From Paenibacillaceae bacterium (GTDB lineage Bacteria; Bacillota; Bacilli; Paenibacillales; CANHGK01): 64,000 nt of DNA. Shown one piece after another: positions 1 through 64,000 of this stretch. The stretch covers positions 33,086-97,085 of the forward strand of contig CANHGK010000010.1 in assembly GCA_947460235.1 (NCBI GenBank), written 5' to 3'. Under the pieces are notes generated by a model. It searched no databases and was not told where the DNA came from. It saw only the letters and a program-made list of their open reading frames with translations. The stretch's first letter is position 1. Every line of letters begins with the position of its first letter. The translations under genes and the position numbers were made by a program.

Positions 1-249
1 GGTGCGCTCGGACTTCGTAAAGCAACGGTTCCCGTAACGTTTAATGGGCTCTTGACGTTACGTTTTTTTGTGGATCGATCGAGCGTTGAATTGTTTGTAA
101 ATGATGGCCAAATTGGAATGACTGGACGAATTTTTCCTAACATAACAAGCGATCGGGTGCGTGTGTTTGCTGAAGAAGGTCATGGAATGATGCATTCGAT
201 GGTGATTTATCCACTTCGCAGTATTTGGATGGCAGGAGATGAACAATGA
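1..249 (+). CDS. Glycoside hydrolase family 32 (sucrose/levan hydrolase), C-terminal end
   Basis: This is the last 82 codons of a gene that starts left of the window. The residues LRFFVDRSSVELFVNDG followed by RIFP are the conserved C-terminal beta-sandwich signature of GH32 enzymes (sucrose-6-phosphate hydrolase, invertase, levanase). The catalytic beta-propeller lies outside the window, so the exact substrate cannot be read. The stop codon overlaps the start of the fructokinase gene (ATGA, 246-249). That coupling fits a sucrose operon in which sucrose or sucrose-6-phosphate is split and the freed fructose is phosphorylated by the next product. Confidence 0.85.
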   Translation, partial: GALGLRKATVPVTFNGLLTLRFFVDRSSVELFVNDGQIGMTGRIFPNITSDRVRVFAEEGHGMMHSMVIYPLRSIWMAGDEQ

Positions 250-1205
250 GTTTGGTCGTATGTATTGGTGAATTGTTGGTTGATTGGTTTCCTTTGGCTT
301 CTGGGCAATCGCTTCGTGATGCGGAAGTGCTCGTGAAGAAGCCCGGCGGTGCACCGGCGAATGTGGCTACCGTTATTGCGGCGCTCGGCGGTGAGGCAGC
401 GCTCGTTTCGCATGTTGGTTCTGATCCGTTTGGTGAATGGCTTCGGGAAGTCGTTGCGGAATATGGAGTCGATGTTCGAACGGTTGGCAGAAGTAAGCGA
501 GCGGCGACAGCAATGGCATTCGTGGCGCGACTTGAAAATGGAGATCGTGATTTTGTGTTCGTGCATGGTGCCGATCATGATTGGTCATGGGGCGATGCGG
601 AGCAAGCGGCGGTCGAGTCGGCGCGAGTTGTCCATTTTGGGGCGGCCACTTTGCAAGTGTCTGCAGAGGTGCGCGAACACTATACAAAGATCATGCAGTT
701 TTTATATTCATCGGGCGGAATAAAAATAATTAGCTTCGATCCGAATTTTCGCGAGGATTTGTGGAAAAATAAAGTGCACGAGTGGTGCGAATGGGTACGA
801 GAATGCATACCTTTTTGCCACGTGGCCAAGTTTAGTGATGAAGAATTGCTGCTAATAACTGGTGCAGAATCACTGGACGCGGCAATGACACGTGTGCGCG
901 ACTGGACAAATGCAGTAGTACTTGTAACGTGCGGACCCGGTGGTGCATATGCGCTACTGGAAAATGGGCAGGTGCAAGTTCCGAGTGTGCCTCTAGATGG
1001 AGCAGTTGTTGATACGACAGGGGCGGGTGATTCCTTCGTAGCTGCGGTGCTGTGGTTAATTAGCATGGAATCGGAGCCATGGGTTGCTGTGAACATCGAT
1101 CGGACGCGATGGGTTAATTGGTTAGGGCAAGCGAATCAAGTGGCTGGGCGGATTTGTCAGCAAGTTGGCGCAATGCCGGTGTGGAGAAATGAGTGTGTGA
1201 AATAA
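246..1205 (+). CDS. scrK: PfkB-family fructokinase
   Basis: This 319-residue protein is a ribokinase/PfkB-fold sugar kinase that phosphorylates fructose (or a related sugar) with ATP in the cytoplasm. The N-terminal substrate region reads IGELLVDWF and then KPGGAPANVA. The C-terminal family signature DTTGAGDSF lies near residues 257-264 and contains the catalytic Asp. The length matches the family (about 300-330). Overlap with a GH32 gene supports fructokinase rather than another PfkB specificity, but substrate is inferred from context. No clear terminator follows; about 160 bp separate it from the next gene. Confidence 0.85.
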   Translation: MSLVVCIGELLVDWFPLASGQSLRDAEVLVKKPGGAPANVATVIAALGGEAALVSHVGSDPFGEWLREVVAEYGVDVRTVGRSKRAATAMAFVARLENGDRDFVFVHGADHDWSWGDAEQAAVESARVVHFGAATLQVSAEVREHYTKIMQFLYSSGGIKIISFDPNFREDLWKNKVHEWCEWVRECIPFCHVAKFSDEELLLITGAESLDAAMTRVRDWTNAVVLVTCGPGGAYALLENGQVQVPSVPLDGAVVDTTGAGDSFVAAVLWLISMESEPWVAVNIDRTRWVNWLGQANQVAGRICQQVGAMPVWRNECVK

Positions 1206-1366
1206 AAATATGAAGATGAATTCATTTCATTACAGTCCGTTTTGTATAAGTATTGCATCGAAAATCGTAACTTTTCTTGTTTTCGATCCGAAAACCGGTC
1301 GGGAATCAAGTTAATTCTATGCAATTGTTATACAATAAAAGTAATTCAACGGAATGGAGTGGGCTT

Positions 1367-1747
1367 ATGAAACCGTTTATCAAAGCAATGATTGTGGGTT
1401 TACTTATTTTGGTTCTTTCGGGATGTTCTTCGGAGACAACATCAACTGAATCCTCAAGTACAATCGGATCGGGGAACACAGCTGCGACAGACGCTCTTGT
1501 TGTAACGGCAAAGAATTTTCAATTTGATCAAGCTGAATTTCATGTAAAGGCGAACAAGGCATTGAAAGTAACGCTGAAAGTGCCTGAAGGGATGCATGGT
1601 CTTTCGATACCAGATTTGAATGTGTCCATGATGTCCGCAGGAGTAATGACGGTCGATGCGAGCAAACCAGGTACGTATGATATGATGTGTTCCGTTCCAT
1701 GTGGTGAAGGTCATTTAATAATGAAATCGAAACTGGTTGTTGAGTAA
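1367..1747 (+). CDS. Lipoprotein with a stand-alone CuA/cupredoxin domain
   Basis: This 126-residue exported lipoprotein has a hydrophobic leader and lipobox LSGC (lipidated Cys20). The start at 1367 is chosen because GGAGTG lies just upstream and the signal peptide begins there. The C-terminal half is a cupredoxin fold with the dinuclear copper (CuA) ligand pattern of cytochrome c oxidase subunit II: Cys108, Cys112, His116 and Met119 in CSVPCGEGHLIM, plus an upstream His77 in MHGLSIPD. It lacks the two transmembrane helices of true COX2, and no oxidase subunits lie nearby. It may be an electron-transfer or copper-handling protein on the outer membrane face. A terminator follows directly. Confidence 0.75.
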   Translation: MKPFIKAMIVGLLILVLSGCSSETTSTESSSTIGSGNTAATDALVVTAKNFQFDQAEFHVKANKALKVTLKVPEGMHGLSIPDLNVSMMSAGVMTVDASKPGTYDMMCSVPCGEGHLIMKSKLVVE

Positions 1748-1771
1748 TGGTAGCTAAATATTAATTTGTTT

Positions 1772-1806
1772 CTGTCCAGTTGCCGTTTAGGCGCTGGGCA
1801 GTTTTT
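1772..1806 (+). terminator. Rho-independent terminator after the CuA lipoprotein gene
   Basis: CTGTCCAG pairs with CTGGGCAG (one G-T pair), extended inward by TGCC/GGCG, and is followed by TTTTT. It ends the lipoprotein transcript before the DUF418 pseudogene. Confidence 0.75.
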
Positions 1807-1850
1807 GTTTGTATAATAAAAATGAAAATGAAAAGAGAGAATGTGAGCGG

Positions 1851-2988
1851 ATGAACCAACGGTTTCAAGTGCTAGATGTGCTCAGGGGATTCGCATTATT
1901 TGGAATTTTACTGATTAATATTTCGACATTTGCTGGGGCTGCAGGGCCTCCAGGTTTCGGAGCGTTTCCATCCATTTCGGATTGGATTGGGAGTAATATT
2001 CTACTGTTTTTTGTGGAATCAAAGTTTTTTACGCTGTTTTCATTTTTGTTTGGATTAGGATTTGCCATTCAGTTACAGCGTGCAGATGTTGCTGGTTTGA
2101 ATTTTGGATGGCGATATTTTGCTGATATATGCTATCACTGGGGTCATCTTATTCTGGATGAGGAATTTGCCGGACCGCGCGATTTTGCGCTGGGTCGCAG
2201 GATTGTTAATCATACCAAATTTGATATTAGTTGTTGTAGTTAGTCTGTTATTTTTGGCTCGGCTGGATCACGAGATTGGAGTAACATTAGCAACAGTCGA
2301 TGCTGAATTTTATAACGCATTTCGTAATGGATCTCTCGAACGAATAGCGTTTGTCATGAATAGTGATTATTGGACGATCACGGCAGAACGCTGGACTGGA
2401 TATTTAGGTGCGTTGCCGCTCTTGATTTCGCGAATTCCAAGTGTGTTAGCGATGTTTATGCTCGGATTATTCGTGGGACGACAGCGAATGGCGGAACGGA
2501 TCAATGATTACATCGCACCATTGCGGTCGCTGAGACGTTGGGGGTTTATCGTGGGATTTTCATTGAGTGCGCTCATCGTGCTTGCTGTCGCGACGGTGCC
2601 ACCGTTAAATGGAATTCTCATTTTATTTTTCGATCAGTTTTTGACCGGACCAATCTTGGCAATGGCATACGCGTCAGCGAATGTGTTATGGTTTCAAAAT
2701 ATGAAAGGTACATGGTTGCTTTCACGATTGGCAGACGTAGGGCGGATGGCGCTCTCAAATTATTTAAGTCAGTCAATATTAATGACGTTGATTTTTTATG
2801 GATATGGTCTAGGTTACGCGGCGGACAGTTCGTTGATCGATGGTTTTTGGGTGGCAACGCTCATTTTCTTCGGACAAATGCTGGTTAGTGCATATTGGAT
2901 GAAATGGTTTGCATTTGGTCCAATGGAATGGTTGTGGCGAATGATCACATCTTGGAACATCCAGTCGTTGCTGCGGACGGCTAAATAA
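1851..2988 (+). pseudogene. DUF418 family membrane protein, broken by internal deletion/frameshift
   Basis: The first part (from 1851, MNQRFQVLDVLRGFALFGIL) has the DUF418 N-terminus up to FLFGLGFAIQLQRA around 2085. The rest of the family, beginning DGDILLIYAITG at about 2107, continues in another frame to a stop at 2986-2988 with the expected C-terminal GRMALSNYLSQS and FGPMEWLW motifs. Family members normally have about 20-25 residues between these blocks (RR...GxxHxxxLW). They are absent here, so a small deletion that also shifts frame is likelier than a single-base error. Intact members are polytopic membrane proteins of unknown function. The downstream part is open for 294 codons, so decay looks recent. 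Confidence 0.75.
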
Positions 2989-3014
2989 TTTAGCGAATGG
3001 GACGAGGTTATGTG

Positions 3015-3374
3015 ATGGATCGAAATCGGCGAAAAGAATTGCAGGAAGCTTACAAGGAAATAAAAACGATGATGGGTGTCGTTCAAATCACCAACAAGTT
3101 AAATGGAAAAAGATTTATTGACAGCTATCCGAACTTAAAGAATAAATGGTCAACGTTGAAGATGCAATTGAATATCGGGATGTTTCCGAATCCGGGATTG
3201 CAAACGGATTGGAAAAAATCTGGGGTAGAAGCGTTTGAATTTGAAATTCTAGAAGAGAAAGAAGTCAAGGAAGATACAGATGCACGCTGGGAAATCAAAC
3301 AAATGGAAAAGTATTGGCTTGAGCAAATTCAACCCTTTGGCGACAATGGATATCATAAACAAGTGAAATCGTAA
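3015..3374 (+). CDS. GIY-YIG nuclease-like small protein, degenerate motif
   Basis: This 119-residue cytoplasmic protein is close to small GIY-YIG family proteins of Bacillales, with the order MGVVQITN, NLKNKW, DWKKSG, ExKQMEKYWL and PFGDNGYHK. The start at 3015 has GAGG upstream. GIY-YIG nucleases cut DNA using a Tyr/Arg/Glu site. Here the first motif survives loosely as GVVQI, but the expected YIG/YVG segment reads FID, so the canonical catalytic Tyr of that half is missing. It may be a nuclease relic or a nucleic-acid binding protein. It sits between two pseudogenes, 16 bp before the broken MBL gene. Confidence 0.7.
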   Translation: MDRNRRKELQEAYKEIKTMMGVVQITNKLNGKRFIDSYPNLKNKWSTLKMQLNIGMFPNPGLQTDWKKSGVEAFEFEILEEKEVKEDTDARWEIKQMEKYWLEQIQPFGDNGYHKQVKS

Positions 3375-3390
3375 AGGAGCGAAGGTCGAT

Positions 3391-3586
3391 ATGGCTATTG
3401 AAAAAGTTTCCGAACATATTTGGAGTATTCGGACGTGGATGATCATTCCGGTTACCGTTTGGTTGGTCGAAGAGTCGGATGGTTTAACATTTAATGAAAG
3501 TGAATCCGTGTCCAGTGTATGCACACCCAATCGAAATACCGCATTTGAACGGTGAATTGCCGTATCCTGGCCGGCGTTCAAGCTAA
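3391..3586 (+). pseudogene. MBL-fold metallohydrolase remnant with large internal deletion
   Basis: A good ribosome site (AAAGGAGCG) precedes ATG 3391, and the reading frame gives MAIEKVSEHIWSIRTWMIIP, then VTVWLVEESDGL, a typical metallo-beta-lactamase-fold N-terminus. From 3518 another frame reads YAHPIEIPHLNGELPYPGRR and ends at TAA 3584-3586. That matches a later part of the same family (the YAHxxEIPY...GELPYPGRR block). The zinc motif HxHxDH and about 50-60 residues between the two blocks are missing, as is the C-terminal domain. It cannot make an active hydrolase. Confidence 0.75.
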
Positions 3587-3680
3587 ACGTGAATAGGGGT
3601 TTTCAAAAAAGTATAAATTGCTGCAACTTTTCTTGAGTTTCATCCGTTTATAGAATCAAATGACTTGGAGGCTGACACTT

Positions 3681-4700
3681 ATGAAACATTTGAAAACAAC
3701 AATGACACGCACAATGGCACTTGCTTTATTGGTATTTTTGGCACTAACGATTCAATCTACAGCATTTGCAGAAGAGACATCCCCATCGGCGGCAACTGCC
3801 GAAGTAGTGATTGATTCACCATCACCAACCGTATTTACGACACCAACTCCAGAAGAGCAAATTGCTTCGTTACAAGCTGGAATCGAAAAATACAAGTCAC
3901 GTCTTGCGGAAGGCAATGTAACGCCAGAAGAAATCAGTAACTTAAATGATACGATTAAACAGTTGGAGCAGTTGCTTGCGACCTATTTACAACCAATGCC
4001 AACACCAGAAATTATGGTCGATCCCATTGCGATCCCATTCCCGTGCTTAGGTGCATATCTCGATGCAAATGGGCAAGTGAAAAATGCATGTTCACTTACT
4101 GGCGGAGAGATCGGCGGAGGTAGTGCAGGAAGTGAAGGGGTTGCACCCTGTGCAGTGGATTCGACGGCTACAACCGCGAATTCAGAAGTGCAATCGCAAG
4201 AAATGAGCGACACAAAATTAACGGCTTGTTTGAATGGGGTCACATTAGAAGATCAATCTGGTCAAATATATTATGCGCTTGGAGCAACCGCTGATGGCGA
4301 TGGTAAAGTATACAAAATGGCGACATTACTTCGGGAGGCAGCACCAAATGTTTCTGTGAAACAAGTGCTGGCGTTCAGCGGTAAACATGTTTCGATTAAT
4401 GGGTCTGCATTAAATTTAGGGAATTTGAAACCGATTGTTAAAAAGGGTTCTACGTTACTTCCGGCTCGCAAATTATTGGAGTCCATGGGGCTCGCGGTAG
4501 CTTGGAATGCCCAAAAGAAAACGTTGACGGCTTCAAAGAAGGGTTATACATTGGAATTGAAGCAATATTCAAAGTCAGTTAAAGTAAACGGAAAATCGGT
4601 AAAACGGATGCCGGTTGCGCTAACCAAAGTAAAAGGCACATGGTTTGTTCCTGCAGCATATATTGCGTCTGAACTTGGTGCGGACGTGCAACGAGGATAA
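3681..4700 (+). CDS. Secreted stalk-domain protein (copper amine oxidase N-terminal-like domain)
   Basis: This 339-residue exported protein has a signal peptide ending near AFAEE (residue ~30), and the start at 3681 follows TTGGAGG. A Ser/Thr/Pro-rich segment and a short coiled coil (EEQIASLQAGIEKYKSRLAEG) come next, then a Cys-containing middle region. The C-terminus (about residues 240-339) resembles the copper amine oxidase N-terminal/stalk domain common on Paenibacillus surfaces: VSINGSALNLGN, then LPARKLLESMGLAVAWNAQ, then WFVPAAYIASELGA. No catalytic motif is visible, so I infer a structural cell-wall protein. The C-terminus ends a little abruptly after the last repeat. Confidence 0.7.
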   Translation: MKHLKTTMTRTMALALLVFLALTIQSTAFAEETSPSAATAEVVIDSPSPTVFTTPTPEEQIASLQAGIEKYKSRLAEGNVTPEEISNLNDTIKQLEQLLATYLQPMPTPEIMVDPIAIPFPCLGAYLDANGQVKNACSLTGGEIGGGSAGSEGVAPCAVDSTATTANSEVQSQEMSDTKLTACLNGVTLEDQSGQIYYALGATADGDGKVYKMATLLREAAPNVSVKQVLAFSGKHVSINGSALNLGNLKPIVKKGSTLLPARKLLESMGLAVAWNAQKKTLTASKKGYTLELKQYSKSVKVNGKSVKRMPVALTKVKGTWFVPAAYIASELGADVQRG

Positions 4701-4714
4701 GGCATATCAACAAA

Positions 4715-4766
4715 AATAGCTGGCAGAATCGTCTTGTTGAAGACGTAATCTGTCAGCTATTTTTTA
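4715..4766. terminator. Terminator between convergent genes
   Basis: AATAGCTGGCAGA and TCTGTCAGCTATT form a long stem with an inner GTCTT/AAGAC pair, flanked by an A-run and a T-run. It can serve the stalk-protein gene on + and the MBL hydrolase gene on -. Confidence 0.85.
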
Positions 4767-4771
4767 TATAA

Positions 4772-5917
4772 TTATTGGTTTATATCACCTAAGGGGATCG
4801 TGTGGATATCAGAACTTCGCTGAGTTTTCCACCAAATAGGATATGATTTATTGGATTCATTTGCGCGTACAACTTCTCCGATCATCGGCGTGATCACTCG
4901 AAGATTTTTTCCTTCGGCTGCCTTTACAACTCGTTCAATTGGATCGAACCAACTGTGAATCGAAAGTGTAAATGCGCCCCAATGAATCGGCAATATCGAT
5001 GTTGCCCGTATATCGATTGAGGCTTGAACGGTTTCTTCTGGTAACATATGAATTGCTTTCCACAGTTCGTGGTATTGACCGCACTCCATAAACGCCCAAT
5101 CAAATGGACCGTATTTTTCTCCAATTTCTTTAAAATGTGGACTATATCCACTGTCCCCGCTGAAATAGAGACGAGACGTAGCATCTTTCAAAATCCATGA
5201 GCACCAAAGTGTAGCATTCCTGTCGTTAATGGTACGTCCTGAAAAGTGTCTTGCCGGAGCGCTGACGATTTGAAGTCCTTCCCATTCGAATTCATCCCAC
5301 CAGTCATGTTCACTAATCACGTTCGCATCAATTCCCCATCGCTGTAGATGCGCACTTACACCAAGTGGAACGAAAAAATGCTTCACCTTATTTTTTAAGC
5401 GCTGAATCGATCCGAAATCGAGATGATCATAGTGGTCATGCGATAAAAATACGGCGTCAATAATCGACAATTCCTCAATATTTAACGGTGTTTTGCCGCT
5501 ATATCGATTGCCGCCTAACCACGGAAATGGGGACAGAGTATTTCCGAACATCGGGTCTAATAAGATCAATTTTCCGCGCCAATTCATCATTAAAGCGGAA
5601 TGGCCGAACCAAACAAAAGATATTTCGTTAGGTTTGGTTAGTTGGTCCGTATGAAACGAAGCTGTGGGTAACGGGTGTTTCGGTCTTCGTGCTGCACCTC
5701 CAACCATAAACTGCCATAAAACACCCATCATGGCGACGAATGGAATATGCATATTGGTTTCGATCTGATTTTCAAAGCGACCATTTTTGTAGATAGATTG
5801 CTTCGCAGCTTTATCCAATACAGATGGGTTATTTTTGGCGCCAAGTGGACGATAAAAACGAATTACTAACAGCGCGAACGCGATGAGGATTCCGAGTACC
5901 CAAAATAATGTCGTCAT
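4772..5917 (-). CDS. Membrane-tethered MBL-fold hydrolase (NAPE-PLD/UlaG-like)
   Basis: This 381-residue protein starts at 5917, after a strong GAAGGAGG site. Residues 1-22 form a single N-terminal transmembrane anchor. The rest is a metallo-beta-lactamase fold with zinc motif SHDHYDH (His160, His162, Asp164, His165), WFGHSALMM near residue 103, a later PARHFSGR strand, YFSGDSGY and ILPIHWGAF. This set is typical of the branch related to N-acyl-phosphatidylethanolamine phospholipase D, so a phosphodiester or lipid-head-group substrate is possible. Bacterial members are mostly uncharacterised. It is divergent from the glycosyltransferase gene, sharing a 124-bp intergenic region. Confidence 0.8.
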   Translation of the reverse strand: MTTLFWVLGILIAFALLVIRFYRPLGAKNNPSVLDKAAKQSIYKNGRFENQIETNMHIPFVAMMGVLWQFMVGGAARRPKHPLPTASFHTDQLTKPNEISFVWFGHSALMMNWRGKLILLDPMFGNTLSPFPWLGGNRYSGKTPLNIEELSIIDAVFLSHDHYDHLDFGSIQRLKNKVKHFFVPLGVSAHLQRWGIDANVISEHDWWDEFEWEGLQIVSAPARHFSGRTINDRNATLWCSWILKDATSRLYFSGDSGYSPHFKEIGEKYGPFDWAFMECGQYHELWKAIHMLPEETVQASIDIRATSILPIHWGAFTLSIHSWFDPIERVVKAAEGKNLRVITPMIGEVVRANESNKSYPIWWKTQRSSDIHTIPLGDINQ

Positions 5918-6041
5918 GATCTTGCCTCCTTCACAATAGCTACAGAATAAGCGTATCATATCCTTTTCAAATTGACACGGCTTCAAAAAAGGAATTATAT
6001 TCATTTGTGAACTAGGTTCAATAGTTGAGGGGGTTATTGAG

Positions 6042-7310
6042 ATGACCATAACGATTTTAGCAGTTGGAACGCGAGGCGATACAGAACCGTATGTTGCACT
6101 TGGTGTAGCCTTGCAACAAATCGGGTATCGTATCCGATTGGCAAGTTTTGAGAATTATCGCGCATACGTTGAAAGTTATGGGCTCGAGTTTTTCCCCGTT
6201 AAAGGTGATGTGACGCAGGTATTGAATACATCGGTTGCGAAACATGCGAGAAATGCAGACAACCCATTGAAAGTGTTGCTCAGTTTTCGTGAAATGAAAA
6301 AACTGGTATACGATGCACAATTTGATTTGTATGACGCGTGTACTGATGCGGAAGCAATTATTTATCATCCGGGGGCAATGATCGGACATTATTTGGCCAA
6401 AAAGTTTGGTGTGCCTGGTATTTTGGCAACACCATTTCCAATGAAACCGACACGTGATTATCCTGCGTTGATTTTTTATAAGGGGCCGAGAATGGGCGGC
6501 TGGTGGAATGAGTTTACCCATCGTTTGTTTGAAAAAATCATGTGGTCAATGTCTTCAGGACCAATCATCCAATTTTGGAAAGCAAAATTCGGCAGTGAAC
6601 CGATTGTTTTTCATAATCCGTTTTTGTATCAGCAACAAGCGGAAATGCCGACGATTATTTCTTGTAGTTCGTCAATATTTCCTCGATCACCGAAATGGAA
6701 CGACGCCGTGCATCAACTCGGATATTGGTTTTTAGATGAAGATCCGAACTGGCAACCACCAGAAGAACTAAACATATTCTTAAAAAATGGGCCGGCACCT
6801 GTGTATGTTGGGTTCGGAAGTGTCGGTGATCCAACCGAAGCGGTTCAAACGACGAAGTTGATCATCAACGCACTTCAATTGGCCGGACAGCGTGGTGTAA
6901 TTGCCACGGGGTGGGCTGGTTTGCAAGAGTCGATAGCAGTCCCTGAGGGGATTTATTTGCTTGACCATATTCCGCATGCATGGTTATTTCCGCGTATGGC
7001 GGTTGTTGTACATCACGGCGGTGCAGGAACATCCGCAGCAGGCTTTCGAGCGGGGATCCCGTGTGTAATCATTCCGCATGCCAATGATCAGTTTGCATGG
7101 GCAAAACGTGCGGAGGAGCTTGGTGTGGCAGGACCTTCGATACCGCGCAAACGACTTCGAGCAACCAAACTTGCTGCATCTATTCAAGCAGCACTTCATC
7201 CAACCGTTGTTTCGGCCGCTGCAAAACTTGGAGAACAAATTCGCCGCGAAAACGGTGCAGTATTTGCTGCGGAAATCATCCAACGGACATTGCGGAACAA
7301 CTATTTGTAA
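6042..7310 (+). CDS. UGT/MGT-type glycosyltransferase (GT1-like)
   Basis: This 422-residue cytoplasmic GT-B-fold enzyme has an N-terminal acceptor domain opening ITILAVGTRGDTEPYVALG, the GTRGD start typical of sterol-glucosyltransferase-like and macrolide-type enzymes. The C-terminal nucleotide-sugar domain has PVYVGFGSVGDP and VVHHGGAGTSAAGFRAGIP, then PHANDQFAWAKR, the usual donor-binding motif. It is expected to move a sugar from UDP- or dTDP-sugar to a lipid or small hydrophobic acceptor; the acceptor is unknown. The start follows TTGAGGGGG. No terminator is evident in the 215 bp downstream. Confidence 0.8.
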   Translation: MTITILAVGTRGDTEPYVALGVALQQIGYRIRLASFENYRAYVESYGLEFFPVKGDVTQVLNTSVAKHARNADNPLKVLLSFREMKKLVYDAQFDLYDACTDAEAIIYHPGAMIGHYLAKKFGVPGILATPFPMKPTRDYPALIFYKGPRMGGWWNEFTHRLFEKIMWSMSSGPIIQFWKAKFGSEPIVFHNPFLYQQQAEMPTIISCSSSIFPRSPKWNDAVHQLGYWFLDEDPNWQPPEELNIFLKNGPAPVYVGFGSVGDPTEAVQTTKLIINALQLAGQRGVIATGWAGLQESIAVPEGIYLLDHIPHAWLFPRMAVVVHHGGAGTSAAGFRAGIPCVIIPHANDQFAWAKRAEELGVAGPSIPRKRLRATKLAASIQAALHPTVVSAAAKLGEQIRRENGAVFAAEIIQRTLRNNYL

Positions 7311-7525
7311 CGCATGGTGTTGCAACATCCTCGGCAGCTACTTCGTCAATTTTTTTCGAATGCCATTGGGAGTTTGTGTGGAAACAATCTGTCGCAAGTA
7401 CTGATGGATATTTGAATCAAGCATTTACACCTGCGTTTGTTGTTGCACAAATCCATGGGTTATTTTTCGAAAATGAGTTTGCGCATTGAGCTGGCCAATT
7501 AATATGCGATTGCGGAGGGATAAAG
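7311..7525 (+). other. Intergenic stretch with a possible gene remnant
   Basis: Between the glycosyltransferase and ung, one frame stays open to 7489 and reads protein-like (for example DGYLNQAFTPAFVVAQIHGL), but it has no start or ribosome site of its own and overlaps the end of the glycosyltransferase gene. I do not recognise a family. It may be the tail of a deleted gene. The ribosome site for ung (GCGGAGGG) lies at the right end. Confidence 0.3.
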
Positions 7526-8200
7526 ATGCCGGGAATTTTCAAAAATGATTGGTCCGATGTGATCGTTTCTGAACTAGAAAAAGAATATTTTGATGCATTG
7601 AACGTATTTTTAAATGCGGAATACATGGAACAAAAGATTTTTCCGAGCAGAGAAGATATTTTTAATGCATTTCATCTTACGGCGTTTCGTGACGTGAAAG
7701 TCGTCATTCTTGGACAAGATCCATATCATGGTGAGGGACAGGCGCATGGTTTGTGTTTTAGCGTTCAGCTTGGGATTAAGCCGCCGCCGTCGCTCGTGAA
7801 TATTTTTAAAGAATTACGTGAGGATGTTGGCGTGAATGTGTCAGGTCATGGCAACTTGGAATCGTGGGCAAAGCAAGGTGTATTTTTGCTGAACACAACA
7901 TTGACGGTCCGGTCTGCGCAACCATTGTCACATCAAGGGCGTGGTTGGGAAATATTTACGGATCGAGTGATCGATGCTCTGGGTAATCGCGAACAACCGA
8001 CGGTATTTATCTTATGGGGGAGTCATGCGCAAAAGAAACGCAAAATGATCGATGAAACGAAGCATTACGTGATTGCATCCCCGCACCCGAGTCCGCTGTC
8101 ATCGTATCGAGGTTTTTTTGGGAGCAAACCATTTTCGAGAGCGAATGAGTTTTTGCAGTCGAAAGGGCTCAAAGAGGTCGATTGGACGTTGGGGCTTTAA
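7526..8200 (+). CDS. ung: Uracil-DNA glycosylase
   Basis: This 224-residue family 1 uracil-DNA glycosylase removes uracil from DNA as the first step of base excision repair. The water-activating motif GQDPYHG is at residues 63-69 with catalytic Asp65. The uracil pocket strand LLNTTLTV and the minor-groove loop HPSPLSSYRGFFG near residue 187 are both intact. Length matches the family. GGAGGG lies 6-7 bp before the ATG. It appears to be a single-gene unit. Confidence 0.97.
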   Translation: MPGIFKNDWSDVIVSELEKEYFDALNVFLNAEYMEQKIFPSREDIFNAFHLTAFRDVKVVILGQDPYHGEGQAHGLCFSVQLGIKPPPSLVNIFKELREDVGVNVSGHGNLESWAKQGVFLLNTTLTVRSAQPLSHQGRGWEIFTDRVIDALGNREQPTVFILWGSHAQKKRKMIDETKHYVIASPHPSPLSSYRGFFGSKPFSRANEFLQSKGLKEVDWTLGL

Positions 8201-8304
8201 TTTTCAAAAATCTTTTTTTCTTTCCCCCCTCAAAAAATGAAAGCGCCTCCGAATAGTTTAGTCATCGAAATAAACTTTCAAATTTTGAATGGGGGAATTT
8301 AAGA

Positions 8305-9210
8305 ATGAAACAATTATTCAAAGTGATTTCAGTGGCATTGATCGTAGCACAAGTGGTTGGCGGAGCATCAATGGCAATGGCAGCGAGCTCGAATTCAGGT
8401 GTTGTGAAAGGTTCCAAAGTAGCAGATAAAAAAGCAGCATTGAAAGCGAAGCAAGATGCCATTAAAAAAGCGATCGCGGCGTACATAGCGGCATCGAAAA
8501 ACAATAAATCGAAAGTTGCACTTAGCAGTTTGAAGGCGCAACTTGCAAGCGTCGGCGTACGTGTTGTTGATACTCCTGCACCAGATTCATCGGCAACACC
8601 GGAACCAACTTCGACGCCAGATGCATCAGTTACACCGGAACCAACTTCGACTTCGACAACTGCACCATCGGAAACACCAGTACCAACAGCAACTGTGGCA
8701 CCATCAACAACACCAGCACCAACGGCAACTGTTGCACCAACGGCAACTGTTGCACCAACGGCAACTGTTGCACCTTCTGTGAAACCAGTTCCAACATCTT
8801 CACCATTCGTTCCTTGCATGGGTAAACCACATCATGAAGATGCAGATGATGATGGTGATGACGATCAAGATGGTGATGCGGAAAAACCGAAACCAAGTAT
8901 AGTTCCTGCGGCAAGCACTGCACCATCCCAACCGGTTTGTGAGAAAAAGCCACATGGTCAAGAGCCAAAAGATCAAAAAGATGGTAAACATTGCGACAAG
9001 CAACAACCGAAACACGAAAAGGGTCAACGTAATGAACACGAACAACAAAATGGACAACGTCCAGGCGATCTAACGCCTGAACAACCGCCGGTTCAACCAA
9101 CCGTTAAAACACAAGTGACGAAGGATCTTAAGATTGAAAAAACAGATCGCGAACAAGGTCCGCAAAAGCAAAAGGAACAACGTGGATCGACAGGTCGCCC
9201 TCGTCATTAA
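8305..9210 (+). CDS. Secreted low-complexity protein with Thr-Pro repeats and acidic/His-rich tract
   Basis: This 301-residue protein begins with a signal peptide ending near SMAMAASS (residue ~31), after a TGGGGGAA ribosome site. It has an Ala/Lys-rich helical region (about residues 35-85), a Ser/Thr/Pro segment including three copies of a six-residue ATVAPT unit, a HHEDADDDGDDDQDGDAEKP tract that could bind divalent metal, and a Lys/Gln/His-rich tail. There are only two Cys. No domain is recognised. The layout suggests a wall-associated or extracellular polymer-like protein. A terminator follows. Confidence 0.6.
   Translation: MKQLFKVISVALIVAQVVGGASMAMAASSNSGVVKGSKVADKKAALKAKQDAIKKAIAAYIAASKNNKSKVALSSLKAQLASVGVRVVDTPAPDSSATPEPTSTPDASVTPEPTSTSTTAPSETPVPTATVAPSTTPAPTATVAPTATVAPTATVAPSVKPVPTSSPFVPCMGKPHHEDADDDGDDDQDGDAEKPKPSIVPAASTAPSQPVCEKKPHGQEPKDQKDGKHCDKQQPKHEKGQRNEHEQQNGQRPGDLTPEQPPVQPTVKTQVTKDLKIEKTDREQGPQKQKEQRGSTGRPRH
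8720..8773 (+). repeat. Three perfect 18-bp coding repeats
   Basis: CAACGGCAACTGTTGCAC occurs three times head to tail with no mismatch, encoding ATVAPT. It is in frame in the secreted protein gene and is likely variable in copy number. Confidence 0.9.
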
Positions 9211-9229
9211 TTGAATAAATGATCGTAAC

Positions 9230-9263
9230 GAAGAGTCGGGTTATAGAAATCCGACTCTTTTTT
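9230..9263 (+). terminator. Rho-independent terminator
   Basis: AAGAGTCGG and CCGACTCTT form a perfect 9-bp stem with an 11-base loop, followed by a T-run. It ends the upstream secreted protein gene. Confidence 0.9.
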
Positions 9264-9282
9264 GATTTAAAAATAGATTCAA

Positions 9283-9311
9283 TCGACATTTGGACAGGCG
9301 ATTGGTATAAT
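9283..9311 (+). promoter_or_regulatory. Sigma-A type promoter of the HSP90-family operon
   Basis: TCGACA, 17 bp, then TATAAT, located 39 bp before the HSP90 start. No CIRCE element or CtsR heptad repeat is seen here. Confidence 0.65.
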
Positions 9312-9349
9312 TTTTGCAAACGTTTTTAATTTAAAGGGGCGTTACAACC

Positions 9350-11191
9350 ATGGAGAAACCGAACTCAGGAGAGTTTCGTTTTCAAGTTAATTTATCTGGA
9401 ATGATCACGTTATTGTCAGATCATTTATATAGTAGTCCGAGAGTGTTCGTGCGGGAGTTATTGCAAAATGGTGTGGACGCGATTCATGCTCGTGAAATGA
9501 TTCAATCTGATCATGCAGGACATGTGAATTTTGAATTGATTCAACCGGAAGATGGCAGTGTACCGACGTTAATGGTTGAGGATGACGGGATTGGATTAAC
9601 ACGCGCGGATATTCATCAGTTTTTGGCAATGATTGGACAAACGTCTAAACAAGGCGACGGTGTCGTGCAATCGGATGATTTTATTGGACGATTCGGAATC
9701 GGATTGTTGTCTTGTTTTGTTGTGAGCGAAGAGATCGTATTAATTACACGAGCAGTTAATGGAACGGAAACATTGGAATGGCGCGGGAAACCGGATGGGA
9801 CGTATACGATTCGTGCGCTTGAGATGAATTTGACGCCAGGAACGCGCGTGTATTTGCGTGCGAAAGAAGAGTGTGTAGAACATTTTGTGCCAGCTGCGAT
9901 TGAACATTCACTTCGGAATTATGGTGAGTGGTTGCCTTATTCCATTTGGTTTCGCACGGGTGAGAGTAACATCGCGATTCACCGTGAAAAACCGCTTTGG
10001 TTGTTTCAGCCGACGATGTCTGATATGTCGCTCAATCATACGGAAGTAATTCGCTGGGCAGAAGATTATTTCCACGATTCGTTTATCGATTACATTCCGC
10101 TATTTTCTGAAACGGGACATGTGAGCGGAGCGGCATTTATTTTGGCATCACCAGTTCCAGCGAGTATCCGTCAGACGCACCGTGTATATTTGAAGAAAAT
10201 GCTCGTGTCCGATCGGACAGAACATATATTGCCGGAATGGGCATTTTTCGTGAAATGTATTTTGAATACAAATGAACTTCAGCCAACGGCATCGCGCGAG
10301 CAATTTCATGATCACCCGATTTTGGATACGGCACGTGTTGAACTTGGCGAAAAGTTAAAACAATATATCCTTCGCGTAGCGAACACGGAGAAACAAAAAT
10401 GGGAGCAAATCGTAGGGATTCATCATTTGGCGATGAAGGCGCTTGCGGTTCAAGATGATGAGTTTTTTCGGGTCATGATTGATCAATTGCCTTTTTATAC
10501 GACGATGGGACAGAAATATATGGGGGATATTCGGACGGAACAAGATCCCATTTTGTATGCGGCGACGGATGCAGAATATCGTCAAATGGCAACTGTTGCA
10601 GGTGCGCAGGGGCTACTGTTGATTAACGCTGGTTATGTGTATGACCGCGAATTGCTGGAGCGGATGGACTGGGTTTATCCGAGTTTGACGGTTGAGCAGA
10701 TGGATCCGACGGAACTGAGTAAACGATTAAAAGAAATCGACAGTGAAGCGCAAGATCGCGCGGCAAGCTTTATACATCATGCGAATGAGGTGCTAGAGCC
10801 TTATCAGGTGCGAGCGATTATGAAAAAGTTCTCACCAGCAGATGTCCCGGTATTATATACGACCCATCGTGATGTCGGATTTTTGCGCCAAGCACAGATG
10901 AGTGCGGAGTCTTCGAATATTTTGTTTGCGGCATTAATTGAAGAATTGACCGCGCCGTTCAAAGAAGAGCGGGAAAGTCAAGTTTGTTTCAACTATGACA
11001 ATCGGCTGATCCAGCGTCTCCTAGATTGCACGAATGAACGGATTCGCGAACAGTCGATTCAGATGTTATATGTACAAGCTTTATTGTTAGGACATCATTC
11101 GCTTCGCGCGGCAGAGCGACGCTTGATGATGGATGGATTTATGACGTGGATGGATTGGGGTATGCGTATCGCTGACGAAGGTGGTATGTAA
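9350..11191 (+). CDS. HSP90-family ATPase
   Basis: This 613-residue cytoplasmic protein has an N-terminal GHKL ATPase domain like HtpG: VRELLQNGVDAI (catalytic Glu36, Asn40, Asp43), VEDDGIGL (Asp79) and GRFGIGLLSCF. The middle domain carries the family segments SGAAFILASP, VYLKKMLVSD and NTNELQPTASREQF (the catalytic-loop Arg). The C-terminal third is divergent from HtpG. It belongs to the branch annotated HSP90 family protein rather than canonical HtpG. The next gene, 36 bp on, encodes a helical-repeat protein, which suggests a dedicated co-chaperone. ATP-dependent chaperone action is inferred; clients are unknown. Confidence 0.85.
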   Translation: MEKPNSGEFRFQVNLSGMITLLSDHLYSSPRVFVRELLQNGVDAIHAREMIQSDHAGHVNFELIQPEDGSVPTLMVEDDGIGLTRADIHQFLAMIGQTSKQGDGVVQSDDFIGRFGIGLLSCFVVSEEIVLITRAVNGTETLEWRGKPDGTYTIRALEMNLTPGTRVYLRAKEECVEHFVPAAIEHSLRNYGEWLPYSIWFRTGESNIAIHREKPLWLFQPTMSDMSLNHTEVIRWAEDYFHDSFIDYIPLFSETGHVSGAAFILASPVPASIRQTHRVYLKKMLVSDRTEHILPEWAFFVKCILNTNELQPTASREQFHDHPILDTARVELGEKLKQYILRVANTEKQKWEQIVGIHHLAMKALAVQDDEFFRVMIDQLPFYTTMGQKYMGDIRTEQDPILYAATDAEYRQMATVAGAQGLLLINAGYVYDRELLERMDWVYPSLTVEQMDPTELSKRLKEIDSEAQDRAASFIHHANEVLEPYQVRAIMKKFSPADVPVLYTTHRDVGFLRQAQMSAESSNILFAALIEELTAPFKEERESQVCFNYDNRLIQRLLDCTNERIREQSIQMLYVQALLLGHHSLRAAERRLMMDGFMTWMDWGMRIADEGGM

Positions 11192-11227
11192 AGCATATGA
11201 AATTAAGTTTAAAAGGTGGTGGGCGTG

Positions 11228-12322
11228 ATGCGGAAGTCTTTATCCGAATTGATGAACGAGCTTGACGGATTGCCGGACAGCTACGAAAAATTAAATGTAT
11301 TAGAAATGGCGATTGAGCTCGCAGATGAGGAAAAGCAAATCGATAACGCCTACTATTTGCGACAAGAATACGTCTACTTAGCGCATGTGTTTGGTTATGC
11401 ACAGAAGGCTTTGGTCGCATTTTTGTGGTGTTTAGAGCAATATGACAAACAACCAGAGCGTTTTGATGAACATGAACTACTTTGGCAATATAAATGGATG
11501 ATGGGCGCGCTGGGGGGGTTCCCGCAATTGTCCCGAGAAAAATTGATGACGCTAGCAAGCGATATGCAGCGCCGATTTGAACGTTCGGGATGGTCACTTG
11601 GCCCAGTACAAGATGCGATGAGTGCATTGATGTATTTTCTTGGAGATTGGGATGCATCGCTAGATTACAAGGAAAAGTCGATGGTTGCTGAAGTGGACGG
11701 GCTATCGGATTGTCCTGCATGTCGCCAACAATTGCGCGTACAGTTTAACTATGACAAAGAAGATTACGAGCGTGTGGTGAAGGAATCGAAGATGATTCTG
11801 CAAGGTTCGCTCCGCTGTCGAACGGTTCCGCGCAGAACGTATCAAGTGCTAATGGATGTTGAATTTAAACGCGGTAACTTAGAAGAAGCGATGTCTTACT
11901 TGAAACGACTACAAGCGTGTATTCCATACGATGCCCAGCATTATATCGCATGGCTTGATTCCGTTACATTATTGTCGTTTTTGGATAATATGCAGGCGGT
12001 ATCTTTGTATACCAAGCATTTTGCCATGGTACTAGATCAGGAGCAGCCGTTCGATCAGATGCAGGCATTCACTGTAGGTGCGATGGTGCTGCGTCAGTGG
12101 GAGAAAAATAATCCGGATGAAAAGCATTTAATCCTCGGATTTCCAGCGAAATTCCCACGGTTCACAAAAGGTGGTTTGTACGATGTGGTTTCGCTAAGAC
12201 TTTGGTTTGAAACGCAAGCAAAGTCGATCGCTTCGCAGTTTGATAAACGTAATGCCAATTCATTTTTCAGTGGCCGGGTTCAACGCAAATTGACACTTGC
12301 CGACACATGGGTAAGTGGCTAA
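11228..12322 (+). CDS. Helical-repeat (TPR-like) protein paired with HSP90
   Basis: This 364-residue protein has no signal peptide or membrane segment. The sequence is almost wholly helical, with paired amphipathic helices reminiscent of tetratricopeptide repeats (for example YEKLNVLEMAIELADEEKQ and YQVLMDVEFKRGNLEEAMSY). A CPAC motif lies near residue 162. The start at 11228 is preferred because AAGGTGG lies 8-9 bp upstream. TPR proteins commonly dock on HSP90 C-termini, and the 36-bp spacing points to one transcript, so I infer a partner or adaptor of the HSP90-family protein. The exact repeat count needs a profile search. Confidence 0.7.
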   Translation: MRKSLSELMNELDGLPDSYEKLNVLEMAIELADEEKQIDNAYYLRQEYVYLAHVFGYAQKALVAFLWCLEQYDKQPERFDEHELLWQYKWMMGALGGFPQLSREKLMTLASDMQRRFERSGWSLGPVQDAMSALMYFLGDWDASLDYKEKSMVAEVDGLSDCPACRQQLRVQFNYDKEDYERVVKESKMILQGSLRCRTVPRRTYQVLMDVEFKRGNLEEAMSYLKRLQACIPYDAQHYIAWLDSVTLLSFLDNMQAVSLYTKHFAMVLDQEQPFDQMQAFTVGAMVLRQWEKNNPDEKHLILGFPAKFPRFTKGGLYDVVSLRLWFETQAKSIASQFDKRNANSFFSGRVQRKLTLADTWVSG

Positions 12323-12597
12323 CGATTGTGAAAGATAAAGATGGTATCCCAATAGAAGTGCAAATTACATTTATTTAATAGTAAGGATTTTGAATCATCC
12401 ACCTGATTATTTGTCGTTAGATCATGCAATGATTATCGAAGGATTGCCCGCGAATACTTCATTCTCATTACCAAGTCCTGTAACGCCGGAACCGACGATT
12501 CAGAGTGCAACTGAATGATTAAAAGACGAGAATTTTGTTACACGTATTACGTTGGTGCAAATCATGAAGAACGATCATTACAACAAAAATAGTTGGC
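12323..12597 (+). other. Intergenic stretch with a probable gene-tail remnant
   Basis: No intact gene is seen. A frame from about 12381 to the TGA near 12518 reads RILNHPPDYLSLDHAMIIEG, then LPANTSFSLPSPVTPEPTIQ, ending in a Pro/Thr-rich tail like those of the secreted proteins nearby, but there is no start. Just before it, a short in-frame segment KDKDGIPIEVQITFI ends in TAA. These look like scraps of one deleted secreted-protein gene. Confidence 0.35.
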
Positions 12598-12599
12598 AA

Positions 12600-12632
12600 A
12601 AAAATCTCCGATTTCCAGGAGATTTTTTTTAT
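12600..12632 (+). terminator. Rho-independent terminator
   Basis: AAAATCTCC and GGAGATTTT pair around an 8-base loop and run into eight T residues. Confidence 0.85.
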
Positions 12633-12730
12633 TTTTCACAATCACACAATTTCCCACAATCTTACCATCATCGTCCTAAAATTTATTGTCAGCATAGAAG
12701 ATAGTAAATGTTATTTGTGGAGGTATCATC

Positions 12731-13495
12731 TTGCAGAAAATAGAACAAATCTGGTCAAAAAACAGACTGTTAATACTTGTTGCAACTTCTGTATTTTTAC
12801 TAGGATCAAGTGAATGTATTGCAACTGGGACGGGAATCAGCACTGCTAAATTATTATCCGGAAAAGTGGGGAACACATCGTTGGCTGTTGTGAAAAAAGC
12901 TACGGCAACGCCTAAGCCTACACCTACGCCAATACCGAAACGGAAAGCTACACCAACACCGAAGAAAAAAGCTACACCAACACCGAAGAAAAAAGCTACA
13001 CCAACACCGAAGAAAAAAGCGACACCGACACCAGCGCCAAAACGCACCCCGGCAGCAAAGACCCAGGGGAATTTATCGTATCAACCACAATTTCAACAAA
13101 ATCAAAATGCCGCTTCGGGTAATCGGCAAAATCGAAATTTTCAAATGCCTGCAGGCGAAGCAATTACTGTAACGGGGACGATAAGTCAACCGGATAATGG
13201 TGGAAATTCGAGGTTTGCGATGTATTTATTGAAAGATGGAACGCACACGTATATTTTGAGAAGTAGAGACATTGATTTAACTTCGTATCTTGGTCAAAAA
13301 GTGAAAGTAGTTGGAACGAAACGGACCACTCGACCTAGAAATAGTCCGAATCCTAACTTCAATGCTGATGCAAATGGAAATCGTGCCGGAAACGGCAATT
13401 GGAACGGAAGCGGCGACACGTCAAATCGCCCCCGTGTTTCCATGCCTGCCAATGATGGAATGATTAGCGTTGATACCGTCACCTCTGCGCATTAA
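12731..13495 (+). CDS. Secreted Lys/Pro-repeat protein with a C-terminal OB-like domain
   Basis: This 254-residue protein starts with TTG at 12731; GGAGGT lies 6 bp upstream and the signal-like hydrophobic segment (LLILVATSVFLLGS) begins right after, so the TTG is convincing. Residues ~55-105 are Lys/Pro/Thr repeats (ATPTPKKK units), strongly basic and suited to contact with anionic wall polymers. After a Gln/Asn-rich linker, residues ~140-200 (ITVTGTISQPDNGG through SYLGQKVKVVGTKR) look like a small OB-fold-type beta domain. The tail is Asn/Gly-rich. The 3' end overlaps the DUF429 gene by 4 bp, tail to tail. Confidence 0.6.
   Translation: MQKIEQIWSKNRLLILVATSVFLLGSSECIATGTGISTAKLLSGKVGNTSLAVVKKATATPKPTPTPIPKRKATPTPKKKATPTPKKKATPTPKKKATPTPAPKRTPAAKTQGNLSYQPQFQQNQNAASGNRQNRNFQMPAGEAITVTGTISQPDNGGNSRFAMYLLKDGTHTYILRSRDIDLTSYLGQKVKVVGTKRTTRPRNSPNPNFNADANGNRAGNGNWNGSGDTSNRPRVSMPANDGMISVDTVTSAH
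12947..13018 (+). repeat. Three tandem 24-bp coding repeats (Lys-Pro linker)
   Basis: Three identical 24-bp units, each starting GCTACACCAACACCG and ending in an A-rich lysine stretch, encode the eight-residue ATPTPKKK unit. Confidence 0.9.
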
Positions 13496-14190
13496 ATGAC
13501 GACATCATATAGGTGACCTTGCGTTCGATCTGCCGGGTAACACCACATAGATCTACCATTTATCCAGTGCCACGCGGCTAATGCGGCTCCGCAGGCGTCC
13601 AATCGATGAGATATATTTTGAAACCAATCATAAGGAACATCATGTAGTCCGATGTTTGTTAATGAACTGCGAAGTTTTTCATAAGCGAGTTCATCTTTTT
13701 TGTAGTCTAGAACGTTTGGACGAACATCGAAATATTGTCGTAAAATCAGTGCTGCTCCAGGATGCACTTCGCAAAGTCGAATTGGAAGTTGTCGTTGATC
13801 GATGTACATTTGGATCATTCTTGAGAGATGGATACCGCGCAACGTTAAATACACCATACGTTGAAATGTCGGTGCCATAATAGAACCGGATTTCATGCCT
13901 TGTTCTGTTATGAACTGACGTAAATATTTATCTGCGGGACGATCTCCGCCTTTCTGATTATAGGAGAGCGGTGCATCAATTCCGATGACGATCGGCTCCG
14001 ACCCATCATGTTTCTGGCAACAATCTTCAATAATAGATAGCAATTTTACATCAGTTAGCTCTTCCTGATAAATGGTTTCTCCCGGAAACCCATCGATCCA
14101 TTCTAATCCGAATGTGGTCTCGCGAAAAATTGCAACAGCAGTATCGCGTACGTTAACCGGTCCTGATAAATCAATTCCAATGACAAGCAC
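13492..14190 (-). CDS. DUF429 domain protein (RNase H-like fold)
   Basis: This 232-residue cytoplasmic protein is set to start at GTG 14190 (LVIGIDLSGP), because AAGGTG lies upstream and the conserved N-terminal beta strand begins there. The GIDLSGP strand, IGIDAPLSY and the late motif DACGAALAAWHW are characteristic of DUF429, which resembles RNase H/RuvC-like folds with Asp residues placed like metal ligands. Members' function is unknown; a predicted nuclease is the common guess. It is divergent from the exporter operon by 44 bp and converges on the Lys/Pro-repeat gene. Confidence 0.75.
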   Translation of the reverse strand: MLVIGIDLSGPVNVRDTAVAIFRETTFGLEWIDGFPGETIYQEELTDVKLLSIIEDCCQKHDGSEPIVIGIDAPLSYNQKGGDRPADKYLRQFITEQGMKSGSIMAPTFQRMVYLTLRGIHLSRMIQMYIDQRQLPIRLCEVHPGAALILRQYFDVRPNVLDYKKDELAYEKLRSSLTNIGLHDVPYDWFQNISHRLDACGAALAAWHWINGRSMWCYPADRTQGHLYDVVI

Positions 14191-14234
14191 GATGAACACC
14201 TTCTTTATCAAAATAACATTAGGGAGGCCAGAAC

Positions 14235-15995
14235 ATGAGAAAGCGTAAGTTTGGCAAACGAATTTGGTTAGGGATCTTGTTACTTTTGATTGTAGGTGCA
14301 GGAGTCTATCAATGGCAAGTTGGTTTTGGAACAAAGACAGTTCAAACCATTCGTATGACACAAGTAAGAACTGGTAATATTTCCGTAGAAATTTCGGGGT
14401 CTGCGCCAGTAAAACCGATTAATCGTCAAGATATTACGTCCGTTGCTGCAGGAACGATTAATTCAATTGCAATAAAAGAAGGCGATCTCGTTACGAAAGG
14501 CCAAACGCTGATAACATTCGACCGTGCTGCAGCAGAAACATCATTGCTACAAGCACAAACGAACGCAGATCAAGCGGTAAAACAAGTGGAAGATTTGAAA
14601 AAGTCCATTCAAAACCTGAATGTTACAGCGCCTTTTGGCGGGGTAATCAAACAATTGACGCTTGCTTCTGGAGATAATCTTCAAAAAAACGGTGTGTTAC
14701 TGACGATTGTTGATGATTCCAAAATGAAATTAACCGTACCATTCAGTTCGGCTGCGGTAAAAACATTTAAATTAGGGAAATCAGTTGATGTCATTTTATC
14801 ATCCATGATGGAGACAATTCCTGGGAAAATAGTCGCAATTGCATCCAATGGATATCCTACGGAGCTTGGTGGTGAAGTTGTAGACGTTGATCTTCTTATT
14901 AACAATCCTGGCGCATTGACGGAAGGAATGAAAGCAAGTGCTTCCGTCGAAACGACATCAGGAACGGTAACGAGCGCTTCAGAAGCTACTTTGCAATTTC
15001 TAAACAAACAAATGTTACGCACGGACCAAGGTGGTACCGTTTTGTCCATTGCAGTGCGAAACAATCAACGCGTCCAAAAAGGGCAGTCGCTTTTGGTGAT
15101 CGATAATCCTGATTTGAATACGCAATTGAATCAATTTGCATTCAAACAATCGGATAGCGCTCGTCAACGAGATAATGCACAAAAACAATTGGATAATTTG
15201 ACGGTGACAGCACCTTTTGATGGGGTTATTACGAATCTTACAGTGTATCAAGGGGATGAAATTCGTTCGGGGCAAGCGTTATTGACAATTTTTGATCCAA
15301 ATCAATTACAAATGCAAATCTCAATGGATGAGTTGGATATCGTAAAAATTCAAACAGGCCAACCAGTTGATATTTCTTTAGATGCGTTAACCGAAACCGT
15401 ACGGAATCCTCTTCAAGGTGAAGTCATCAAAATTGCAATGGAAGGTACGTCTACGAATGGTGTAACTACGTATCCTGTAGATATTGCAATCGAACCTTAC
15501 GAAGGACTCAAACCAGGGATGAACGCCAATGCGAATATTATTTTGGAAGAAAAACAAGGGATTCTAATGTTGCCACTTGAAGCAGTTACGAAGTCGAGAC
15601 GGAACGCGTACGTCGTCGTACAGGGTGACGGTTCAGCAACGCCGGTTCCTGCTGCAACGAGTGGAAATGGTCAGTTTACACGAGATCCGTTAACGCTTCT
15701 GCAAGCTCAAAATCCTGATTACTATAAAAATGCAGTCGTTAAATCGATCCAAACGGGAATAAGCAACTCTGGATATATCGAAATCACAGAAGGGTTGAAG
15801 CAAGGTGACGTTGTCTTGCTACCACCACTAGCAACCGCGAACCAAGTGACACAACAACGTGGCGCTACCGGAATTGGTGGCTTAGGTGGCGGCGGCTTTG
15901 GCGGCAGCGGCGGTGGTGGCTTTGGCGGCAGTGGTGGCGGTTTTGGCGGTGGTGGTAATCGATCTGGAGGCGGCAATCGAGGTGGAGGCCAATGA
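14235..15995 (+). CDS. MacA/HlyD-type export adaptor with duplicated core
   Basis: This 586-residue protein has one N-terminal membrane helix (about residues 10-27) and otherwise sits outside the membrane. It contains two successive lipoyl/barrel-sandwich plus beta-barrel modules: the hairpin half-motif [19 protein letters not shown] near residue 130 recurs as [19 protein letters not shown] near residue 325, each followed by a beta-barrel ([16 protein letters not shown]). Ordinary MacA proteins have one such unit in about 370 residues. The last ~40 residues are almost pure Gly/Phe/Ser. The stop overlaps the ATPase start (ATGA), so the subunits are translationally coupled. It is the likely adaptor of the following ABC transporter. 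Confidence 0.85.
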
Positions 15996-16669
15996 TTCGA
16001 ATCGAACAATTGACCAAATCGTATCAGATGGGCGGGGAGTCATTGCAAGTTTTGAAAGGGATTGATCTAGTCATCCATAAAAATGAATTTGCGGCAATTG
16101 TCGGTCCATCTGGTTCGGGAAAATCAACGTTGATGAATATGCTAGGTTGTCTGGATGTTCCATCGGGTGGGAAATATGAACTCGACGGTCAGGAAGTTAG
16201 CGGGATGGATGATGATGAACTGGCAGAAATTCGCAATTTCAAAATTGGCTTCATTTTTCAGGGGTTTAATTTATTGCATAAATTAACGGCACTTGAGAAT
16301 GTCGAACTTCCGCTAATTTATCAAGGGTTATCGACGGAAGAACGCAGAGAACGTGCCATTCAATCCCTTGAAATGGTGGGGTTGGGTGACCGCACAGATC
16401 ATAAGCCATTTGAACTATCAGGAGGACAGCAACAACGGGTGGCCATTGCAAGAGCGTTGGTCACGAAGCCTCCAATCATTCTAGCGGATGAGCCTACAGG
16501 GAATCTAGACTCCAAATCTGGAGCGGAAATTATTCGTATTTTGCATGATTTACATGCGAAAGGGAACACAATCATTTTGATTACCCATGACCCGAATGTT
16601 GCGCAACAAGCAAAACGAATGATTCGTATTTCAGATGGCTTGATTGTTGAAGATGTGGAGGTGGGCTGA
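15992..16669 (+). CDS. MacB/LolD-type ABC transporter ATPase
   Basis: This 225-residue cytoplasmic ATPase has Walker [10 protein letters not shown], the Q-loop [10 protein letters not shown], signature LSGGQQQR, Walker [13 protein letters not shown] and H-loop ITHD. The GNLD extension is typical of the MacB/LolD/FtsE branch, which drives mechanotransmission rather than classical transport. It is coupled by short overlaps to the adaptor upstream and the permease downstream. It should power export or surface display of a peptide, lipoprotein or small molecule. Confidence 0.93.
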
Positions 16670-17847
16670 TGGGGATCATTCAGGCTTACAAATTAGCGAT
16701 TGCAAGTATTTTATCCGCAAAAGTTCGATCGTTTCTCACGATGCTTGGCGTTATTGTAGGCGTAGGATCAGTGATCGTGGCTGTCGGATTCGCTCAGGGT
16801 AGCACGAAGTCGATTTCAGATCAGATTAAAGGGCTTGGTAGCAATTTGATTCAAATTACAATTAATACTCGCGGGGGTAACCGGGGCGTAACACTAGACC
16901 AGTTACTTGATTTTTCGGATCAGCATGCGGATTCAATTGCAGCACTTGCGCCCACGATGAGTGCAAGTGTGACCGCGAAATATGGTACGAAAACACATGA
17001 TACGACGATTAACGGAACATCGCAGGAATATTCGCTGATTCGAAATTTAAAAGTGCAAGAGGGTAGATTTATTCAATCGATTGATGTTGATTTGAGACAA
17101 AAAGTGGCGGTTGTCGGAACAGCAATTGTGAATGACATTTTTATTGATCAAGATCCAATTGGTGAAAAGATCATTTTGAATGGTCAAGTATTTACTGTCA
17201 TTGGGGTGTTGGAACAAAAAGCAAACGGTCAAGACTCATCCGATGATGATCAAATCGTCATACCGATTTCTGTTGCACAACGTTTATCTAACCAATCCGT
17301 CATCCGAAATTTTTCGATTCAAGCGGTGGATGCAGCGCAAGTGGATGCCGTAATGACGCAATTGAACACCTTTTTATATGGCATCTATCAAAGTTCTTCC
17401 GCATTCCGTGTATTTAATCAGGCTCAAATTTTATCGACATTGGATACCGTGACAGGGACGTTAACCGTAATTCTGAGTGGGATCGCGATGATATCACTTG
17501 TCGTTGGCGGTATTGGTATTATGAACATTATGTTAGTATCCGTAACGGAACGGACAAAAGAGATCGGGATCCGTAAAGCAATTGGTGCGAAAAAACGCGA
17601 TATTTTGATGCAATTTTTAATTGAAGCTATGGTCGTTACTGGTATTGGTGGTTTATTAGGGATTGGAATAGGTCTTGGGGTGATCAAGTTTGTAATTGGC
17701 GGACTTGGTATCGTACCTGAAGTGTATTCGATTACTTGGATTTTACTTTCTTTTGGGATATCCATTGCTGTTGGAATTATTTTTGGGTTATTCCCTGCCT
17801 ATCGTGCGGCGAATTTAAGCCCAGTAGAAGCATTGCGTTTCGAATAA
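16669..17847 (+). CDS. MacB/FtsX-family ABC permease
   Basis: This 392-residue permease has four predicted transmembrane segments: one near residue 20-40, then a large extracytoplasmic domain (about residues 45-255), then three after residue 265. The C-terminal block GGIGIMNIMLVSVTERTKEI, followed by GIRKAIGAKKRDI, and the closing RAANLSPVEALRFE are hallmark FtsX/MacB sequences. The gene overlaps the ATPase gene by one base. It forms the membrane part of the tripartite exporter encoded at 14.2-17.8 kb. Confidence 0.92.
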   Translation: MGIIQAYKLAIASILSAKVRSFLTMLGVIVGVGSVIVAVGFAQGSTKSISDQIKGLGSNLIQITINTRGGNRGVTLDQLLDFSDQHADSIAALAPTMSASVTAKYGTKTHDTTINGTSQEYSLIRNLKVQEGRFIQSIDVDLRQKVAVVGTAIVNDIFIDQDPIGEKIILNGQVFTVIGVLEQKANGQDSSDDDQIVIPISVAQRLSNQSVIRNFSIQAVDAAQVDAVMTQLNTFLYGIYQSSSAFRVFNQAQILSTLDTVTGTLTVILSGIAMISLVVGGIGIMNIMLVSVTERTKEIGIRKAIGAKKRDILMQFLIEAMVVTGIGGLLGIGIGLGVIKFVIGGLGIVPEVYSITWILLSFGISIAVGIIFGLFPAYRAANLSPVEALRFE

Positions 17848-17872
17848 GAGCGAAATACAAAGGAGGATCGTT

Positions 17873-20215
17873 ATGAATCGGAAAAAACTCGGAATGATCG
17901 TAATGACGATGACATTAATGCTAGGCGGATCGCCAGTTCTACATGCGTCTGCCCAGACGGAAAGTCATTCGATTCAATTTACAGATATTGCGGATCATGC
18001 AACATATGCGGATGCGGTTACTCGGTTACGTGCACTTGGGATTTTTAATAGTCAAAATAATAAGTTTGAACCACAACAATCTGTTACCCGTGAGCAATTT
18101 GCAAAAATGATTGTGATCGCATCAAATCAAGTGGAGCGGTCGAATACATTGAGCGGTGCAACTGGAATCTTTCCGGATGTTACTAAAAACCGCTGGTCAA
18201 ATGGATTTATTCAATTAGCGGTTTCGTCAGGTTTTTTGAATGGATTGTCCGATCGTAAGTTTCATCCAACGCAAGCAATGACGTTTGCGTCCACGGTAAC
18301 GGTGCTTGTGAGGATGTTAGGTTATTCTGATCAGGATTTGAAGGGCGTTTGGCCAGACAACTATTTGAACAAAGCAGCGGACTTGCAACTTACAACAGGA
18401 TTATCAATTTCAAAATCAGCACCAGTGCCCCGTTGGGTGATTGCAACGTTAATGGATCGAATGGTAACGATGTCTGTGAAATCGGGACAAACATCAGGAA
18501 GCGGCGGTGCTGGATCGAGCGGGGCATCTAATGCTACAAAATCGTTTGCGGAAACCGTAGGTTTATTTCAAGAAGCGATCGTTCTAGGTATTAATGGCAC
18601 TGGCGAAGTTCAAACATCACAAGGGATTTTCCAAAATCCATCAAACTTCCAGATTTCGATTGGAGATACGATTCGTGTAAAAACAGATCATGGATCAATC
18701 GTAAATGTATATCCTACGAAAATTAAACAACAGAGTTCTCGCGTGCGTAATTTGCAATTCCCAGCATTAACACTAGATATAGACGGTCAATCATCAACAT
18801 ATACATTGCTTCAAACTTCGATCTATTACTTAAACGGGGTTAAAGTATCTTTTGAGCAATTAAAAACAGGATTGCGTGCGGAACAAACATTCGTTACCGG
18901 AACAATGGCTGGCCATACATCGCCCGATTATGTTGTCATCAATGATCCGACAAGTGAAAGTGGTACGTATGCGGAACTCGTTGTCTTAGATGATCAGTTG
19001 TCTTCTGCAAAATTAGAATCAAATCAAATTGCTGCTGACAGCGGTGTATTCAATCTTGCAAACAAAAGCATCGTGCTTGAAAAAGGCTATAAATATGGAG
19101 TCTTCGTTCGAGGGGATCAAGTGCAAGGATTCTATAAAGTGTTAAATCAAGTGGAACGAGATACGATTGTACAAGTGAATGGAAGCAGCCTTCAAGTTAA
19201 AGATGGCAATGGTCAAGCAAAGTCGATGTCATTGCCGCAAAAAACAATATATTATTACAACGGCACTAAACAAAATTACGATACATTAAAAACGATCTTT
19301 AAATCGGGTCAGACGATTGAGTGGGGAACGGGTACGGAGGCTTCGAGTTATGCCTATGCCATTATTCGGGATCCATATATTACTGGCGTAATGAGTTTTG
19401 TTGAAGCAACGGTTTTATCAGATTCAAAGTTGAACGTGAAACTTCAAGCAAAACAAATTCAAACGGATCAAGGGATTTATACGTTGCTTGATGCCGCTGG
19501 CGGTGTAATGCCAGGTATTAAATACAGTCTAGCGATCGGCGCGAATGCGACGGTGATCAGTGCAAAACCATTAAATGAATCGGTTCGAGGAACGGTATTG
19601 CGTAATACTGAATCTCAATTGACTTGGATTTCAAATGGAAATCAAGGATCATTTACGTTGCCGCAATCAGCAGCCTATTATTATAACGGTGCAAAAACGA
19701 CGTACGATTCGCTAAAATCAATTATCCAAGCGAATTCGACGATCGTCTTTGGCTATAATGCGAACCAAACAGGTTATGACTATGGTGTTGTTTTTGATCC
19801 ATCATATAGTGTACCTCAAGTTGCGAGTGCGACAACGTCGTCGTCAGCGCAAGCTGGTCTAATTTCCTTAAACGGAAAAACCATCATTCGAGATAATGGT
19901 ATATCAAATGTTTCACTGATTCAGTTGAACGATGTCGTTTATGAAGTCTCAGATATCAATGGTCAAAATTCCTACATTCAAGTGTACTCAAATCGAGTAT
20001 ACGGAATGTTAACTGCCTTTTTGCCCAATGCACTTTCACCGCAATCGATTAGTGCGGATGTTTATAATTCGTCGCTCAAGAAATCGGAGTCCAAAACATA
20101 TGAGTTAAGCAAGGATTTTAATATGTCTACAGTGACGAACCCTGCGATAAAAGTTGGAGCCTATGCAACATTTTTGTTTGGAGTTGGTGGGAAAGTAATT
20201 GATATCGTTAATTAA
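17873..20215 (+). CDS. SLH-anchored surface protein with three ~142-residue repeats
   Basis: This 780-residue secreted protein has a signal peptide (to about residue 27) and three S-layer homology domains: FTDIADHATYADAVTRLRAL (residue ~35), IFPDVTKNRWSNGFIQLAV (~100) and VWPDNYLNKAADLQL (~160). These bind pyruvylated wall polysaccharide. The rest contains three homologous beta-rich modules whose landmark (Y/Y)YxNGxKxxxDxLK falls near residues 316, 458 and 600. It lies 25 bp after the permease gene with its own AAAGGAGG, so it is probably co-expressed with the exporter. It may be the substrate or a wall-side scaffold. No enzyme motif is visible. Confidence 0.8.
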   Translation: MNRKKLGMIVMTMTLMLGGSPVLHASAQTESHSIQFTDIADHATYADAVTRLRALGIFNSQNNKFEPQQSVTREQFAKMIVIASNQVERSNTLSGATGIFPDVTKNRWSNGFIQLAVSSGFLNGLSDRKFHPTQAMTFASTVTVLVRMLGYSDQDLKGVWPDNYLNKAADLQLTTGLSISKSAPVPRWVIATLMDRMVTMSVKSGQTSGSGGAGSSGASNATKSFAETVGLFQEAIVLGINGTGEVQTSQGIFQNPSNFQISIGDTIRVKTDHGSIVNVYPTKIKQQSSRVRNLQFPALTLDIDGQSSTYTLLQTSIYYLNGVKVSFEQLKTGLRAEQTFVTGTMAGHTSPDYVVINDPTSESGTYAELVVLDDQLSSAKLESNQIAADSGVFNLANKSIVLEKGYKYGVFVRGDQVQGFYKVLNQVERDTIVQVNGSSLQVKDGNGQAKSMSLPQKTIYYYNGTKQNYDTLKTIFKSGQTIEWGTGTEASSYAYAIIRDPYITGVMSFVEATVLSDSKLNVKLQAKQIQTDQGIYTLLDAAGGVMPGIKYSLAIGANATVISAKPLNESVRGTVLRNTESQLTWISNGNQGSFTLPQSAAYYYNGAKTTYDSLKSIIQANSTIVFGYNANQTGYDYGVVFDPSYSVPQVASATTSSSAQAGLISLNGKTIIRDNGISNVSLIQLNDVVYEVSDINGQNSYIQVYSNRVYGMLTAFLPNALSPQSISADVYNSSLKKSESKTYELSKDFNMSTVTNPAIKVGAYATFLFGVGGKVIDIVN

Positions 20216-20232
20216 TTTTGAGAGGAATTTGT

Positions 20233-20910
20233 ATGATGAAAAAAATTAACTTGTTAAGTGTAAGTGTTCTTGCTTTAGCAATTGTGCTTGGTGGTTGTAG
20301 CTCTACGGCAACTCAACCACAACAACAAATGGTTGACCAAGGCGGAAACATGCAAAATGGTTTCGGAGATCCAAGTGGCAATATGCAAGGTGGTAATGGT
20401 CAAGGACAAGGTAATCGTCAGTTTCAACGGCCGGATGCCATGGGTGAAATTTCTGTATTGGATGGGAATAATGTAACGATTAAAGTCATTCAAATGCCGA
20501 ATTTTGGCCAAGGCCAAGGTGGTCAACGCCAACGCACATGGAGAGCGGGGAGTTCACCACGTCCTCGACCATCAGGGTCACCTGGCCCTCGTCAACAACG
20601 TCAGCGTCAGTTTACAGGCGAAACGAAAATAATAGCGCTTGACGGGATCGTAATTCAAAAAATGTCCTTCGGAGATAATGGGCCACAAATGGATCAAATT
20701 CAAGTGAAAGATTTGCAAATTGGTGATGTATTACAAGTCTTCAATAAAGCCGATGATCAATCGAAAATCGATCACGTAAGTGTGGGCGGTTTAGGCGGTG
20801 GAGGCGGCGGTTTTGGCGGCGGCCGTGGTGGAAATGGTGGAGGCCGTGGTGGAAATGGCGGCGGAGACGGCGGCGGTGACGGTGGAAACTGGCGCGGAAA
20901 TAATGATTAA
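20233..20910 (+). CDS. Gly/Gln-rich lipoprotein, last gene of the exporter operon
   Basis: This 225-residue protein is a lipoprotein: the leader ends VLGGC (lipidated Cys ~22). AGAGGAA lies just upstream of ATG 20233 (ATG 20236 is also possible). The middle is Gln/Gly/Pro-rich around a short beta-rich core (MGEISVLDGNNVTIKVIQMP; MDQIQVKDLQIGDVLQVF). The last ~45 residues are Gly-rich with Arg/Asn/Asp (GGRGGNGGG units), echoing the Gly-rich tail of the adaptor at the head of the operon. The core resembles that of the Lys/Pro-repeat protein at 12.7 kb only loosely. Function is unknown. Confidence 0.65.
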   Translation: MMKKINLLSVSVLALAIVLGGCSSTATQPQQQMVDQGGNMQNGFGDPSGNMQGGNGQGQGNRQFQRPDAMGEISVLDGNNVTIKVIQMPNFGQGQGGQRQRTWRAGSSPRPRPSGSPGPRQQRQRQFTGETKIIALDGIVIQKMSFGDNGPQMDQIQVKDLQIGDVLQVFNKADDQSKIDHVSVGGLGGGGGGFGGGRGGNGGGRGGNGGGDGGGDGGNWRGNND

Positions 20911-20921
20911 ATAAATAGAAA

Positions 20922-20976
20922 AGGGACAATCTGATTGGCAAAATTCGAATTTGAACTGCGATCAGATTGTCCCTAT
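20922..20976. terminator. Hairpin between convergent genes
   Basis: GGGACAATCTGAT pairs perfectly with ATCAGATTGTCCC. A T-rich run follows on the minus strand (CCCTTTTCTATTT); on + the downstream is only AT-rich. It is a likely bidirectional terminator for the exporter operon and the small gene at 20983-21150. Confidence 0.75.
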
Positions 20977-20982
20977 TAAATT

Positions 20983-21150
20983 TTATTGAAGGTTTGTTTT
21001 CAACTCGGCTGCGATGTTAAATTGGTTTTGAACGGAACGAATGACATCTGCTTTATGGTTTTTTAGCAACTCAATTACTTGAAGATGACGTTGAATGTCT
21101 TGATTAAATAAAGGTAAAATTTCATTAATGCGGTGAATCGCTGGATGCAT
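20983..21150 (-). CDS. Small protein, 55 residues, unknown
   Basis: A short reading frame starts at ATG 21150 after a TAGGGGG ribosome site and ends at 20983. The product opens MHPAIHRINEILPLFNQDIQ and is predicted to be all-helical and soluble, with regularly spaced Leu/Ile (IELLKNHKADVIRSV). It has no signal peptide or membrane helix. I do not recognise it. Support comes from the ribosome site, coding-like composition and the shared terminator at its 3' end. It could be a small regulator or spore-related peptide, but nothing in the sequence decides that. Confidence 0.5.
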   Translation of the reverse strand: MHPAIHRINEILPLFNQDIQRHLQVIELLKNHKADVIRSVQNQFNIAAELKTNLQ

Positions 21151-21595
21151 GAGATGACCCCCTAAATTGAATGCATATTCCGCATAACTGTAAGCGGATA
21201 CAACGTATATAATTCAAAATACTTTTTGAAATCCCTGCAGACATAATGAAACGATTACAATCAATCAGGCAATTCAAACGTTTGCGCTACAAAATCAGAC
21301 TAACATGCAGAGGTTTTAACGTCAATAGCATATTTTTGAATTGGTGAAACATCCATTCTTGGCATGTTATTCAATATACAGATTATGTGGAACGCCAAAT
21401 TGTTGCAAAAATAGAGTTACCAATTCGGATGGGTTATATTCTGAAATCGTAAAAAGCGAACATTCAGGCAGGAGCACGACTGGCCTATGTCGAAGTTTCT
21501 TAGGACAAATTCTCAATTGATGGACTTTTCAGAAGTCAATGGATAAGATGATTAAGACAAGTTTGCAAAAGGAACAAAGGAAAGGAGTGGGGCGA
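21151..21595. other. About 440 bp without an intact gene; likely decayed sequence
   Basis: On the minus strand two protein-like stretches can be read: RICPKKLRHRPVVLLPECSL, continuing about 30 residues to a stop near 21370, and, further left, DVSPIQKYAIDVKTSAC followed by a stop and then SDFVAQTFELPD. Neither has a start or ribosome site, and the second is interrupted by TAG. This looks like one or two worn gene remnants. The + strand carries the ribosome site (AAAGGAGTGG) for the TIGR01777 gene at its right end. Confidence 0.35.
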
Positions 21596-22510
21596 ATGCG
21601 GATTTTATTGTTTGGCGGTACTGGGTTTATCGGACAACATGCGGCCAAACGTTGGGAAGAAGAAGGGCACGAAGTCATTGTTCTTTCCCGAAGACATACA
21701 AACGCTCCACATGGAAAAGTTGTTCTCTACGAAATTGATGAGATGGAGCAGCTGTTTAATTCCATTAAAGATGAATATGCGATCATTAATTTAGCAGGTG
21801 AATCGTTAAATAGTGGTAGATGGACAGTGGAACGGAAAAAAAGAATACTCGATTCAAGGACGATATTAACAGGAGCCATTGCACAGGCACTAGATAAAGC
21901 CGAGAATAAACCGAAAGTTTGGATCAACGCTTCTGCGATTGGTTATTACGGATATTCAGAAACGGGAATTTTTGATGAAAAAAGTGAGAGTGGCAAGGGG
22001 TTCTTGGCCGAAACTTGTTTGAAGTGGGAACTTGCTACCGCGCCGGCAATTCGGCATACTCGAGTTGTTCGGTTAAGACTAGGGATTGTACTTGGTGATG
22101 ATGGTGGCGCATTACAAAAAATGATAATGCCCTATCAATTCTATGTTGGTGGCAAAGTCGGAAATGGTTATCAGTGGGTGTCGTGGATTCACATCGATGA
22201 CGTTGTTGGAATCATTTCGCTTTGCTTAATCGATGAAACGATCAAAGGACCAGTAAATGCGACGAATCCGACACCGGTTACGATGGATGATTTCGGAAAA
22301 GCCATCGGTTTTGCTTATCGCAAACCACATTGGCTACCACTACCGGGGTTCATCCTGAAATTAATTTTTGGGGAAATGTCTGATTTGTTGCTTCAAGGCC
22401 AACGAGTAATACCTGAACGAATGAAGCAGGCAGGTTACAATTTTCGGTTTCGAAATCTTGTCATCGCACTTAAACAAATCAAATATGCTCAAAATAGCTT
22501 GAAAAAATAA
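21596..22510 (+). CDS. TIGR01777-family NAD-dependent epimerase-like oxidoreductase
   Basis: This 304-residue cytoplasmic protein of the extended SDR superfamily (SDR39U1/YfcH type) starts at 21596, where AAAGGAGTGG is well spaced and the Rossmann strand MRILLFGGTGFIGQHAAKRW begins. Other family blocks are AIINLAGESLNSGRWT, NASAIGYYGYS, WVSWIHIDDVVGII and the C-terminal GQRVIPERMKQAGYNF. The substrate of this family is not established. It is followed by a strong terminator, so it is probably monocistronic. Confidence 0.9.
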   Translation: MRILLFGGTGFIGQHAAKRWEEEGHEVIVLSRRHTNAPHGKVVLYEIDEMEQLFNSIKDEYAIINLAGESLNSGRWTVERKKRILDSRTILTGAIAQALDKAENKPKVWINASAIGYYGYSETGIFDEKSESGKGFLAETCLKWELATAPAIRHTRVVRLRLGIVLGDDGGALQKMIMPYQFYVGGKVGNGYQWVSWIHIDDVVGIISLCLIDETIKGPVNATNPTPVTMDDFGKAIGFAYRKPHWLPLPGFILKLIFGEMSDLLLQGQRVIPERMKQAGYNFRFRNLVIALKQIKYAQNSLKK

Positions 22511-22524
22511 TTCGAGATTTTATC

Positions 22525-22571
22525 CAAAAAACCACGAGACCGGAGTGAAATCCGAATTTGTGGTTTTTTTA
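22525..22571 (+). terminator. Rho-independent terminator
   Basis: AAAAAACCAC and GTGGTTTTTT pair around a loop that contains a second small CCGG/CCG pairing, ending in a T-run. Confidence 0.85.
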
Positions 22572-22673
22572 TATTTTCAAACGATGCACAAGTTCATAAT
22601 TTTCGATAGAATGAGAAATAACTGATCATCATACTACCTAGTGAAATTCACAGATCCGATGGAGGGTTTCGAA

Positions 22674-23912
22674 ATGAGTCGCCGAGTTGTTGTTACAGGA
22701 GTGGGAGCTGTCACCCCGTTAGGATTAGACGTTGAATCAACATGGAATAAACTACTTCGCGGGCAATCGGGTATCGGAATGCTTACGCGAAGAAATATAG
22801 ATGCATACCCAGCAAAAGTGGCAGCAGAAGTAAAAGATTTTGATCCAACGAATTGGATTGACCGCAAGGAAGCGAGACGGATGGATCGTTTTATTCATTT
22901 TGCCGTTGTTGGTGCAATCGAAGCGATGAAAGATGCAGGTGTAACCGTCGGTGAAACCGTTGATTCAGATCGAATCGGTGTTTGGATCGGAAATGGTGTC
23001 GGCGGACTTGAAACATATGAAGAAAATTTGCGGGCATTAGATAAGCGTGGATATAAAAGAGTATCTCCATTTACAGTGCCAATGTTTATTACAAACATGG
23101 CATCCGGGCAAGTTGCATTACAGTTTGGTGCGCAAGGAATTAATGGATGCACGGTGACCGCTTGTGCATCGGGCGCCCATTCGATAGGTGATGCATTTCG
23201 TGCAATTCAGCGCGGCGATGCGGATGTAATGATTACAGGAGGTACGGAAGCCCCAATTACCGATATGGGTATGGGTGCATTTTCATCAATGACAGCTTTG
23301 AGCTTTAATCCAGACCCATTAACAGCCTGTCGCCCTTTTGATCGCAATCGTGATGGTTTCGTAATTGCAGAAGGTGCAGGCATTCTCGTGCTTGAAGAAT
23401 TGGAACATGCCAAAGCGCGTGGGGCGAATATTTATGCAGAGATTGCCGGGTTCGGTGCAAACTGTGATGCGTATCATATTACCGCGCCATCACCGGATGG
23501 AGCTTGCTGGGTCAAGGCGATGCATTTGGCCGTTCGTGAAGCGGGCGTGTCTTTAGAAGATGTGGATTATATAAATGCGCATGGGACAAGTACGCCGTAT
23601 AACGATAAATACGAAACTTTGGCAATCAAAAAAGCGTTTGGTGAACATGCGTACCGATTGAGCGTCAGTTCAACGAAGTCGATGACGGGACATTTGCTTG
23701 GTGGTGCTGGTGGAATAGAAGCTGTATTTAGTGTGCTAGCAATTAAACATCAAATCGTACCTCCGACAATCAATTATCAAGATGCTGACGAAGAGATGGA
23801 CTTGGATTATGTACCGAATATAGCAAAATCACGCAATGTTAAAGTGGCACTATCCAATTCGTTTGGATTTGGCGGGCATAATGCAGTGCTTTGCTTTAAA
23901 GAGTTAATTTGA
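22674..23912 (+). CDS. fabF: Beta-ketoacyl-ACP synthase II
   Basis: This 412-residue condensing enzyme of fatty acid elongation adds malonyl-ACP units. The catalytic triad is intact: Cys164 (TACASGAHS), His303 ([11 protein letters not shown]) and His340 (GHLLGGAGG). The Phe gate motif [10 protein letters not shown] is present at the C-terminus. The start at 22674 follows TGGAGGG; the open frame upstream lacks a ribosome site. It stands alone rather than in a fab cluster and may be a second paralogue. The TGA stop overlaps the next gene's ATG by one base. Confidence 0.95.
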
Positions 23913-24244
23913 TGGCATCAAATCAAGAGTTTGTTAATTTTGTATTGGATCAAATTCGTGGGTTGGAAACGGTCACTTCTCGAAAAATGTTCGGGGAATA
24001 TGCAGTTTATTTTAACGGGAAAGTGATCGCGCTCATCTGTGATGATCAGTTATTTGTTAAGCCGACACCGGAAGGTGCGTCTTTTATCGGAGAGCCAATT
24101 ATGGCACCGCCGTACCCAGGTGCGAAGCCGTATTTTTTGATTGAAGAACAATTGGATGATCGGGAATTTTTAATGAAACTGTTTGACATGACAGAGGCGG
24201 TTTTGCCTGTGCCGAAAAAGAAAGCGAATAAAAAAATAAAATAA
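23912..24244 (+). CDS. TfoX/Sxy N-terminal domain protein
   Basis: This 110-residue cytoplasmic protein contains the TfoX N-terminal domain: SRKMFGEYAVYFNGKVIALI, then LFVKPTPEG, PYPGAKPYF and LMKLFDMTEAVLP. In gamma-proteobacteria TfoX/Sxy activates competence genes; stand-alone N-terminal-domain proteins in Firmicutes have no set role. The basic tail (KKKANKKIK) may touch nucleic acid. It is translationally coupled to fabF by a one-base overlap, which could be simply positional. Confidence 0.85.
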   Translation: MASNQEFVNFVLDQIRGLETVTSRKMFGEYAVYFNGKVIALICDDQLFVKPTPEGASFIGEPIMAPPYPGAKPYFLIEEQLDDREFLMKLFDMTEAVLPVPKKKANKKIK

Positions 24245-24245
24245 A

Positions 24246-24275
24246 TCAACAAATTTGAATTTTCCGTGATATAAT
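24246..24275 (+). promoter_or_regulatory. Putative sigma-A promoter
   Basis: TCAACA, 18 bp, TATAAT, about 57 bp before the membrane-protein start at 24332. The first six bases follow the TfoX-like stop. Confidence 0.55.
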
Positions 24276-24331
24276 TTAAGAATATTCAGACTATTCGCAG
24301 CTCTAATACCTTTGAATTAAGGAGGGAGCAC

Positions 24332-24772
24332 ATGGAAAGTCGACGAATGCTCATGCGCTTAGGGCAGATCGTTTGGGGTTTGGGCTTTATTCTTGTGACA
24401 AGTTTGGCGTGGTTTCAAGCATGGTCGATCATGATTGTGTCGCTGATTTTAGTGAGTTGGTTTTTCTTTGGAATGGCAAGTTGGATATTCACCCGAAGAT
24501 TGATTCACCGTAGGTTGCGTGTGCTAAGACAAGAACGCAGAATTCGCGTAGAGGGGGAACGGATATCAGTTGAAGAAGACGGAAAATTGTTGCTCGTTCA
24601 TCGTTCAGACGTTTTGAAAATCAGCGAATGGCCAAAGCACGGAATTGTTATTGATACACACGCTCGGAGGGGCGCTGTTACGATACCGAAAGACAGTAAA
24701 AATTACTATGAATTACGCAATGCGCTTTTGAATTGGGATTCTCTATTTCTAGATATGTCAGGAACATCATGA
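24332..24772 (+). CDS. Two-helix membrane protein of unknown function
   Basis: This 146-residue protein starts after AAGGAGGGAG. Two hydrophobic segments (about residues 11-27 and 32-52) are followed by a short basic stretch (RRLIHRRLRVLRQERR) and a cytoplasmic beta-rich domain (IRVEGERISVEEDGKLLLVH, RGAVTIPKDSKNYYELRNAL) resembling the YcxB/PH-like arrangement seen in small Bacillus membrane proteins. That similarity is by eye only. No motif assigns a function. Confidence 0.6.
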   Translation: MESRRMLMRLGQIVWGLGFILVTSLAWFQAWSIMIVSLILVSWFFFGMASWIFTRRLIHRRLRVLRQERRIRVEGERISVEEDGKLLLVHRSDVLKISEWPKHGIVIDTHARRGAVTIPKDSKNYYELRNALLNWDSLFLDMSGTS

Positions 24773-24880
24773 TTAGAATGGAAAGGTTATGTGACCGTCC
24801 CGATTTTGGGGCGGTTTTTCAGTTTCGTATCAGATTCAATGGGTTTAATTCAAGTATCAACCATCTGGAGGCGAACGAAA

Positions 24881-25272
24881 TTGAAAAAATGACTACTAAT
24901 CGCATTAATGTCAAAGACGATTCTTGTCGCGACTGCGGATTGCTCGACAAACGCATCAACACCTTCGACATCCACTACCACACAATCAGCAACATCTGGT
25001 AAACAAACGGTAACGATCGAAATGAACGAATTTATGTATAAACCGTTGAATATCGAAGTGCAAGCTGGTAAATCGGTACATTTTGTTATGAAAACATAGG
25101 GAAAGAACAAAATGATATTAACAATGATGCAATTAAATTTAATGCTGATGTTGACCCAGGAAAAACAGTAGAAATTGATTGGACTGCACCGGCTGCAGGT
25201 GAATATGAAATACAATGTGATAAAACGGGCCATAAATCAGCGGGTATGGTTATGAAAATGTTCGTAAAGTAA
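24881..25272 (+). pseudogene. Cupredoxin-like lipoprotein, inactivated
   Basis: A TTG start at 24881 after CTGGAGG reads KK then TGA, then LLIALMSKTILVATADCSTN: a lipoprotein leader with a premature stop where Trp (TGG) would fit. The frame continues through a Ser/Thr linker into QTVTIEMNEFMYKPLNIEVQ, then AGKSVHFVMKT and a stop at 25099. One base shift restores the rest, YENIGKEQNDINNDAIKF through AAGEYEIQCDKTGHKSAGM, to TAA 25272. The Cys-x4-His-x4-Met spacing (CDKTGHKSAGM) fits a mononuclear blue-copper site. One stop and one frameshift make two independent lesions. Confidence 0.75.
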
Positions 25273-25293
25273 TAATAATAAAAGGTGTAAACG

Positions 25294-25324
25294 AGTCGAC
25301 CCTTCGAGGGGTTCGGCTTTTTTT
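25294..25324 (+). terminator. Rho-independent terminator after the cupredoxin pseudogene
   Basis: AGTCGA-CCC pairs with GGG-T-TCGGCT (one bulge, one G-T pair), followed by seven T residues. Confidence 0.75.
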
Positions 25325-25418
25325 ATTGCAAGTTCATTTGACGGAAGTGACAGAAGAGTATGTTATTTAAGCGTGTTAACTATTGTTTTATAATCTAAAA
25401 TTAACGGTGGAAATTGTC

Positions 25419-25690
25419 GTGCAAAAGCCTACAGGTTGGAAGAAGAAGTATATTAACATAAAGGAACGTTAATCGTGGCCCTTGATTTACGGTCGTCGGG
25501 ATTATTAGTTTGCTGCTGGATTCTGGTTGCTTGCCATTGTGTCGATGACCGAGGCATCGACACAATGGCAAGCAACGGGATATATGATCATTGTGGGACT
25601 GGGTTGTTTTTCTTGGGGTTTGGCGTGATTTTTGCAGTGATCATTTCAAAAATCAAATTAACGTATCATGCGCCGAGCGCGGAATTTTAA
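25419..25690 (+). pseudogene. Small membrane protein, frameshifted
   Basis: A GTG at 25419 after GGTGGA opens VQKPTGWKKKYINIKER and stops. Later frames read GFWLLAIVSMTEASTQWQAT, GYMIIVGLGCFSWGLA, then IFAVIISKIKLTYHAPSAEF to TAA 25690. Joined, these give a plausible 80-90 residue protein with a basic N-terminus and two membrane helices, but at least two stops or shifts interrupt it. I do not recognise the family. It contains the long inverted repeat described separately. Confidence 0.5.
25526..25576. repeat. Perfect 22-bp inverted repeat with 7-base loop
   Basis: The left arm at 25526-25547 (GTTGCTTGCCATTG...GATG) is the exact reverse complement of the right arm at 25555-25576 (CATC...CAATGGCAAGCAAC), separated by ACCGAGG. 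There is no T-run, so it is not a simple terminator. It lies inside the frameshifted small membrane protein gene. Confidence 0.9.
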
Positions 25691-25703
25691 TTTTGTAAAA
25701 CAA

Positions 25704-25752
25704 GAAGCGTCTCCGATTCTCAAACAAATGAGAAGTGAGAGACGCTTTTTTT
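25704..25752. terminator. Bidirectional terminator at the end of the lipid-modification operon
   Basis: AAGCGTCTC pairs with GAGACGCTT, with an inner TTCTCA/TGAGAA pair. T-run on + and A-rich/T-run on -. It overlaps the stop of the DUF1365-CFA gene by two bases. Confidence 0.85.
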
Positions 25753-27748
25753 ATGGACATTTCGGTAGGGTTGGATTATTTGGTCGGGTCAGTTGCAATT
25801 GCAAAGTTCCAAGTTGGCGCGTGTTGAAACCGGCTTCGCAATAACATAAGTAATAACGCCACATCCGTAAGAATGTTTCGTCAAAGCCAAGTGCTTTGAC
25901 TTGATCGCTGTTTTGTTCGAAATTGCTTAGCCAGGTTCGTAAGGTGCGTCCATAATGTGTGCCAATGTTTTCAAATGTTTCGATCGTAAACTTCGAATGT
26001 TCAGTCAGCGCCGCGCTGAATGCAGTCAAAGATGGGCATAGTCCACCAGGGAAAATATATTTTTGAATCCAGTCGGATTCGCGGCGGTACTGTTCATATC
26101 GTTGATCAATGATCGTGATGACTTGCATGGCGAGTATGCCGTCTTTTTTGAGCAGACGATCGCATGCAGCGAAAAATGTGCCAAAGTACTCATGGCCGAC
26201 AGCTTCGAACATTTCGATCGAGACAATTTTATCAAATTGTCCTTGCATGTCGCGGTAGTCACAGTACACAACGTCAATGCGATCTTGTAAACCTGCAGCG
26301 GCAACACGAGCCTTTGCTTCAACCAATTGTTGTTCGGATAACGTGATCGTCGTGACGCGGCAACCGGTTTGCTCTACTGCGCGCATCGAGAAACTGCCCC
26401 AACCAGAGCCGATTTCAAGGACGTGATCTTCTTTCGTAATTTGAGCAAGTTTGATCATGCGGTCCAGTTTGTTGAATTGCGCTTCTTCAAGTGTGTCTTC
26501 CGCTTTTGCGAAAAAGGCTGAAGAATACGTCATCGTCGGATCCAAAAATTGTTGATACATTTCATTGGATAAATCATAATGAGCACGAATGTTTTTGCGA
26601 CTGTTTTCTCTGCTGTTATGGCGGATTGCATGTCCGATGGAGTTGATCCACTTAAGCAAGCCAGCACCTTTGAAATCGCGTTCATCTGCGACATCCCGAT
26701 TCTGTACAATCCATTCGAGCAATCCGGTTACATCTTGCGTATCCCATTCGCCGGCCATGTATGATTCTCCGAAACCGATATCGCTGTTGGATAAAACACG
26801 TGTAAAAAATTTCGTATTCAAGATGTTCATAATTATGGCATGTTCCGCGTGTGGATCGCCGAAAAAATGTTCTGTCCCGTCGGGGAGACGCATCATCATT
26901 GCGCCTTTTTGGAAACGACGAAAATAGCTGAAAACAAGGTTCATGGCGATTCGTAGACGCCATGAAGGCTTATTCACACGAAACGTTTGAGACGAGAGTG
27001 GTTCCGGCTTCATGTAAATTCGTAACCCCTTTTCATAATATAATCGTGCAGCTTGCCATAGGATTCGCGGCATTGTTAACAGTGCTGCAAATGGATATTT
27101 AATGATTCCTTCTACAATAGATGCAGTCGAAAGTGTCCTTGATATCCGTCCGACCCATTCAGATGTAAATGAAATTGTATCACCATGCCATAGATCAACG
27201 CCAATACGAAGCGGATTCATCGTCCAATCGCGGGGCACGCGAAAGCGATATTCACCGTCTACTGCATTAAATGGTGAAACGTGGAACTGCTTTGGTGTGC
27301 GGTACAGTATCCACTTTCCCTCGTAGGTTGGTTCGTCCAAGACGTAGATATGCCGTTCACCAAATGTATTATTCACCTCCGCAACGACGCAAAGCAACTC
27401 CTCGTTTGCGTTGCGGCATGCATAAAAACTGACGGGGTTAAAGACATAATTGAAAAGCCTTAAGCAGGTAATCAACTGAACTTTGGAAACCACATTTACA
27501 TAAGGTTTTCCACGTAACTCGCGTAGTAATTTATCCTGTATCGATCCTTCACCGCGAAGGTAATCCGCATCATGTATCGATTGTAAGTTGATGTTATTGT
27601 ACGAAAATGGACCAATTTTTTGCGGAAGAGAAGGTAGTTCGTCCAAATCGATCGAACAAAAATAAACAGGGTAACGGAACGCGTGTTTCTTTGGCGTCGT
27701 ACGCGCGTGCGCTACATGACCCATCCACAGTAACGAACGCGACATCAT
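25751..27748 (-). CDS. DUF1365 - cyclopropane fatty acid synthase-like fusion
   Basis: This 665-residue protein joins two normally separate proteins. Residues 1 to ~245 are DUF1365 (SLLWMGHVAHARTTPKKHAF, FNYVFNPVSFYACRN, VNNTFGERHIYVLD, FHVSPFNAVDGEYRFRV). Residues ~265-665 are an SAM-dependent CFA-type methyltransferase (VLEIGSGWGSFSMRA near 445, VYCDYRDM, IVSIEMFEAVG, YIFPGGLCPS). The Cys of E. coli Cfa in YSC is Ser here (TYSSAFF), and the FEH motif is FEA, so a chemistry other than plain cyclopropanation is likely. The start at 27748 follows TAGGGGGA, 8 bp after the oxidoreductase stop. It is the last gene of a three-gene operon reading left from 30.2 kb. Confidence 0.88.
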   Translation of the reverse strand: MMSRSLLWMGHVAHARTTPKKHAFRYPVYFCSIDLDELPSLPQKIGPFSYNNINLQSIHDADYLRGEGSIQDKLLRELRGKPYVNVVSKVQLITCLRLFNYVFNPVSFYACRNANEELLCVVAEVNNTFGERHIYVLDEPTYEGKWILYRTPKQFHVSPFNAVDGEYRFRVPRDWTMNPLRIGVDLWHGDTISFTSEWVGRISRTLSTASIVEGIIKYPFAALLTMPRILWQAARLYYEKGLRIYMKPEPLSSQTFRVNKPSWRLRIAMNLVFSYFRRFQKGAMMMRLPDGTEHFFGDPHAEHAIIMNILNTKFFTRVLSNSDIGFGESYMAGEWDTQDVTGLLEWIVQNRDVADERDFKGAGLLKWINSIGHAIRHNSRENSRKNIRAHYDLSNEMYQQFLDPTMTYSSAFFAKAEDTLEEAQFNKLDRMIKLAQITKEDHVLEIGSGWGSFSMRAVEQTGCRVTTITLSEQQLVEAKARVAAAGLQDRIDVVYCDYRDMQGQFDKIVSIEMFEAVGHEYFGTFFAACDRLLKKDGILAMQVITIIDQRYEQYRRESDWIQKYIFPGGLCPSLTAFSAALTEHSKFTIETFENIGTHYGRTLRTWLSNFEQNSDQVKALGFDETFLRMWRYYLCYCEAGFNTRQLGTLQLQLTRPNNPTLPKCP

Positions 27749-27756
27749 AATTCCCC

Positions 27757-29124
27757 CTAAGCGTCTGTTTTTAGCGAACGATCGAAGTATGCAGGTTGAC
27801 TTATTTCCAAGGCCGGCCAAATGACATCAAAATGAGCGTTGACCATTTGGACGCTGGACCGTACCGCATCTTCATGGAATCCATAACCAAAATAACTCCC
27901 ACAGTAGTATGTAGCTTGTCCGCCGTTTAGCGTAGGCAAATGTGTTTGGGAATTAATCGCATCAAACGAGAATACCGGATGCGTGTAATTCATCTCGCGG
28001 ATGATGTGCTCATTCTTAATCGGTTGCGTGCGATTTAGTGTAACACAATAGTTTGTTGGTGTATTTAGTCCTTGCAGCGCATTCATGTAGTATGAAACGG
28101 ATACTGGATGCTCTGGCGAAGATTTTGTTTCTTCTGTGTAATTCCAAGCTGCCCATGCCTTTTTTGATGGCGGGAGTACAGAAATATCGGTATGTAGCAC
28201 GGTGTGGTTTTTGGAATAATTCCAAGCGCCAAGCAACTTGTGCTCCATAGGTGTGGGTTGTTCTAACAATTGAAGCGCTTCGTTCGCGTGCGTTCCGAAA
28301 ACGACGCGATCAAATGATTCTTCGCGACCGTCTGAATGACAAATCGTAGCACTCCATTTGCCATGAACGTCAGCGGTGCGGCGGACGCGATCAATTTTGG
28401 CACCGGTAACAACGGTCCCTTTAAATGACTTCAGAAATGCTTTTACATATGCGTTGCTGCCGCCTTTGACTGTTTTCCATTGCAAACGGCGCTGATCTTG
28501 AACCGTCAGCAATCCGTGATTACGGAAAAAGTGAATAAACGACTGTGCGGGATAGTTTAGGATTTCGCCGGTTGGTGTGGACCAAATTGCCGCACCCATT
28601 GGCAATAAGTAAAGTGACATAAATTCCTTGGACAAACCCATCTGGCGAACATAATCACCAAGTGTAAGTCCGACTAATTTGTCAGAATCGGCATCGAGGA
28701 GCGCTTGTTTATTAAAACGCACCAAATCATTTAACATCCGCCAAAAATAGGGGCGGATCAAATTTCGACGCTGCGCGAAAAGTCCATTAAGTGAAGTGCC
28801 AGCATAGTATAACCCGCTACGCTCACTAAAATAACTAAACGACATCGTACTATTCCGATCTTCAACTTCGAGTTCCGCCAAAAATTGTTCGAAATACGGA
28901 TAGGTCCGAGAGTTAAAGACGATAAAACCAGTGTCAACAGGCAAACCGGCGTCTGGACCGTTGGGGATTAATACGGTGTTTGTATGGCCGCCTACATATT
29001 CATTTTTTTCAAAAAGCGTTACGTCATATTTGTTTTGAAGTAAGTAGGCGGAAACGATCCCTGCAACGCCTGCTCCAATAATGGCGATTCGTTCTCTTTG
29101 GATGAGCTCAGTCAGCTTGAACAC
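27757..29124 (-). CDS. FAD-dependent amine-oxidase-like oxidoreductase
   Basis: This ~455-residue flavoprotein has the dinucleotide-binding strand RIAIIGAGVAGIVSAYLLQ, then GGHTNTV, VDTGFIVFN and the C-terminal FAD motif CGSYFGYGFHEDAV. This is the NAD(P)-binding/amine-oxidase-like type regularly next to DUF1365 and CFA genes in many bacteria, and a relative lies in the Rhodobacter RpoE-ChrR singlet-oxygen regulon. Expected role: desaturation or oxidation of membrane acyl chains. GTG 29124 is the listed start, but its ribosome site is nearly adjacent, so initiation a few codons later is possible. It overlaps the upstream CFA gene by 17 bp. Confidence 0.85.
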   Translation of the reverse strand: MFKLTELIQRERIAIIGAGVAGIVSAYLLQNKYDVTLFEKNEYVGGHTNTVLIPNGPDAGLPVDTGFIVFNSRTYPYFEQFLAELEVEDRNSTMSFSYFSERSGLYYAGTSLNGLFAQRRNLIRPYFWRMLNDLVRFNKQALLDADSDKLVGLTLGDYVRQMGLSKEFMSLYLLPMGAAIWSTPTGEILNYPAQSFIHFFRNHGLLTVQDQRRLQWKTVKGGSNAYVKAFLKSFKGTVVTGAKIDRVRRTADVHGKWSATICHSDGREESFDRVVFGTHANEALQLLEQPTPMEHKLLGAWNYSKNHTVLHTDISVLPPSKKAWAAWNYTEETKSSPEHPVSVSYYMNALQGLNTPTNYCVTLNRTQPIKNEHIIREMNYTHPVFSFDAINSQTHLPTLNGGQATYYCGSYFGYGFHEDAVRSSVQMVNAHFDVIWPALEISQPAYFDRSLKTDA

Positions 29125-30178
29125 CTCGTTTCACAAATCGGTAATGCGTGACAAACCATTCTTCTCCGCCACGGAAACCGAATAACTCCGCACAAGCCAT
29201 GAAAAATACACGCCAGTATACCGTCCATTTGGTTATTTGATGTTCGCCATAAGCGGTTTTGAAAATGTCATTGATCTCATCTTTTTCGCGGTCCATGCGC
29301 TGTAACCATGCTTCACACGTTTTTTGATAGTGCACACCGTTTACATGCCATAGTCTTTCGATGGATACTTCATCAGCGAAGTGTAATAGTAATTCCCGAC
29401 TCGGCATTTGACCTCCTGAGAAGAAATATCTCGCCATCCAATCGGTTCCATCATTGTCTTCAAAGAAATACGGAGTATTTAGATGCGTGAAAATATGCAC
29501 GAATAACTTACCACCGTCAACTAATAAATTGGATACCTTGTGCATCAGTTGCTCGTAATTACGCATGTGCTCAAACATTTCTACGCTCACAATTCGATCG
29601 AATCGTGCCACAGTTTGGAAATCATTCATATCTGCGGTGACAACCTTCAAATTGCCTAGTCCACGTTCGAGTGCTTGCCCATCAATATATTCTTTTTGCG
29701 TTGCAGAATTAGAGACGGAAACAATCAGGCTGTTCGGGTAATGCGCGGCCATCCATAAGGATAACGAACCCCATCCACAACCGAGTTCTAGAACCGTTTG
29801 TCCATCGGAAAGATCCGCACGTTCACACGTTAATTGGAGCATCGCGGTTTCAGCTTCATGCAATTTATCTGCCCATTGAGACGCAGGAATAGTGGCCAAT
29901 TCATTTTCCCATAGTGCACAGCTATATTTCAAATGCTTACCAAGTACGCGCAAATAAAATTCGGTGGGCACTTCGTAATGTTGTTCGTTCGCTTTATCCG
30001 TTTCTACGGCGATTGGAGATGCCTTGAGTGAATCAATATAATTTTGTAAATACTGAGGGTCGCTAATGGTTGCACGCTGGCTCTCTTTTTGGCGCTGGCG
30101 CAAAAGTTGTTGAATTCCGACCCGAATGAACGAATCAGGCACTATATTTTTTTCAAGTAAATTGTCGATCCACATCAT
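29108..30178 (-). CDS. Second CFA-family SAM methyltransferase
   Basis: This 356-residue cytoplasmic enzyme starts at ATG 30178 after GAGGAGAG. It contains HYEVPTEFYLRVLGKHLKYS (CFA fold entry), the SAM site VLELGCGWGSLSLWMA near residue 131, and IVSVEMFEHMRNYE with the FEH motif. Cys is kept in KYSCALWE, unlike the fused paralogue. It is the first gene of the operon with the amine-oxidase-like flavoprotein and the DUF1365-CFA fusion. A likely reaction is methylation of a double bond of membrane unsaturated acyl chains, by family. Its promoter region carries the three CarH-type repeats at 30199-30231. Confidence 0.88.
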   Translation of the reverse strand: MMWIDNLLEKNIVPDSFIRVGIQQLLRQRQKESQRATISDPQYLQNYIDSLKASPIAVETDKANEQHYEVPTEFYLRVLGKHLKYSCALWENELATIPASQWADKLHEAETAMLQLTCERADLSDGQTVLELGCGWGSLSLWMAAHYPNSLIVSVSNSATQKEYIDGQALERGLGNLKVVTADMNDFQTVARFDRIVSVEMFEHMRNYEQLMHKVSNLLVDGGKLFVHIFTHLNTPYFFEDNDGTDWMARYFFSGGQMPSRELLLHFADEVSIERLWHVNGVHYQKTCEAWLQRMDREKDEINDIFKTAYGEHQITKWTVYWRVFFMACAELFGFRGGEEWFVTHYRFVKRGVQAD

Positions 30179-30198
30179 TAATCTCTCCTCATTAAAAC

Positions 30199-30231
30199 AT
30201 ATACATAACCTATACAAAGTATATACCACAA
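30199..30231. promoter_or_regulatory. CarH/LitR-type operator: three tandem 11-bp repeats
   Basis: Three adjacent 11-bp units on +: ATATACATAAC (30199), CTATACAAAGT (30210) and ATATACCACAA (30221). The first two fit nTnTACAnnnn exactly, the third has one mismatch. CarH and CarA bind this kind of direct repeat. The site lies between the divergent CFA operon (start 30178) and the DUF1295 gene (start 30301), 21 bp before the CFA start codon, so it overlaps the probable CFA promoter. Confidence 0.8.
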
Positions 30232-30300
30232 TGCTAGAATTGAATACAGATACAACGTGACGTTTTTTAAAATAAAAATTTGGAGCAGTAGGTGGAAAAC

Positions 30301-31071
30301 ATGCAGACTTGGTTTTGGACATTGGTTGTTTTGGTTGGGTATATGACCTTGTTTTATTTATTTGCACTGCGATTACGGAACAATAGTATTGTTGATATCG
30401 GTTGGGGGCCTGGTTTTATACTTGTAGGTATATTTCAGTTCATGATGGTGGATGGGAACGTGTCAATCCGAACGATTGTGTATACTTGTCTTGTACTTGT
30501 TTGGGCAGCACGTCTTAGTTGGCATATCGGCCTTCGTAATCATGGAAAAAGTGAAGATTTCCGCTACGCAGCAATGCGCGCTGGATGGGGCAATGCGTGG
30601 TGGTGGAAAGGTTTCACAAATGTGTTTCTTTTGCAGGCCGCGGTGTTATGGGTTGTTTCGATTCCAATTGTTATTCTGTGGCAGACGCCAGATGCAAGTT
30701 GGGATTGGATTGGTATTCTTGGGGTTGTTATTTGGGGTGTAGGGATGTTTTTTGAAGTCGTTGGAGATGCGCAATTGGCAGCTTTTAAACGCGATCCGGC
30801 AAATAAGGGCCATGTGATAATGAATGGGTTATGGAAATTTACGCGTCATCCGAATTATTTTGGTGAGGCATTGTTATGGTGGGGCTTTGCGGCGGGGCAG
30901 CTAGGACTTACGTATGGGTGGATTGGGCTTGTGAGTCCATTGATTTTGAATCTATTATTGTTGTATGTTTCAGGTGTGCCAATGCTCGAAAAAAAATACG
31001 AGCATCACCCGGAGTTTCAGGCGTATGCTCGTGTGACATCGCGGTTAATTCCTTGGTTTCCAAAGAAGTGA
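30301..31071 (+). CDS. DUF1295 polytopic membrane enzyme
   Basis: This 256-residue integral membrane protein has about six or seven helices. The family motifs are [13 protein letters not shown] near the N-terminus and, at the C-terminus, [53 protein letters not shown] and [12 protein letters not shown]1295 resembles steroid 5-alpha reductases and isoprenylcysteine methyltransferases, so reduction or methylation of a lipid is plausible. The start is ATG 30301 (TAGGTGG upstream); GTG 30292 is an alternative. It is divergent from the CFA operon across the CarH-type operator and ends 2 bp from the convergent DUF1475-like gene. Confidence 0.85.
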
Positions 31072-31073
31072 GT

Positions 31074-31400
31074 TCAGGCCCGGCGACCCATAAAGAATGA
31101 TTTCCAGTCGCCGTTTGCTGAACGTGCTGCTAAGAACACGTAAAGTGATGTGGTCCAATTGCCAAGGCCGAGCACAAGAACGATCCAAAGGAGTGCGCGC
31201 CACCACGATTTTTCGCGGAAACCGACCCAAATGCAGATGTACGTTGCACCGACGTAAAAGTCTAGAAGTGTCAAATTGCCCCATAACAGAGATGTGATTT
31301 TACCGCCATCTCCCCAAAAATCGCCGACGGTAAGACCATAGGTCAGTCCTGCGGTCATGACCAAAAATAAAATTGCGGCTACTACTTGTAAAAGCTTCAT
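31074..31400 (-). CDS. Small membrane protein, DUF1475-like
   Basis: This 108-residue protein has three or four membrane helices. The start is set at 31400, where TTGGAGTG precedes MKLLQVVAAILFLVM. The block LLDFYVGATYICIWVGFREK, then SWWRALLWIVLVLGLGNWTT, resembles DUF1475, a family of short membrane proteins of unknown function also known from plants. It is convergent with DUF1295 and divergent from the ABC transporter. No CarH-type repeat is seen in front of it. Confidence 0.6.
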   Translation of the reverse strand: MKLLQVVAAILFLVMTAGLTYGLTVGDFWGDGGKITSLLWGNLTLLDFYVGATYICIWVGFREKSWWRALLWIVLVLGLGNWTTSLYVFLAARSANGDWKSFFMGRRA

Positions 31401-31446
31401 CTTCAACACTCCAATTCAAATTTGATTGAGAAAGCAGGGATCATGT

Positions 31447-32424
31447 ATGGCTAAAGGGACAATCGAAGTCATGGACCTCGAGAAAACATTTAAGGGAGGC
31501 GTGCAGGCCGTTCGCGGCGTTTCCTTTGAAGTCGGACAAGGCGAATTTTTTGCATTCCTCGGACCGAACGGCGCGGGAAAATCCACAACGATCCAAATCT
31601 TGACGACGCTGATGGTGCCCACGAAAGGTCATGCACGTGTGGCAGGTTACGATGTAAATACCGAACCGGATAAGATTCGCCTTGAAATCGGTGTCGCGTT
31701 GCAAGAAACAGGTGTCGATCCGAAATTGACGGGCCGAGAAATGTTGATTATGCAAGCGCGATTATTCGGCATGACGAGCAAACAGGCAAAAGAACGTGCG
31801 GCCGAATTGCTCGGAAAAATTAATTTGCTTGACGCAGCCGATCGCCAAGTTGGTAAATATTCTGGCGGGATGCGGCGCCGATTGGATCTTGCGATCTCTC
31901 TCGTGCACAAACCGACAATTTTGTTTTTGGATGAGCCGACGACTGGGCTTGATCCCGTGAATCGATTTGCAATTTGGGATGAAATTCGCGACTTGAATCG
32001 CCAAAACGGCACGACAATTTTTCTCACCACACAATACTTAGAAGAGGCTGACCAGCTTGCTGAGCGTATTAGCATTATCGACAAAGGCAAGATCGTTGTT
32101 ACTGGAACATCCGCAGCACTCAAACGACAAATTGGACTTGACGTAATTGAACTTACATTCGCCAATGTAATTGATGCAACGACAGCCGTTAACGCTCTAC
32201 AAGGGATCGGAAAAGACGTGCAAAGACAGGATACCCATTTGAAACTGTACGCAGAAAATGGCGCATTGCTGTTGGCGGATGTTGTTCGCGCGATTGACGC
32301 GGCGCATGTTCACCCGACGCAATTAAACGTTGCACCGCCGTCATTGGACGATGTATTCATTCAATTTACGACGAATTCAGCCCAGCCGCAAGCATCTTCA
32401 GTAACAAAGGAGGTTATCGTATGA
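31447..32424 (+). CDS. DrrA-type ABC transporter ATPase
   Basis: This 325-residue ATPase has Walker A GPNGAGKST, Q-loop ALQETGVDPKLTGREML, signature YSGGMRRRLDLA, Walker B ILFLDEPTTGLDP and the C-terminal extension of the daunorubicin-resistance (DrrA) branch, ending PSLDDVFIQFT. The start at 31447 gives the standard N-terminus. ATPases of this branch pair with ABC-2 permeases to export drugs or lipids. Its stop overlaps the permease start (ATGA). Being inside the lipid-modification island suggests lipid or hydrophobic cargo, but that is position only. Confidence 0.9.
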   Translation: MAKGTIEVMDLEKTFKGGVQAVRGVSFEVGQGEFFAFLGPNGAGKSTTIQILTTLMVPTKGHARVAGYDVNTEPDKIRLEIGVALQETGVDPKLTGREMLIMQARLFGMTSKQAKERAAELLGKINLLDAADRQVGKYSGGMRRRLDLAISLVHKPTILFLDEPTTGLDPVNRFAIWDEIRDLNRQNGTTIFLTTQYLEEADQLAERISIIDKGKIVVTGTSAALKRQIGLDVIELTFANVIDATTAVNALQGIGKDVQRQDTHLKLYAENGALLLADVVRAIDAAHVHPTQLNVAPPSLDDVFIQFTTNSAQPQASSVTKEVIV

Positions 32425-33197
32425 ACAAGTTTTTGAGAGATACAGGCATTCATATGCGCCGTAATATTTTGCTTACCTTAAGAAGTCCAGCTACGGTTTT
32501 GCCAAACATGATTATTAGTTTGTTTTTCTTGTTTGTTTATCAAGGTGGATTAAGTGGAATCGCAAACATGCCAGCTTTTGGAGGAGCAAGTTATCTTGCA
32601 TTTATTTTACCGGTTTCCGTTGTAAGTGCGGCGATCGGCGGATCTGGCGGCGCAGGCCAAGCGCTCGTGCGTGATTTGGAAAATGGTTATTTTGCTAGGT
32701 TGTTGCTTACGCCGTCTTCACGACTTGCGATCGTACTCGGACCGATGATCGCTGGGATGTTACAGTTAATCATTCAGACGTTTTTGATTTTGTGTGTTGG
32801 CTTCTTCTTGGGATTAAATATTAAAGCTGGATTTGCTGGTTTTCTTGTTGTGATGGGCTTAGCTGCCGGATTTGGACTTGGTTTTGCCGGATATTCGGTT
32901 GGTGTGGCATTGCGAGCAAAAAATGCACAAGCTGCTCAAGCGGGTACTTTTGTGTTTTTCCCGTTGATATTCTTAAGTAGTACATTCGTGCCACTTGAAA
33001 TGATTCAAGCGGGCTGGCTCAAAGTTGTCGCGAAAATTAATCCGACGACGTATATCTTCGAAGGAATGCGTCAAGTGTTAATAAAAGGTTGGGAAACGGG
33101 ACCGATTCTTCAAGCGTTTGGTGCGATTGGATTACTTTGCGTGATTACAATTACGTTCGCAGCGTTAAGTGCAAAACAAGCGGTCAGTCGCGATTAG
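32421..33197 (+). CDS. ABC-2 type permease (DrrB-like)
   Basis: This 258-residue permease has six predicted transmembrane helices. Family features are the N-terminal RNILLTLRSPATVLPNMIIS and the DLENGYFARLLLTPSSR amphipathic stretch, followed by FVFFPLIFLSSTFVPLEMIQ near the fourth-fifth helices and NPTTYIFEGMRQ. It works with the ATPase encoded just upstream (4-bp overlap). Its stop overlaps tail to tail by 4 bp with the SDR gene on the other strand. Confidence 0.9.
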   Translation: MNKFLRDTGIHMRRNILLTLRSPATVLPNMIISLFFLFVYQGGLSGIANMPAFGGASYLAFILPVSVVSAAIGGSGGAGQALVRDLENGYFARLLLTPSSRLAIVLGPMIAGMLQLIIQTFLILCVGFFLGLNIKAGFAGFLVVMGLAAGFGLGFAGYSVGVALRAKNAQAAQAGTFVFFPLIFLSSTFVPLEMIQAGWLKVVAKINPTTYIFEGMRQVLIKGWETGPILQAFGAIGLLCVITITFAALSAKQAVSRD

Positions 33198-34636
33198 CGC
33201 GACGTAACCGCCTGTTGTTCGGAAATGAGTGTATCCAAGTATTTCAAATGTTTTCCGAATTGTTTCATTACCCACAAATGCAAAAGCGCTTGGGTCGCAT
33301 TATAAATGTACCAAGGCAATGTAGGCGAAAAATCATGAATCGCAACGAGTACGCATTTATCATTCAACACTTGCCTGAATTCTAAACGACCGCGATGGTG
33401 CGGGTGTGGTTTCACGAGTAGGCCGCCATCGATATAAAACAACGAGCGATCTTTTGTACTTCGTTCGTGTGAATAACTTAATACGAGAAGCGGTTTTTTG
33501 ATCCCCCATCCGTAGAAGTCACAATTTCCATCGTGATCAACATTTACACGAATTAATGAATGGAAAAATTCAGGTAACCATTGTGCGTAAAATTTACCGA
33601 CCCAGCGGGCATCTTTGCTAGCTGGAAGTGTTAGTCGCTGTACGGAGCGGACGTCTTTATCTACTAGAGGCGGCCGCTTTTTGTATTGTTTTTCGGGTTC
33701 ATCTTTTTCGAGTATGACCGCTTTGCGGACGGATTCAATAAATGGGATGCCTGGCTGACCAATTTTTTCTTGCAAGTTACGTGTCGTTGCGATCATTGGG
33801 TGCCGCAAACTTTCCACGAGCGGAGAAATAAGCGCTAATGGTAAGCCCGTGATTAATCGAATCCACAATCGAGATAATCGCGGAGAAAGAATAGGTACCG
33901 GGAAAAATCGGCGTTTCACGCCGAGCGCCTCTGCAGTTTTGGAAAGCATGTCTTTGTAACTCATGATGTCTGGTCCGCCAATCTCGAAAACATGCCGGAA
34001 CGTTTCTTTTCGATCTAGGCAATATTTCAAAAGGTTGATCACATCTTCAAGATCGATTGGGTGTGTCATCGTAGCAGTCCATCGCGGTAAAAGCATCGCG
34101 GGCAAACGCTGAACCAATCGAATTAACATATCGAATGAAGAACCGCCTGCCCCAACGATCAACCCCGCCCGAAGTGCCGTGACTGGTACGTGATGTGCAG
34201 CGAGTGTTTGTTCAACTTCCCAGCGGCTTTGGAGATGTTCTGACAAGTCGGGTGAATTTGGAGGAAGTAATCCGGTTAAATAAATAATTTGTCGAACACC
34301 GGCTTTTTCGGCGGCGCGCGAAAAATTATCGGCAAGAATTAAATCCATATCGACAAAATTACCCTGTGTTAATTTGGCGGAAGGAATCATGGAGTGAACA
34401 AGGTAATATGCGATTTCTACACCGGTTAATGCTTGTTCTACTTCTAGTAACGAAAACAAATCACATTTTCGTTTGGTGACTTTTCCGACTGCGGGTAGTT
34501 GATCCTCCGCGTGCGTCTTCTCGTCCATCGAACGTCCAAGTGCAACAACCGGATAATTCGCAGATAATGCTTGAATCAACGCTTTTCCGACAAAACCATT
34601 CGCTCCGGCAATTGCGACCACTGGTGTTTTTACCAT
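33194..34636 (-). CDS. SDR (NDUFA9-like) fused to DUF2867
   Basis: This 480-residue protein starts at 34636 (AAGGAGTGGG upstream). Residues 1 to ~300 form an atypical SDR with VVAIAGANGFVGKALIQALS and LVHSMIPSA, RQIIYLTGLLPP and TALRAGLIVGAGGSSFDML, like the complex-I-NDUFA9 type. Residues ~330-480 are a DUF2867 domain (WYIYNATQALLHLWVMKQFG near the end). Such proteins often sit beside CrtI- and lyase-like genes under photo-oxidative control, but their substrate is unknown. It is in an operon with the upstream small membrane gene (22 bp gap), downstream of the second CarH-type operator. Confidence 0.85.
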   Translation of the reverse strand: MVKTPVVAIAGANGFVGKALIQALSANYPVVALGRSMDEKTHAEDQLPAVGKVTKRKCDLFSLLEVEQALTGVEIAYYLVHSMIPSAKLTQGNFVDMDLILADNFSRAAEKAGVRQIIYLTGLLPPNSPDLSEHLQSRWEVEQTLAAHHVPVTALRAGLIVGAGGSSFDMLIRLVQRLPAMLLPRWTATMTHPIDLEDVINLLKYCLDRKETFRHVFEIGGPDIMSYKDMLSKTAEALGVKRRFFPVPILSPRLSRLWIRLITGLPLALISPLVESLRHPMIATTRNLQEKIGQPGIPFIESVRKAVILEKDEPEKQYKKRPPLVDKDVRSVQRLTLPASKDARWVGKFYAQWLPEFFHSLIRVNVDHDGNCDFYGWGIKKPLLVLSYSHERSTKDRSLFYIDGGLLVKPHPHHRGRLEFRQVLNDKCVLVAIHDFSPTLPWYIYNATQALLHLWVMKQFGKHLKYLDTLISEQQAVTSR

Positions 34637-34658
34637 TGGAACCCACTCCTTAAAATGC

Positions 34659-35093
34659 CTATTGCTCTTCTTTTGGAGCACTTAACCACCAACCGACAAT
34701 AACACCATACCCAGCGTGTGCAAACAACCACCAGCCCCAAGCTGCAGAATCGTTCATGAGAGGCGTCGGAGCTTGATCAGATAAAATGGTAGTCGGAAAT
34801 AATAACGCCCCGATCACAATCATAATCACTCCAAAACGTAACGCGTGTGAACGTCGAGTAGGCCCGAGTAATCCATTTCGATTTGCATAATCAGCTGCCA
34901 CACAAACGGCAACCGATACAACTAAATGCAGCCCGAATTCCATCCATGCAGGGATGGCTAAGCCCTTAAATCCAGGCAAATAGTCCACATTGACGAGTAA
35001 ACGATAAACGGTTACCCCTGTAAAATGTTCGATAAACCACAAAAATAGACCCATGATTGAACCACATAAAACGCCAATACTAATTGCTTTCAT
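34659..35093 (-). CDS. Four-helix membrane protein of unknown function
   Basis: This 144-residue integral membrane protein has hydrophobic segments near residues 5-25, 50-70, 84-104 and 118-138. A tail PKEEQ stays outside the last helix. I do not recognise a named family; the WMEFGLHLVVSVAVCVAADY and WWLFAHAGYGVIVGWWL segments may help a search. It is the promoter-proximal gene of the operon that continues into the SDR-DUF2867 gene, and the tandem repeats at 35130-35162 lie 37 bp in front of it, so it probably belongs to the same regulon. Confidence 0.65.
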   Translation of the reverse strand: MKAISIGVLCGSIMGLFLWFIEHFTGVTVYRLLVNVDYLPGFKGLAIPAWMEFGLHLVVSVAVCVAADYANRNGLLGPTRRSHALRFGVIMIVIGALLFPTTILSDQAPTPLMNDSAAWGWWLFAHAGYGVIVGWWLSAPKEEQ

Positions 35094-35129
35094 AACACAG
35101 GCCCCCCGGCTGTACTTTCATTTATAAAA

Positions 35130-35162
35130 AGCCTATACTGATATTGTATAAGAAATGTATAC
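35130..35162. promoter_or_regulatory. CarH/LitR-type operator between divergent genes
   Basis: Read on the minus strand, adjacent 11-bp units are GTATACATTTC (35162-35152) and TTATACAATAT (35151-35141), both exact nTnTACAnnnn, then a weak third CAGTATAGGCT (35140-35130). On + the segment also contains the inverted pair TATAC-N7-GTATA. It lies between the membrane/SDR operon (start 35093) and the CrtI-like gene (start 35201), so one site could control both. Confidence 0.8.
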
Positions 35163-35200
35163 ATTTTGCACACTTTTTTTCGATGGAAAGAGGGAGTTAA

Positions 35201-36703
35201 ATGTTCGTGTATGACGTGGTCGTTGTTGGTGGCGGGTTTGGTGGATTGGCTGCTGCCGCGAGGCTTGCGCATGCTGGTCGTTCCGTTCTTTTGCTTGAAG
35301 GAAGTGGCGAATGGGGCGGATGCGCCGGGAAATTCGATCGAGGTGGGTACCGGTTTGCAGCAGGAGCAACTGTGGGAATGGGTTTTGAAGATGATGGTGT
35401 TTTTGCGCGATTGTTTGATGAAATCGAGGAACCCCTTCCGCAGATGCGTTCATTATCGACCATTATGAATGTATATATGCCTGATCGAACCATTTCGTAT
35501 TATCAGGATTCTGAAGCATGGATCGAAGAGATTGTTCGAAAGTTTCCGGCCGAGGCAGATTGCGGGATCCGATTTTTCCGTGAAGTATGGGCAGCGAAGC
35601 CGTTAATCAATCAAGTGACTCGAGCGGAAGTAATCATACCACCGAAAACCGTTACAGATTGGTTTCGCATTATGAAATTGGCCACGAACGGTGCTTGGAA
35701 ATTTACAAATTTACTTACAGCGACCGTTGCGGATCGTATGCGCGCGGCAGGGATCAAACCAGGTTCTGCGCTGGAAGCATTTATTAATGGACAATTGATG
35801 GATAGCGTGCAAACGACGGCAACATGTTGTCCTGCGCTGCTTGGATATATTGCTTTGAATGTATTTCATCTCGGGGCGTTCTATGTTGATGGCGGATTGG
35901 CTGAAATCGGATTCGCGTTGGAGCGTTCAATTCGTAAAAATGGTGGAGAAACCTTGCTTCGCAAGCAAGTGACATCCATTCAGAAACAAGGAGAAACGTG
36001 GGCAGTCTGCACAAGACGGGATGAATGGTTCTGCGCGAAACAGCTCGTGTTTAATGGTTCTGTTCATAGTTTGGCGGAACAGTTTGCGGATACTGAATCG
36101 GTTTTGTTTAACAAGATGATGCCAATAAAAGCTTCGGAAGAAAAACATGTTCCTTCGTGGGGTGCATTTACAGTCTATGCGGCTGGCGACGATCCTTTCG
36201 TTGAGGACGATGGTGTATGCTTTCATCAATTTATTGTTGATCCTACCAAGCCTTTTGCGGAAGGAAATCAATTCTTATGTTCTTTTTCATCCAAAGATGA
36301 TTTGCTCCGTGCACCATCTGGCAAGCGGACAATGACCGTTTCAACGCATACGGATTGGAAACAATGGTGGGATCATCCCGATGCGTCTTCGTATGAAACA
36401 ATGAAAGATGAATATGGCAGTAGAATATTGCAGGTATTACAGGGGCAATGGACGGGTGTGTCAAATATGTCCGAGCATAGAATGTATGGGACGCCGATCA
36501 CGTTTGAACATTATACAAAACGTGCACAAGGGCGTGTGGGTGGATACATTCCTACCAGCTGGAGGTCAATATTTGAAGGTTTTTCACCAAAGAGTAATGC
36601 TGAAGGATTCTGGCTATGCGGAGATACGGTGTTTCCAGGGGCTGGGACGCTTGGGGTTGTGATGTCTGGTATGACGGTATCTTCGAGAATTTTAAATAAA
36701 TAA
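35201..36703 (+). CDS. CrtI-like FAD-dependent desaturase/oxidoreductase
   Basis: This 500-residue flavoprotein has the N-terminal FAD fold VYDVVVVGGGFGGLAAAARL, then GGCAGKFDRGGYRFAAGAT, and the C-terminal FAD motif GFWLCGDTVFPGAGTLGVVM. This is the phytoene-desaturase/retinol-saturase superfamily. No phytoene synthase or other crt gene is nearby, so a carotenoid substrate is doubtful; related flavoproteins act on acyl lipids. AGAGGGAG precedes ATG 35201. The promoter region holds the second CarH-type operator. The gene ends 12 bp before the folE operator begins. Confidence 0.87.
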   Translation: MFVYDVVVVGGGFGGLAAAARLAHAGRSVLLLEGSGEWGGCAGKFDRGGYRFAAGATVGMGFEDDGVFARLFDEIEEPLPQMRSLSTIMNVYMPDRTISYYQDSEAWIEEIVRKFPAEADCGIRFFREVWAAKPLINQVTRAEVIIPPKTVTDWFRIMKLATNGAWKFTNLLTATVADRMRAAGIKPGSALEAFINGQLMDSVQTTATCCPALLGYIALNVFHLGAFYVDGGLAEIGFALERSIRKNGGETLLRKQVTSIQKQGETWAVCTRRDEWFCAKQLVFNGSVHSLAEQFADTESVLFNKMMPIKASEEKHVPSWGAFTVYAAGDDPFVEDDGVCFHQFIVDPTKPFAEGNQFLCSFSSKDDLLRAPSGKRTMTVSTHTDWKQWWDHPDASSYETMKDEYGSRILQVLQGQWTGVSNMSEHRMYGTPITFEHYTKRAQGRVGGYIPTSWRSIFEGFSPKSNAEGFWLCGDTVFPGAGTLGVVMSGMTVSSRILNK

Positions 36704-36713
36704 CTCCACAAAC

Positions 36714-36746
36714 TTGTAGATATTTTGTACAGTTAATGTATAATTA
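36714..36746 (+). promoter_or_regulatory. CarH/LitR-type operator-promoter of folE
   Basis: Three units in exact 11-bp register: TTGTAGATATT (36714), TTGTACAGTTA (36725, perfect nTnTACA) and ATGTATAATTA (36736). The first and third each differ at one position. The same DNA gives a promoter TTGTAG, 19 bp, TATAAT (36737-36742). The 19-bp spacer is the long type often seen at MerR-controlled promoters. An ATG at 36736 is promoter DNA, not the folE start. Confidence 0.75.
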
Positions 36747-36804
36747 TAAAGCAACTAGGAAAGTCGATTTGAAGATGGCGTTTCGCCAAAGTGGAGGGAT
36801 GATC

Positions 36805-37410
36805 ATGAGCGTTTCAAGTTTTAGAAGTATACAAATGCAAGACAAAACGGCAGATCCGTTGGAGGCCTTGTTTTTGGAGGTAATTACACATATTGGTGAA
36901 GATCCAAGGCGAGAAGGACTGCTAGAGACGCCGCGTCGAATTGCAAAAATGTACCGAGAAATCTTTAGCGGAATTCATGAAGATCCTATGGCTGTCTTGC
37001 AAAAAACGTTTCCAAGTGAAGGGACGAAAGATATTATTATCGTTCAAGATATCCCTTTCTATTCCGTGTGCGAGCACCATTTTGTTCCGTTTTATGGGAA
37101 GGCACATATTGGATACATTCCACAAGATCGTATTGTTGGATTAAGTAAATTCGCTCGATTGGTTGAAACGTTCGCTCGTCGTCCGCAAGTACAAGAGAAG
37201 TTAACAAACCAATTGGCAAACACGATTTTTGAAGCGATCAACCCTCGTGGAGTCATCGTTGTCGTGGAAGCGGAACATATGTGTATGAGCATGCGAGGAA
37301 TCAAAAAACCGGGATCTCTGACGAGAACATTGTGTCGTTTGGGCGAATTTGAGCATGAAATCGAAACTGAAAAACGCTTTTTCAAATTGTTGAAAGACTC
37401 TTTGACGTAA
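36805..37410 (+). CDS. folE: GTP cyclohydrolase I
   Basis: This 201-residue enzyme converts GTP to 7,8-dihydroneopterin triphosphate, the first step to tetrahydrofolate and other pterins. Zinc ligands Cys89 and His92 (SVCEHHFVPF) and Cys160 (EHMCMSMRG) are intact, as are GYIPQDRIVGLSKFAR and the family N-terminus LLETPRRIAKMY. The start at 36805 follows GGAGGG by 6 bp. It has no folate-gene neighbours and sits between the CrtI-like gene and the MerR-B12 genes with its own CarH-type repeats. I infer light-dependent supply of pterin or folate, for example the antenna cofactor of photolyases. Confidence 0.96.
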   Translation: MSVSSFRSIQMQDKTADPLEALFLEVITHIGEDPRREGLLETPRRIAKMYREIFSGIHEDPMAVLQKTFPSEGTKDIIIVQDIPFYSVCEHHFVPFYGKAHIGYIPQDRIVGLSKFARLVETFARRPQVQEKLTNQLANTIFEAINPRGVIVVVEAEHMCMSMRGIKKPGSLTRTLCRLGEFEHEIETEKRFFKLLKDSLT

Positions 37411-37461
37411 TCGTAATGATACGTAATGGAATAAACATAGGTATGGAAACCAACTCATGTA

Positions 37462-37490
37462 TTGTAGTTTGTATAATTTTCTTATACAAT
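37462..37490 (+). promoter_or_regulatory. Autoregulatory promoter with CarH-type palindrome
   Basis: TTGTAG (37462-37467), 17 bp, TACAAT (37485-37490) form a promoter. Inside it TTGTATAA-N5-TTATACAA (37469-37489) is a perfect 8-bp inverted repeat whose right arm contains a perfect nTnTACA unit on + and whose left arm gives one on -. This fits repression of the regulator's own promoter. Confidence 0.75.
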
Positions 37491-37519
37491 AAGCCTATAT
37501 GTTGCGAAACGGTTGTAAA

Positions 37520-37545
37520 AGTTTAAGGAGGTGATTCCCATTTAT
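37520..37545 (+). promoter_or_regulatory. Extended Shine-Dalgarno before a probable ATT start codon
   Basis: AAGGAGGTGATTCC (37525-37538) matches the 16S rRNA 3' end over almost its whole length. Eight bases after AGGAGG comes ATT (37540) followed by TAT AAT ATC. The paralogous gene begins GTG TAC AAT ATT at the equivalent codon. The in-frame GTG at 37531 overlaps the Shine-Dalgarno itself and cannot use it. Confidence 0.6.
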
Positions 37546-38427
37546 AATATCAAATTAGTTGAGCAACGAGTGGGGATTCCTTCTGTAACGATTCGCGCAT
37601 GGGAAACACGATATGGTGTGATCAAACCTGCTCGGACGGAATCTGGTCATCGGCTCTACTCCGAACAGGATATAGAGGATATTTTGTGGTTGAAAGATCA
37701 AACGGAAGATAAAGGGATGTCCATAAGTCAAGCTGCAAAATTGTTAATACATCGTAAAGAGCGTAGAGACAATATACAGTTCGGAGTTGTTGTTCATCAA
37801 CAGACGTATGATGAAATTAGCGATCGACTATATGATGCACTTTGTAATTTTCAATCGGAACAAGCCAACAAAGTTTTGGATTTTGGTCTTTCGATGTTTC
37901 AACATGAAGAATTGTTCACAAATGTATTAACGCTAGTGATGCAACGGGTTGGCGAAGAATGGAAAATGGGCAAGCGTACAATTGCCCAAGAACATTTCGT
38001 TACGCAATTCGTAATGCAACGGTTGTCGCAATTTTTTAGAATTTTTCCGATCGATCCAAGTTTGCCGAAAGCCATTTCAATGTGCCCAAGTGGAGAATAT
38101 CAACAAGTAGGGTTAATGCTGTTTTCCTTGTTTTTGCGCAAAAAAGGACTAGAAGTTTTCTACTTGGGTGTAGATATGCCAATCGATCAAGTTGAGGAGA
38201 TGATTTCCTCTCACAAAGTTAGGTTGATTTGTATCTCTTCAAACTCACCACAGTCCGCAAATCAAGTGTTTAATAGTGTTAGGGATTTGCATCAAAGAAT
38301 TCCAAAGTTAAAATTTGTTTTGATTGGAAATGGATTTTCTGAATGTCCAGCAGATTTGGAATGTTGGAAAATCAGCGAAGTTCTTGATGATTGGCGGATT
38401 TGGTATCGTCGTGAGGTGCATGTCTAA
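37540..38427 (+). CDS. MerR-family regulator with B12-binding-like domain, axial His missing (CarH/LitR paralogue 1)
   Basis: This 295-residue regulator (counting from ATT 37540) has a MerR helix-turn-helix at residues 1-70 (VGIPSVTIRAWETRYGVIKP) and a four-helix bundle with the light-sensor motif W-x9-EH (Trp141, Glu151, His152). It ends in a Rossmann-like cobalamin-binding domain. In CarH the cobalamin motif is E/D-x-H-x-x-G with the His binding cobalt; here it is EYQQVG (Glu186, Gln188, Gly191), so the axial His is Gln. It may bind adenosylcobalamin weakly, or act B12-independently like Myxococcus CarA. It lies 107 bp upstream of the intact paralogue and should share its operators. Confidence 0.88.
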   Translation: MYNIKLVEQRVGIPSVTIRAWETRYGVIKPARTESGHRLYSEQDIEDILWLKDQTEDKGMSISQAAKLLIHRKERRDNIQFGVVVHQQTYDEISDRLYDALCNFQSEQANKVLDFGLSMFQHEELFTNVLTLVMQRVGEEWKMGKRTIAQEHFVTQFVMQRLSQFFRIFPIDPSLPKAISMCPSGEYQQVGLMLFSLFLRKKGLEVFYLGVDMPIDQVEEMISSHKVRLICISSNSPQSANQVFNSVRDLHQRIPKLKFVLIGNGFSECPADLECWKISEVLDDWRIWYRREVHV

Positions 38428-38534
38428 TGCGCAAACAAGCTATTGAGTGTTCGCGTTTTATTTCAAGCTACAATTTTGAAATTTCTTCCACTAGTTGCGA
38501 ACAAAATGATTTCGTTCAGATTGGGGTGAACTAG

Positions 38535-39461
38535 GTGTACAATATTAGATCGGTATCACAATTAGTTGGAATTCCTGCAGTGACAATTCGTGCCTGGGAA
38601 ATGAGATACGGTGTTATTGTACCTGATCGTTCCAAGGGGGGACATCGGTTATATTCACAACAAAATATTGAGGATTTGTTGTGGCTCAAAAAACAGCTTG
38701 ATGTACATGGGAGGTCCATCAGTCAAGCTGCACAAAGTTTAAAACGCCAAAAGAATAGCAAGCCGATTGAGCAAACCCAAGACACAAACTTGCCCCAAAC
38801 AGAGGAGTTTACACTTAGGGAAGAGTTGAATCGACAATTATATGAGTTAGATGCGGAGAAGACACATTCGATACTAGATCGTGCTTTTCATACATTCAGT
38901 TTGCAATTTGTCATGCATCGCTTAATCGCACCATTTATGGTTGAAGTTGGTGACTTGTGGGAAGCGGGAAAAGTAAGCATTGCGCAGGAACATTTTATGT
39001 CGGCGATCATTACTCAACGCATCTCACATTATTTCCGTATGTTCGCACACAATTCATTGTATCCGAAAACGGTAGTGCTTTGTCCGGCAGGGGAACATCA
39101 TCAAATTGGTGCGTTAATGTTTAGTATGTTTCTACGCAGGCACGGAATTGATGTTGTTTTTTTAGGTGCGAACACGCCAGTTGGTGGTCTTGACTCTTTA
39201 ATTACAGATTCGGGCGTAGAGCGGGTAGTCGTATCGGTAGGAATGGAAGAAGCGATACAATCTGCGAATGAATTAATTAGAAAGATACATCCTTTAAATG
39301 AAAAACTTCGATTTTTTGTTGGAGGCAGAAATTCTAATGATCCGAAGATTGATTCAAGATATATAAAAGTTGGTCATTATGATGCGGATTGGGAAGAGGT
39401 AATTTCTCGATATTGGCAGGTTTCGAAGATTCGTGGACAAGTAAACGATTATATAGGTTGA
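38535..39461 (+). CDS. B12-dependent photoreceptor repressor of the CarH/LitR class (paralogue 2)
   Basis: This 308-residue regulator starts at GTG 38535 (GGGGTG 7 bp upstream). It has a MerR DNA-binding domain (VGIPAVTIRAWEMRYGVIVP), a Gln/Thr linker, the W-x9-EH motif (Trp142, Glu152, His153) and an intact cobalamin motif E-x-H-x-x-G in GEHHQIG (Glu187, His189, Gly192). In CarH, adenosylcobalamin makes a dark tetramer that blocks the promoter and light breaks the Co-C bond. The sequence here has every marker of that switch. It follows paralogue 1 without a promoter of its own that I can see, and a strong terminator follows, so the pair is probably one transcript. Confidence 0.92.
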   Translation: MYNIRSVSQLVGIPAVTIRAWEMRYGVIVPDRSKGGHRLYSQQNIEDLLWLKKQLDVHGRSISQAAQSLKRQKNSKPIEQTQDTNLPQTEEFTLREELNRQLYELDAEKTHSILDRAFHTFSLQFVMHRLIAPFMVEVGDLWEAGKVSIAQEHFMSAIITQRISHYFRMFAHNSLYPKTVVLCPAGEHHQIGALMFSMFLRRHGIDVVFLGANTPVGGLDSLITDSGVERVVVSVGMEEAIQSANELIRKIHPLNEKLRFFVGGRNSNDPKIDSRYIKVGHYDADWEEVISRYWQVSKIRGQVNDYIG

Positions 39462-39477
39462 GATATATTTAGTATAG

Positions 39478-39536
39478 AATGCGCCGTTTTATCGAATGTT
39501 TTTTGTATTTCATTCGGGGAACATGGCGCATTTTTT
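39478..39536 (+). terminator. Terminator after the regulator pair
   Basis: AATGCGCC/GGCGCATT outer stem, CGAATG/CATTCG inner stem, followed by six T residues. Confidence 0.9.
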
Positions 39537-39699
39537 ATATTATTTTTTATTTTTTTTCAATTCAAAAAAAGGAAACGGATAAGACGTGTCGTAAATATAT
39601 AGAGTACCAACACTATGCGTGATTGGTCCCGTTACAATCATACCGGTCTACGACCGTACACATGACAAACCATCTGAATCCGAGGGGAAGGGAATCCGC

Positions 39700-40701
39700 A
39701 TGTTGTTCCAAAATAAAAAACCGGCAGCGGCATCAAAAGACAGTAAACGCGATGAAATCCAGCACTTAATGACAAAATTAAATGAGAAAGCGGAAGCAAT
39801 TTTGTCGGTTTATGACCGTTTGCAAAGCAGTCATTTACAGGCAAGAAATGCTGCCCCACAAATTACTCAAAATCTTCAAGAGGTGTCGTCTGAAATTACT
39901 TCCCAAATGAAACAAACGGAAGTGAGTACGCGCGTTATTGAAGAGATGGCTGTCGGGATTAATCGCATTGCAGAAACATCATCGGCCGTGTCTGAAACGT
40001 CGATTGACACTGCAAAACAAGCGAATCTTGGTAATGAAACGATTAAAAAGACGATGTCTCAAATGAACTCCATTAACAATACGGTTTTGGATTCATCCGC
40101 AGGGATTAAAAACCTTGATAACCGTTCCAAAGAGATCGGTCAAATCGTCGGTTTGATCACGAACATTGCAACGCAAACGAACTTGCTCGCATTGAATGCC
40201 GCGATTGAGGCAGCACGTGCAGGGGAACATGGTCGTGGTTTCGCGATCGTAGCAGGTGAGGTTCGTAAACTGGCGGAACAATCCGCAAACTCTGCGAATC
40301 AAATCTCGATGCTCGTACAAGCGATTCAGAAGGATACGGCGCAATCCGTTGAAAATATGAACAAAGTTACCTTGGCCGTGGAAAACGGGATTACCGTCGT
40401 ACGCGAAGCGGGGGACGCGTTCCAACGAATCTTGAAATCCGCAGAATCTGTTGCTGATCAAATTCAAGACATTTCAGCAGTATCCGAAGAAATTTCCGCA
40501 GGTGCTGAAGAAGCTTCAGCAAACATGGTTGAGATGTCTAATGCGGCTCGCAAAGTCACGGACAGAACATCCAATATCGTATCTTCATCCAATCAACAAA
40601 CGCAAACGATCGAAGACGGTGCAGCTTTAATCGCGAACTTCAGTCGTCACGCACGTGAGTTGAAAGATATGATTGAAAAACTAAAAGAAGTACAAGCGTA
40701 A
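39700..40701 (+). CDS. Soluble methyl-accepting chemotaxis-type protein
   Basis: This 333-residue protein starts at 39700 after GAGGGGAAGG. It has no transmembrane segment or recognisable ligand domain. An N-terminal ~60-residue Lys-rich helical region leads into a full MCP signalling domain with the invariant hairpin tip [25 protein letters not shown] region (split across residues ~175-200) and [18 protein letters not shown]. It should form cytoplasmic helical dimers that contact CheA/CheW. No che gene is in the window. Upstream, 160 bp hold AT-rich DNA without a clear sigma-D promoter. Confidence 0.88.
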
Positions 40702-40729
40702 GCTGAGTACCTTCAAAGATGGGTTTCCA

Positions 40730-40779
40730 AAGCTGTTTCTCACGCATCAATTTATTGACGTGGGTGGCAGCTTTTTTTA
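40730..40779 (+). terminator. Rho-independent terminator after the MCP gene
   Basis: AAAGCTG and CAGCTTT with inner TCTCACG/CGTGGGT pairing, then a seven-T run. Confidence 0.8.
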
Positions 40780-40846
40780 TTTGCTTATTAATAATGAAAC
40801 GGACGGTTCGATTGCACATTTGTGCAAATCAAACCGTCCATAGGTG

Positions 40847-42958
40847 TTATTTTTTAATAAATGGATTATGACCTTCGCCGACTACTCGGCGTGTAAACCA
40901 AATGATGCCAACAAGTATGCCGATGATGATCATCCAAAGCACAATTGTTCCAAATGTCCCTAACGGCGCTGATACAGGTTTTGCATCAACATTGCTGACC
41001 ACTGGAGCTGGTTGAATCGGTGTAGACTTAGGTGCTTCGATAAATATTGTAGCATTCGGATTGTTTTTCTTTGCTTCGGCTTGCATGAATTTTATGAACT
41101 CAGGATCCGCTTCTAAAGCACCATCGAGGACAAGACCATCTATTTTCCATGAACCAATCCATTGTTTTGTAATCGCTTTTAGCAAAACTTGCACGATTGG
41201 TTGCTTCCAATTCAAGATATGCGAAGTGTTAGCTGTTGTATTTGGAATGATTTGATTAAATGAAAAAACCGTCGATTGTTCTAACATGCTCAATGGCAGG
41301 TCTAAATATACTTTGGTCCCTTGTGCGTGTGCTTGACTTATTAGTTGTTCAAAAGTAGATTGAACAGTTTGGGAATCATACGGGTTTGCAAAATGCAATC
41401 GGTTCAAAGCCAGAGAGCTGTGCAAACTAACGGCATCGGTCAAGGTAAATTGTTTGACGTTTGCGATCAACTTCGGATCAGCTAACCAATCTTTTAATGA
41501 ACCAGATAAGATATTTTCATTTGCGTCGTTCGCGGAGAAGTCGCCAACGTTTCGTGTTGAGGATTTGTCCGATACGATTGATTTATTACCGTATGCGCTA
41601 AGTTCAGTTGCGAATGGATCTGCAACTTTCTTGATCTCACCATGAATGGTCGCTTCAAAGGAATATAGGGCGCCTGCTTTAACACTTGGAGCAATTACTT
41701 TCCAAGACCCATGACCTGCATTGGTCATCGGAATATGTGTGCCCAACGATGCATCCTCACGATCATATATGACAACATCAACACTCGATGCTGTCGGTGC
41801 CCAAAGGTGGAATGACGTGCTTGAGCCGTTGGTGTTGGCGCCGTAATCACCGGTGCTATCAATGAAATTGTGAGTAAACAAAGAGCCTACCGCTAATTGT
41901 TCTAGTGTAATATCAGCCGAACCGTACCCAGGAATGGTAACTTGTAAATTCGCGGATGGATCAACGGGTTGATCAAGTGTAACCGTCCATTGTGAAATCG
42001 CTTGATTCACAGGGTTCAACATTGTGACTACGTCAGAGGTTTTGAGTGTCTCACCATTTGCCGTGATAGAAAGATCATTCATGGATTCGGACTTTCCAAC
42101 TGGCAAGCCGTTTGAGTAAATGATCACTTGATTAAGGTCTGTCAATACAGTTTTAACGATTTCCCCTTTTTTAGGGACCGTTTTGATCGAATCATAATAT
42201 TTAGGATCAGCTTGAATATGCCAATGTTCTACTGCATTTAGCGGTTCCCACGTACTTGTTGAATGTTCGATACCATCCATCTCATATTGAATGCTTTCTA
42301 ACGAAACGTTGCCTAGTTTGGTAGGGTCTGTCGCATGGATGATGGAGTATGTGATTTCTTTGTCATGTTCCATTTTTGTTAAAAGTAATTGTGCAGTTGC
42401 GCCAAATGCATCTTTTGTAAATGGAACATATTGTACAGGTTGAAGTTTACTGTGAATCGCCGCGTACCAATGATCATAATCGCCGGCAGGTCTTAAATAG
42501 TGAATGCCAACAATGACTTCACCTGGGTTGGCATTTAACGAAACGTTCGAGGAAAGATCCGGTGCGCTTGTGTAAACCTCTTTATCGCCACCGACAAGCC
42601 AAATCTCACCTTTACCATTATCTATCGGAATAAAGCGATCATCATCAATATCTTTCTCCCAATCTTCTGTTCTAACAATAAGTCCAAACTGTTTGTAATC
42701 TTTGTCGAAATCATAGGTTGCAGTTTGGCCGAACTCATCAGATCCGTTAAAAACATATGCTTTACCCTCTAAATTGTCACTCCATATCCATAAATTCCAG
42801 TCTTTCGTGTTGTTAGGTGACGGGTGGTAGTGAACAATAATCGAAGTTTTACCCGCGGCATGAGCAGGAAAAGTCATAACTTGCATTGAGGCGCATACGA
42901 TGAGCACAACGAATAATAAAGCAAGAAAACGTTTGGAATTTTGCTTAAAAGACACCAT
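40847..42958 (-). CDS. Membrane-anchored pullulanase-like protein with degenerate catalytic barrel
   Basis: This ~703-residue exported protein has a signal peptide (to about residue 35), two CBM41-type starch-binding modules (SIIVHYHPSP...WNLWIWSD near 40; EVIVGIHYLRP...WYAAIHSK near 148), pullulanase linker domains, and a CBM48 module (TSFHLWAPTASSVDVVIYD near 370). A shortened GH13-like region (~500-650) and a C-terminal membrane helix with a basic tail follow. The GH13 YNWGYDP motif is absent, region I DxxxNH reads DLPLSM, GFRFD reads GLVLD, and the last catalytic Asp region is missing. It probably binds alpha-glucan at the membrane without cutting it. The start is uncertain; GAGGGGG is about 14 bp from ATG 42958. 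Confidence 0.75.
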   Translation of the reverse strand: MVSFKQNSKRFLALLFVVLIVCASMQVMTFPAHAAGKTSIIVHYHPSPNNTKDWNLWIWSDNLEGKAYVFNGSDEFGQTATYDFDKDYKQFGLIVRTEDWEKDIDDDRFIPIDNGKGEIWLVGGDKEVYTSAPDLSSNVSLNANPGEVIVGIHYLRPAGDYDHWYAAIHSKLQPVQYVPFTKDAFGATAQLLLTKMEHDKEITYSIIHATDPTKLGNVSLESIQYEMDGIEHSTSTWEPLNAVEHWHIQADPKYYDSIKTVPKKGEIVKTVLTDLNQVIIYSNGLPVGKSESMNDLSITANGETLKTSDVVTMLNPVNQAISQWTVTLDQPVDPSANLQVTIPGYGSADITLEQLAVGSLFTHNFIDSTGDYGANTNGSSTSFHLWAPTASSVDVVIYDREDASLGTHIPMTNAGHGSWKVIAPSVKAGALYSFEATIHGEIKKVADPFATELSAYGNKSIVSDKSSTRNVGDFSANDANENILSGSLKDWLADPKLIANVKQFTLTDAVSLHSSLALNRLHFANPYDSQTVQSTFEQLISQAHAQGTKVYLDLPLSMLEQSTVFSFNQIIPNTTANTSHILNWKQPIVQVLLKAITKQWIGSWKIDGLVLDGALEADPEFIKFMQAEAKKNNPNATIFIEAPKSTPIQPAPVVSNVDAKPVSAPLGTFGTIVLWMIIIGILVGIIWFTRRVVGEGHNPFIKK

Positions 42959-43001
42959 TTGAACTAAAAAGCCCCCTCTCAGAATACAAAATTTATTGTA
43001 A

Positions 43002-43015
43002 CGCAAACGATAACA
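43002..43015 (-). promoter_or_regulatory. cre-like site before the pullulanase-like gene
   Basis: CGCAAACGATAACA differs from the catabolite-responsive consensus TGNAANCGNWWNCA at one base. It lies 44 bp before the start codon, near the likely promoter. Another LacI-family operator is possible. Confidence 0.45.
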
Positions 43016-43054
43016 AAAGGAAACGAAAATTCTTTTCATTGGCGAAAAGTCAAA

Positions 43055-43084
43055 TTGACAGTTGGACAAGGGCGGTGTTAATAT
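43055..43084 (+). promoter_or_regulatory. Promoter of the amylopullulanase gene
   Basis: TTGACA, 18 bp, TAATAT. The -35 is perfect. The start codon is about 103 bp downstream, leaving a leader that holds the cre-like site. Confidence 0.7.
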
Positions 43085-43130
43085 TTTATCATCGCCATAG
43101 CAAACATTTGCACATTGTTTTGTGCATTTG

Positions 43131-43144
43131 TGAAAACGCTAGCA
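43131..43144 (+). promoter_or_regulatory. cre-like site (CcpA) in the amylopullulanase leader
   Basis: TGAAAACGCTAGCA matches TGNAANCGNWWNCA at every defined position. It lies about 40 bp after the expected transcription start, a common roadblock position for carbon catabolite repression of starch genes. Confidence 0.65.
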
Positions 43145-43186
43145 CAAATGGTGGAACGAGTTATTGTTACTATGGGAGGATCGATC

Positions 43187-46100
43187 ATGGTCTGGTTAAG
43201 CGGTAAGAAACGTCGAAGTCTGTCTCTGTTTGTTAGCGTTTGCATGATGGTGCAAATGGTACTTCAGATGATGATTCCATTCGCAGCACAAGCTGCGGAA
43301 ACGGATGCAACATCCGTAAGTGTGGACAAGAAAATTACGTTTAAATTGCCGAAAAGTGCATTTAACGTAAAGGCAATCGTTAAAGGGGTAGCGGCGCCGG
43401 TTGCGTTGAATGACCTTGATGGAGACGGTACGTACACCGCATCCGTTGGCGGATTGACTGCAGGGGGCACCGTTGAATATAAGTTCACTGTCAACGATGT
43501 ATCAATGATTAAATTTAAAGAAGGCGCAGTAGATAAAGAGTATATTACCGGAACAGCAAATAGTTCTGGTACTGCGGAAATGTCGTTTACACCGAAAGTA
43601 TATGTCATGGGGTCTTTTGCTGCATGGACAACAAATGAAATGAAAGCGAACGGTAGCGGTTCTGGTTACGAATTCACTACACCAGTCTTGAAAGACGGAT
43701 TGTATGAATATCAATACGTGATCGAACAAGCGGGCACTCCAAAACTTGATGTTTACATCAAGGATCCAACGAATGCACTAGCAGGTCCGTCAAACTCAAA
43801 TCTTTGGGTAGGCGCACCAATTTTGGCGGATTCTTTTGTTGAGCAACCAGGTGCAAAGAATACGTGGACTGTCGTGGGTGATTTCCAAGGTTGGGATATT
43901 AAATCCAATGAAACGAAATTCACACATCTTGTTGGCGGTTATTATGTGTATTCTCGTGTTTTATCACCGGGAACATATAACTTCAAGTTTGCCAAAAATA
44001 ATGCTTGGGATGGCGCGGTTGGTAAAGGCGCTGATAATTTCGTGTTGAAATTATCAGAAACTCAAAAAGTTAACTTTTACGTAAATGAAGATTTACCCGC
44101 ACCATTTGTTCGTACGAGCGCAGCGAGCGTGCCAGGATTGCCACAATATACGCCAATACTGTCGCAAAACAAATGGCCTCGATTGATTGGTGATTTCCAG
44201 CAAGCCCTTTTTCCGGGCGAGGCGAATAACGATCCTTCGAAAGCTGGTCAATATTTAATTGATTATAATTTTGACGGTACAATTTATAAAATTTTACGCA
44301 GTATGCCAGTAGGTAAATTTAATGCGAAAGTTGCATTTGGTGCAGACACTTCAGAAGTTTATGGTGCAACGGGATTAAACGGAACTGCAGCAACGCTGAA
44401 TGTATTGGATCCTTCACCAGTAACGTTTACATTAGATTATTCTGTTGGTTCATCGAAAAAGTTGACGCACGATTACAAACCTTCTGACAGCCTTTTTGAT
44501 GGTAAAATTAAAAGTGATCGAATTGTATACGATTCCCGCTCTACGGTATATAAGCAACCTTACGGTGCGATTCCTGCTGGAACGCAAGATTTAACACTTC
44601 GTATTGCTGCAGATAAAGATGATGTTCAAATTGCAAAAGTTGAATTGTCTGATGGAGACAAAGCATATTCCTATGATATGTCAAAAGCGGCTACGGTTCC
44701 TGATTCAACTCCCGTTGCGGGAACGAGCGGCGCACGTGATTTGTTCGAAGTAACGATTCCGAAAGCAAAGTTAAACAAAATTGCTGTATGGAGTTATAAG
44801 TTTATTTTGGTTGATGGGTCCACAAAAGTGGAGTACGGCGATGATGTAACGCGTGGAGGGATCGGAGCGGTAGCGGATGAAGGCGCGCTTCCTTACGATG
44901 TAACAATCTATAATCCGACATTCAAAACACCGGATTGGATGAAGGGTGCAATTGTTTATCAAATTTTCCCTGACCGTTTCTTTGACGGTACGAAAGATAA
45001 TAACCGTGCGAAAGTAGCAGATGGTTATCGCGGCGAGCGGACGGGGCCTGCGTCCAATCCGACGATTACGAAATTCCCGTTGCAATTTTTTGATGGTGGC
45101 GTTCCAAATGAACCAACACTGGATCAAGTAGCTGGCAAATGGTCTGATGTACCTGAAAACCCTAACCGGATTACTCCAGAAAACAAACCATATTTCCCAG
45201 ATGCGAAGTCCGATAAAATTTGGGGAAATGAGTTTTATGGCGGTGACATTCAAGGGATTGGCCAAAAATTAGACTACTTGAAATCATTGGGCGTATCTGT
45301 ACTTTACTTGAACCCTGTTGCATGGGCGGGTTCAAATCACAAATATGATGCAACGGATTATTCACATCTTGATCCAATGTTCGGTCAACCGATATATAAC
45401 GTTCCAGGTGACCCGAAATCAGGATTGAACTATGCAAAAACTCGTGAAGCGTCGGATAAAGTGTTTGAAGATTTTGCAAAGCAAGCACGCGCAAAAGGAT
45501 TCAAAATTTTCGTCGACGGTGTATTCAACCACGTCGGTGATGATTCAATTTATTTTGATCGCTATGAGAAATATCCAGAAATCGGATCTTACGAGTACTG
45601 GGCAAAAGTTTGGGGAAAAGTAGATCTAGGCAAAACGAAAGATGCTGCAGAAGCAGAAGTGCGCACGGAGTATACATCCAAAACGAACCCAGCAACAGGT
45701 ACGAATTATCAATATCCAGCTGATTTCAAATATGTGAACATGTTCACTGTGCAGCAAGAAAAAACAAAGTGGGGTTACCATAAGTACGATGCTTGGTGGG
45801 GTTTCGATTCCTTGCCTGCAATGGACACGATCGCAAAAAAAGACAACGATCCATTGGATATTTCAGGAACGAATGAATACAACAACGTTCCCTATCGTAA
45901 TTTGATTATCGGTCAAGATTTAACTGGTAAATCCTCATCAACACAAAATCAATTAATGCAAGATACAGTTTCACAACGCTGGAACTGGATGGGTGCTCGA
46001 GGTTGGCGTTTAGACGTTGCTCCTGAGGTATCTACTGGAACGTGGACGAAATTCCGTCAAGCGGTGAAATCAACCGCGGGCTTAAAAGATGCGAATGGTG

Positions 46101-49100
46101 AAACGATTGATGAGCCGTTGTTGTTAGCAGAAGAGTGGGGCGTTGCTTCAAATTATCTTTTGGGAGACACATTTGACTCTGTCATGAACTATCGTTTCCG
46201 CCGTGCCGTTCAAGGATTTATGATGGATGATACGTTTAGCGGAAATCGCTTAAATGATGAATTGGAATCGATTCGTGAAGATTACCCAGCACAAGCATGG
46301 AATGTGATGTTGAACTTAGTAAGTTCCCATGACGTACCGCGGAATATTACAAAATTAGATTATCCGAAATACGAGGACGAGACGGTAAAGATTGCTCCAG
46401 CAGCATCGGATCGTGCATTGAAACTTCAAGGGTTAACAGCAATATTCCAAATGGGTTATCCAGGGGCTCCTACGATTTACTATGGAGACGAAGTAGGTTT
46501 GGAAGGTACGCGTGATCCGGATTCACGCCGCTCATTCCCATGGAATGAACGGATTATCGAGTCAAATGGTACATTCCAAGCAACATCAAAATATCAAGAA
46601 TTATTCAATACGTATCGCAGTGCATCAAACGTGCGTGCGAACAATGATTTATTCCAAGTAGGCGATTTGAAAATGGCATATGCAGATGCGAATGTACTCG
46701 CATATGCACGTAAAGATACTCGTCCAGGTGGAAAAGGCGGACTTGTCGTTATCAATAAATCACCATTATCTCAAACAATCTCCGCTGATGTTTCCGGATT
46801 TTTACCGGATGGAATTGTACTGAAAGATAAATTGTTCGGTTTCGGCGGTGCGGTTGTTACAAATGGTAAAGTGAATGTTTCAATTCCTGCATATAGCGGC
46901 TACATGATGATTTCTGAACAAGCGATCCCAAGCCTTTCGGTTGTTTCAGATGTCCAAGCAACAGCGACAGGGGACAAAGTGACTGTATCATGGTCACCAG
47001 TAAGTGGCGCGGAAAAATACAACGTATGGCGTTCATTGATTCCTGGAGGAGATTTAACGAAAGTAGGAACAATTGCGAGTTCGAACGTTTCATCCAAACC
47101 TTCCTTTACAGATAGTGGTTTAAGTTACGGTACGAAATATTATTTCACAGTGACTGCTGCGAATAGTGCTTCTGAAAGTGTTCCAGCAACACCGGTTTCA
47201 GCAACACCAGCTTATGTGTTTGAATCGCTTACGGTTGGAGATGTTCAACCAATTACCGTTGGGGTTGGAAATCAAGCACAAGAAATTAATGTTACGATTG
47301 AAGCAAGCGGATTGGATGCAACTGCGTATGTTGGAAAATCATTCCCGAACGCGATGTTGAAAATGGGATATTTCCAAATGAACGCGGACTATTCCTTTGA
47401 TCAATTGGCAGAAGTTCGTAAAAATGCAGCATTTACAAAATTGCGTTACCGCAAGGATGGCACACCATCCGCGGATGGTCGTGTTGCAAAAGTCTACGCT
47501 GCAACATTAGAGCCGTTTGCAGCAGGTACATTCCATTTATTTGGTCAATCTCAATTAGGTGAAGTGATTGTCAAATCAGCAGAGAAACCATTAACAGTTA
47601 ATGCGTCAACGGATATTATTCCGCCAACGATACCGATCACATGGTTGAAAGATTTGAATGTGGAGTCCAATAAAGTTCGATTGCAATGGACAACACTAAC
47701 TAATGACGATATTGCTGGAATTGAAATTTGGCGCCGCAAAATCGGTAATGTATCTGAACCTGCTGAATTGTTGGATCAGCGCATTGCAGTTGTCGATGCT
47801 AAAGCTACTGATTTTACAGATTATATGGTAAGTAATGATGTGAAATATGCCTATAAAATTGCAGCGATTGATTCATCATATAACCGATCGATTTCTGCAG
47901 AAAAACAAGTGACACCGAAGTTAATCATGGTTGAAGTGACGGTGCGTGCACACATTCCTGCGTACACACCTGAAACGGATGATTTATTTATTGCAGGTAA
48001 CGCGAACAACTGGAATGCATCCGGTTGGAAATTAAGTATTCCAAATGGCAAATCAGGCCGAGATGTTTTGGAATACAGTTTCAAAATGATGGCAGGCAAA
48101 GAAATCGAATATAAATTTACGCGCGGAACATGGGATACGGAAGCGTTTACGAGCCATACTCGTACCGAAAACGACACGTTAGATCCTGGTAACTGGTTCT
48201 ACAGCGACGTAAATACAAACATGAAATTGAAAGTGGAAAATCAAGCGAATGGTAAAATGTTGGTTGATGACTATATTATTGGTTATCGCGATATGCCAAT
48301 GATCGTTTCGATGCCACGCAAATATTTTGGTGGAAATAATGATTCAATTGATGTTTCAACAGAAGATAAGACGTTTGCATTGAAAGCAAAAGTTCCATTC
48401 GGAGTTGATTTCCAAGTTAATGGAAAATCAATTGCAGCAGATCAAATGGATGAATTCGGAAACGTATATGTTCCAGAGATCAAACTTTCTCAACCAAAAA
48501 GCATTTTCACATTGCATATTGAACCAACAGAAGCAACGAAAAAACAATCGTGGTTCAAAGATGCATCACGTGCTCAACAAGCAACAAAGTCGATTACATT
48601 GACAGTTACGAATCCTAATTTCCCTTCATTCGCAAATCCGATCAAAGTAATATCAACATCCGATTCTGCAGTGAAGCTTACATGGTCTAGACCGGATTCG
48701 AAATCAGCATTAATTTCTTATTCAGTATATTTAGGTAAAACAAAGTTGGCTACGTTACCTGCTACAGCTACATCTTATGAAGTTTCAGGTTTGCGTTCCG
48801 GCGTCGAAAATGAATACCGTTTGGAAGTAACGAACGATCAACAATTTACAACGTCAACGGCAACATTGTTCACAATTCCAGTCAAAACAGACCCAGTAGT
48901 AACAGCGACACCAAAACCGGGTACGACAACTGGTCCTGGACAGAACACGCCACAAACGACACGTGTACCTGTTACAACACCTGCAGGTCCAATTGAAGAA
49001 CCAGATTTGCCGATTATTCTTTCACCAATTTCGATTGACGAAAAAATTGATCGTAATAATGTGAAAAAATATATGGTCAACGTGGATGAACAAGAGTTAA

Positions 49101-50263
49101 ATGATGCGTTTGCTGAACAAAAATCGCGTACGGAACAAAAAGTTGTCGTAACATTAGAAGGCGAAGATCCGCGTATGCAACAGGCGGCAAACTTAGTCGT
49201 TCCAGCGAGTTTGATACGCAATGTTATTGCAACCTACAGAAAACCTGTTCTTGGATTGTATACGGATACCACGCGATTGGAAGTACCATTGCGTGCACTA
49301 GATTTAATTGCTCGTGCAGAAAGTATCGGCGTAAATGTGAACGATCTTAGTGTAGTGTTTAGTGTTCAACGTGCGACAGAAACAATCACTCGTCAAGTAA
49401 AAGCCAAAGTGGCAGCTCAAAATGGAACGTTGTTAACGATTCCGATCGATTTCAAAGTTGGATTAATGTACGGTGATCGTATTTTTGCAATTGACCAATT
49501 GGGAGATTCTTTAGTACAACGGACAATTATCTACAGCAAAGCCTTAAAATCATCAAAAGTAACCGGCGCTACCATTGATGCATTGACTGGAGATTTAATT
49601 TTTGCTCCAGCATTGTTCAAAACAGAAGGCATACGTACTGCAGTAACAATGTTACATCCAGTAAATGGACTTTACTTTGTTGCTCAACTGAACAAAGCGT
49701 TCGATGATACGGTAGGGCATTGGGCGAAAAGCGATATTATGTATATGTCGAATAAATTGATTGCAACTGAATTAGCGGATGGTCAATTCCGTCCGGATCA
49801 AGCAATTAGTCGGGAACAATTCGCTGTAATGCTCGTTCGAGGCCTTGGATTACCGACGGTGAATACAAGTGATAAGTTTATGGATCTTTCGCCTAATGAT
49901 AAGTATTCGACCTATTGTTATGCGGCGGAAGCTTACGCGTTGATGAATGGTGTAGACGGAAATATGTTCTTGCCAGACAAAACGATTACGCGTCAAGAGA
50001 TGGCTGTGATGTTATCTCGTGCTTTAGAATTAGCTGGTCGTCCGAATGAAGCGGGTTCATCATCGAATCGTATGGTATTATCATCATTTGGTGATCGATT
50101 GTACATTTCAACATGGGCTCAAAGTGCAGTAGCACATGTGGTCAGTACAGGTGTTATGAAAGGCGTTACTAGTAAACAGTTCCAACCAAAAGCAAAAGTT
50201 AGCCGTGCACAAGCGACAAGTATTTTACGTCGATTGCTAACAACAATTAACTATCTCCAATAA
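43187..50263 (+). CDS. SLH-anchored multi-domain amylopullulanase (GH13)
   Basis: This 2358-residue cell-surface enzyme starts at 43187 (GGGAGGA 6 bp upstream) with a signal peptide. Several starch-binding or X25-type beta modules fill residues ~40-450 (YVMGSFAAWTTNEMK, TVVGDFQGWDIKSN, PRLIGDFQQALFPGEANND). The GH13 barrel begins near residue 583 (MKGAIVYQIFPDRFF). Catalytic residues are Asp943 (GWRLDVAPE), Glu982/983 (LAEEWG) and Asp1049 (SSHDVPR). FN3-type domains, another CBM20-like module (FIAGNANNWNASGWKL) and a Thr-Pro linker follow, and three SLH domains from residue ~2171 bind the wall polymer. It should cut alpha-1,4 and alpha-1,6 links of starch and pullulan outside the cell. It is divergent from the pullulanase-like gene. 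Confidence 0.92.
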   Translation: MVWLSGKKRRSLSLFVSVCMMVQMVLQMMIPFAAQAAETDATSVSVDKKITFKLPKSAFNVKAIVKGVAAPVALNDLDGDGTYTASVGGLTAGGTVEYKFTVNDVSMIKFKEGAVDKEYITGTANSSGTAEMSFTPKVYVMGSFAAWTTNEMKANGSGSGYEFTTPVLKDGLYEYQYVIEQAGTPKLDVYIKDPTNALAGPSNSNLWVGAPILADSFVEQPGAKNTWTVVGDFQGWDIKSNETKFTHLVGGYYVYSRVLSPGTYNFKFAKNNAWDGAVGKGADNFVLKLSETQKVNFYVNEDLPAPFVRTSAASVPGLPQYTPILSQNKWPRLIGDFQQALFPGEANNDPSKAGQYLIDYNFDGTIYKILRSMPVGKFNAKVAFGADTSEVYGATGLNGTAATLNVLDPSPVTFTLDYSVGSSKKLTHDYKPSDSLFDGKIKSDRIVYDSRSTVYKQPYGAIPAGTQDLTLRIAADKDDVQIAKVELSDGDKAYSYDMSKAATVPDSTPVAGTSGARDLFEVTIPKAKLNKIAVWSYKFILVDGSTKVEYGDDVTRGGIGAVADEGALPYDVTIYNPTFKTPDWMKGAIVYQIFPDRFFDGTKDNNRAKVADGYRGERTGPASNPTITKFPLQFFDGGVPNEPTLDQVAGKWSDVPENPNRITPENKPYFPDAKSDKIWGNEFYGGDIQGIGQKLDYLKSLGVSVLYLNPVAWAGSNHKYDATDYSHLDPMFGQPIYNVPGDPKSGLNYAKTREASDKVFEDFAKQARAKGFKIFVDGVFNHVGDDSIYFDRYEKYPEIGSYEYWAKVWGKVDLGKTKDAAEAEVRTEYTSKTNPATGTNYQYPADFKYVNMFTVQQEKTKWGYHKYDAWWGFDSLPAMDTIAKKDNDPLDISGTNEYNNVPYRNLIIGQDLTGKSSSTQNQLMQDTVSQRWNWMGARGWRLDVAPEVSTGTWTKFRQAVKSTAGLKDANGETIDEPLLLAEEWGVASNYLLGDTFDSVMNYRFRRAVQGFMMDDTFSGNRLNDELESIREDYPAQAWNVMLNLVSSHDVPRNITKLDYPKYEDETVKIAPAASDRALKLQGLTAIFQMGYPGAPTIYYGDEVGLEGTRDPDSRRSFPWNERIIESNGTFQATSKYQELFNTYRSASNVRANNDLFQVGDLKMAYADANVLAYARKDTRPGGKGGLVVINKSPLSQTISADVSGFLPDGIVLKDKLFGFGGAVVTNGKVNVSIPAYSGYMMISEQAIPSLSVVSDVQATATGDKVTVSWSPVSGAEKYNVWRSLIPGGDLTKVGTIASSNVSSKPSFTDSGLSYGTKYYFTVTAANSASESVPATPVSATPAYVFESLTVGDVQPITVGVGNQAQEINVTIEASGLDATAYVGKSFPNAMLKMGYFQMNADYSFDQLAEVRKNAAFTKLRYRKDGTPSADGRVAKVYAATLEPFAAGTFHLFGQSQLGEVIVKSAEKPLTVNASTDIIPPTIPITWLKDLNVESNKVRLQWTTLTNDDIAGIEIWRRKIGNVSEPAELLDQRIAVVDAKATDFTDYMVSNDVKYAYKIAAIDSSYNRSISAEKQVTPKLIMVEVTVRAHIPAYTPETDDLFIAGNANNWNASGWKLSIPNGKSGRDVLEYSFKMMAGKEIEYKFTRGTWDTEAFTSHTRTENDTLDPGNWFYSDVNTNMKLKVENQANGKMLVDDYIIGYRDMPMIVSMPRKYFGGNNDSIDVSTEDKTFALKAKVPFGVDFQVNGKSIAADQMDEFGNVYVPEIKLSQPKSIFTLHIEPTEATKKQSWFKDASRAQQATKSITLTVTNPNFPSFANPIKVISTSDSAVKLTWSRPDSKSALISYSVYLGKTKLATLPATATSYEVSGLRSGVENEYRLEVTNDQQFTTSTATLFTIPVKTDPVVTATPKPGTTTGPGQNTPQTTRVPVTTPAGPIEEPDLPIILSPISIDEKIDRNNVKKYMVNVDEQELNDAFAEQKSRTEQKVVVTLEGEDPRMQQAANLVVPASLIRNVIATYRKPVLGLYTDTTRLEVPLRALDLIARAESIGVNVNDLSVVFSVQRATETITRQVKAKVAAQNGTLLTIPIDFKVGLMYGDRIFAIDQLGDSLVQRTIIYSKALKSSKVTGATIDALTGDLIFAPALFKTEGIRTAVTMLHPVNGLYFVAQLNKAFDDTVGHWAKSDIMYMSNKLIATELADGQFRPDQAISREQFAVMLVRGLGLPTVNTSDKFMDLSPNDKYSTYCYAAEAYALMNGVDGNMFLPDKTITRQEMAVMLSRALELAGRPNEAGSSSNRMVLSSFGDRLYISTWAQSAVAHVVSTGVMKGVTSKQFQPKAKVSRAQATSILRRLLTTINYLQ

Positions 50264-50270
50264 TCAAGCG

Positions 50271-50318
50271 ACCCACATGGGCAATCTTCTCAAGAAGATT
50301 GATCATGTGGGTTTTTTT
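50271..50318 (+). terminator. Terminator after the amylopullulanase gene
   Basis: ACCCACATG and CATGTGGGT pair outside an inner AATCTTCT/AGAAGATT stem, followed by seven T residues. Confidence 0.92.
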
Positions 50319-50361
50319 GCCTTCACCGAAAATTTGGTTATAATGTAAGCGAGGTGGTTTT

Positions 50362-51738
50362 ATGATGTTATTTGCGTGGCCGGCATTGTGGACCATTGCT
50401 GGATTGCTCTGGTGGTACTCACCGACTCAAAGTGGTGTTCGTTGGGCTGCATTAACCGCTTTTTGCGCGGGATGCGGTGCAATGTCTGTCGTAATCGGTG
50501 ATGTCGTGCTGCCGTTTTTGCATGGAAGTTCAGACATGGGAACAGGTCGAACGTTAATGTGCTGGAGATGGATTGAAGTATTCACTTCAATCGTTTCACA
50601 ATGGGGGTTACCATTTGTTTTTTTGCAATTCGCGATTCGTTATACGACGAAACTTTCTACGTTACGCTTACGGATCGTGACGTGGGCGAGCGCTACTCCA
50701 ATTTTCCTCATGTTTCTACTTACTCCAATCACACCACCAATCTCCTACAACTTTTTGTTTAATTTAACATGGGCAGGACCATACTTAGCGATCGCAATCA
50801 CGTTGCTTTTATTAAAAGAATGGAAAGAATCCAATGGTGCAATGCGCTCGAATCGACGATTTACGAATTTAATTTCGATTCCACCCATTACGTTTCATCT
50901 CGTTACGAATTATGTGTTTAGAGCAGTACATATTGAAAATGTGTGGTACTGGAATGGCGCGATCATTTGGCTCGTCTTCGGCGGGTTTATCTGGTTGTTG
51001 ATTCGTCGCGGGATTTTCGGCATCCGTTTGCACGCAGAGCAACAACGGCACGATTGGTCCTGGAAAGCAGTGCGGACAAGCACTTCGATTTTGCATCATG
51101 CATTAAAAAATGAATTAAATAAAATTAATTGGTTGCTCGGGAAGCAAACGACCGATCCATTGTCTTATCAGAATGAAATGCAGCAATCGATTGAACATTT
51201 ACATGTTGTTTTGAATCGTTTGCATCGTCAAACGGCAGATATTGATATGCGGGAAGAGCTGATTGATGTACCAACATTTGTTGCGCGTTTTTTGAACGAC
51301 CAGCACACGAAAGCCGAAAGCAAAGGGGTGGCAATTGAATTGTTCGGAGGTCCAGATGTAAGCTTGTGTGCCGATGAATTTCATGTGAAGGAGTCACTAC
51401 GAAACGTATGGAATAACGCGCTTGAATCAATTCAACGCGCGGAAGGACGCATTCAAATTTCGTGGGAGCTGCATCGCGGAGATTTTGTTTTGATGGTTAA
51501 AGATAATGGGTGCGGAATTCCAGAAACTGAGGTGCGGGATATTTTCCAGCCCTATTTCTCGACAAAATCAACGAGTGAAAATTACGGTTTCGGGCTTTTT
51601 TATGTATATGAAGTGATGAAAAGGCATCAAGGATGGATTGATGTAACGAGTAAAATTGACGTTGGGACGACGATGAAGTTTGTTTTTCCGCGCAAAAGAG
51701 TACAAATCATGAAAAACAAAGAAGGAGCAAGGCAATGA
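50362..51738 (+). CDS. Membrane sensor histidine kinase with 6-7 TM input
   Basis: This 458-residue kinase has an N-terminal half made of six or seven membrane helices (residues 1 to ~225) with no large external domain, suggesting sensing in or at the membrane. The phosphoacceptor region is SILHHALKNELNKI (His245/His246). The GHKL ATPase domain has the N-box VWNNALESI, DNGCGIP and YGFGLFYVYEVMKRH. The start is 50362 (GAGGTGG upstream). Its stop overlaps the response-regulator start (ATGA). The next three genes run the same way with short gaps, so the pair may control 5-oxoproline metabolism; the signal is unknown. Confidence 0.87.
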   Translation: MMLFAWPALWTIAGLLWWYSPTQSGVRWAALTAFCAGCGAMSVVIGDVVLPFLHGSSDMGTGRTLMCWRWIEVFTSIVSQWGLPFVFLQFAIRYTTKLSTLRLRIVTWASATPIFLMFLLTPITPPISYNFLFNLTWAGPYLAIAITLLLLKEWKESNGAMRSNRRFTNLISIPPITFHLVTNYVFRAVHIENVWYWNGAIIWLVFGGFIWLLIRRGIFGIRLHAEQQRHDWSWKAVRTSTSILHHALKNELNKINWLLGKQTTDPLSYQNEMQQSIEHLHVVLNRLHRQTADIDMREELIDVPTFVARFLNDQHTKAESKGVAIELFGGPDVSLCADEFHVKESLRNVWNNALESIQRAEGRIQISWELHRGDFVLMVKDNGCGIPETEVRDIFQPYFSTKSTSENYGFGLFYVYEVMKRHQGWIDVTSKIDVGTTMKFVFPRKRVQIMKNKEGARQ

Positions 51739-52385
51739 TTCGTGTAATGGTAGTAGAAGATGAACCGTTTTGGCAACAGGCGGTCGCCTTTGAGTTAACG
51801 TCATATGATGATATTGAATTGATTTCGCTATGTGATTCGATTTCGACGGCGAGTAATGAATATGAAAAAATGGCACCAGATGTGATCGTACTCGATGTGT
51901 CACTCGGGAATCAGGCAAGGGCAGGCATTGCGTTTGCTCATCACGTGGACTCAAATAGACAATTTTCTGATAAACAACCGCATGTCGTGATGCTCACGTC
52001 ACATGATGAATCGGAGTTAATTGCAGATTGTTTTGCGGCGGGCGTATCAAATTATTTGTGTAAAAAAGATATCGGGCGCTTGCCAATGGTCATACAAGGA
52101 GTCGTCCAACAACGTGATGTACTGACGAGCTATGCAGGGAATGCATTGCGTCAAGGATTTATGAAACTGCGAGAACAGGCTGACAAAGATCTATTAACCG
52201 AAAAAGAAAAAGAAGTATTGCATTATATCCATATGGGGCATGCATTATCCAAAATTGCCAATCTGATGTTCGTGACTTCGCAAACCATTAAAAATCATGT
52301 GAATAAAATTCTGAAAAAGCTTGATGTAACTTCGAGTAAAGAAGCGGCCAAACTTGCGGCTCGCAAAGGATGGTTGGAATATTGA
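51735..52385 (+). CDS. NarL/LuxR-type response regulator
   Basis: This 216-residue protein has an N-terminal receiver domain with acidic pocket VVEDEPFW, phosphoacceptor Asp54 (VIVLDVSLG), the Thr of MLTSHDE, and Lys in YLCKKD. The C-terminal helix-turn-helix of the LuxR type is LLTEKEKEVLHYIHMGHALS, then TSQTIKNHVNKIL. It should be phosphorylated by the overlapping kinase and bind DNA as a dimer. Only 40 bp separate it from pxpBC, and I see no terminator there. Confidence 0.92.
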   Translation: MIRVMVVEDEPFWQQAVAFELTSYDDIELISLCDSISTASNEYEKMAPDVIVLDVSLGNQARAGIAFAHHVDSNRQFSDKQPHVVMLTSHDESELIADCFAAGVSNYLCKKDIGRLPMVIQGVVQQRDVLTSYAGNALRQGFMKLREQADKDLLTEKEKEVLHYIHMGHALSKIANLMFVTSQTIKNHVNKILKKLDVTSSKEAAKLAARKGWLEY

Positions 52386-52425
52386 ATTATTAATTAGAAA
52401 ATAGCCGATCGAGGAGGGTTTGATG

Positions 52426-54057
52426 ATGTTGATTCGTGATGCACTGTTTCAGATTCATATGTCGATTGTTTCTGACCGTTCAATTCACGTTACGCTTTCG
52501 TCAGAACAGCTAGATTTTCGGTCGCGCTATCAAATTTTACAATTGATGCGTAATCAGATTGAACAAGTGGTTCAAGCCGAAGCGATCGTTAGCACAGATC
52601 AAATATTGGTGATCTATTTGTTACCGAATCAATTATTAGACAGTGAGCAAAAGATTCGTAACATCGTTTGGGAGTTAGATTGGCTTGAGGCTCGCGTTGC
52701 TGAATCACAACTGATTGAAGTTCCGGTATGTTATGGTGGTGAATTCGGTCCTGACCTTGAAGATATTGCAACTGCCGCAGGAAAAGAAGTATCAGCATGG
52801 GTTGCATGGCATCAATCACTCGAATTTGATGCGGTGATGATCGGATTCCGGCCTGGATTTGCTTATTTACAACCAATGAATGTAGCGATGTTTAATCATC
52901 CACGTCGCAAAACGCCGCGAACAAAGTTACCCAAAGGAGCCGTTGGACTGGGTGGCCCATATTGCGGGATTTATCCGGATGAAAGTCCGGGGGGATGGAA
53001 CTGGGTTGGTACGACGCCACAACATCCGTTGATTCGCTTGGGTGACCGGGTGAAATTTTATTCAATTGATCAGGAAGTATTTAATGAAATTGAATTAAAG
53101 GGACGCATGCAAAACGAACCAAATTCATTGGAACGCATGCTGAATTGTGAAGCGGTAAAGATAATTCATCCTGGGACATCTACCATGTTAGTTGGATTAG
53201 AAAATCCGATGTCGATTGAAAGTGGTGGCTGTTGGGGGGGAGTAATGGATCGAGTATCGATGATGCTCGCAAATGTACTGGTAGGCAATAAAAAGGATAT
53301 CGCAGTTTTAGAAGTGTTTGGCCGGGGATTATCATTGCGAGTTGATGCGGATGGACTTCTTGGTTGGTATGGTTCGCGTTGTTCAATTCAATTGAATGGT
53401 CAGAGCATCAGTTGGTGTAATCAGGCAATGCAAGTTCAGCAAGGAGATGAACTTAGATTTGGAACGATAGATGGTGGTTTGCGCGGTTGGTTAAGCATCC
53501 GCGGTGGTTGGTCGGGTGATCGCAAAGAGCAATGTGCAGTTGATATGCACTTTTTAGAATCCAAATATCGTCAATCAATTGTGATGTATAACTCGCGCAA
53601 AGATCGAATCGTCCGTGTAATTGCTGAATCTCAAGAACCATTTGACACGTTCTTTGCGCATCGGACGTATCGCATGTCACCGAATAGTAACCGGATAGGT
53701 ATTCGACTAGAAATTCAAGAGAGCCTTGACCTGACGCAATTAAAATTAATCGAGTTAAAAAATTCTGTTCCTGTGCATCCTGGCGTCATTCAATTACCAC
53801 CGGAGGGCAATCCAATCATATTGATGGCAGATGCCCAATCAACAGGTGGTTATCCGATCATCGGGCGTGTGATTCGTGCGGATCTTGGAATCTTGGCAGG
53901 ACTGCGGCCTGGGGAAATGATTCGGTTTGACGTCGTATCAATTGACCAAGCCGTATTCGCGTGGAATGAGCAAAGCCGTTTTATCGATACCACAGAAAAA
54001 ATGATATCTTGTCGTGGGATCCCGCAAGTAAAGGTTGATCGCGGAGGTGTTTCATGA
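52426..54057 (+). CDS. Fused 5-oxoprolinase subunits PxpB-PxpC (KipI-KipA)
   Basis: This ~543-residue protein joins two subunits usually encoded separately. Residues 1 to ~225 are PxpB/KipI (IPVCYGGEFGPDLEDIA-like block, GFRPGFAYLQ, PRTKLPKGAVGLGG, IYPDESPGGWNWVG). Residues ~235-543 are PxpC/KipA, the biotin-carboxyltransferase-like half (VIHPGTSTMLVGLENP-like start, MADAQSTGGYPIIGRV). With PxpA they hydrolyse 5-oxoproline to glutamate using ATP. GAGGAGGG is 7 bp before ATG 52426 (ATG 52423 also fits). The stop overlaps the pxpA start (ATGA). The Kip name reflects a B. subtilis kinase-inhibitor role, so contact with a histidine kinase is conceivable here. Confidence 0.9.
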   Translation: MLIRDALFQIHMSIVSDRSIHVTLSSEQLDFRSRYQILQLMRNQIEQVVQAEAIVSTDQILVIYLLPNQLLDSEQKIRNIVWELDWLEARVAESQLIEVPVCYGGEFGPDLEDIATAAGKEVSAWVAWHQSLEFDAVMIGFRPGFAYLQPMNVAMFNHPRRKTPRTKLPKGAVGLGGPYCGIYPDESPGGWNWVGTTPQHPLIRLGDRVKFYSIDQEVFNEIELKGRMQNEPNSLERMLNCEAVKIIHPGTSTMLVGLENPMSIESGGCWGGVMDRVSMMLANVLVGNKKDIAVLEVFGRGLSLRVDADGLLGWYGSRCSIQLNGQSISWCNQAMQVQQGDELRFGTIDGGLRGWLSIRGGWSGDRKEQCAVDMHFLESKYRQSIVMYNSRKDRIVRVIAESQEPFDTFFAHRTYRMSPNSNRIGIRLEIQESLDLTQLKLIELKNSVPVHPGVIQLPPEGNPIILMADAQSTGGYPIIGRVIRADLGILAGLRPGEMIRFDVVSIDQAVFAWNEQSRFIDTTEKMISCRGIPQVKVDRGGVS

Positions 54058-54815
54058 AGTCGATCGATTTGAATGCCGACGTCGGGGAGTTCACCGATGA
54101 GGAATCTGAACATCGAGAAGCGTTGCTGATCCCATTTGTTACATCGATCAATGTAGCGTGCGGTGGCCATGCGGGGGATGACTTTTCAATGCGGAAAAGT
54201 TTATTGTTAGCGCAAAAGTATGGCGTATCTGTGGGCGCGCATCCATCGTTTCCGGATCGAGTACATTTTGGAAGAATAATGATGACGTATACCACGGAAC
54301 AAATACGCGAATGGATACGCTCGCAAGTATTACAACTTATCGAAATTGCAGAAGAACTAGGTATGCAATTGCGTCATGTAAAACCGCACGGTGCCCTTTA
54401 TCATGTTACTGCAAATGATGAGCAGGCAGCTGCAGCATTTTGTGATGCACTTGAAATTGATCGAACGTTAATGATTTATACGTTACCGGAAAGCACGTTA
54501 GAGCGGATCGCAATTGGACGTGGCTTCAATGTCGTACGTGAAGGATTTGCTGATCGAAATTATGAAAACAGTGGACAGTTGTCTCCACGTACGTTTGGGG
54601 AAGCTGCGATGATTGTTGATGCGGAACTGGGCGCACAGCAGGCGCTATTTTTGGCACAGGGTAATCCAATACGAGCTAGGACTGGCGAAATGATTCACAT
54701 TACTGTTCAATCGATTTGCATTCACGGGGACGGTGCGCATGCACTTGATTTTGTGAAACAAATTCGTTCAAAATTAGTTGGGGCAGGAATAAATATTCAG
54801 TCCCCTTTTGAATAA
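54054..54815 (+). CDS. pxpA: 5-oxoprolinase subunit A (LamB/YcsF family)
   Basis: This 253-residue cytoplasmic protein has the family opening IDLNADVGEF, then SINVACGGHAGD, VGAHPSFPDR, RHVKPHGALYH, EGFADRNY and the C-terminal ICIHGDGAHAL. Together with PxpB and PxpC it cleaves 5-oxo-L-proline to L-glutamate at the cost of ATP. Gene order is pxpBC then pxpA, translationally coupled. The gap to the gamma-glutamylcyclotransferase gene is 32 bp. Confidence 0.95.
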   Translation: MKSIDLNADVGEFTDEESEHREALLIPFVTSINVACGGHAGDDFSMRKSLLLAQKYGVSVGAHPSFPDRVHFGRIMMTYTTEQIREWIRSQVLQLIEIAEELGMQLRHVKPHGALYHVTANDEQAAAAFCDALEIDRTLMIYTLPESTLERIAIGRGFNVVREGFADRNYENSGQLSPRTFGEAAMIVDAELGAQQALFLAQGNPIRARTGEMIHITVQSICIHGDGAHALDFVKQIRSKLVGAGINIQSPFE

Positions 54816-54847
54816 CCGACATTTAAAGATGCGCGGAGGAAAACTCA

Positions 54848-55225
54848 GTGGGTATACCATTATTTGTATATGGGACGTTATTATCAGGAGCGGAAAATCA
54901 TGAAAAGGTCGAGCCTTATGTGATTCGGATTCGATCGGGAAAAGTGAAAGGTAGATTAGTCGATGCTGGGGGCTACCCTGCGCTATTGTTGGATACAATA
55001 GAAACGTTGGTCGTCGGTGAGTGGATTGATTTGAAACATGGCGCATTGCCTGTATTGGATGAGTTTGAAGGTTATTATGGAGTTGGCAAAGTAAATGATT
55101 ATGAGCGCGTATGGTTGCGCGATGCTGAGATTGACGAAGAGGGCTGGGTCTATATATGGCGTTCGGATCGAGGATGTAAATCGATTCAAGAGGGTGACTG
55201 GTTAAAACACACGCATGGTTTTTGA
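54848..55225 (+). CDS. Gamma-glutamylcyclotransferase-family protein
   Basis: This 125-residue protein has the GGCT/AIG2 fold: LFVYGTLLSG substrate loop at residues 5-13 and LDEFEGYYGVG with the catalytic Glu74. GTG 54848 is the start, GCGGAGGA upstream. The family releases 5-oxoproline from gamma-glutamyl amines or peptides. Its place directly after the 5-oxoprolinase genes means the product of this enzyme is the substrate of its neighbours, which strongly supports the assignment. The exact gamma-glutamyl donor is unknown. Confidence 0.88.
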   Translation: MGIPLFVYGTLLSGAENHEKVEPYVIRIRSGKVKGRLVDAGGYPALLLDTIETLVVGEWIDLKHGALPVLDEFEGYYGVGKVNDYERVWLRDAEIDEEGWVYIWRSDRGCKSIQEGDWLKHTHGF

Positions 55226-55300
55226 GAATATAAATAGGCCGTGTTATGATTGTTAAATAAAAAGAGGTTTTTAATTTAGGGCTTCGAGGAGATTGGTCAG

Positions 55301-55729
55301 ATGGCACATAAATTTTTTACGCTGAACGAGGCGAACGAGATGATCATCTTCGTCAAGAATGCCATTCAACAATTGCAACAGATTAAACGAGAGTTCTCAG
55401 AGAAACGGTTGCAATTAGGCGAACTTGAACGACGTGAAGCGGAGACAGGTCATGACAGCGAAACGGACGATCTGACTTTTTTATTGGAATGTAGAATGGA
55501 CTTTTTACAAATGGAAGCGCAAATGCAAGTAAATCTTTTAACACAAAAAGGTGTTGTTTTGCGCAGTATAGAGCAAGGCCTCGTTGATTTTCCTGGTATG
55601 AAAGATGGGGAAGCAATTTTTTGGTGTTGGAAAGAGGGAGAAGTGGAAATTACACATTTTCACGGCTGGAACGAAGGTTTTTCGGGAAGACAGTTGATTT
55701 CTGATTTTATGGTCGATTATAATGGATAA
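55301..55729 (+). CDS. DUF2203 protein
   Basis: This 142-residue cytoplasmic protein opens HKFFTLNEANEMIIFVKNAI and continues as a long helical hairpin, then the DUF2203 core GVVLRSIEQGLVDFPGMKDG with CWKEGEVEITHFHGWNEGF. Function is unknown. GAGGAG lies upstream of ATG 55301. It is followed after 12 bp by the tRNA-Gly gene. Confidence 0.85.
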   Translation: MAHKFFTLNEANEMIIFVKNAIQQLQQIKREFSEKRLQLGELERREAETGHDSETDDLTFLLECRMDFLQMEAQMQVNLLTQKGVVLRSIEQGLVDFPGMKDGEAIFWCWKEGEVEITHFHGWNEGFSGRQLISDFMVDYNG

Positions 55730-55741
55730 GTTAAGCGATGT

Positions 55742-55812
55742 GCGGATGTAGTTCAATGGCAGAACTTCAGCTTCCCAAGCTGATGGCGCGGGTTCGATTC
55801 CCGTCATCCGCT
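55742..55812 (+). tRNA. tRNA-Gly (anticodon CCC)
   Basis: The 71-nt cloverleaf has acceptor GCGGATG pairing with CATCCGC, discriminator T, anticodon stem TCAGC/GCTGA, loop TTCCCAA with CCC at positions 34-36, and T arm with GGTTCGATTCC. CCA is not encoded. CCC reads GGG codons, the less common Gly isoacceptor in Bacillales. Confidence 0.95.
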
Positions 55813-55849
55813 TTACGCTTTATTCATTTGAATAAATAATGAAATGCAA

Positions 55850-56103
55850 TGATGGAGAGGGTTTGCCGACCCAACGAACAGGGATATTGCGCCGTAGACT
55901 GAGAGCGCAATAACGATATATGACGGCAGACGTTCACTCCGGAGCAGGCTTTTGAACGTGTCCGCGCGATCGCGTGTCGGACTTAGTAGAATGGCACGGT
56001 CACCGACCGTTATCCGGTTTCGAGAGCATCAGTGTTTATTTGCTGGTGAATAAGGGTGGTACCACGGATCGTTCGTCCCTTTTTTGGGAGAACGGTCCTT
56101 TTG
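55850..56103 (+). promoter_or_regulatory. T-box leader of pheST
   Basis: The T-box sequence AAGGGTGGTACCACGG (56052-56067) is followed by a terminator hairpin (GGATCGTTCGTCCC / GGGAGAACGGTCC, TTTT to about 56103). Upstream lie the long stem I region from ~55850 and a TTC triplet at 55933-55935, followed by A, that would be the Phe specifier codon. Uncharged tRNA-Phe should favour the antiterminator and raise pheST expression. Confidence 0.93.
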
Positions 56104-56145
56104 TGTTTTAAATTCGATGAAAACATGGCGATGGAGGAGACACGG

Positions 56146-57180
56146 ATGAAAGAACGGTTAGTATCATTACAAAATGCCGCACTCGCGGAATTGGAAGATG
56201 TAGCGAATCCCCAGGAACTGAATGAAGTGCGTGTACAGTATCTCGGGAAAAAAGGCGCATTAACAGAAATTTTACGCGGAATGGGTCAATTATCAGCAGA
56301 AGAGCGTCCAGTAATTGGTCAGTTGGCGAACGATGTTCGCGCTGCAATTGAGGGTGCGCTCGCAGAATTGCAAACGAAATTCGACGCGGAAGAAACGAAC
56401 CGTCGCCTTGCACAGGAAAAAATAGACGTCACGTTAGCGGGCCGCGCACCGGAAACGGGTACATTGCACCCGCTGAATTGGGTCATTCAACAAGTCGAAG
56501 ATATTTTTGTAGGCATGGGATATATCGTTGCTGAAGGACCTGAGGTAGAACGCGATTATTACAATTTTGAAGCGTTAAACTTACCGAAGAATCACCCGGC
56601 ACGCGATATGCAAGATTCGTTCTACATTACAGATGAGATTTTGCTGCGGACACACACGTCGCCCGTTCAAGTTCGTACAATGGAAAAAATGCACGGCGAA
56701 GTACCAGTCAAAATTATTTGCCCTGGTAAAGTGTATCGCCGCGATAACGATGATGCGACGCATTCACATATGTTTACGCAAATTGAAGGATTGGTTATCG
56801 ATAAAAATGTTCGCATGAGCGATTTGAAAGGGACGTTGCTCCAGTTCGTACAAGAAATGTTCGGACCGGAAACGCAAATTCGTTTGCGTCCAAGCTTTTT
56901 CCCGTTCACGGAGCCAAGTGCAGAAGTCGATGTCACCTGCTGTATGTGTAAAGGGAATGGCTGCCGCGTTTGCAAACAAAGTGGTTGGTTAGAAATTTTG
57001 GGATCTGGAATGGTTCATCCGCGTGTGCTTGAAATGGCAGGATATGACCCGAACGAATATACTGGGTTTGCGTTTGGAATGGGCGTAGAGCGGATTGCGA
57101 TGCTTAAATATGGTGTTGATGATATAAGACATTTTTATACGAACGATCTGCGCTTCTTGCGTCAGTTCGCGCATGATTGA
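56146..57180 (+). CDS. pheS: Phenylalanyl-tRNA synthetase alpha subunit
   Basis: This 344-residue class II synthetase subunit starts at ATG 56146, 7 bp after GGAGGA. An N-terminal coiled coil (residues 1-90) binds tRNA. The catalytic core carries motif 1 ([12 protein letters not shown]), motif 2 ([20 protein letters not shown]) and motif 3 ([14 protein letters not shown]). [18 protein letters not shown] zinc-like Cys cluster lies before motif 3, as in many Firmicutes PheS. It works as alpha2beta2 with PheT. Expression is controlled by the T-box. Confidence 0.98.
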
Positions 57181-57195
57181 GAGGAGAACGAAGTC

Positions 57196-59655
57196 ATGAA
57201 TGTATCATTCCAATGGTTGCAAGATTATGTGGATTTGAACGGAGTCGACCCGAAAGAATTGGCAGAGAAAATTACTCGCTCCGGAATTGAGGTTGATTCC
57301 GTTAAAGCGCGCAGCGAAGGCATTAGCGGCGTTGTGATTGGACATGTTGTCGAACGCGAAAAGCATCCTGATGCAGATAAATTAAGCGTGACAAAGGTGG
57401 ATGTTGGCGGTCCAGAATTGCTGCAGATCGTTTGCGGCGCGTCTAACGTTGCGGCAGGTCAAAATGTACCCATCGCAATGATCGGTGCGGTTTTGCCGGG
57501 CGATTTTAAAATTAAAAAATCAAAACTTCGCGGCGTTGAGTCACAAGGGATGATTTGTTCGGCGAATGAGCTGGGCATTCCAGAGAAGTTTTTGTCTAAA
57601 ACACAAAAAGAAGGCATCCTCGTGTTGCCAGCAGATGCACCAATTGGATCGGATGCGCTCGAATATCTTGGTTTGAATGATCAAGTATTAGAATTTGATT
57701 TGACGCCCAATCGTTCGGATTGCTTAAGCATGTGGGGCTGTGCTTTTGAAGTAGCTGCACTACTCGAAAAACCGGTGAAACTACCGCACGTTGTCATCCA
57801 CGAAGATACGACAGAACGTGCATCAGACTTAATTCAAGTATCAATTGAAGACGCGGCACCATGTTTGCATTATAGCGCACGGATTATTCGCGATGTTGTG
57901 GTCAAGCCATCACCGCAATGGATGCAAAACCGTCTTGTTGCTGCAGGCATTCGCCCAATCAGCAACGTTGTCGATATTACAAACTATGTATTACTTGAGT
58001 ACGGTCAACCTTTACATGCATTCGATTTATCAAAGTTAAAACATGGAGAAATTAACGTTCGCTATGCACGAAGTGGGGAAGCGTTTGTTACGCTGGATGG
58101 TGTGACCCGTGAGTTGGACGAATCGATGATGGTTATTTCCGACGGGTTTGACGCAGTTGCGCTTGGCGGTGTAATGGGCGGACAAGACACAGAAGTGAAC
58201 GAAAGTACGAATCAAATTTTACTTGAATCTGCACGATTTGACGGTGGGACGGTTCGTCTGACTTCAAAAAAACTAGGCCTTCGTTCGGAGTCGAGCGTAC
58301 GTTTTGAGAAAGAAGTTGATCCCGCGCGTGTTCGGCTTGCGCTTGATCGTGCGGCAGCGCTACTTGCGCAATATGCAGGTGGTCGTGTGATTAGTGGTGT
58401 CGTTGAAACGTTCAAAGATGAAAATGATAGAGTGCTCGCAGATGTGGATTCGGCGCGTCGAATCCATATTTCAAATGAAAAGATTAATTTAACGCTTGGA
58501 ACAAACCTTTCATCTGATGAAATTGCTGTTATTTGGTCGCGTTTGCAATTTAAAGCCGAGTTACATGGAGAGCATTGGGAAGTTTGTGTGCCATCTCGTC
58601 GTAACGATATTCGACTTGCAATTGATTTGATCGAAGAAGTAGCGCGATTGTATGGTTATGACCGTATTCCGACAAGTTTTATCGTTGGAAAAACGACGAC
58701 TGGAGCGCTTACGAATGAACAAATCATACGCCGTCGTTTGCGCGGCCAATTGGCAGCTCAAGGTTGGCACGAAGTGTTGACGTATTCGTTAACGGAACCG
58801 AAAACAATGCAAGCGTTTCCTGTTGCCGGGAAACACGGAGTTGTTACTTTGGCGATGCCGATGAGTGAAGAACGCAGTGTACTGAGACATTCAATCATTC
58901 CAGCATTAATTGAAGCAGCTCAATATAATCGCAATCGCCAATTGGATGATGTGCGTATTTTTGAAGTTGGTCACGTGTTTCTTGGGACCGAGAATGCAAA
59001 CAACGCATTACCGAATGAGCAATTGATGCTTGGACTTCTTTGGACGGGCTCCAAATCGCCGCGCCATTGGTCAGGTAAACCGCAAGCGATTGATTTCTTT
59101 GATTTCAAAGGTCAATTAGAGACGTTGTTCGAAAAATTAGGATTGACAGGTTTGATATGGGAATCATCTGTCCGCGAAGGATTCCATCCAGGCAGAACAG
59201 CACAAGTTTCCGTGAAAATCGGTGAAGGTGTTGACGTGCTCGGTACGATTGGTCAATTGCATCCTGATCAGCAACGGGCGATGGATTTATCCGATACGTA
59301 TGTTGCAGAACTTTCAGTTTCCGTAGTAGTGGAAGCGGCGCGGCGCGGCGTGCAATTCCAGGCACTACCGAAATATCCGGCAATTTCAAGAGATATGGCG
59401 CTCGTATTGGATCGTTCGGTTTCTGTCGATACCGTCATCCGCGAAACGAAAGCACTTGTGGGTGATCTTGTCGAATCAATTCGTGTTTTTGACGTTTATG
59501 AGGATGAAAAATTAGGTAGAGATAAAAGATCTGTCGCTTTTTCATTGCTCTATCGCGTTCCAGAGCGTACACTAACAGATGAGGAAGTTAGCCAACGCCA
59601 TTTTGGGATGGTAGAAAAATTAAACGAACGTTTTGGCGCAGTGTTACGCGCATAA
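57196..59655 (+). CDS. pheT: Phenylalanyl-tRNA synthetase beta subunit
   Basis: This 819-residue beta subunit of PheRS has an N-terminal OB/EMAP-like tRNA-binding domain (VVIGHVVEREKHPDADKLSV), the B3/4 editing domain around LLEYGQPLHAFDLSKL, B5, the catalytic-like core, and the C-terminal anticodon-binding FDX domain ending SVAFSLLYRVPERTLTDEEV. The length is normal for the family. Fifteen base pairs separate it from pheS, with GAGGAG between. Confidence 0.98.
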   Translation: MNVSFQWLQDYVDLNGVDPKELAEKITRSGIEVDSVKARSEGISGVVIGHVVEREKHPDADKLSVTKVDVGGPELLQIVCGASNVAAGQNVPIAMIGAVLPGDFKIKKSKLRGVESQGMICSANELGIPEKFLSKTQKEGILVLPADAPIGSDALEYLGLNDQVLEFDLTPNRSDCLSMWGCAFEVAALLEKPVKLPHVVIHEDTTERASDLIQVSIEDAAPCLHYSARIIRDVVVKPSPQWMQNRLVAAGIRPISNVVDITNYVLLEYGQPLHAFDLSKLKHGEINVRYARSGEAFVTLDGVTRELDESMMVISDGFDAVALGGVMGGQDTEVNESTNQILLESARFDGGTVRLTSKKLGLRSESSVRFEKEVDPARVRLALDRAAALLAQYAGGRVISGVVETFKDENDRVLADVDSARRIHISNEKINLTLGTNLSSDEIAVIWSRLQFKAELHGEHWEVCVPSRRNDIRLAIDLIEEVARLYGYDRIPTSFIVGKTTTGALTNEQIIRRRLRGQLAAQGWHEVLTYSLTEPKTMQAFPVAGKHGVVTLAMPMSEERSVLRHSIIPALIEAAQYNRNRQLDDVRIFEVGHVFLGTENANNALPNEQLMLGLLWTGSKSPRHWSGKPQAIDFFDFKGQLETLFEKLGLTGLIWESSVREGFHPGRTAQVSVKIGEGVDVLGTIGQLHPDQQRAMDLSDTYVAELSVSVVVEAARRGVQFQALPKYPAISRDMALVLDRSVSVDTVIRETKALVGDLVESIRVFDVYEDEKLGRDKRSVAFSLLYRVPERTLTDEEVSQRHFGMVEKLNERFGAVLRA

Positions 59656-59722
59656 GCAGGAATTTGACGATTCGCGGCGAATAGTCTTGCGATATATTTA
59701 GGCGTTGTTGGAGGGATAAACA

Positions 59723-60385
59723 ATGAGTTCCGAGGAAAAAACAAAAGTTACGGTTGTCATTCATGGTGTGCCATATAAATTGTCAGGAACAACCGATGCC
59801 AAGTACGTGAAACGTGTTGCGGCACTCGTTGACCAACAAATGACTAACGTTGAGCGCTTGTACCCGCGATTGGATATGGCGAGGTTGGCCATTCTTAGTG
59901 CTGTGAACATTTCGGATGAATTTTTGAAATCTCAGGAACTATTAGATGAACTGATGGCTAACCATTCTTTGGAATTGTCACAGGCAACGCGTGCGGCACA
60001 TGAAGAAATTCAAAAGCTTCAAGAGCAATTACAAGCGACACACAAAGAATTACTTGCCTTGCAAAAAGATCAGTCCGTGATGCAAGAGAAAATTCGCAAA
60101 GCAGAACAACAATGGGAACGCGAACGTTCAACGATTGACCACTCGATGGACGAGCTCGAACGGCTTCGTGAAGAACGTTTGAAACGTCAAGAAGATGGAC
60201 GGCTTTTACTCGAACAAGTTCAGCGTGCGCAAGATTTATTAAGTGTTTCTAAGGAAGACAATATCCGGTTGAAACAACAACTAAAAAATACAGAAGAAGA
60301 AAAACAGGTCCTTAAACAAAATTATGATGAACTGCGCATCGAACACGATGAGTGGATTAAAATTATTGACAAATCATCGAATTAA
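59723..60385 (+). CDS. zapA: ZapA cell-division protein with long coiled-coil extension
   Basis: This 220-residue protein has residues 1 to ~90 as the ZapA domain (TVVIHGVPYKLSGTTDAKYV through LDMARLAILSAVNISDEFL), which binds FtsZ filaments. The remainder is an uninterrupted coiled coil rich in Glu, Gln, Lys and Arg. Typical ZapA proteins have about 85-110 residues, so the extension doubles the length, as seen in some Paenibacillaceae. The position after pheT is conserved in Bacillales. A terminator follows. Confidence 0.9.
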   Translation: MSSEEKTKVTVVIHGVPYKLSGTTDAKYVKRVAALVDQQMTNVERLYPRLDMARLAILSAVNISDEFLKSQELLDELMANHSLELSQATRAAHEEIQKLQEQLQATHKELLALQKDQSVMQEKIRKAEQQWERERSTIDHSMDELERLREERLKRQEDGRLLLEQVQRAQDLLSVSKEDNIRLKQQLKNTEEEKQVLKQNYDELRIEHDEWIKIIDKSSN

Positions 60386-60395
60386 TTTTAATTTT

Positions 60396-60433
60396 AAGCT
60401 TTTGATGGCGAAGACCCCATCAAAAGCTTTTTT
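60396..60433 (+). terminator. Terminator after zapA
   Basis: AAGCTTTTGATGG and CCATCAAAAGCTT form a perfect 13-bp stem with an 8-base loop, then a T-run. Confidence 0.95.
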
Positions 60434-60489
60434 ATTTGCGAATACTTTTGATAGAATTAAAAATATAAAGAAGCCGTTACACACACTTG

Positions 60490-60503
60490 TGCAAACGATT
60501 GAA
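60490..60503 (+). promoter_or_regulatory. cre-like site before the alpha-amylase gene
   Basis: TGCAAACGATTGAA matches TGNAANCGNWWNCA except for one base and shares GCAAACGAT with the site at 43002. It touches the ribosome site (GGAGGG 60505-60510). Confidence 0.4.
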
Positions 60504-60518
60504 TGGAGGGTGAGATCG

Positions 60519-63500
60519 ATGTTAAAGTTTTCAAAAGTAGTAACTGCATGTTTAATTGTCGCTCAAGTTATGCTCGGTGGTGTCGTACCATTTCAATTCG
60601 ATAGGTCTCAAACCGCGAATGCAACACCTGCTGGAGAAAATCCGACGATGATGCAATATTTTCAATGGGATTTGCAAAATGATGGATTGCATTGGAATCG
60701 ATTAGCGAATGATGCAGCACACCTTAGTACCATTGGTGTAAATATGCTGTGGTTGCCACCGGCTTATAAAGGCGGAGGGAATTCCGACGTCGGATATGGT
60801 GTTTATGATGGCTATGATTTGGGTGAATTTAACCAAAAAGGTACAGTCAGAACGAAATACGGTACCAAAGCTGAATTGCAAAATGCAATTACACAATTGC
60901 ACAATCAAAACATTGATGTGTTGATGGATATGATTTTGAATCATCGAGGGAATGCCGATCGCGCAGAAACGATGCAAGCGATCCCTGTGAATGCAACCAA
61001 TCGTAATTTGGCAACTGGTGCTGAATCTGCACAGTCCGCGTGGACGGCGTATGATTTTACAGGGCGTAACGGAAAATATTCGACATTCAAGTTTAATAAT
61101 TCGCATTTTAATGGGTTTGAAAAAAACGGTCAAATTTATCGAATCGCCAATCACAACTGGGATTGGGAAGTGGACACGGAAAATGGGAACTATGATTATT
61201 TATTAATGAATGATTTGGATTATGATAATCCCGCAGTCGTCCAAGAGATGAAAGACTGGGGTACTTGGATGGTCAATACCATCGGAGTCGATGGATTTCG
61301 GATCGATGCGGCAAAACACATTCAATTTGGATTTTTGAAAGATTGGGTGCAGTCGATACGAACGAACACATCTAAACCTTTGTTTACAGTGAGTGAATAC
61401 TTAACAGGTAATACTGCTGCTGTTTCTAACTTCCTAACGAAAACGGGCGATACGATGTCCGCATTTGACTTCAATTTGCATTATCAATTTTTTGCAGCGT
61501 CCAATGCCGGCGGTACATTTGATATGCGCAATCTGTTTCCGGGTTCATTGATGGCACAACGCTCGAATAAAGCGGTCACGTTTGTTGATAATCACGATAC
61601 GCAACCGGGACAAGCGATGGATTCATTTATTCAACGTTGGTTTAAGCCAATCGCGTACGCATCGATTTTGACGCGTGAGCAAGGAATTCCAGATTTGTTT
61701 TATGGCGATTATTACGGGATTCCAACAGATAATTTTGCTTCTATGCAAAAAGAACTAGATCCGCTTTTGCGTTCAAGGAAATTATTAGCATATGGAAAAC
61801 AAAATGATTATATCGATCACTGGGATATCATTGGTTGGAGTCGAGAAGGGGATGTTGCACACCCTGGATCTGGTTTAGCGACGATCGTTAGCGATGGACC
61901 TGGCGGATCAAAATTTATGTATGTCGGAACGAAACATGCCGGTGAAACATGGTGCGATGTCACTTCAAATCGTGCGGATAAAATCACAATTGGTTTGAAT
62001 GGCTGGGCAGAATTTAAGGTGAATGGCGGATCTGTTTCGATATGGGCGAACGAAACGATGAAGTATTCGGATACGATTGCTCCGACCGCTCCATCTGGTT
62101 TGAAAGTTACTTCGAAAGGCGACGCAAATATTACACTTTCGTGGTCAGCATCCACGGATGATTCCGGATATGTTAGTTATGATATTTATCGTGATCAAGT
62201 AAAAATAGCGGATACGTTAACAACATCATTTGTTGATCGTGCGGTGACTCCGGGAAGCTCGTACAAATATCAAATTGTTGCCGTTGATGGCTCAGGCAAT
62301 CAAACGAGTGCGACCGCATTGCCACTTGTCACTTCTGCAAATCAAGCGATTATAGGAAATAATTATATCTACTTATATTATAAAAGAGGATTTACACCTT
62401 CGAATGTACACTTTAGGGCAGTTGGAGGAACGTGGACTGCGATTCCAGGCTGGGAAATGAACAATAGTACTTTTGATGGGTGGGCAATGATTACTTTGCC
62501 TATCGCGAAGGCTACTCAGGCAGAGATTTGTTTCAATAATGGTTCAATGTGGGATAATCGAAATGGTTTGAATTATATTGTAAATGCCGGAACATTTTCA
62601 TATATTCCTGGACCAAACTCTGTTTCTGGTAGTTTTAATTCCGGAGCGCCTGTGGCTACATCGACACCTGTAGTTACATCGACACCTGTAGTTACATCAA
62701 CACCTGTAGTTACATCGACACCTGTAGTTACATCAACACCTGTAGTTACATCGACACCTTTAGTTACATCGACACCTGTGGCTACATCGACACCTAAGGT
62801 GACGGCAACGCCACTTGTAACGTCGACACCAATAAAAACTGCTACGCCACTTGTAACGTCGACACCAATAGTAACGCCTGTTTTAACTACTAAACCTACC
62901 ACAACACCGACAATAGGTTATGGTAATAACGTACTATTTAACCCAGGTTTTGAGTCCGGGACGTTAAGTGGGTGGTACGAATGGCATCCATTTGGCCAAT
63001 TGAATACCGTAGGCGTCGATAAAAATGACGCATACAAAGGTGATTACAAGGCGTATTTCTGGAGTGACAAAGCGTTTCAACAAAGTTTACATCAAGTTAA
63101 AACGGGGTTGTCGAATAATAACTATTTAATGGAAATTTGGTTGAAAGCTAGTGCGTATAATGGCATTCCAAAAACGGCAAGGGTAGAAGTTTTGGATTTT
63201 GGTGGTGACCCAATTTACCAATCGATCCCCGTAACGAAAGAATGGGTAAAAGTTCAAATCAATGTTCCGATTAGTAGTGGGAAAATTGATATTGGCGTCT
63301 TTCTGGATTCGCCGGGAGCAACGTCATTGCAAATAGATGAGGTTACGTTACGACCAATTGTAGGACCAATAACTACAATCGTTCCACCGTCAGTGACACC
63401 ATCCCCTACACCTATTCGTCCAATAGCAACGCCAGTAAGCACTACAAGTGTAGATGATGGGGTGTTAGATAACGCTGGTTTTGAAAGTGGGAATCTATCC

Positions 63501-64000
63501 AGTTGGTATGAGTGGCATCCGAATGGTCAGTCCGTTGCGCTAGGGGTTGATCAAAATGATGTTTATGGCGGTCAATACAAGGTGTATTTTTGGAAAGACC
63601 AAGCGTATCAACAAAGTTTGCATCAATTAAAAACGGGCTTAATGAATGGAAATTACGAATTAAGTGCTCAAGTGAAATTAAGTACCTATGGTGGTGCTCC
63701 CAAAAATGCGAGAATTGAAATTGCTGAGTACGGCGGTCCCGCGATTTATAAAAACCTAGAAGTGAATGGAAAATGGACGAATGTGATATTAAATGTTGAT
63801 ATTACAAGTGGGAAGTTCGATTTCGGTTTATACTTAGACTCCCCAGGTAAAACGTCGTTGCAAATCGATGATGTAAAATTGAGACGTTTACCAGCAACAC
63901 CGACAGCAACACCGACAGCAACACCGACAGCAACACCGACAGCAACACCGACAGCAACACCGACAGCAACACCGACAGCAACACCGACAGCAACACCGAC
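60519..64000 (+). CDS. Secreted modular alpha-amylase (GH13_5-like), C-terminus beyond the window
   Basis: The gene runs open for 1160 codons to the right edge. The start at 60519 is 8 bp after GGAGGG and opens a signal peptide. The GH13 barrel has MMQYFQWDLQNDGLHWNRL, region I DMILNH, nucleophile Asp263 (GVDGFRIDAAKH), acid Glu293 (FTVSEYL) and Asp360 (FVDNHD), like liquefying alpha-amylases. An FN3 domain follows (APTAPSGLKVTSKGDANITL), then a CBM25/26-like module (YYKRGFTPSNVHFRAVGGTW). After a Thr-Pro-Val linker come two near-identical galactose-binding-like modules (NPGFESGTLSGWYEWHP; NAGFESGNLSSWYEWHP) and a second repeat linker. It should digest starch outside the cell. Confidence 0.93.
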   Translation, partial: MLKFSKVVTACLIVAQVMLGGVVPFQFDRSQTANATPAGENPTMMQYFQWDLQNDGLHWNRLANDAAHLSTIGVNMLWLPPAYKGGGNSDVGYGVYDGYDLGEFNQKGTVRTKYGTKAELQNAITQLHNQNIDVLMDMILNHRGNADRAETMQAIPVNATNRNLATGAESAQSAWTAYDFTGRNGKYSTFKFNNSHFNGFEKNGQIYRIANHNWDWEVDTENGNYDYLLMNDLDYDNPAVVQEMKDWGTWMVNTIGVDGFRIDAAKHIQFGFLKDWVQSIRTNTSKPLFTVSEYLTGNTAAVSNFLTKTGDTMSAFDFNLHYQFFAASNAGGTFDMRNLFPGSLMAQRSNKAVTFVDNHDTQPGQAMDSFIQRWFKPIAYASILTREQGIPDLFYGDYYGIPTDNFASMQKELDPLLRSRKLLAYGKQNDYIDHWDIIGWSREGDVAHPGSGLATIVSDGPGGSKFMYVGTKHAGETWCDVTSNRADKITIGLNGWAEFKVNGGSVSIWANETMKYSDTIAPTAPSGLKVTSKGDANITLSWSASTDDSGYVSYDIYRDQVKIADTLTTSFVDRAVTPGSSYKYQIVAVDGSGNQTSATALPLVTSANQAIIGNNYIYLYYKRGFTPSNVHFRAVGGTWTAIPGWEMNNSTFDGWAMITLPIAKATQAEICFNNGSMWDNRNGLNYIVNAGTFSYIPGPNSVSGSFNSGAPVATSTPVVTSTPVVTSTPVVTSTPVVTSTPVVTSTPLVTSTPVATSTPKVTATPLVTSTPIKTATPLVTSTPIVTPVLTTKPTTTPTIGYGNNVLFNPGFESGTLSGWYEWHPFGQLNTVGVDKNDAYKGDYKAYFWSDKAFQQSLHQVKTGLSNNNYLMEIWLKASAYNGIPKTARVEVLDFGGDPIYQSIPVTKEWVKVQINVPISSGKIDIGVFLDSPGATSLQIDEVTLRPIVGPITTIVPPSVTPSPTPIRPIATPVSTTSVDDGVLDNAGFESGNLSSWYEWHPNGQSVALGVDQNDVYGGQYKVYFWKDQAYQQSLHQLKTGLMNGNYELSAQVKLSTYGGAPKNARIEIAEYGGPAIYKNLEVNGKWTNVILNVDITSGKFDFGLYLDSPGKTSLQIDDVKLRRLPATPTATPTATPTATPTATPTATPTATPTATPTATP
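62649..62792 (+). repeat. Eight 18-bp coding repeats in the amylase linker
   Basis: Units of CCTGTAGTTACATCGACA, with a few substitutions, encode a Thr-Pro-Val-rich linker. More diverged units continue to about 62880. Confidence 0.9.
63894..64000 (+). repeat. 12-bp tandem repeat running off the right edge
   Basis: GCAACACCGACA is repeated nearly nine times without a mismatch to the end of the window, coding for (ATPT)n. Full length is unknown. Confidence 0.95.

Follow-up and report, generated by a model that had tools for sequence, protein, structure and literature searches.

Results

Gene content of the block

The DNA analyzed here, referred to as the window, is a 64-kb stretch in which a block at positions 25751 to 39461 combines lipid-acting genes with two MerR-B12 regulators. 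Three genes on the minus strand head this block. The first (25751 to 27748) encodes a fusion of a UfaO-like DUF1365 domain (Pfam, E value 2.4e-68) with a UfaM/Cfa-like CMAS domain (E value 2e-86); its frame is open from 27820, with a likely ATG at 27748. It is accompanied by a gene for a UfaD-like FAD oxidoreductase (27757 to 29124; Pfam Amino_oxidase), which has a 35% identical relative at the ufaD position in Rhodopseudomonas pseudopalustris (L131), and by a gene for a second CMAS-family methyltransferase (29108 to 30178; Pfam CMAS, E value 2.2e-43; frame open from 30367, likely start at 30178). On the opposite side, a DUF1295 membrane protein is encoded on the plus strand (30292 to 31071; Pfam, E value 2.2e-66). 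An earlier note on this DNA had listed two methyltransferases of the CFA type; both are CMAS-family proteins, but the fusion of DUF1365 to CMAS at 25751 to 27820 had been missed.

Further along, the minus strand encodes an SDR-like NAD-binding protein (33194 to 34681; Pfam NAD_binding_10/Epimerase) and a membrane protein of 144 amino acids that belongs to no Pfam family (34659 to 35093). The latter has a 37% identical relative in genome G002 (L058:8580-8957), where it lies beside an operator and a regulator, and one further relative in a large protein search. On the plus strand follow a FAD oxidoreductase resembling CrtD and carotenoid isomerases (35201 to 36703; NCBIfam desat_CrtD, 244.8 bits, below the cut-off of 549.7) and a second copy of folE (36800 to 37410; Pfam GTP_cyclohydroI, E value 2.6e-72; frame open from 36736, likely ATG at 36800), the other copy being at C8:16085. 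Pfam thus bears out the two FAD amine-oxidase-type proteins, DUF1295, the SDR-like protein, the small protein and folE of the earlier gene list; DUF2867, which that list had placed in the SDR-like protein, was not reported at an E value of 0.001 or below.

The lipid operon and its distribution

According to excerpts of PMC7380195, DUF1365 corresponds to the UfaO domain, and furan fatty acids are made in Rhodopseudomonas by genes in the order UfaD-like, DUF1365, CMAS. These three genes occur together at our locus and in most of 80 related loci, with the UfaD-like gene in 74 and DUF1295 in 17. The presence of the fusion beside a UfaD-like gene suggests, from sequence, that furan fatty acids may be made. 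No match to FA_desaturase (PF00487), which could supply the unsaturated substrate of a UfaM, was found in the genome.

The fusion itself is already known, as the top rows of the protein search carry both domains. Five of the 80 related loci have it as one frame, and DUF1365 stands as a separate frame in 69 of 81 loci (the 80 plus L156). Among 392 genomes of the order, six passed an E value of 1e-30, four of them by the CMAS half only, and the full-length fusion was confined to the genome of the window and G200; among 398 genomes of the class, at an E value of 1e-80, no fusion was found except our own (at most three candidates per genome were scored in both searches). In G200 (L162), the genes for the second CMAS protein, the UfaD-like protein and the fusion lie together, with neither a regulator nor sites nearby. 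This arrangement counts against generality, and the idea that lipid operon and regulator are conserved together was rejected.

Only one of the two regulators carries both B12 motifs

Two adjacent genes on the plus strand, reg1 (37531 to 38427) and reg2 (38535 to 39461), encode proteins that are 38% identical, each composed of MerR, B12-binding_2 and B12-binding domains by Pfam. Excerpts of PMC8156234 tie the motifs Wx9EH and ExHxxG to adenosyl-B12 photosensing. Wx9EH was present in all 24 rows of our alignment, including Reg2, and the full motif ExHx2Gx41SxV/Tx22-27GG in 20 of the 24; Reg2 keeps ExHxxG and GG and has SxG instead of SxV/T. Reg1 retains Wx9EH but reads EYQQVG (ExQ), with glutamine at the position of the B12-ligating histidine, and is the sole row without ExHxxG; its SxN and GN elements deviate as well. 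Having lost the ligating histidine and two further motif elements, Reg1 falls outside the CarH-type photoreceptors when the published rule is applied to its sequence. Hence, of the CarH/LitR hallmarks that had been ascribed to both proteins, the domains hold for both and the two motifs for Reg2 only.

Reg2 matches CarH structures with an E value of 2.4e-29. Since the regulators score 142.5 (Reg2) and 133.2 bits against the NCBIfam model NF052513 (TransRegCarH), for which the cut-off is 400, Reg2 is CarH-like and is not filed as CarH. A regulator tree led to no conclusion, as long branches made the placement of Reg1 and Reg2 unsure. A match to PF01923 in the genome points to a gene for a PduO-type adenosyltransferase, a potential source of adenosyl-B12.

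Three candidate tandem operators and one palindrome

Published CarH operators are tandem 11-bp nnnnTnnACAn repeats (PMC9304148, in excerpt), and three sites in the window fit this rule. Operator A (30200 to 30227, plus strand; TATACA-N5-TATACA-N5-TATACC) lies between the diverging ufa-like operon and the DUF1295 gene, operator B (35145 to 35172, minus strand; TGTGCA-N5-TATACA-N5-TATACA) between the genes for the small membrane protein and the FAD oxidoreductase, and operator C (36715 to 36742, minus strand; TATACA-N5-TGTACA-N5-TCTACA) upstream of folE. All three TnnACA units of operator C are perfect, against only two each in A and B, where the third units, TATACC (30222 to 30227) and TGTGCA (35167 to 35172), are imperfect. 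Site D (37469 to 37489, plus strand), upstream of reg1, reads TTGTATAA-N5-TTATACAA, an inverted repeat whose arms correspond exactly and for which two matches were found at up to two mismatches against 0.05 expected; under the tandem rule it scored as a single unit, and it is the weakest site. The half-sites that had been reported in four promoter regions are thus in exact 11-bp register in three of them and palindromic in the fourth, so that site D drops out of the claimed set of CarH-type operators.

With zero mismatches, the only places in the 64 kb that match TNTACA-N5-TNTACA are 30200 to 30216, 35145 to 35161, 36715 to 36731 and 36726 to 36742. With one mismatch there were 10 matches against 3.99 expected, a count reached by one of 100 shuffles. 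Overlap with a promoter was seen for operator C alone, from a consensus scan that gave 19 matches, close to the 17.0 expected, and is not informative.

Sites across the genome

In the whole genome (2.72 Mb), TNTACA-N5-TNTACA gave 17 matches and its reversed control pattern 5; as the patterns were written after the window sites had been seen, the window matches are not independent, and without them the count is 13 against 5. Four of the 17 lie in promoters A, B and C, and the 13 outside the window amount to about 0.31 per 64 kb, so the motif is less common elsewhere; equal frequency in unrelated intergenic DNA was what the earlier note had named as speaking against its reading. TNNACA-N5-TATACA matched 15 times against 2 for its control. 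A three-unit pattern gave four matches, operator A among them, against none for its control.

The 13 outside matches comprise three within coding frames (L008, L017 and L018), four intergenic sites of the TTTACA type and six intergenic sites of the TATACA type (C3, C4:117717, C7, C12, C35 and C40). Behind the C35 site lies a DPRP-photolyase operon and behind the C7 site an RND pump, and a further site precedes a UbiB-glutathione peroxidase operon. Some sites have no plausible target: C12 lies before hisS, C5:124626 at a MazE-like gene and C4:117717 at MMPL. Membership of every genomic site in the regulon was rejected, given the three sites in coding frames, the four of the TTTACA type and the unexplained hisS site.

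Repeats beside the regulators of relatives

From 35 matches in relatives (E value below 1e-25), 20 MerR-B12 genes were picked before the upstream DNA was viewed. At least two units in register were present within 300 bp upstream in 17 of these 20, which are not independent samples, 7 being near-identical in layout; the same was seen in 74 of 2,000 shuffles and in 140 of 3,000 random pieces. In at least six of the rows with a score of 2, one imperfect unit stands between the two exact units. The three regulators lacking an in-register pair were L060, L061 (score 0) and L064 (score 1). At L060, in genome G018, a three-unit operator was located upstream of folE, the order being operator, folE, regulator and then a glutathione peroxidase that is 53% identical to that of the UbiB operon in the window's genome.

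At L058, in genome G002, the operator is flanked by the gene for the small membrane protein and by the regulator. The small membrane protein and photolyase genes diverge from the regulator, and then comes an RND pump that is 56% identical to the pump behind the C7 site. The G002 photolyase is only 30% identical, over 202 residues, to that of the window's genome, and the two are assigned to one superfamily and not to a pair of orthologues. No unit pair of this kind was seen upstream of the DPRP genes in either G002 or G018, where the DPRP site is not conserved.

In three relatives (L056, L061 and L068), crtI-like genes lie behind such sites. The window's genome gave no match to phytoene/squalene synthase (PF00494), in a search that found matches in 7 of 14 named control genomes. 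Carotenoid genes as targets of the CarH-like regulator, and with them carotenoid control, were set aside for this reason.

Discussion

The block at 25751 to 39461 is best read as a CarH/LitR-type regulon. The earlier claim of such a regulon gains support from the repeats upstream of relatives' MerR-B12 genes (17 of 20) and from the sites at the photolyase and glutathione peroxidase operons; its description as lipid remodelling can be made more specific, to a UfaO-UfaM-type fusion beside a UfaD-like gene, and is too narrow for predicted targets that extend beyond lipids. We put at roughly 0.7 the probability that Reg2 is an adenosyl-B12-dependent dark repressor acting on the 11-bp TnnACA repeats, and that light releases lipid, folate, photolyase and peroxidase genes.

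We infer the steps as follows, from binding and dark repression to release by Co-C photolysis and the products made. In the dark, Reg2 would occupy the TnnACA repeats of operators A, B and C, and light would free the promoters by photolysis of the Co-C bond in its adenosyl-B12. The predicted targets are, for operator A, the second methyltransferase, the UfaD-like protein and the UfaO-UfaM-type fusion, with DUF1295 on the opposite side; for operator B, the genes encoding the small membrane protein and the SDR-like protein, with the CrtD-like oxidoreductase on the opposite side; and for operator C, folE and possibly both regulators. Genomic sites outside the window would add the photolyase and peroxidase genes. 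On the lipid side, the expected products would be fatty acids with a methyl branch or a furan ring, acting as quenchers of reactive oxygen. Reg1, blind to B12, would join Reg2 or compete with it at the sites that Reg2 uses. Given a CarH-like repressor, matching repeats and no gene found for the first carotenoid step, the predicted light response would likely consist of membrane remodelling and DNA repair in place of pigment.

More tentatively, and with somewhat less than even confidence, we propose that a B12 photoreceptor has been rewired, without carotenoids, from pigment to a complete photo-oxidative defence, in which fused UfaO-UfaM and UfaD would make furan fatty acids alongside pterin supply, photolyase and lipid-peroxide repair. 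The ligand-less member of the tandem pair would set a B12-blind baseline, and the gene set of the Rhodobacter singlet-oxygen response would be joined to a CarH switch. If true, a furan-type lipid operon under a CarH-like switch would mean that one photoprotection gene set can be driven by three or more unrelated sensors, and the role of furan fatty acids could be tested cleanly in a cell without carotenoid quenching. Reg1, with its lost cobalt ligand, is a natural experiment on the origin of B12-blind MerR-B12 proteins.

The repeats might instead serve another regulator that reads 11-bp direct repeats, above all PhoP, or represent chance AT-rich promoter DNA. Pho boxes have the form TT(A/T/C)ACA-N5, and three of the intergenic TTTACA-N5-TTTACA matches adjoin PhoB/PstS-like genes (L009, L010 and L019); these three are likely Pho boxes. 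Several units also coincide with TATAAT-like -10 boxes, and the unit at 36726 to 36742 overlaps TATAAT. However, units in the window read TATACA, TGTACA or TCTACA, none starting with TT, matches to the reversed patterns are fewer by a factor of three to seven, and the same units recur upstream of relatives' MerR-B12 genes, which makes this the least probable of the alternatives and quite improbable. Slightly less so, though still unlikely, is a genuine regulon free of light control, in which the pair senses adenosyl-B12 supply or a redox or lipid signal and Reg1 is the main repressor. Reg1, which is B12-degenerate, lies closest to the operator-folE promoter, and class II LitR is described in excerpts of PMC9758184 as B12 independent, with light input from a separate LOV protein; against this, Reg2 retains the two motifs linked to adenosyl-B12 photosensing (PMC8156234, in excerpt), and the same kind of site occurs at the photolyase operon.

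A more serious doubt concerns the lipid product, which may be cyclopropane or methyl-branched fatty acids only, with another role for DUF1365 and no furan. CMAS models do not separate UfaM from Cfa, and the genome lacks an FA_desaturase match; an unsaturated chain is, however, needed for cyclopropane synthesis as well, and the recurrent association of the UfaD-like, DUF1365 and CMAS genes, in the order of the furan-producing Rhodopseudomonas (L131; excerpts of PMC7380195), argues for a furan product. We regard this alternative as a substantial minority possibility, and retain the CarH/LitR-type regulon as the reading of the block.

Comparison with known systems

Among the matches listed in the open-licence part of PubMed Central, none described cyclopropane or furan genes under an adenosyl-B12 LitR/CarH; in the published systems, as excerpted, control of furan fatty acids runs through singlet oxygen or is linked to LOV proteins. 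The comparisons below draw on excerpts of the papers cited. CarH and class I LitR of Thermus thermophilus, Bacillus megaterium and Myxococcus xanthus share with Reg2 the MerR helix-turn-helix, B12-binding_2 and B12-binding domains and the Wx9EH and ExHxxG motifs, and share with our sites the tandem 11-bp nnnnTnnACAn operators, to which binding is predicted here from sequence. In contrast, the known cases control carotenoid genes, whereas here no phytoene/squalene synthase was found, the sites stand before genes for lipids, folate and repair, and the third motif element of Reg2 is SxG. The CarA-CarH pair of M. xanthus likewise consists of two adjacent MerR-B12 paralogues, of which one lacks a functional set of B12 motifs, but CarA keeps an ExHxxG-type motif without Wx9EH and Reg1 does the reverse (PMC8156234).

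The class II LitR systems of Pseudomonas putida and P. mendocina (PplR and PmlR) resemble the block in their light-inducible ufaM, folE, photolyase, FAD oxidoreductase and short-chain dehydrogenase genes and in their T(G/A)TACA half-sites (PMC9758184). Those regulators have no working B12 domain, receive light via a LOV protein and use TGTACA-N12-TGTACA sites, unlike the B12-type regulator and 11-bp direct repeats found here (PMC9758184). The parallel drawn in the earlier note with the singlet-oxygen response of Rhodobacter sphaeroides holds at the family level, since the RpoE-ChrR regulon includes phrA, ufaM/cfaS, ufaD, ufaO, an SDR gene and folE2 (PMC7074977 and PMC7380195). RpoE-ChrR is, however, a sigma/anti-sigma switch that senses singlet oxygen, whereas a photoreceptor repressor is predicted here. 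The folE2 gene, moreover, encodes a different enzyme family from folE.

Candidate operators in the window and in relatives

The published CarH operator is a tandem of 11-bp units, nnnnTnnACAn (PMC9304148), and an earlier note had proposed that two MerR-B12 regulators, encoded at one end of a block of lipid genes, control it through TnTACA half-sites in four promoters. We found four exact TNTACA-N5-TNTACA matches in the window, all inside the three promoter regions named for tandem sites. Candidate operator C (36715-36742) holds three perfect units, operators A (30200-30227) and B (35145-35172) each hold two perfect units and an imperfect one, and site D (37469-37489) is an inverted repeat only. 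A genome-wide scan with this pattern gave 13 further exact matches outside the window; the reversed control gave 5 in total.

The regulator Reg2 (38535-39461) had 35 matches in relatives at E <1e-25, of which 20, from 18 genomes, were fetched and scored for two or more TnnACA units spaced in 11-bp steps over at most four unit lengths, no more than 300 bp upstream. Such sites preceded 17 of the 20 MerR-B12 genes, which are kin to one another and thus not 20 independent events; the same rule picked out 74/2000 mononucleotide shuffles and 140/3000 random pieces of the same loci. In one relative (G018, L060), three perfect units are followed by folE, the regulator gene and a glutathione peroxidase gene. 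In another (G002, L058), a small-membrane-protein gene and a photolyase gene diverge from the regulator gene, with three units in the gap, and an RND pump follows the regulator gene. The latter membrane protein matches the window's 34659-35093 product at 37%; besides it, a word search among 5.8 billion proteins found one further relative of this very rare protein. crtI-like genes stand behind such sites in three loci (L056, L061 and L068).

Sites elsewhere in the genome

The genome, in which the window occupies C10:33086-97085, comprises 2,722,827 bases in 42 contigs and is 99.2% complete; its nearest genomes in the comparison set share only its order. On contig C35, TATACA-N5-TATACA at 4148 (L177:4148-7306) lies upstream of a DPRP gene whose end overlaps the start of a photolyase gene. 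TATACA-type sites also precede a UbiB/ABC1 kinase, an 86-aa frame and a glutathione peroxidase 53% identical to that of L060 (C40:5746; L178:3238-5762), and an RND pump, 56% identical to that of L058, with a TetR gene (C7:21655; L179:7656-11503); a TetR-like palindrome lies close to the latter site. Three units in register precede a LuxR-type regulator (C3:182197; L001:1501-1527), and a further site precedes an MMPL protein (C4:117717). A palindromic three-unit match lies at a MazE-like/MazF-like pair (C5:124626; L002:1501-1527), and a three-unit-like one, with no clear target, between HemZ-like and hisS genes (C12:73736; L016:1501-1517). The motif thus finds plausible targets and also implausible ones. 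Three of four intergenic TTTACA-type matches (TTTACA-N5-TTTACA; L009, L010 and L019, each 1501-1517) lie at PhoB/PstS-like genes and are probably Pho boxes, which would confuse scans for CarH-type repeats. The HemZ, hisS, PhoB and PstS labels are our reading of the sequence, not family assignments.

The two regulators

CarH homologues are marked jointly by Wx9EH and ExHx2Gx41SxV/Tx22-27GG (PMC8156234). Reg2 has Wx9EH, ExHxxG and GG, with SxG at the SxV/T position. Reg1 (37531-38427), 38% identical to Reg2, has Wx9EH, with EYQQVG, SxN and GN in the rest of the motif. Of the sequences compared across the window and relatives (24 rows, 22 of them different), all but Reg1 carry the histidine whose counterpart, CarH His177, is the lower cobalt ligand (PMC10442372). 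CarA shows the reverse pattern, with an ExHxxG-type motif retained and Wx9EH missing (PMC8156234). Neither regulator reached the NCBIfam CarH cut-off. The genome encodes one PduO-type adenosyltransferase, so adenosyl-B12 could be made; besides Reg1 and Reg2, B12-binding_2 was matched in a single frame, whose length of 1166 aa suggests a MetH-like protein.

Lipid genes and a possible furan fatty acid link

Pfam agreed with the gene list of the earlier note except that DUF2867 was not reported and that frame 25751-27820 proved to be a fusion of DUF1365 (E 2.4e-68) and CMAS (E 2e-86). It adjoins an FAD oxidoreductase (27757-29124) and is clustered with a second CMAS protein (29108-30178). The DUF1365 domain is that of UfaO, which catalyses the final, O2-dependent step by which bacteria make furan fatty acids (PMC7380195). 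Relatives in Rhodopseudomonas pseudopalustris (L131) are ordered FAD oxidoreductase, DUF1365, CMAS, matching the ufaD-ufaO-ufaM arrangement reported for R. palustris (PMC7380195). Among the best 80 loci of a longer list of fusion-profile matches, 74 had a UfaD-like gene, 19 a second CMAS, 17 DUF1295, 24 a photolyase and 18 a LitR-like protein. One relative (G200, L162:8973-13293) keeps these three genes together as an operon (second CMAS, UfaD-like, fusion) with neither regulator nor site. A genome family search gave no FA_desaturase (PF00487) match, leaving the unsaturated substrate for UfaM-type chemistry without explanation.

A separate family search of the genome gave no phytoene/squalene synthase (PF00494) match, which makes carotenoid control unlikely. 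The 35201-36703 product is a CrtD/CRTISO-like oxidoreductase with relatives widespread in Bacillaceae. Since a second folE is present on contig C8 and light-induced Pseudomonas genes include folE (PMC9758184), the copy in the window may be one that serves under stress.

Proposed response and comparison with known systems

We propose that Reg2 loaded with adenosyl-B12 represses transcription from A, B and C in the dark, and that illumination releases it from the DNA by cleaving the Co-C bond. The freed genes would alter membrane acyl chains and supply pterin and, with the distant targets, serve DNA and lipid-peroxide repair. Reg1 might recognise similar sites independently of B12, or combine with Reg2. 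This regulon reading is well supported, by comparison rather than experiment.

Singlet-oxygen-induced, SAK1-dependent genes of Chlamydomonas include CFA1, CFA2, DUF1365, DUF1295 and GPX5 (PMC4067076). The Rhodobacter RpoE-ChrR response includes phrA, cfaS, RSP_1087-1091 and folE2, and R. capsulatus has a glutathione peroxidase-cryB operon (PMC7074977). By family, the gene set proposed here matches those described for RpoE-ChrR and for Pseudomonas class II LitR. The system would represent a new variation on the CarH/LitR light response.
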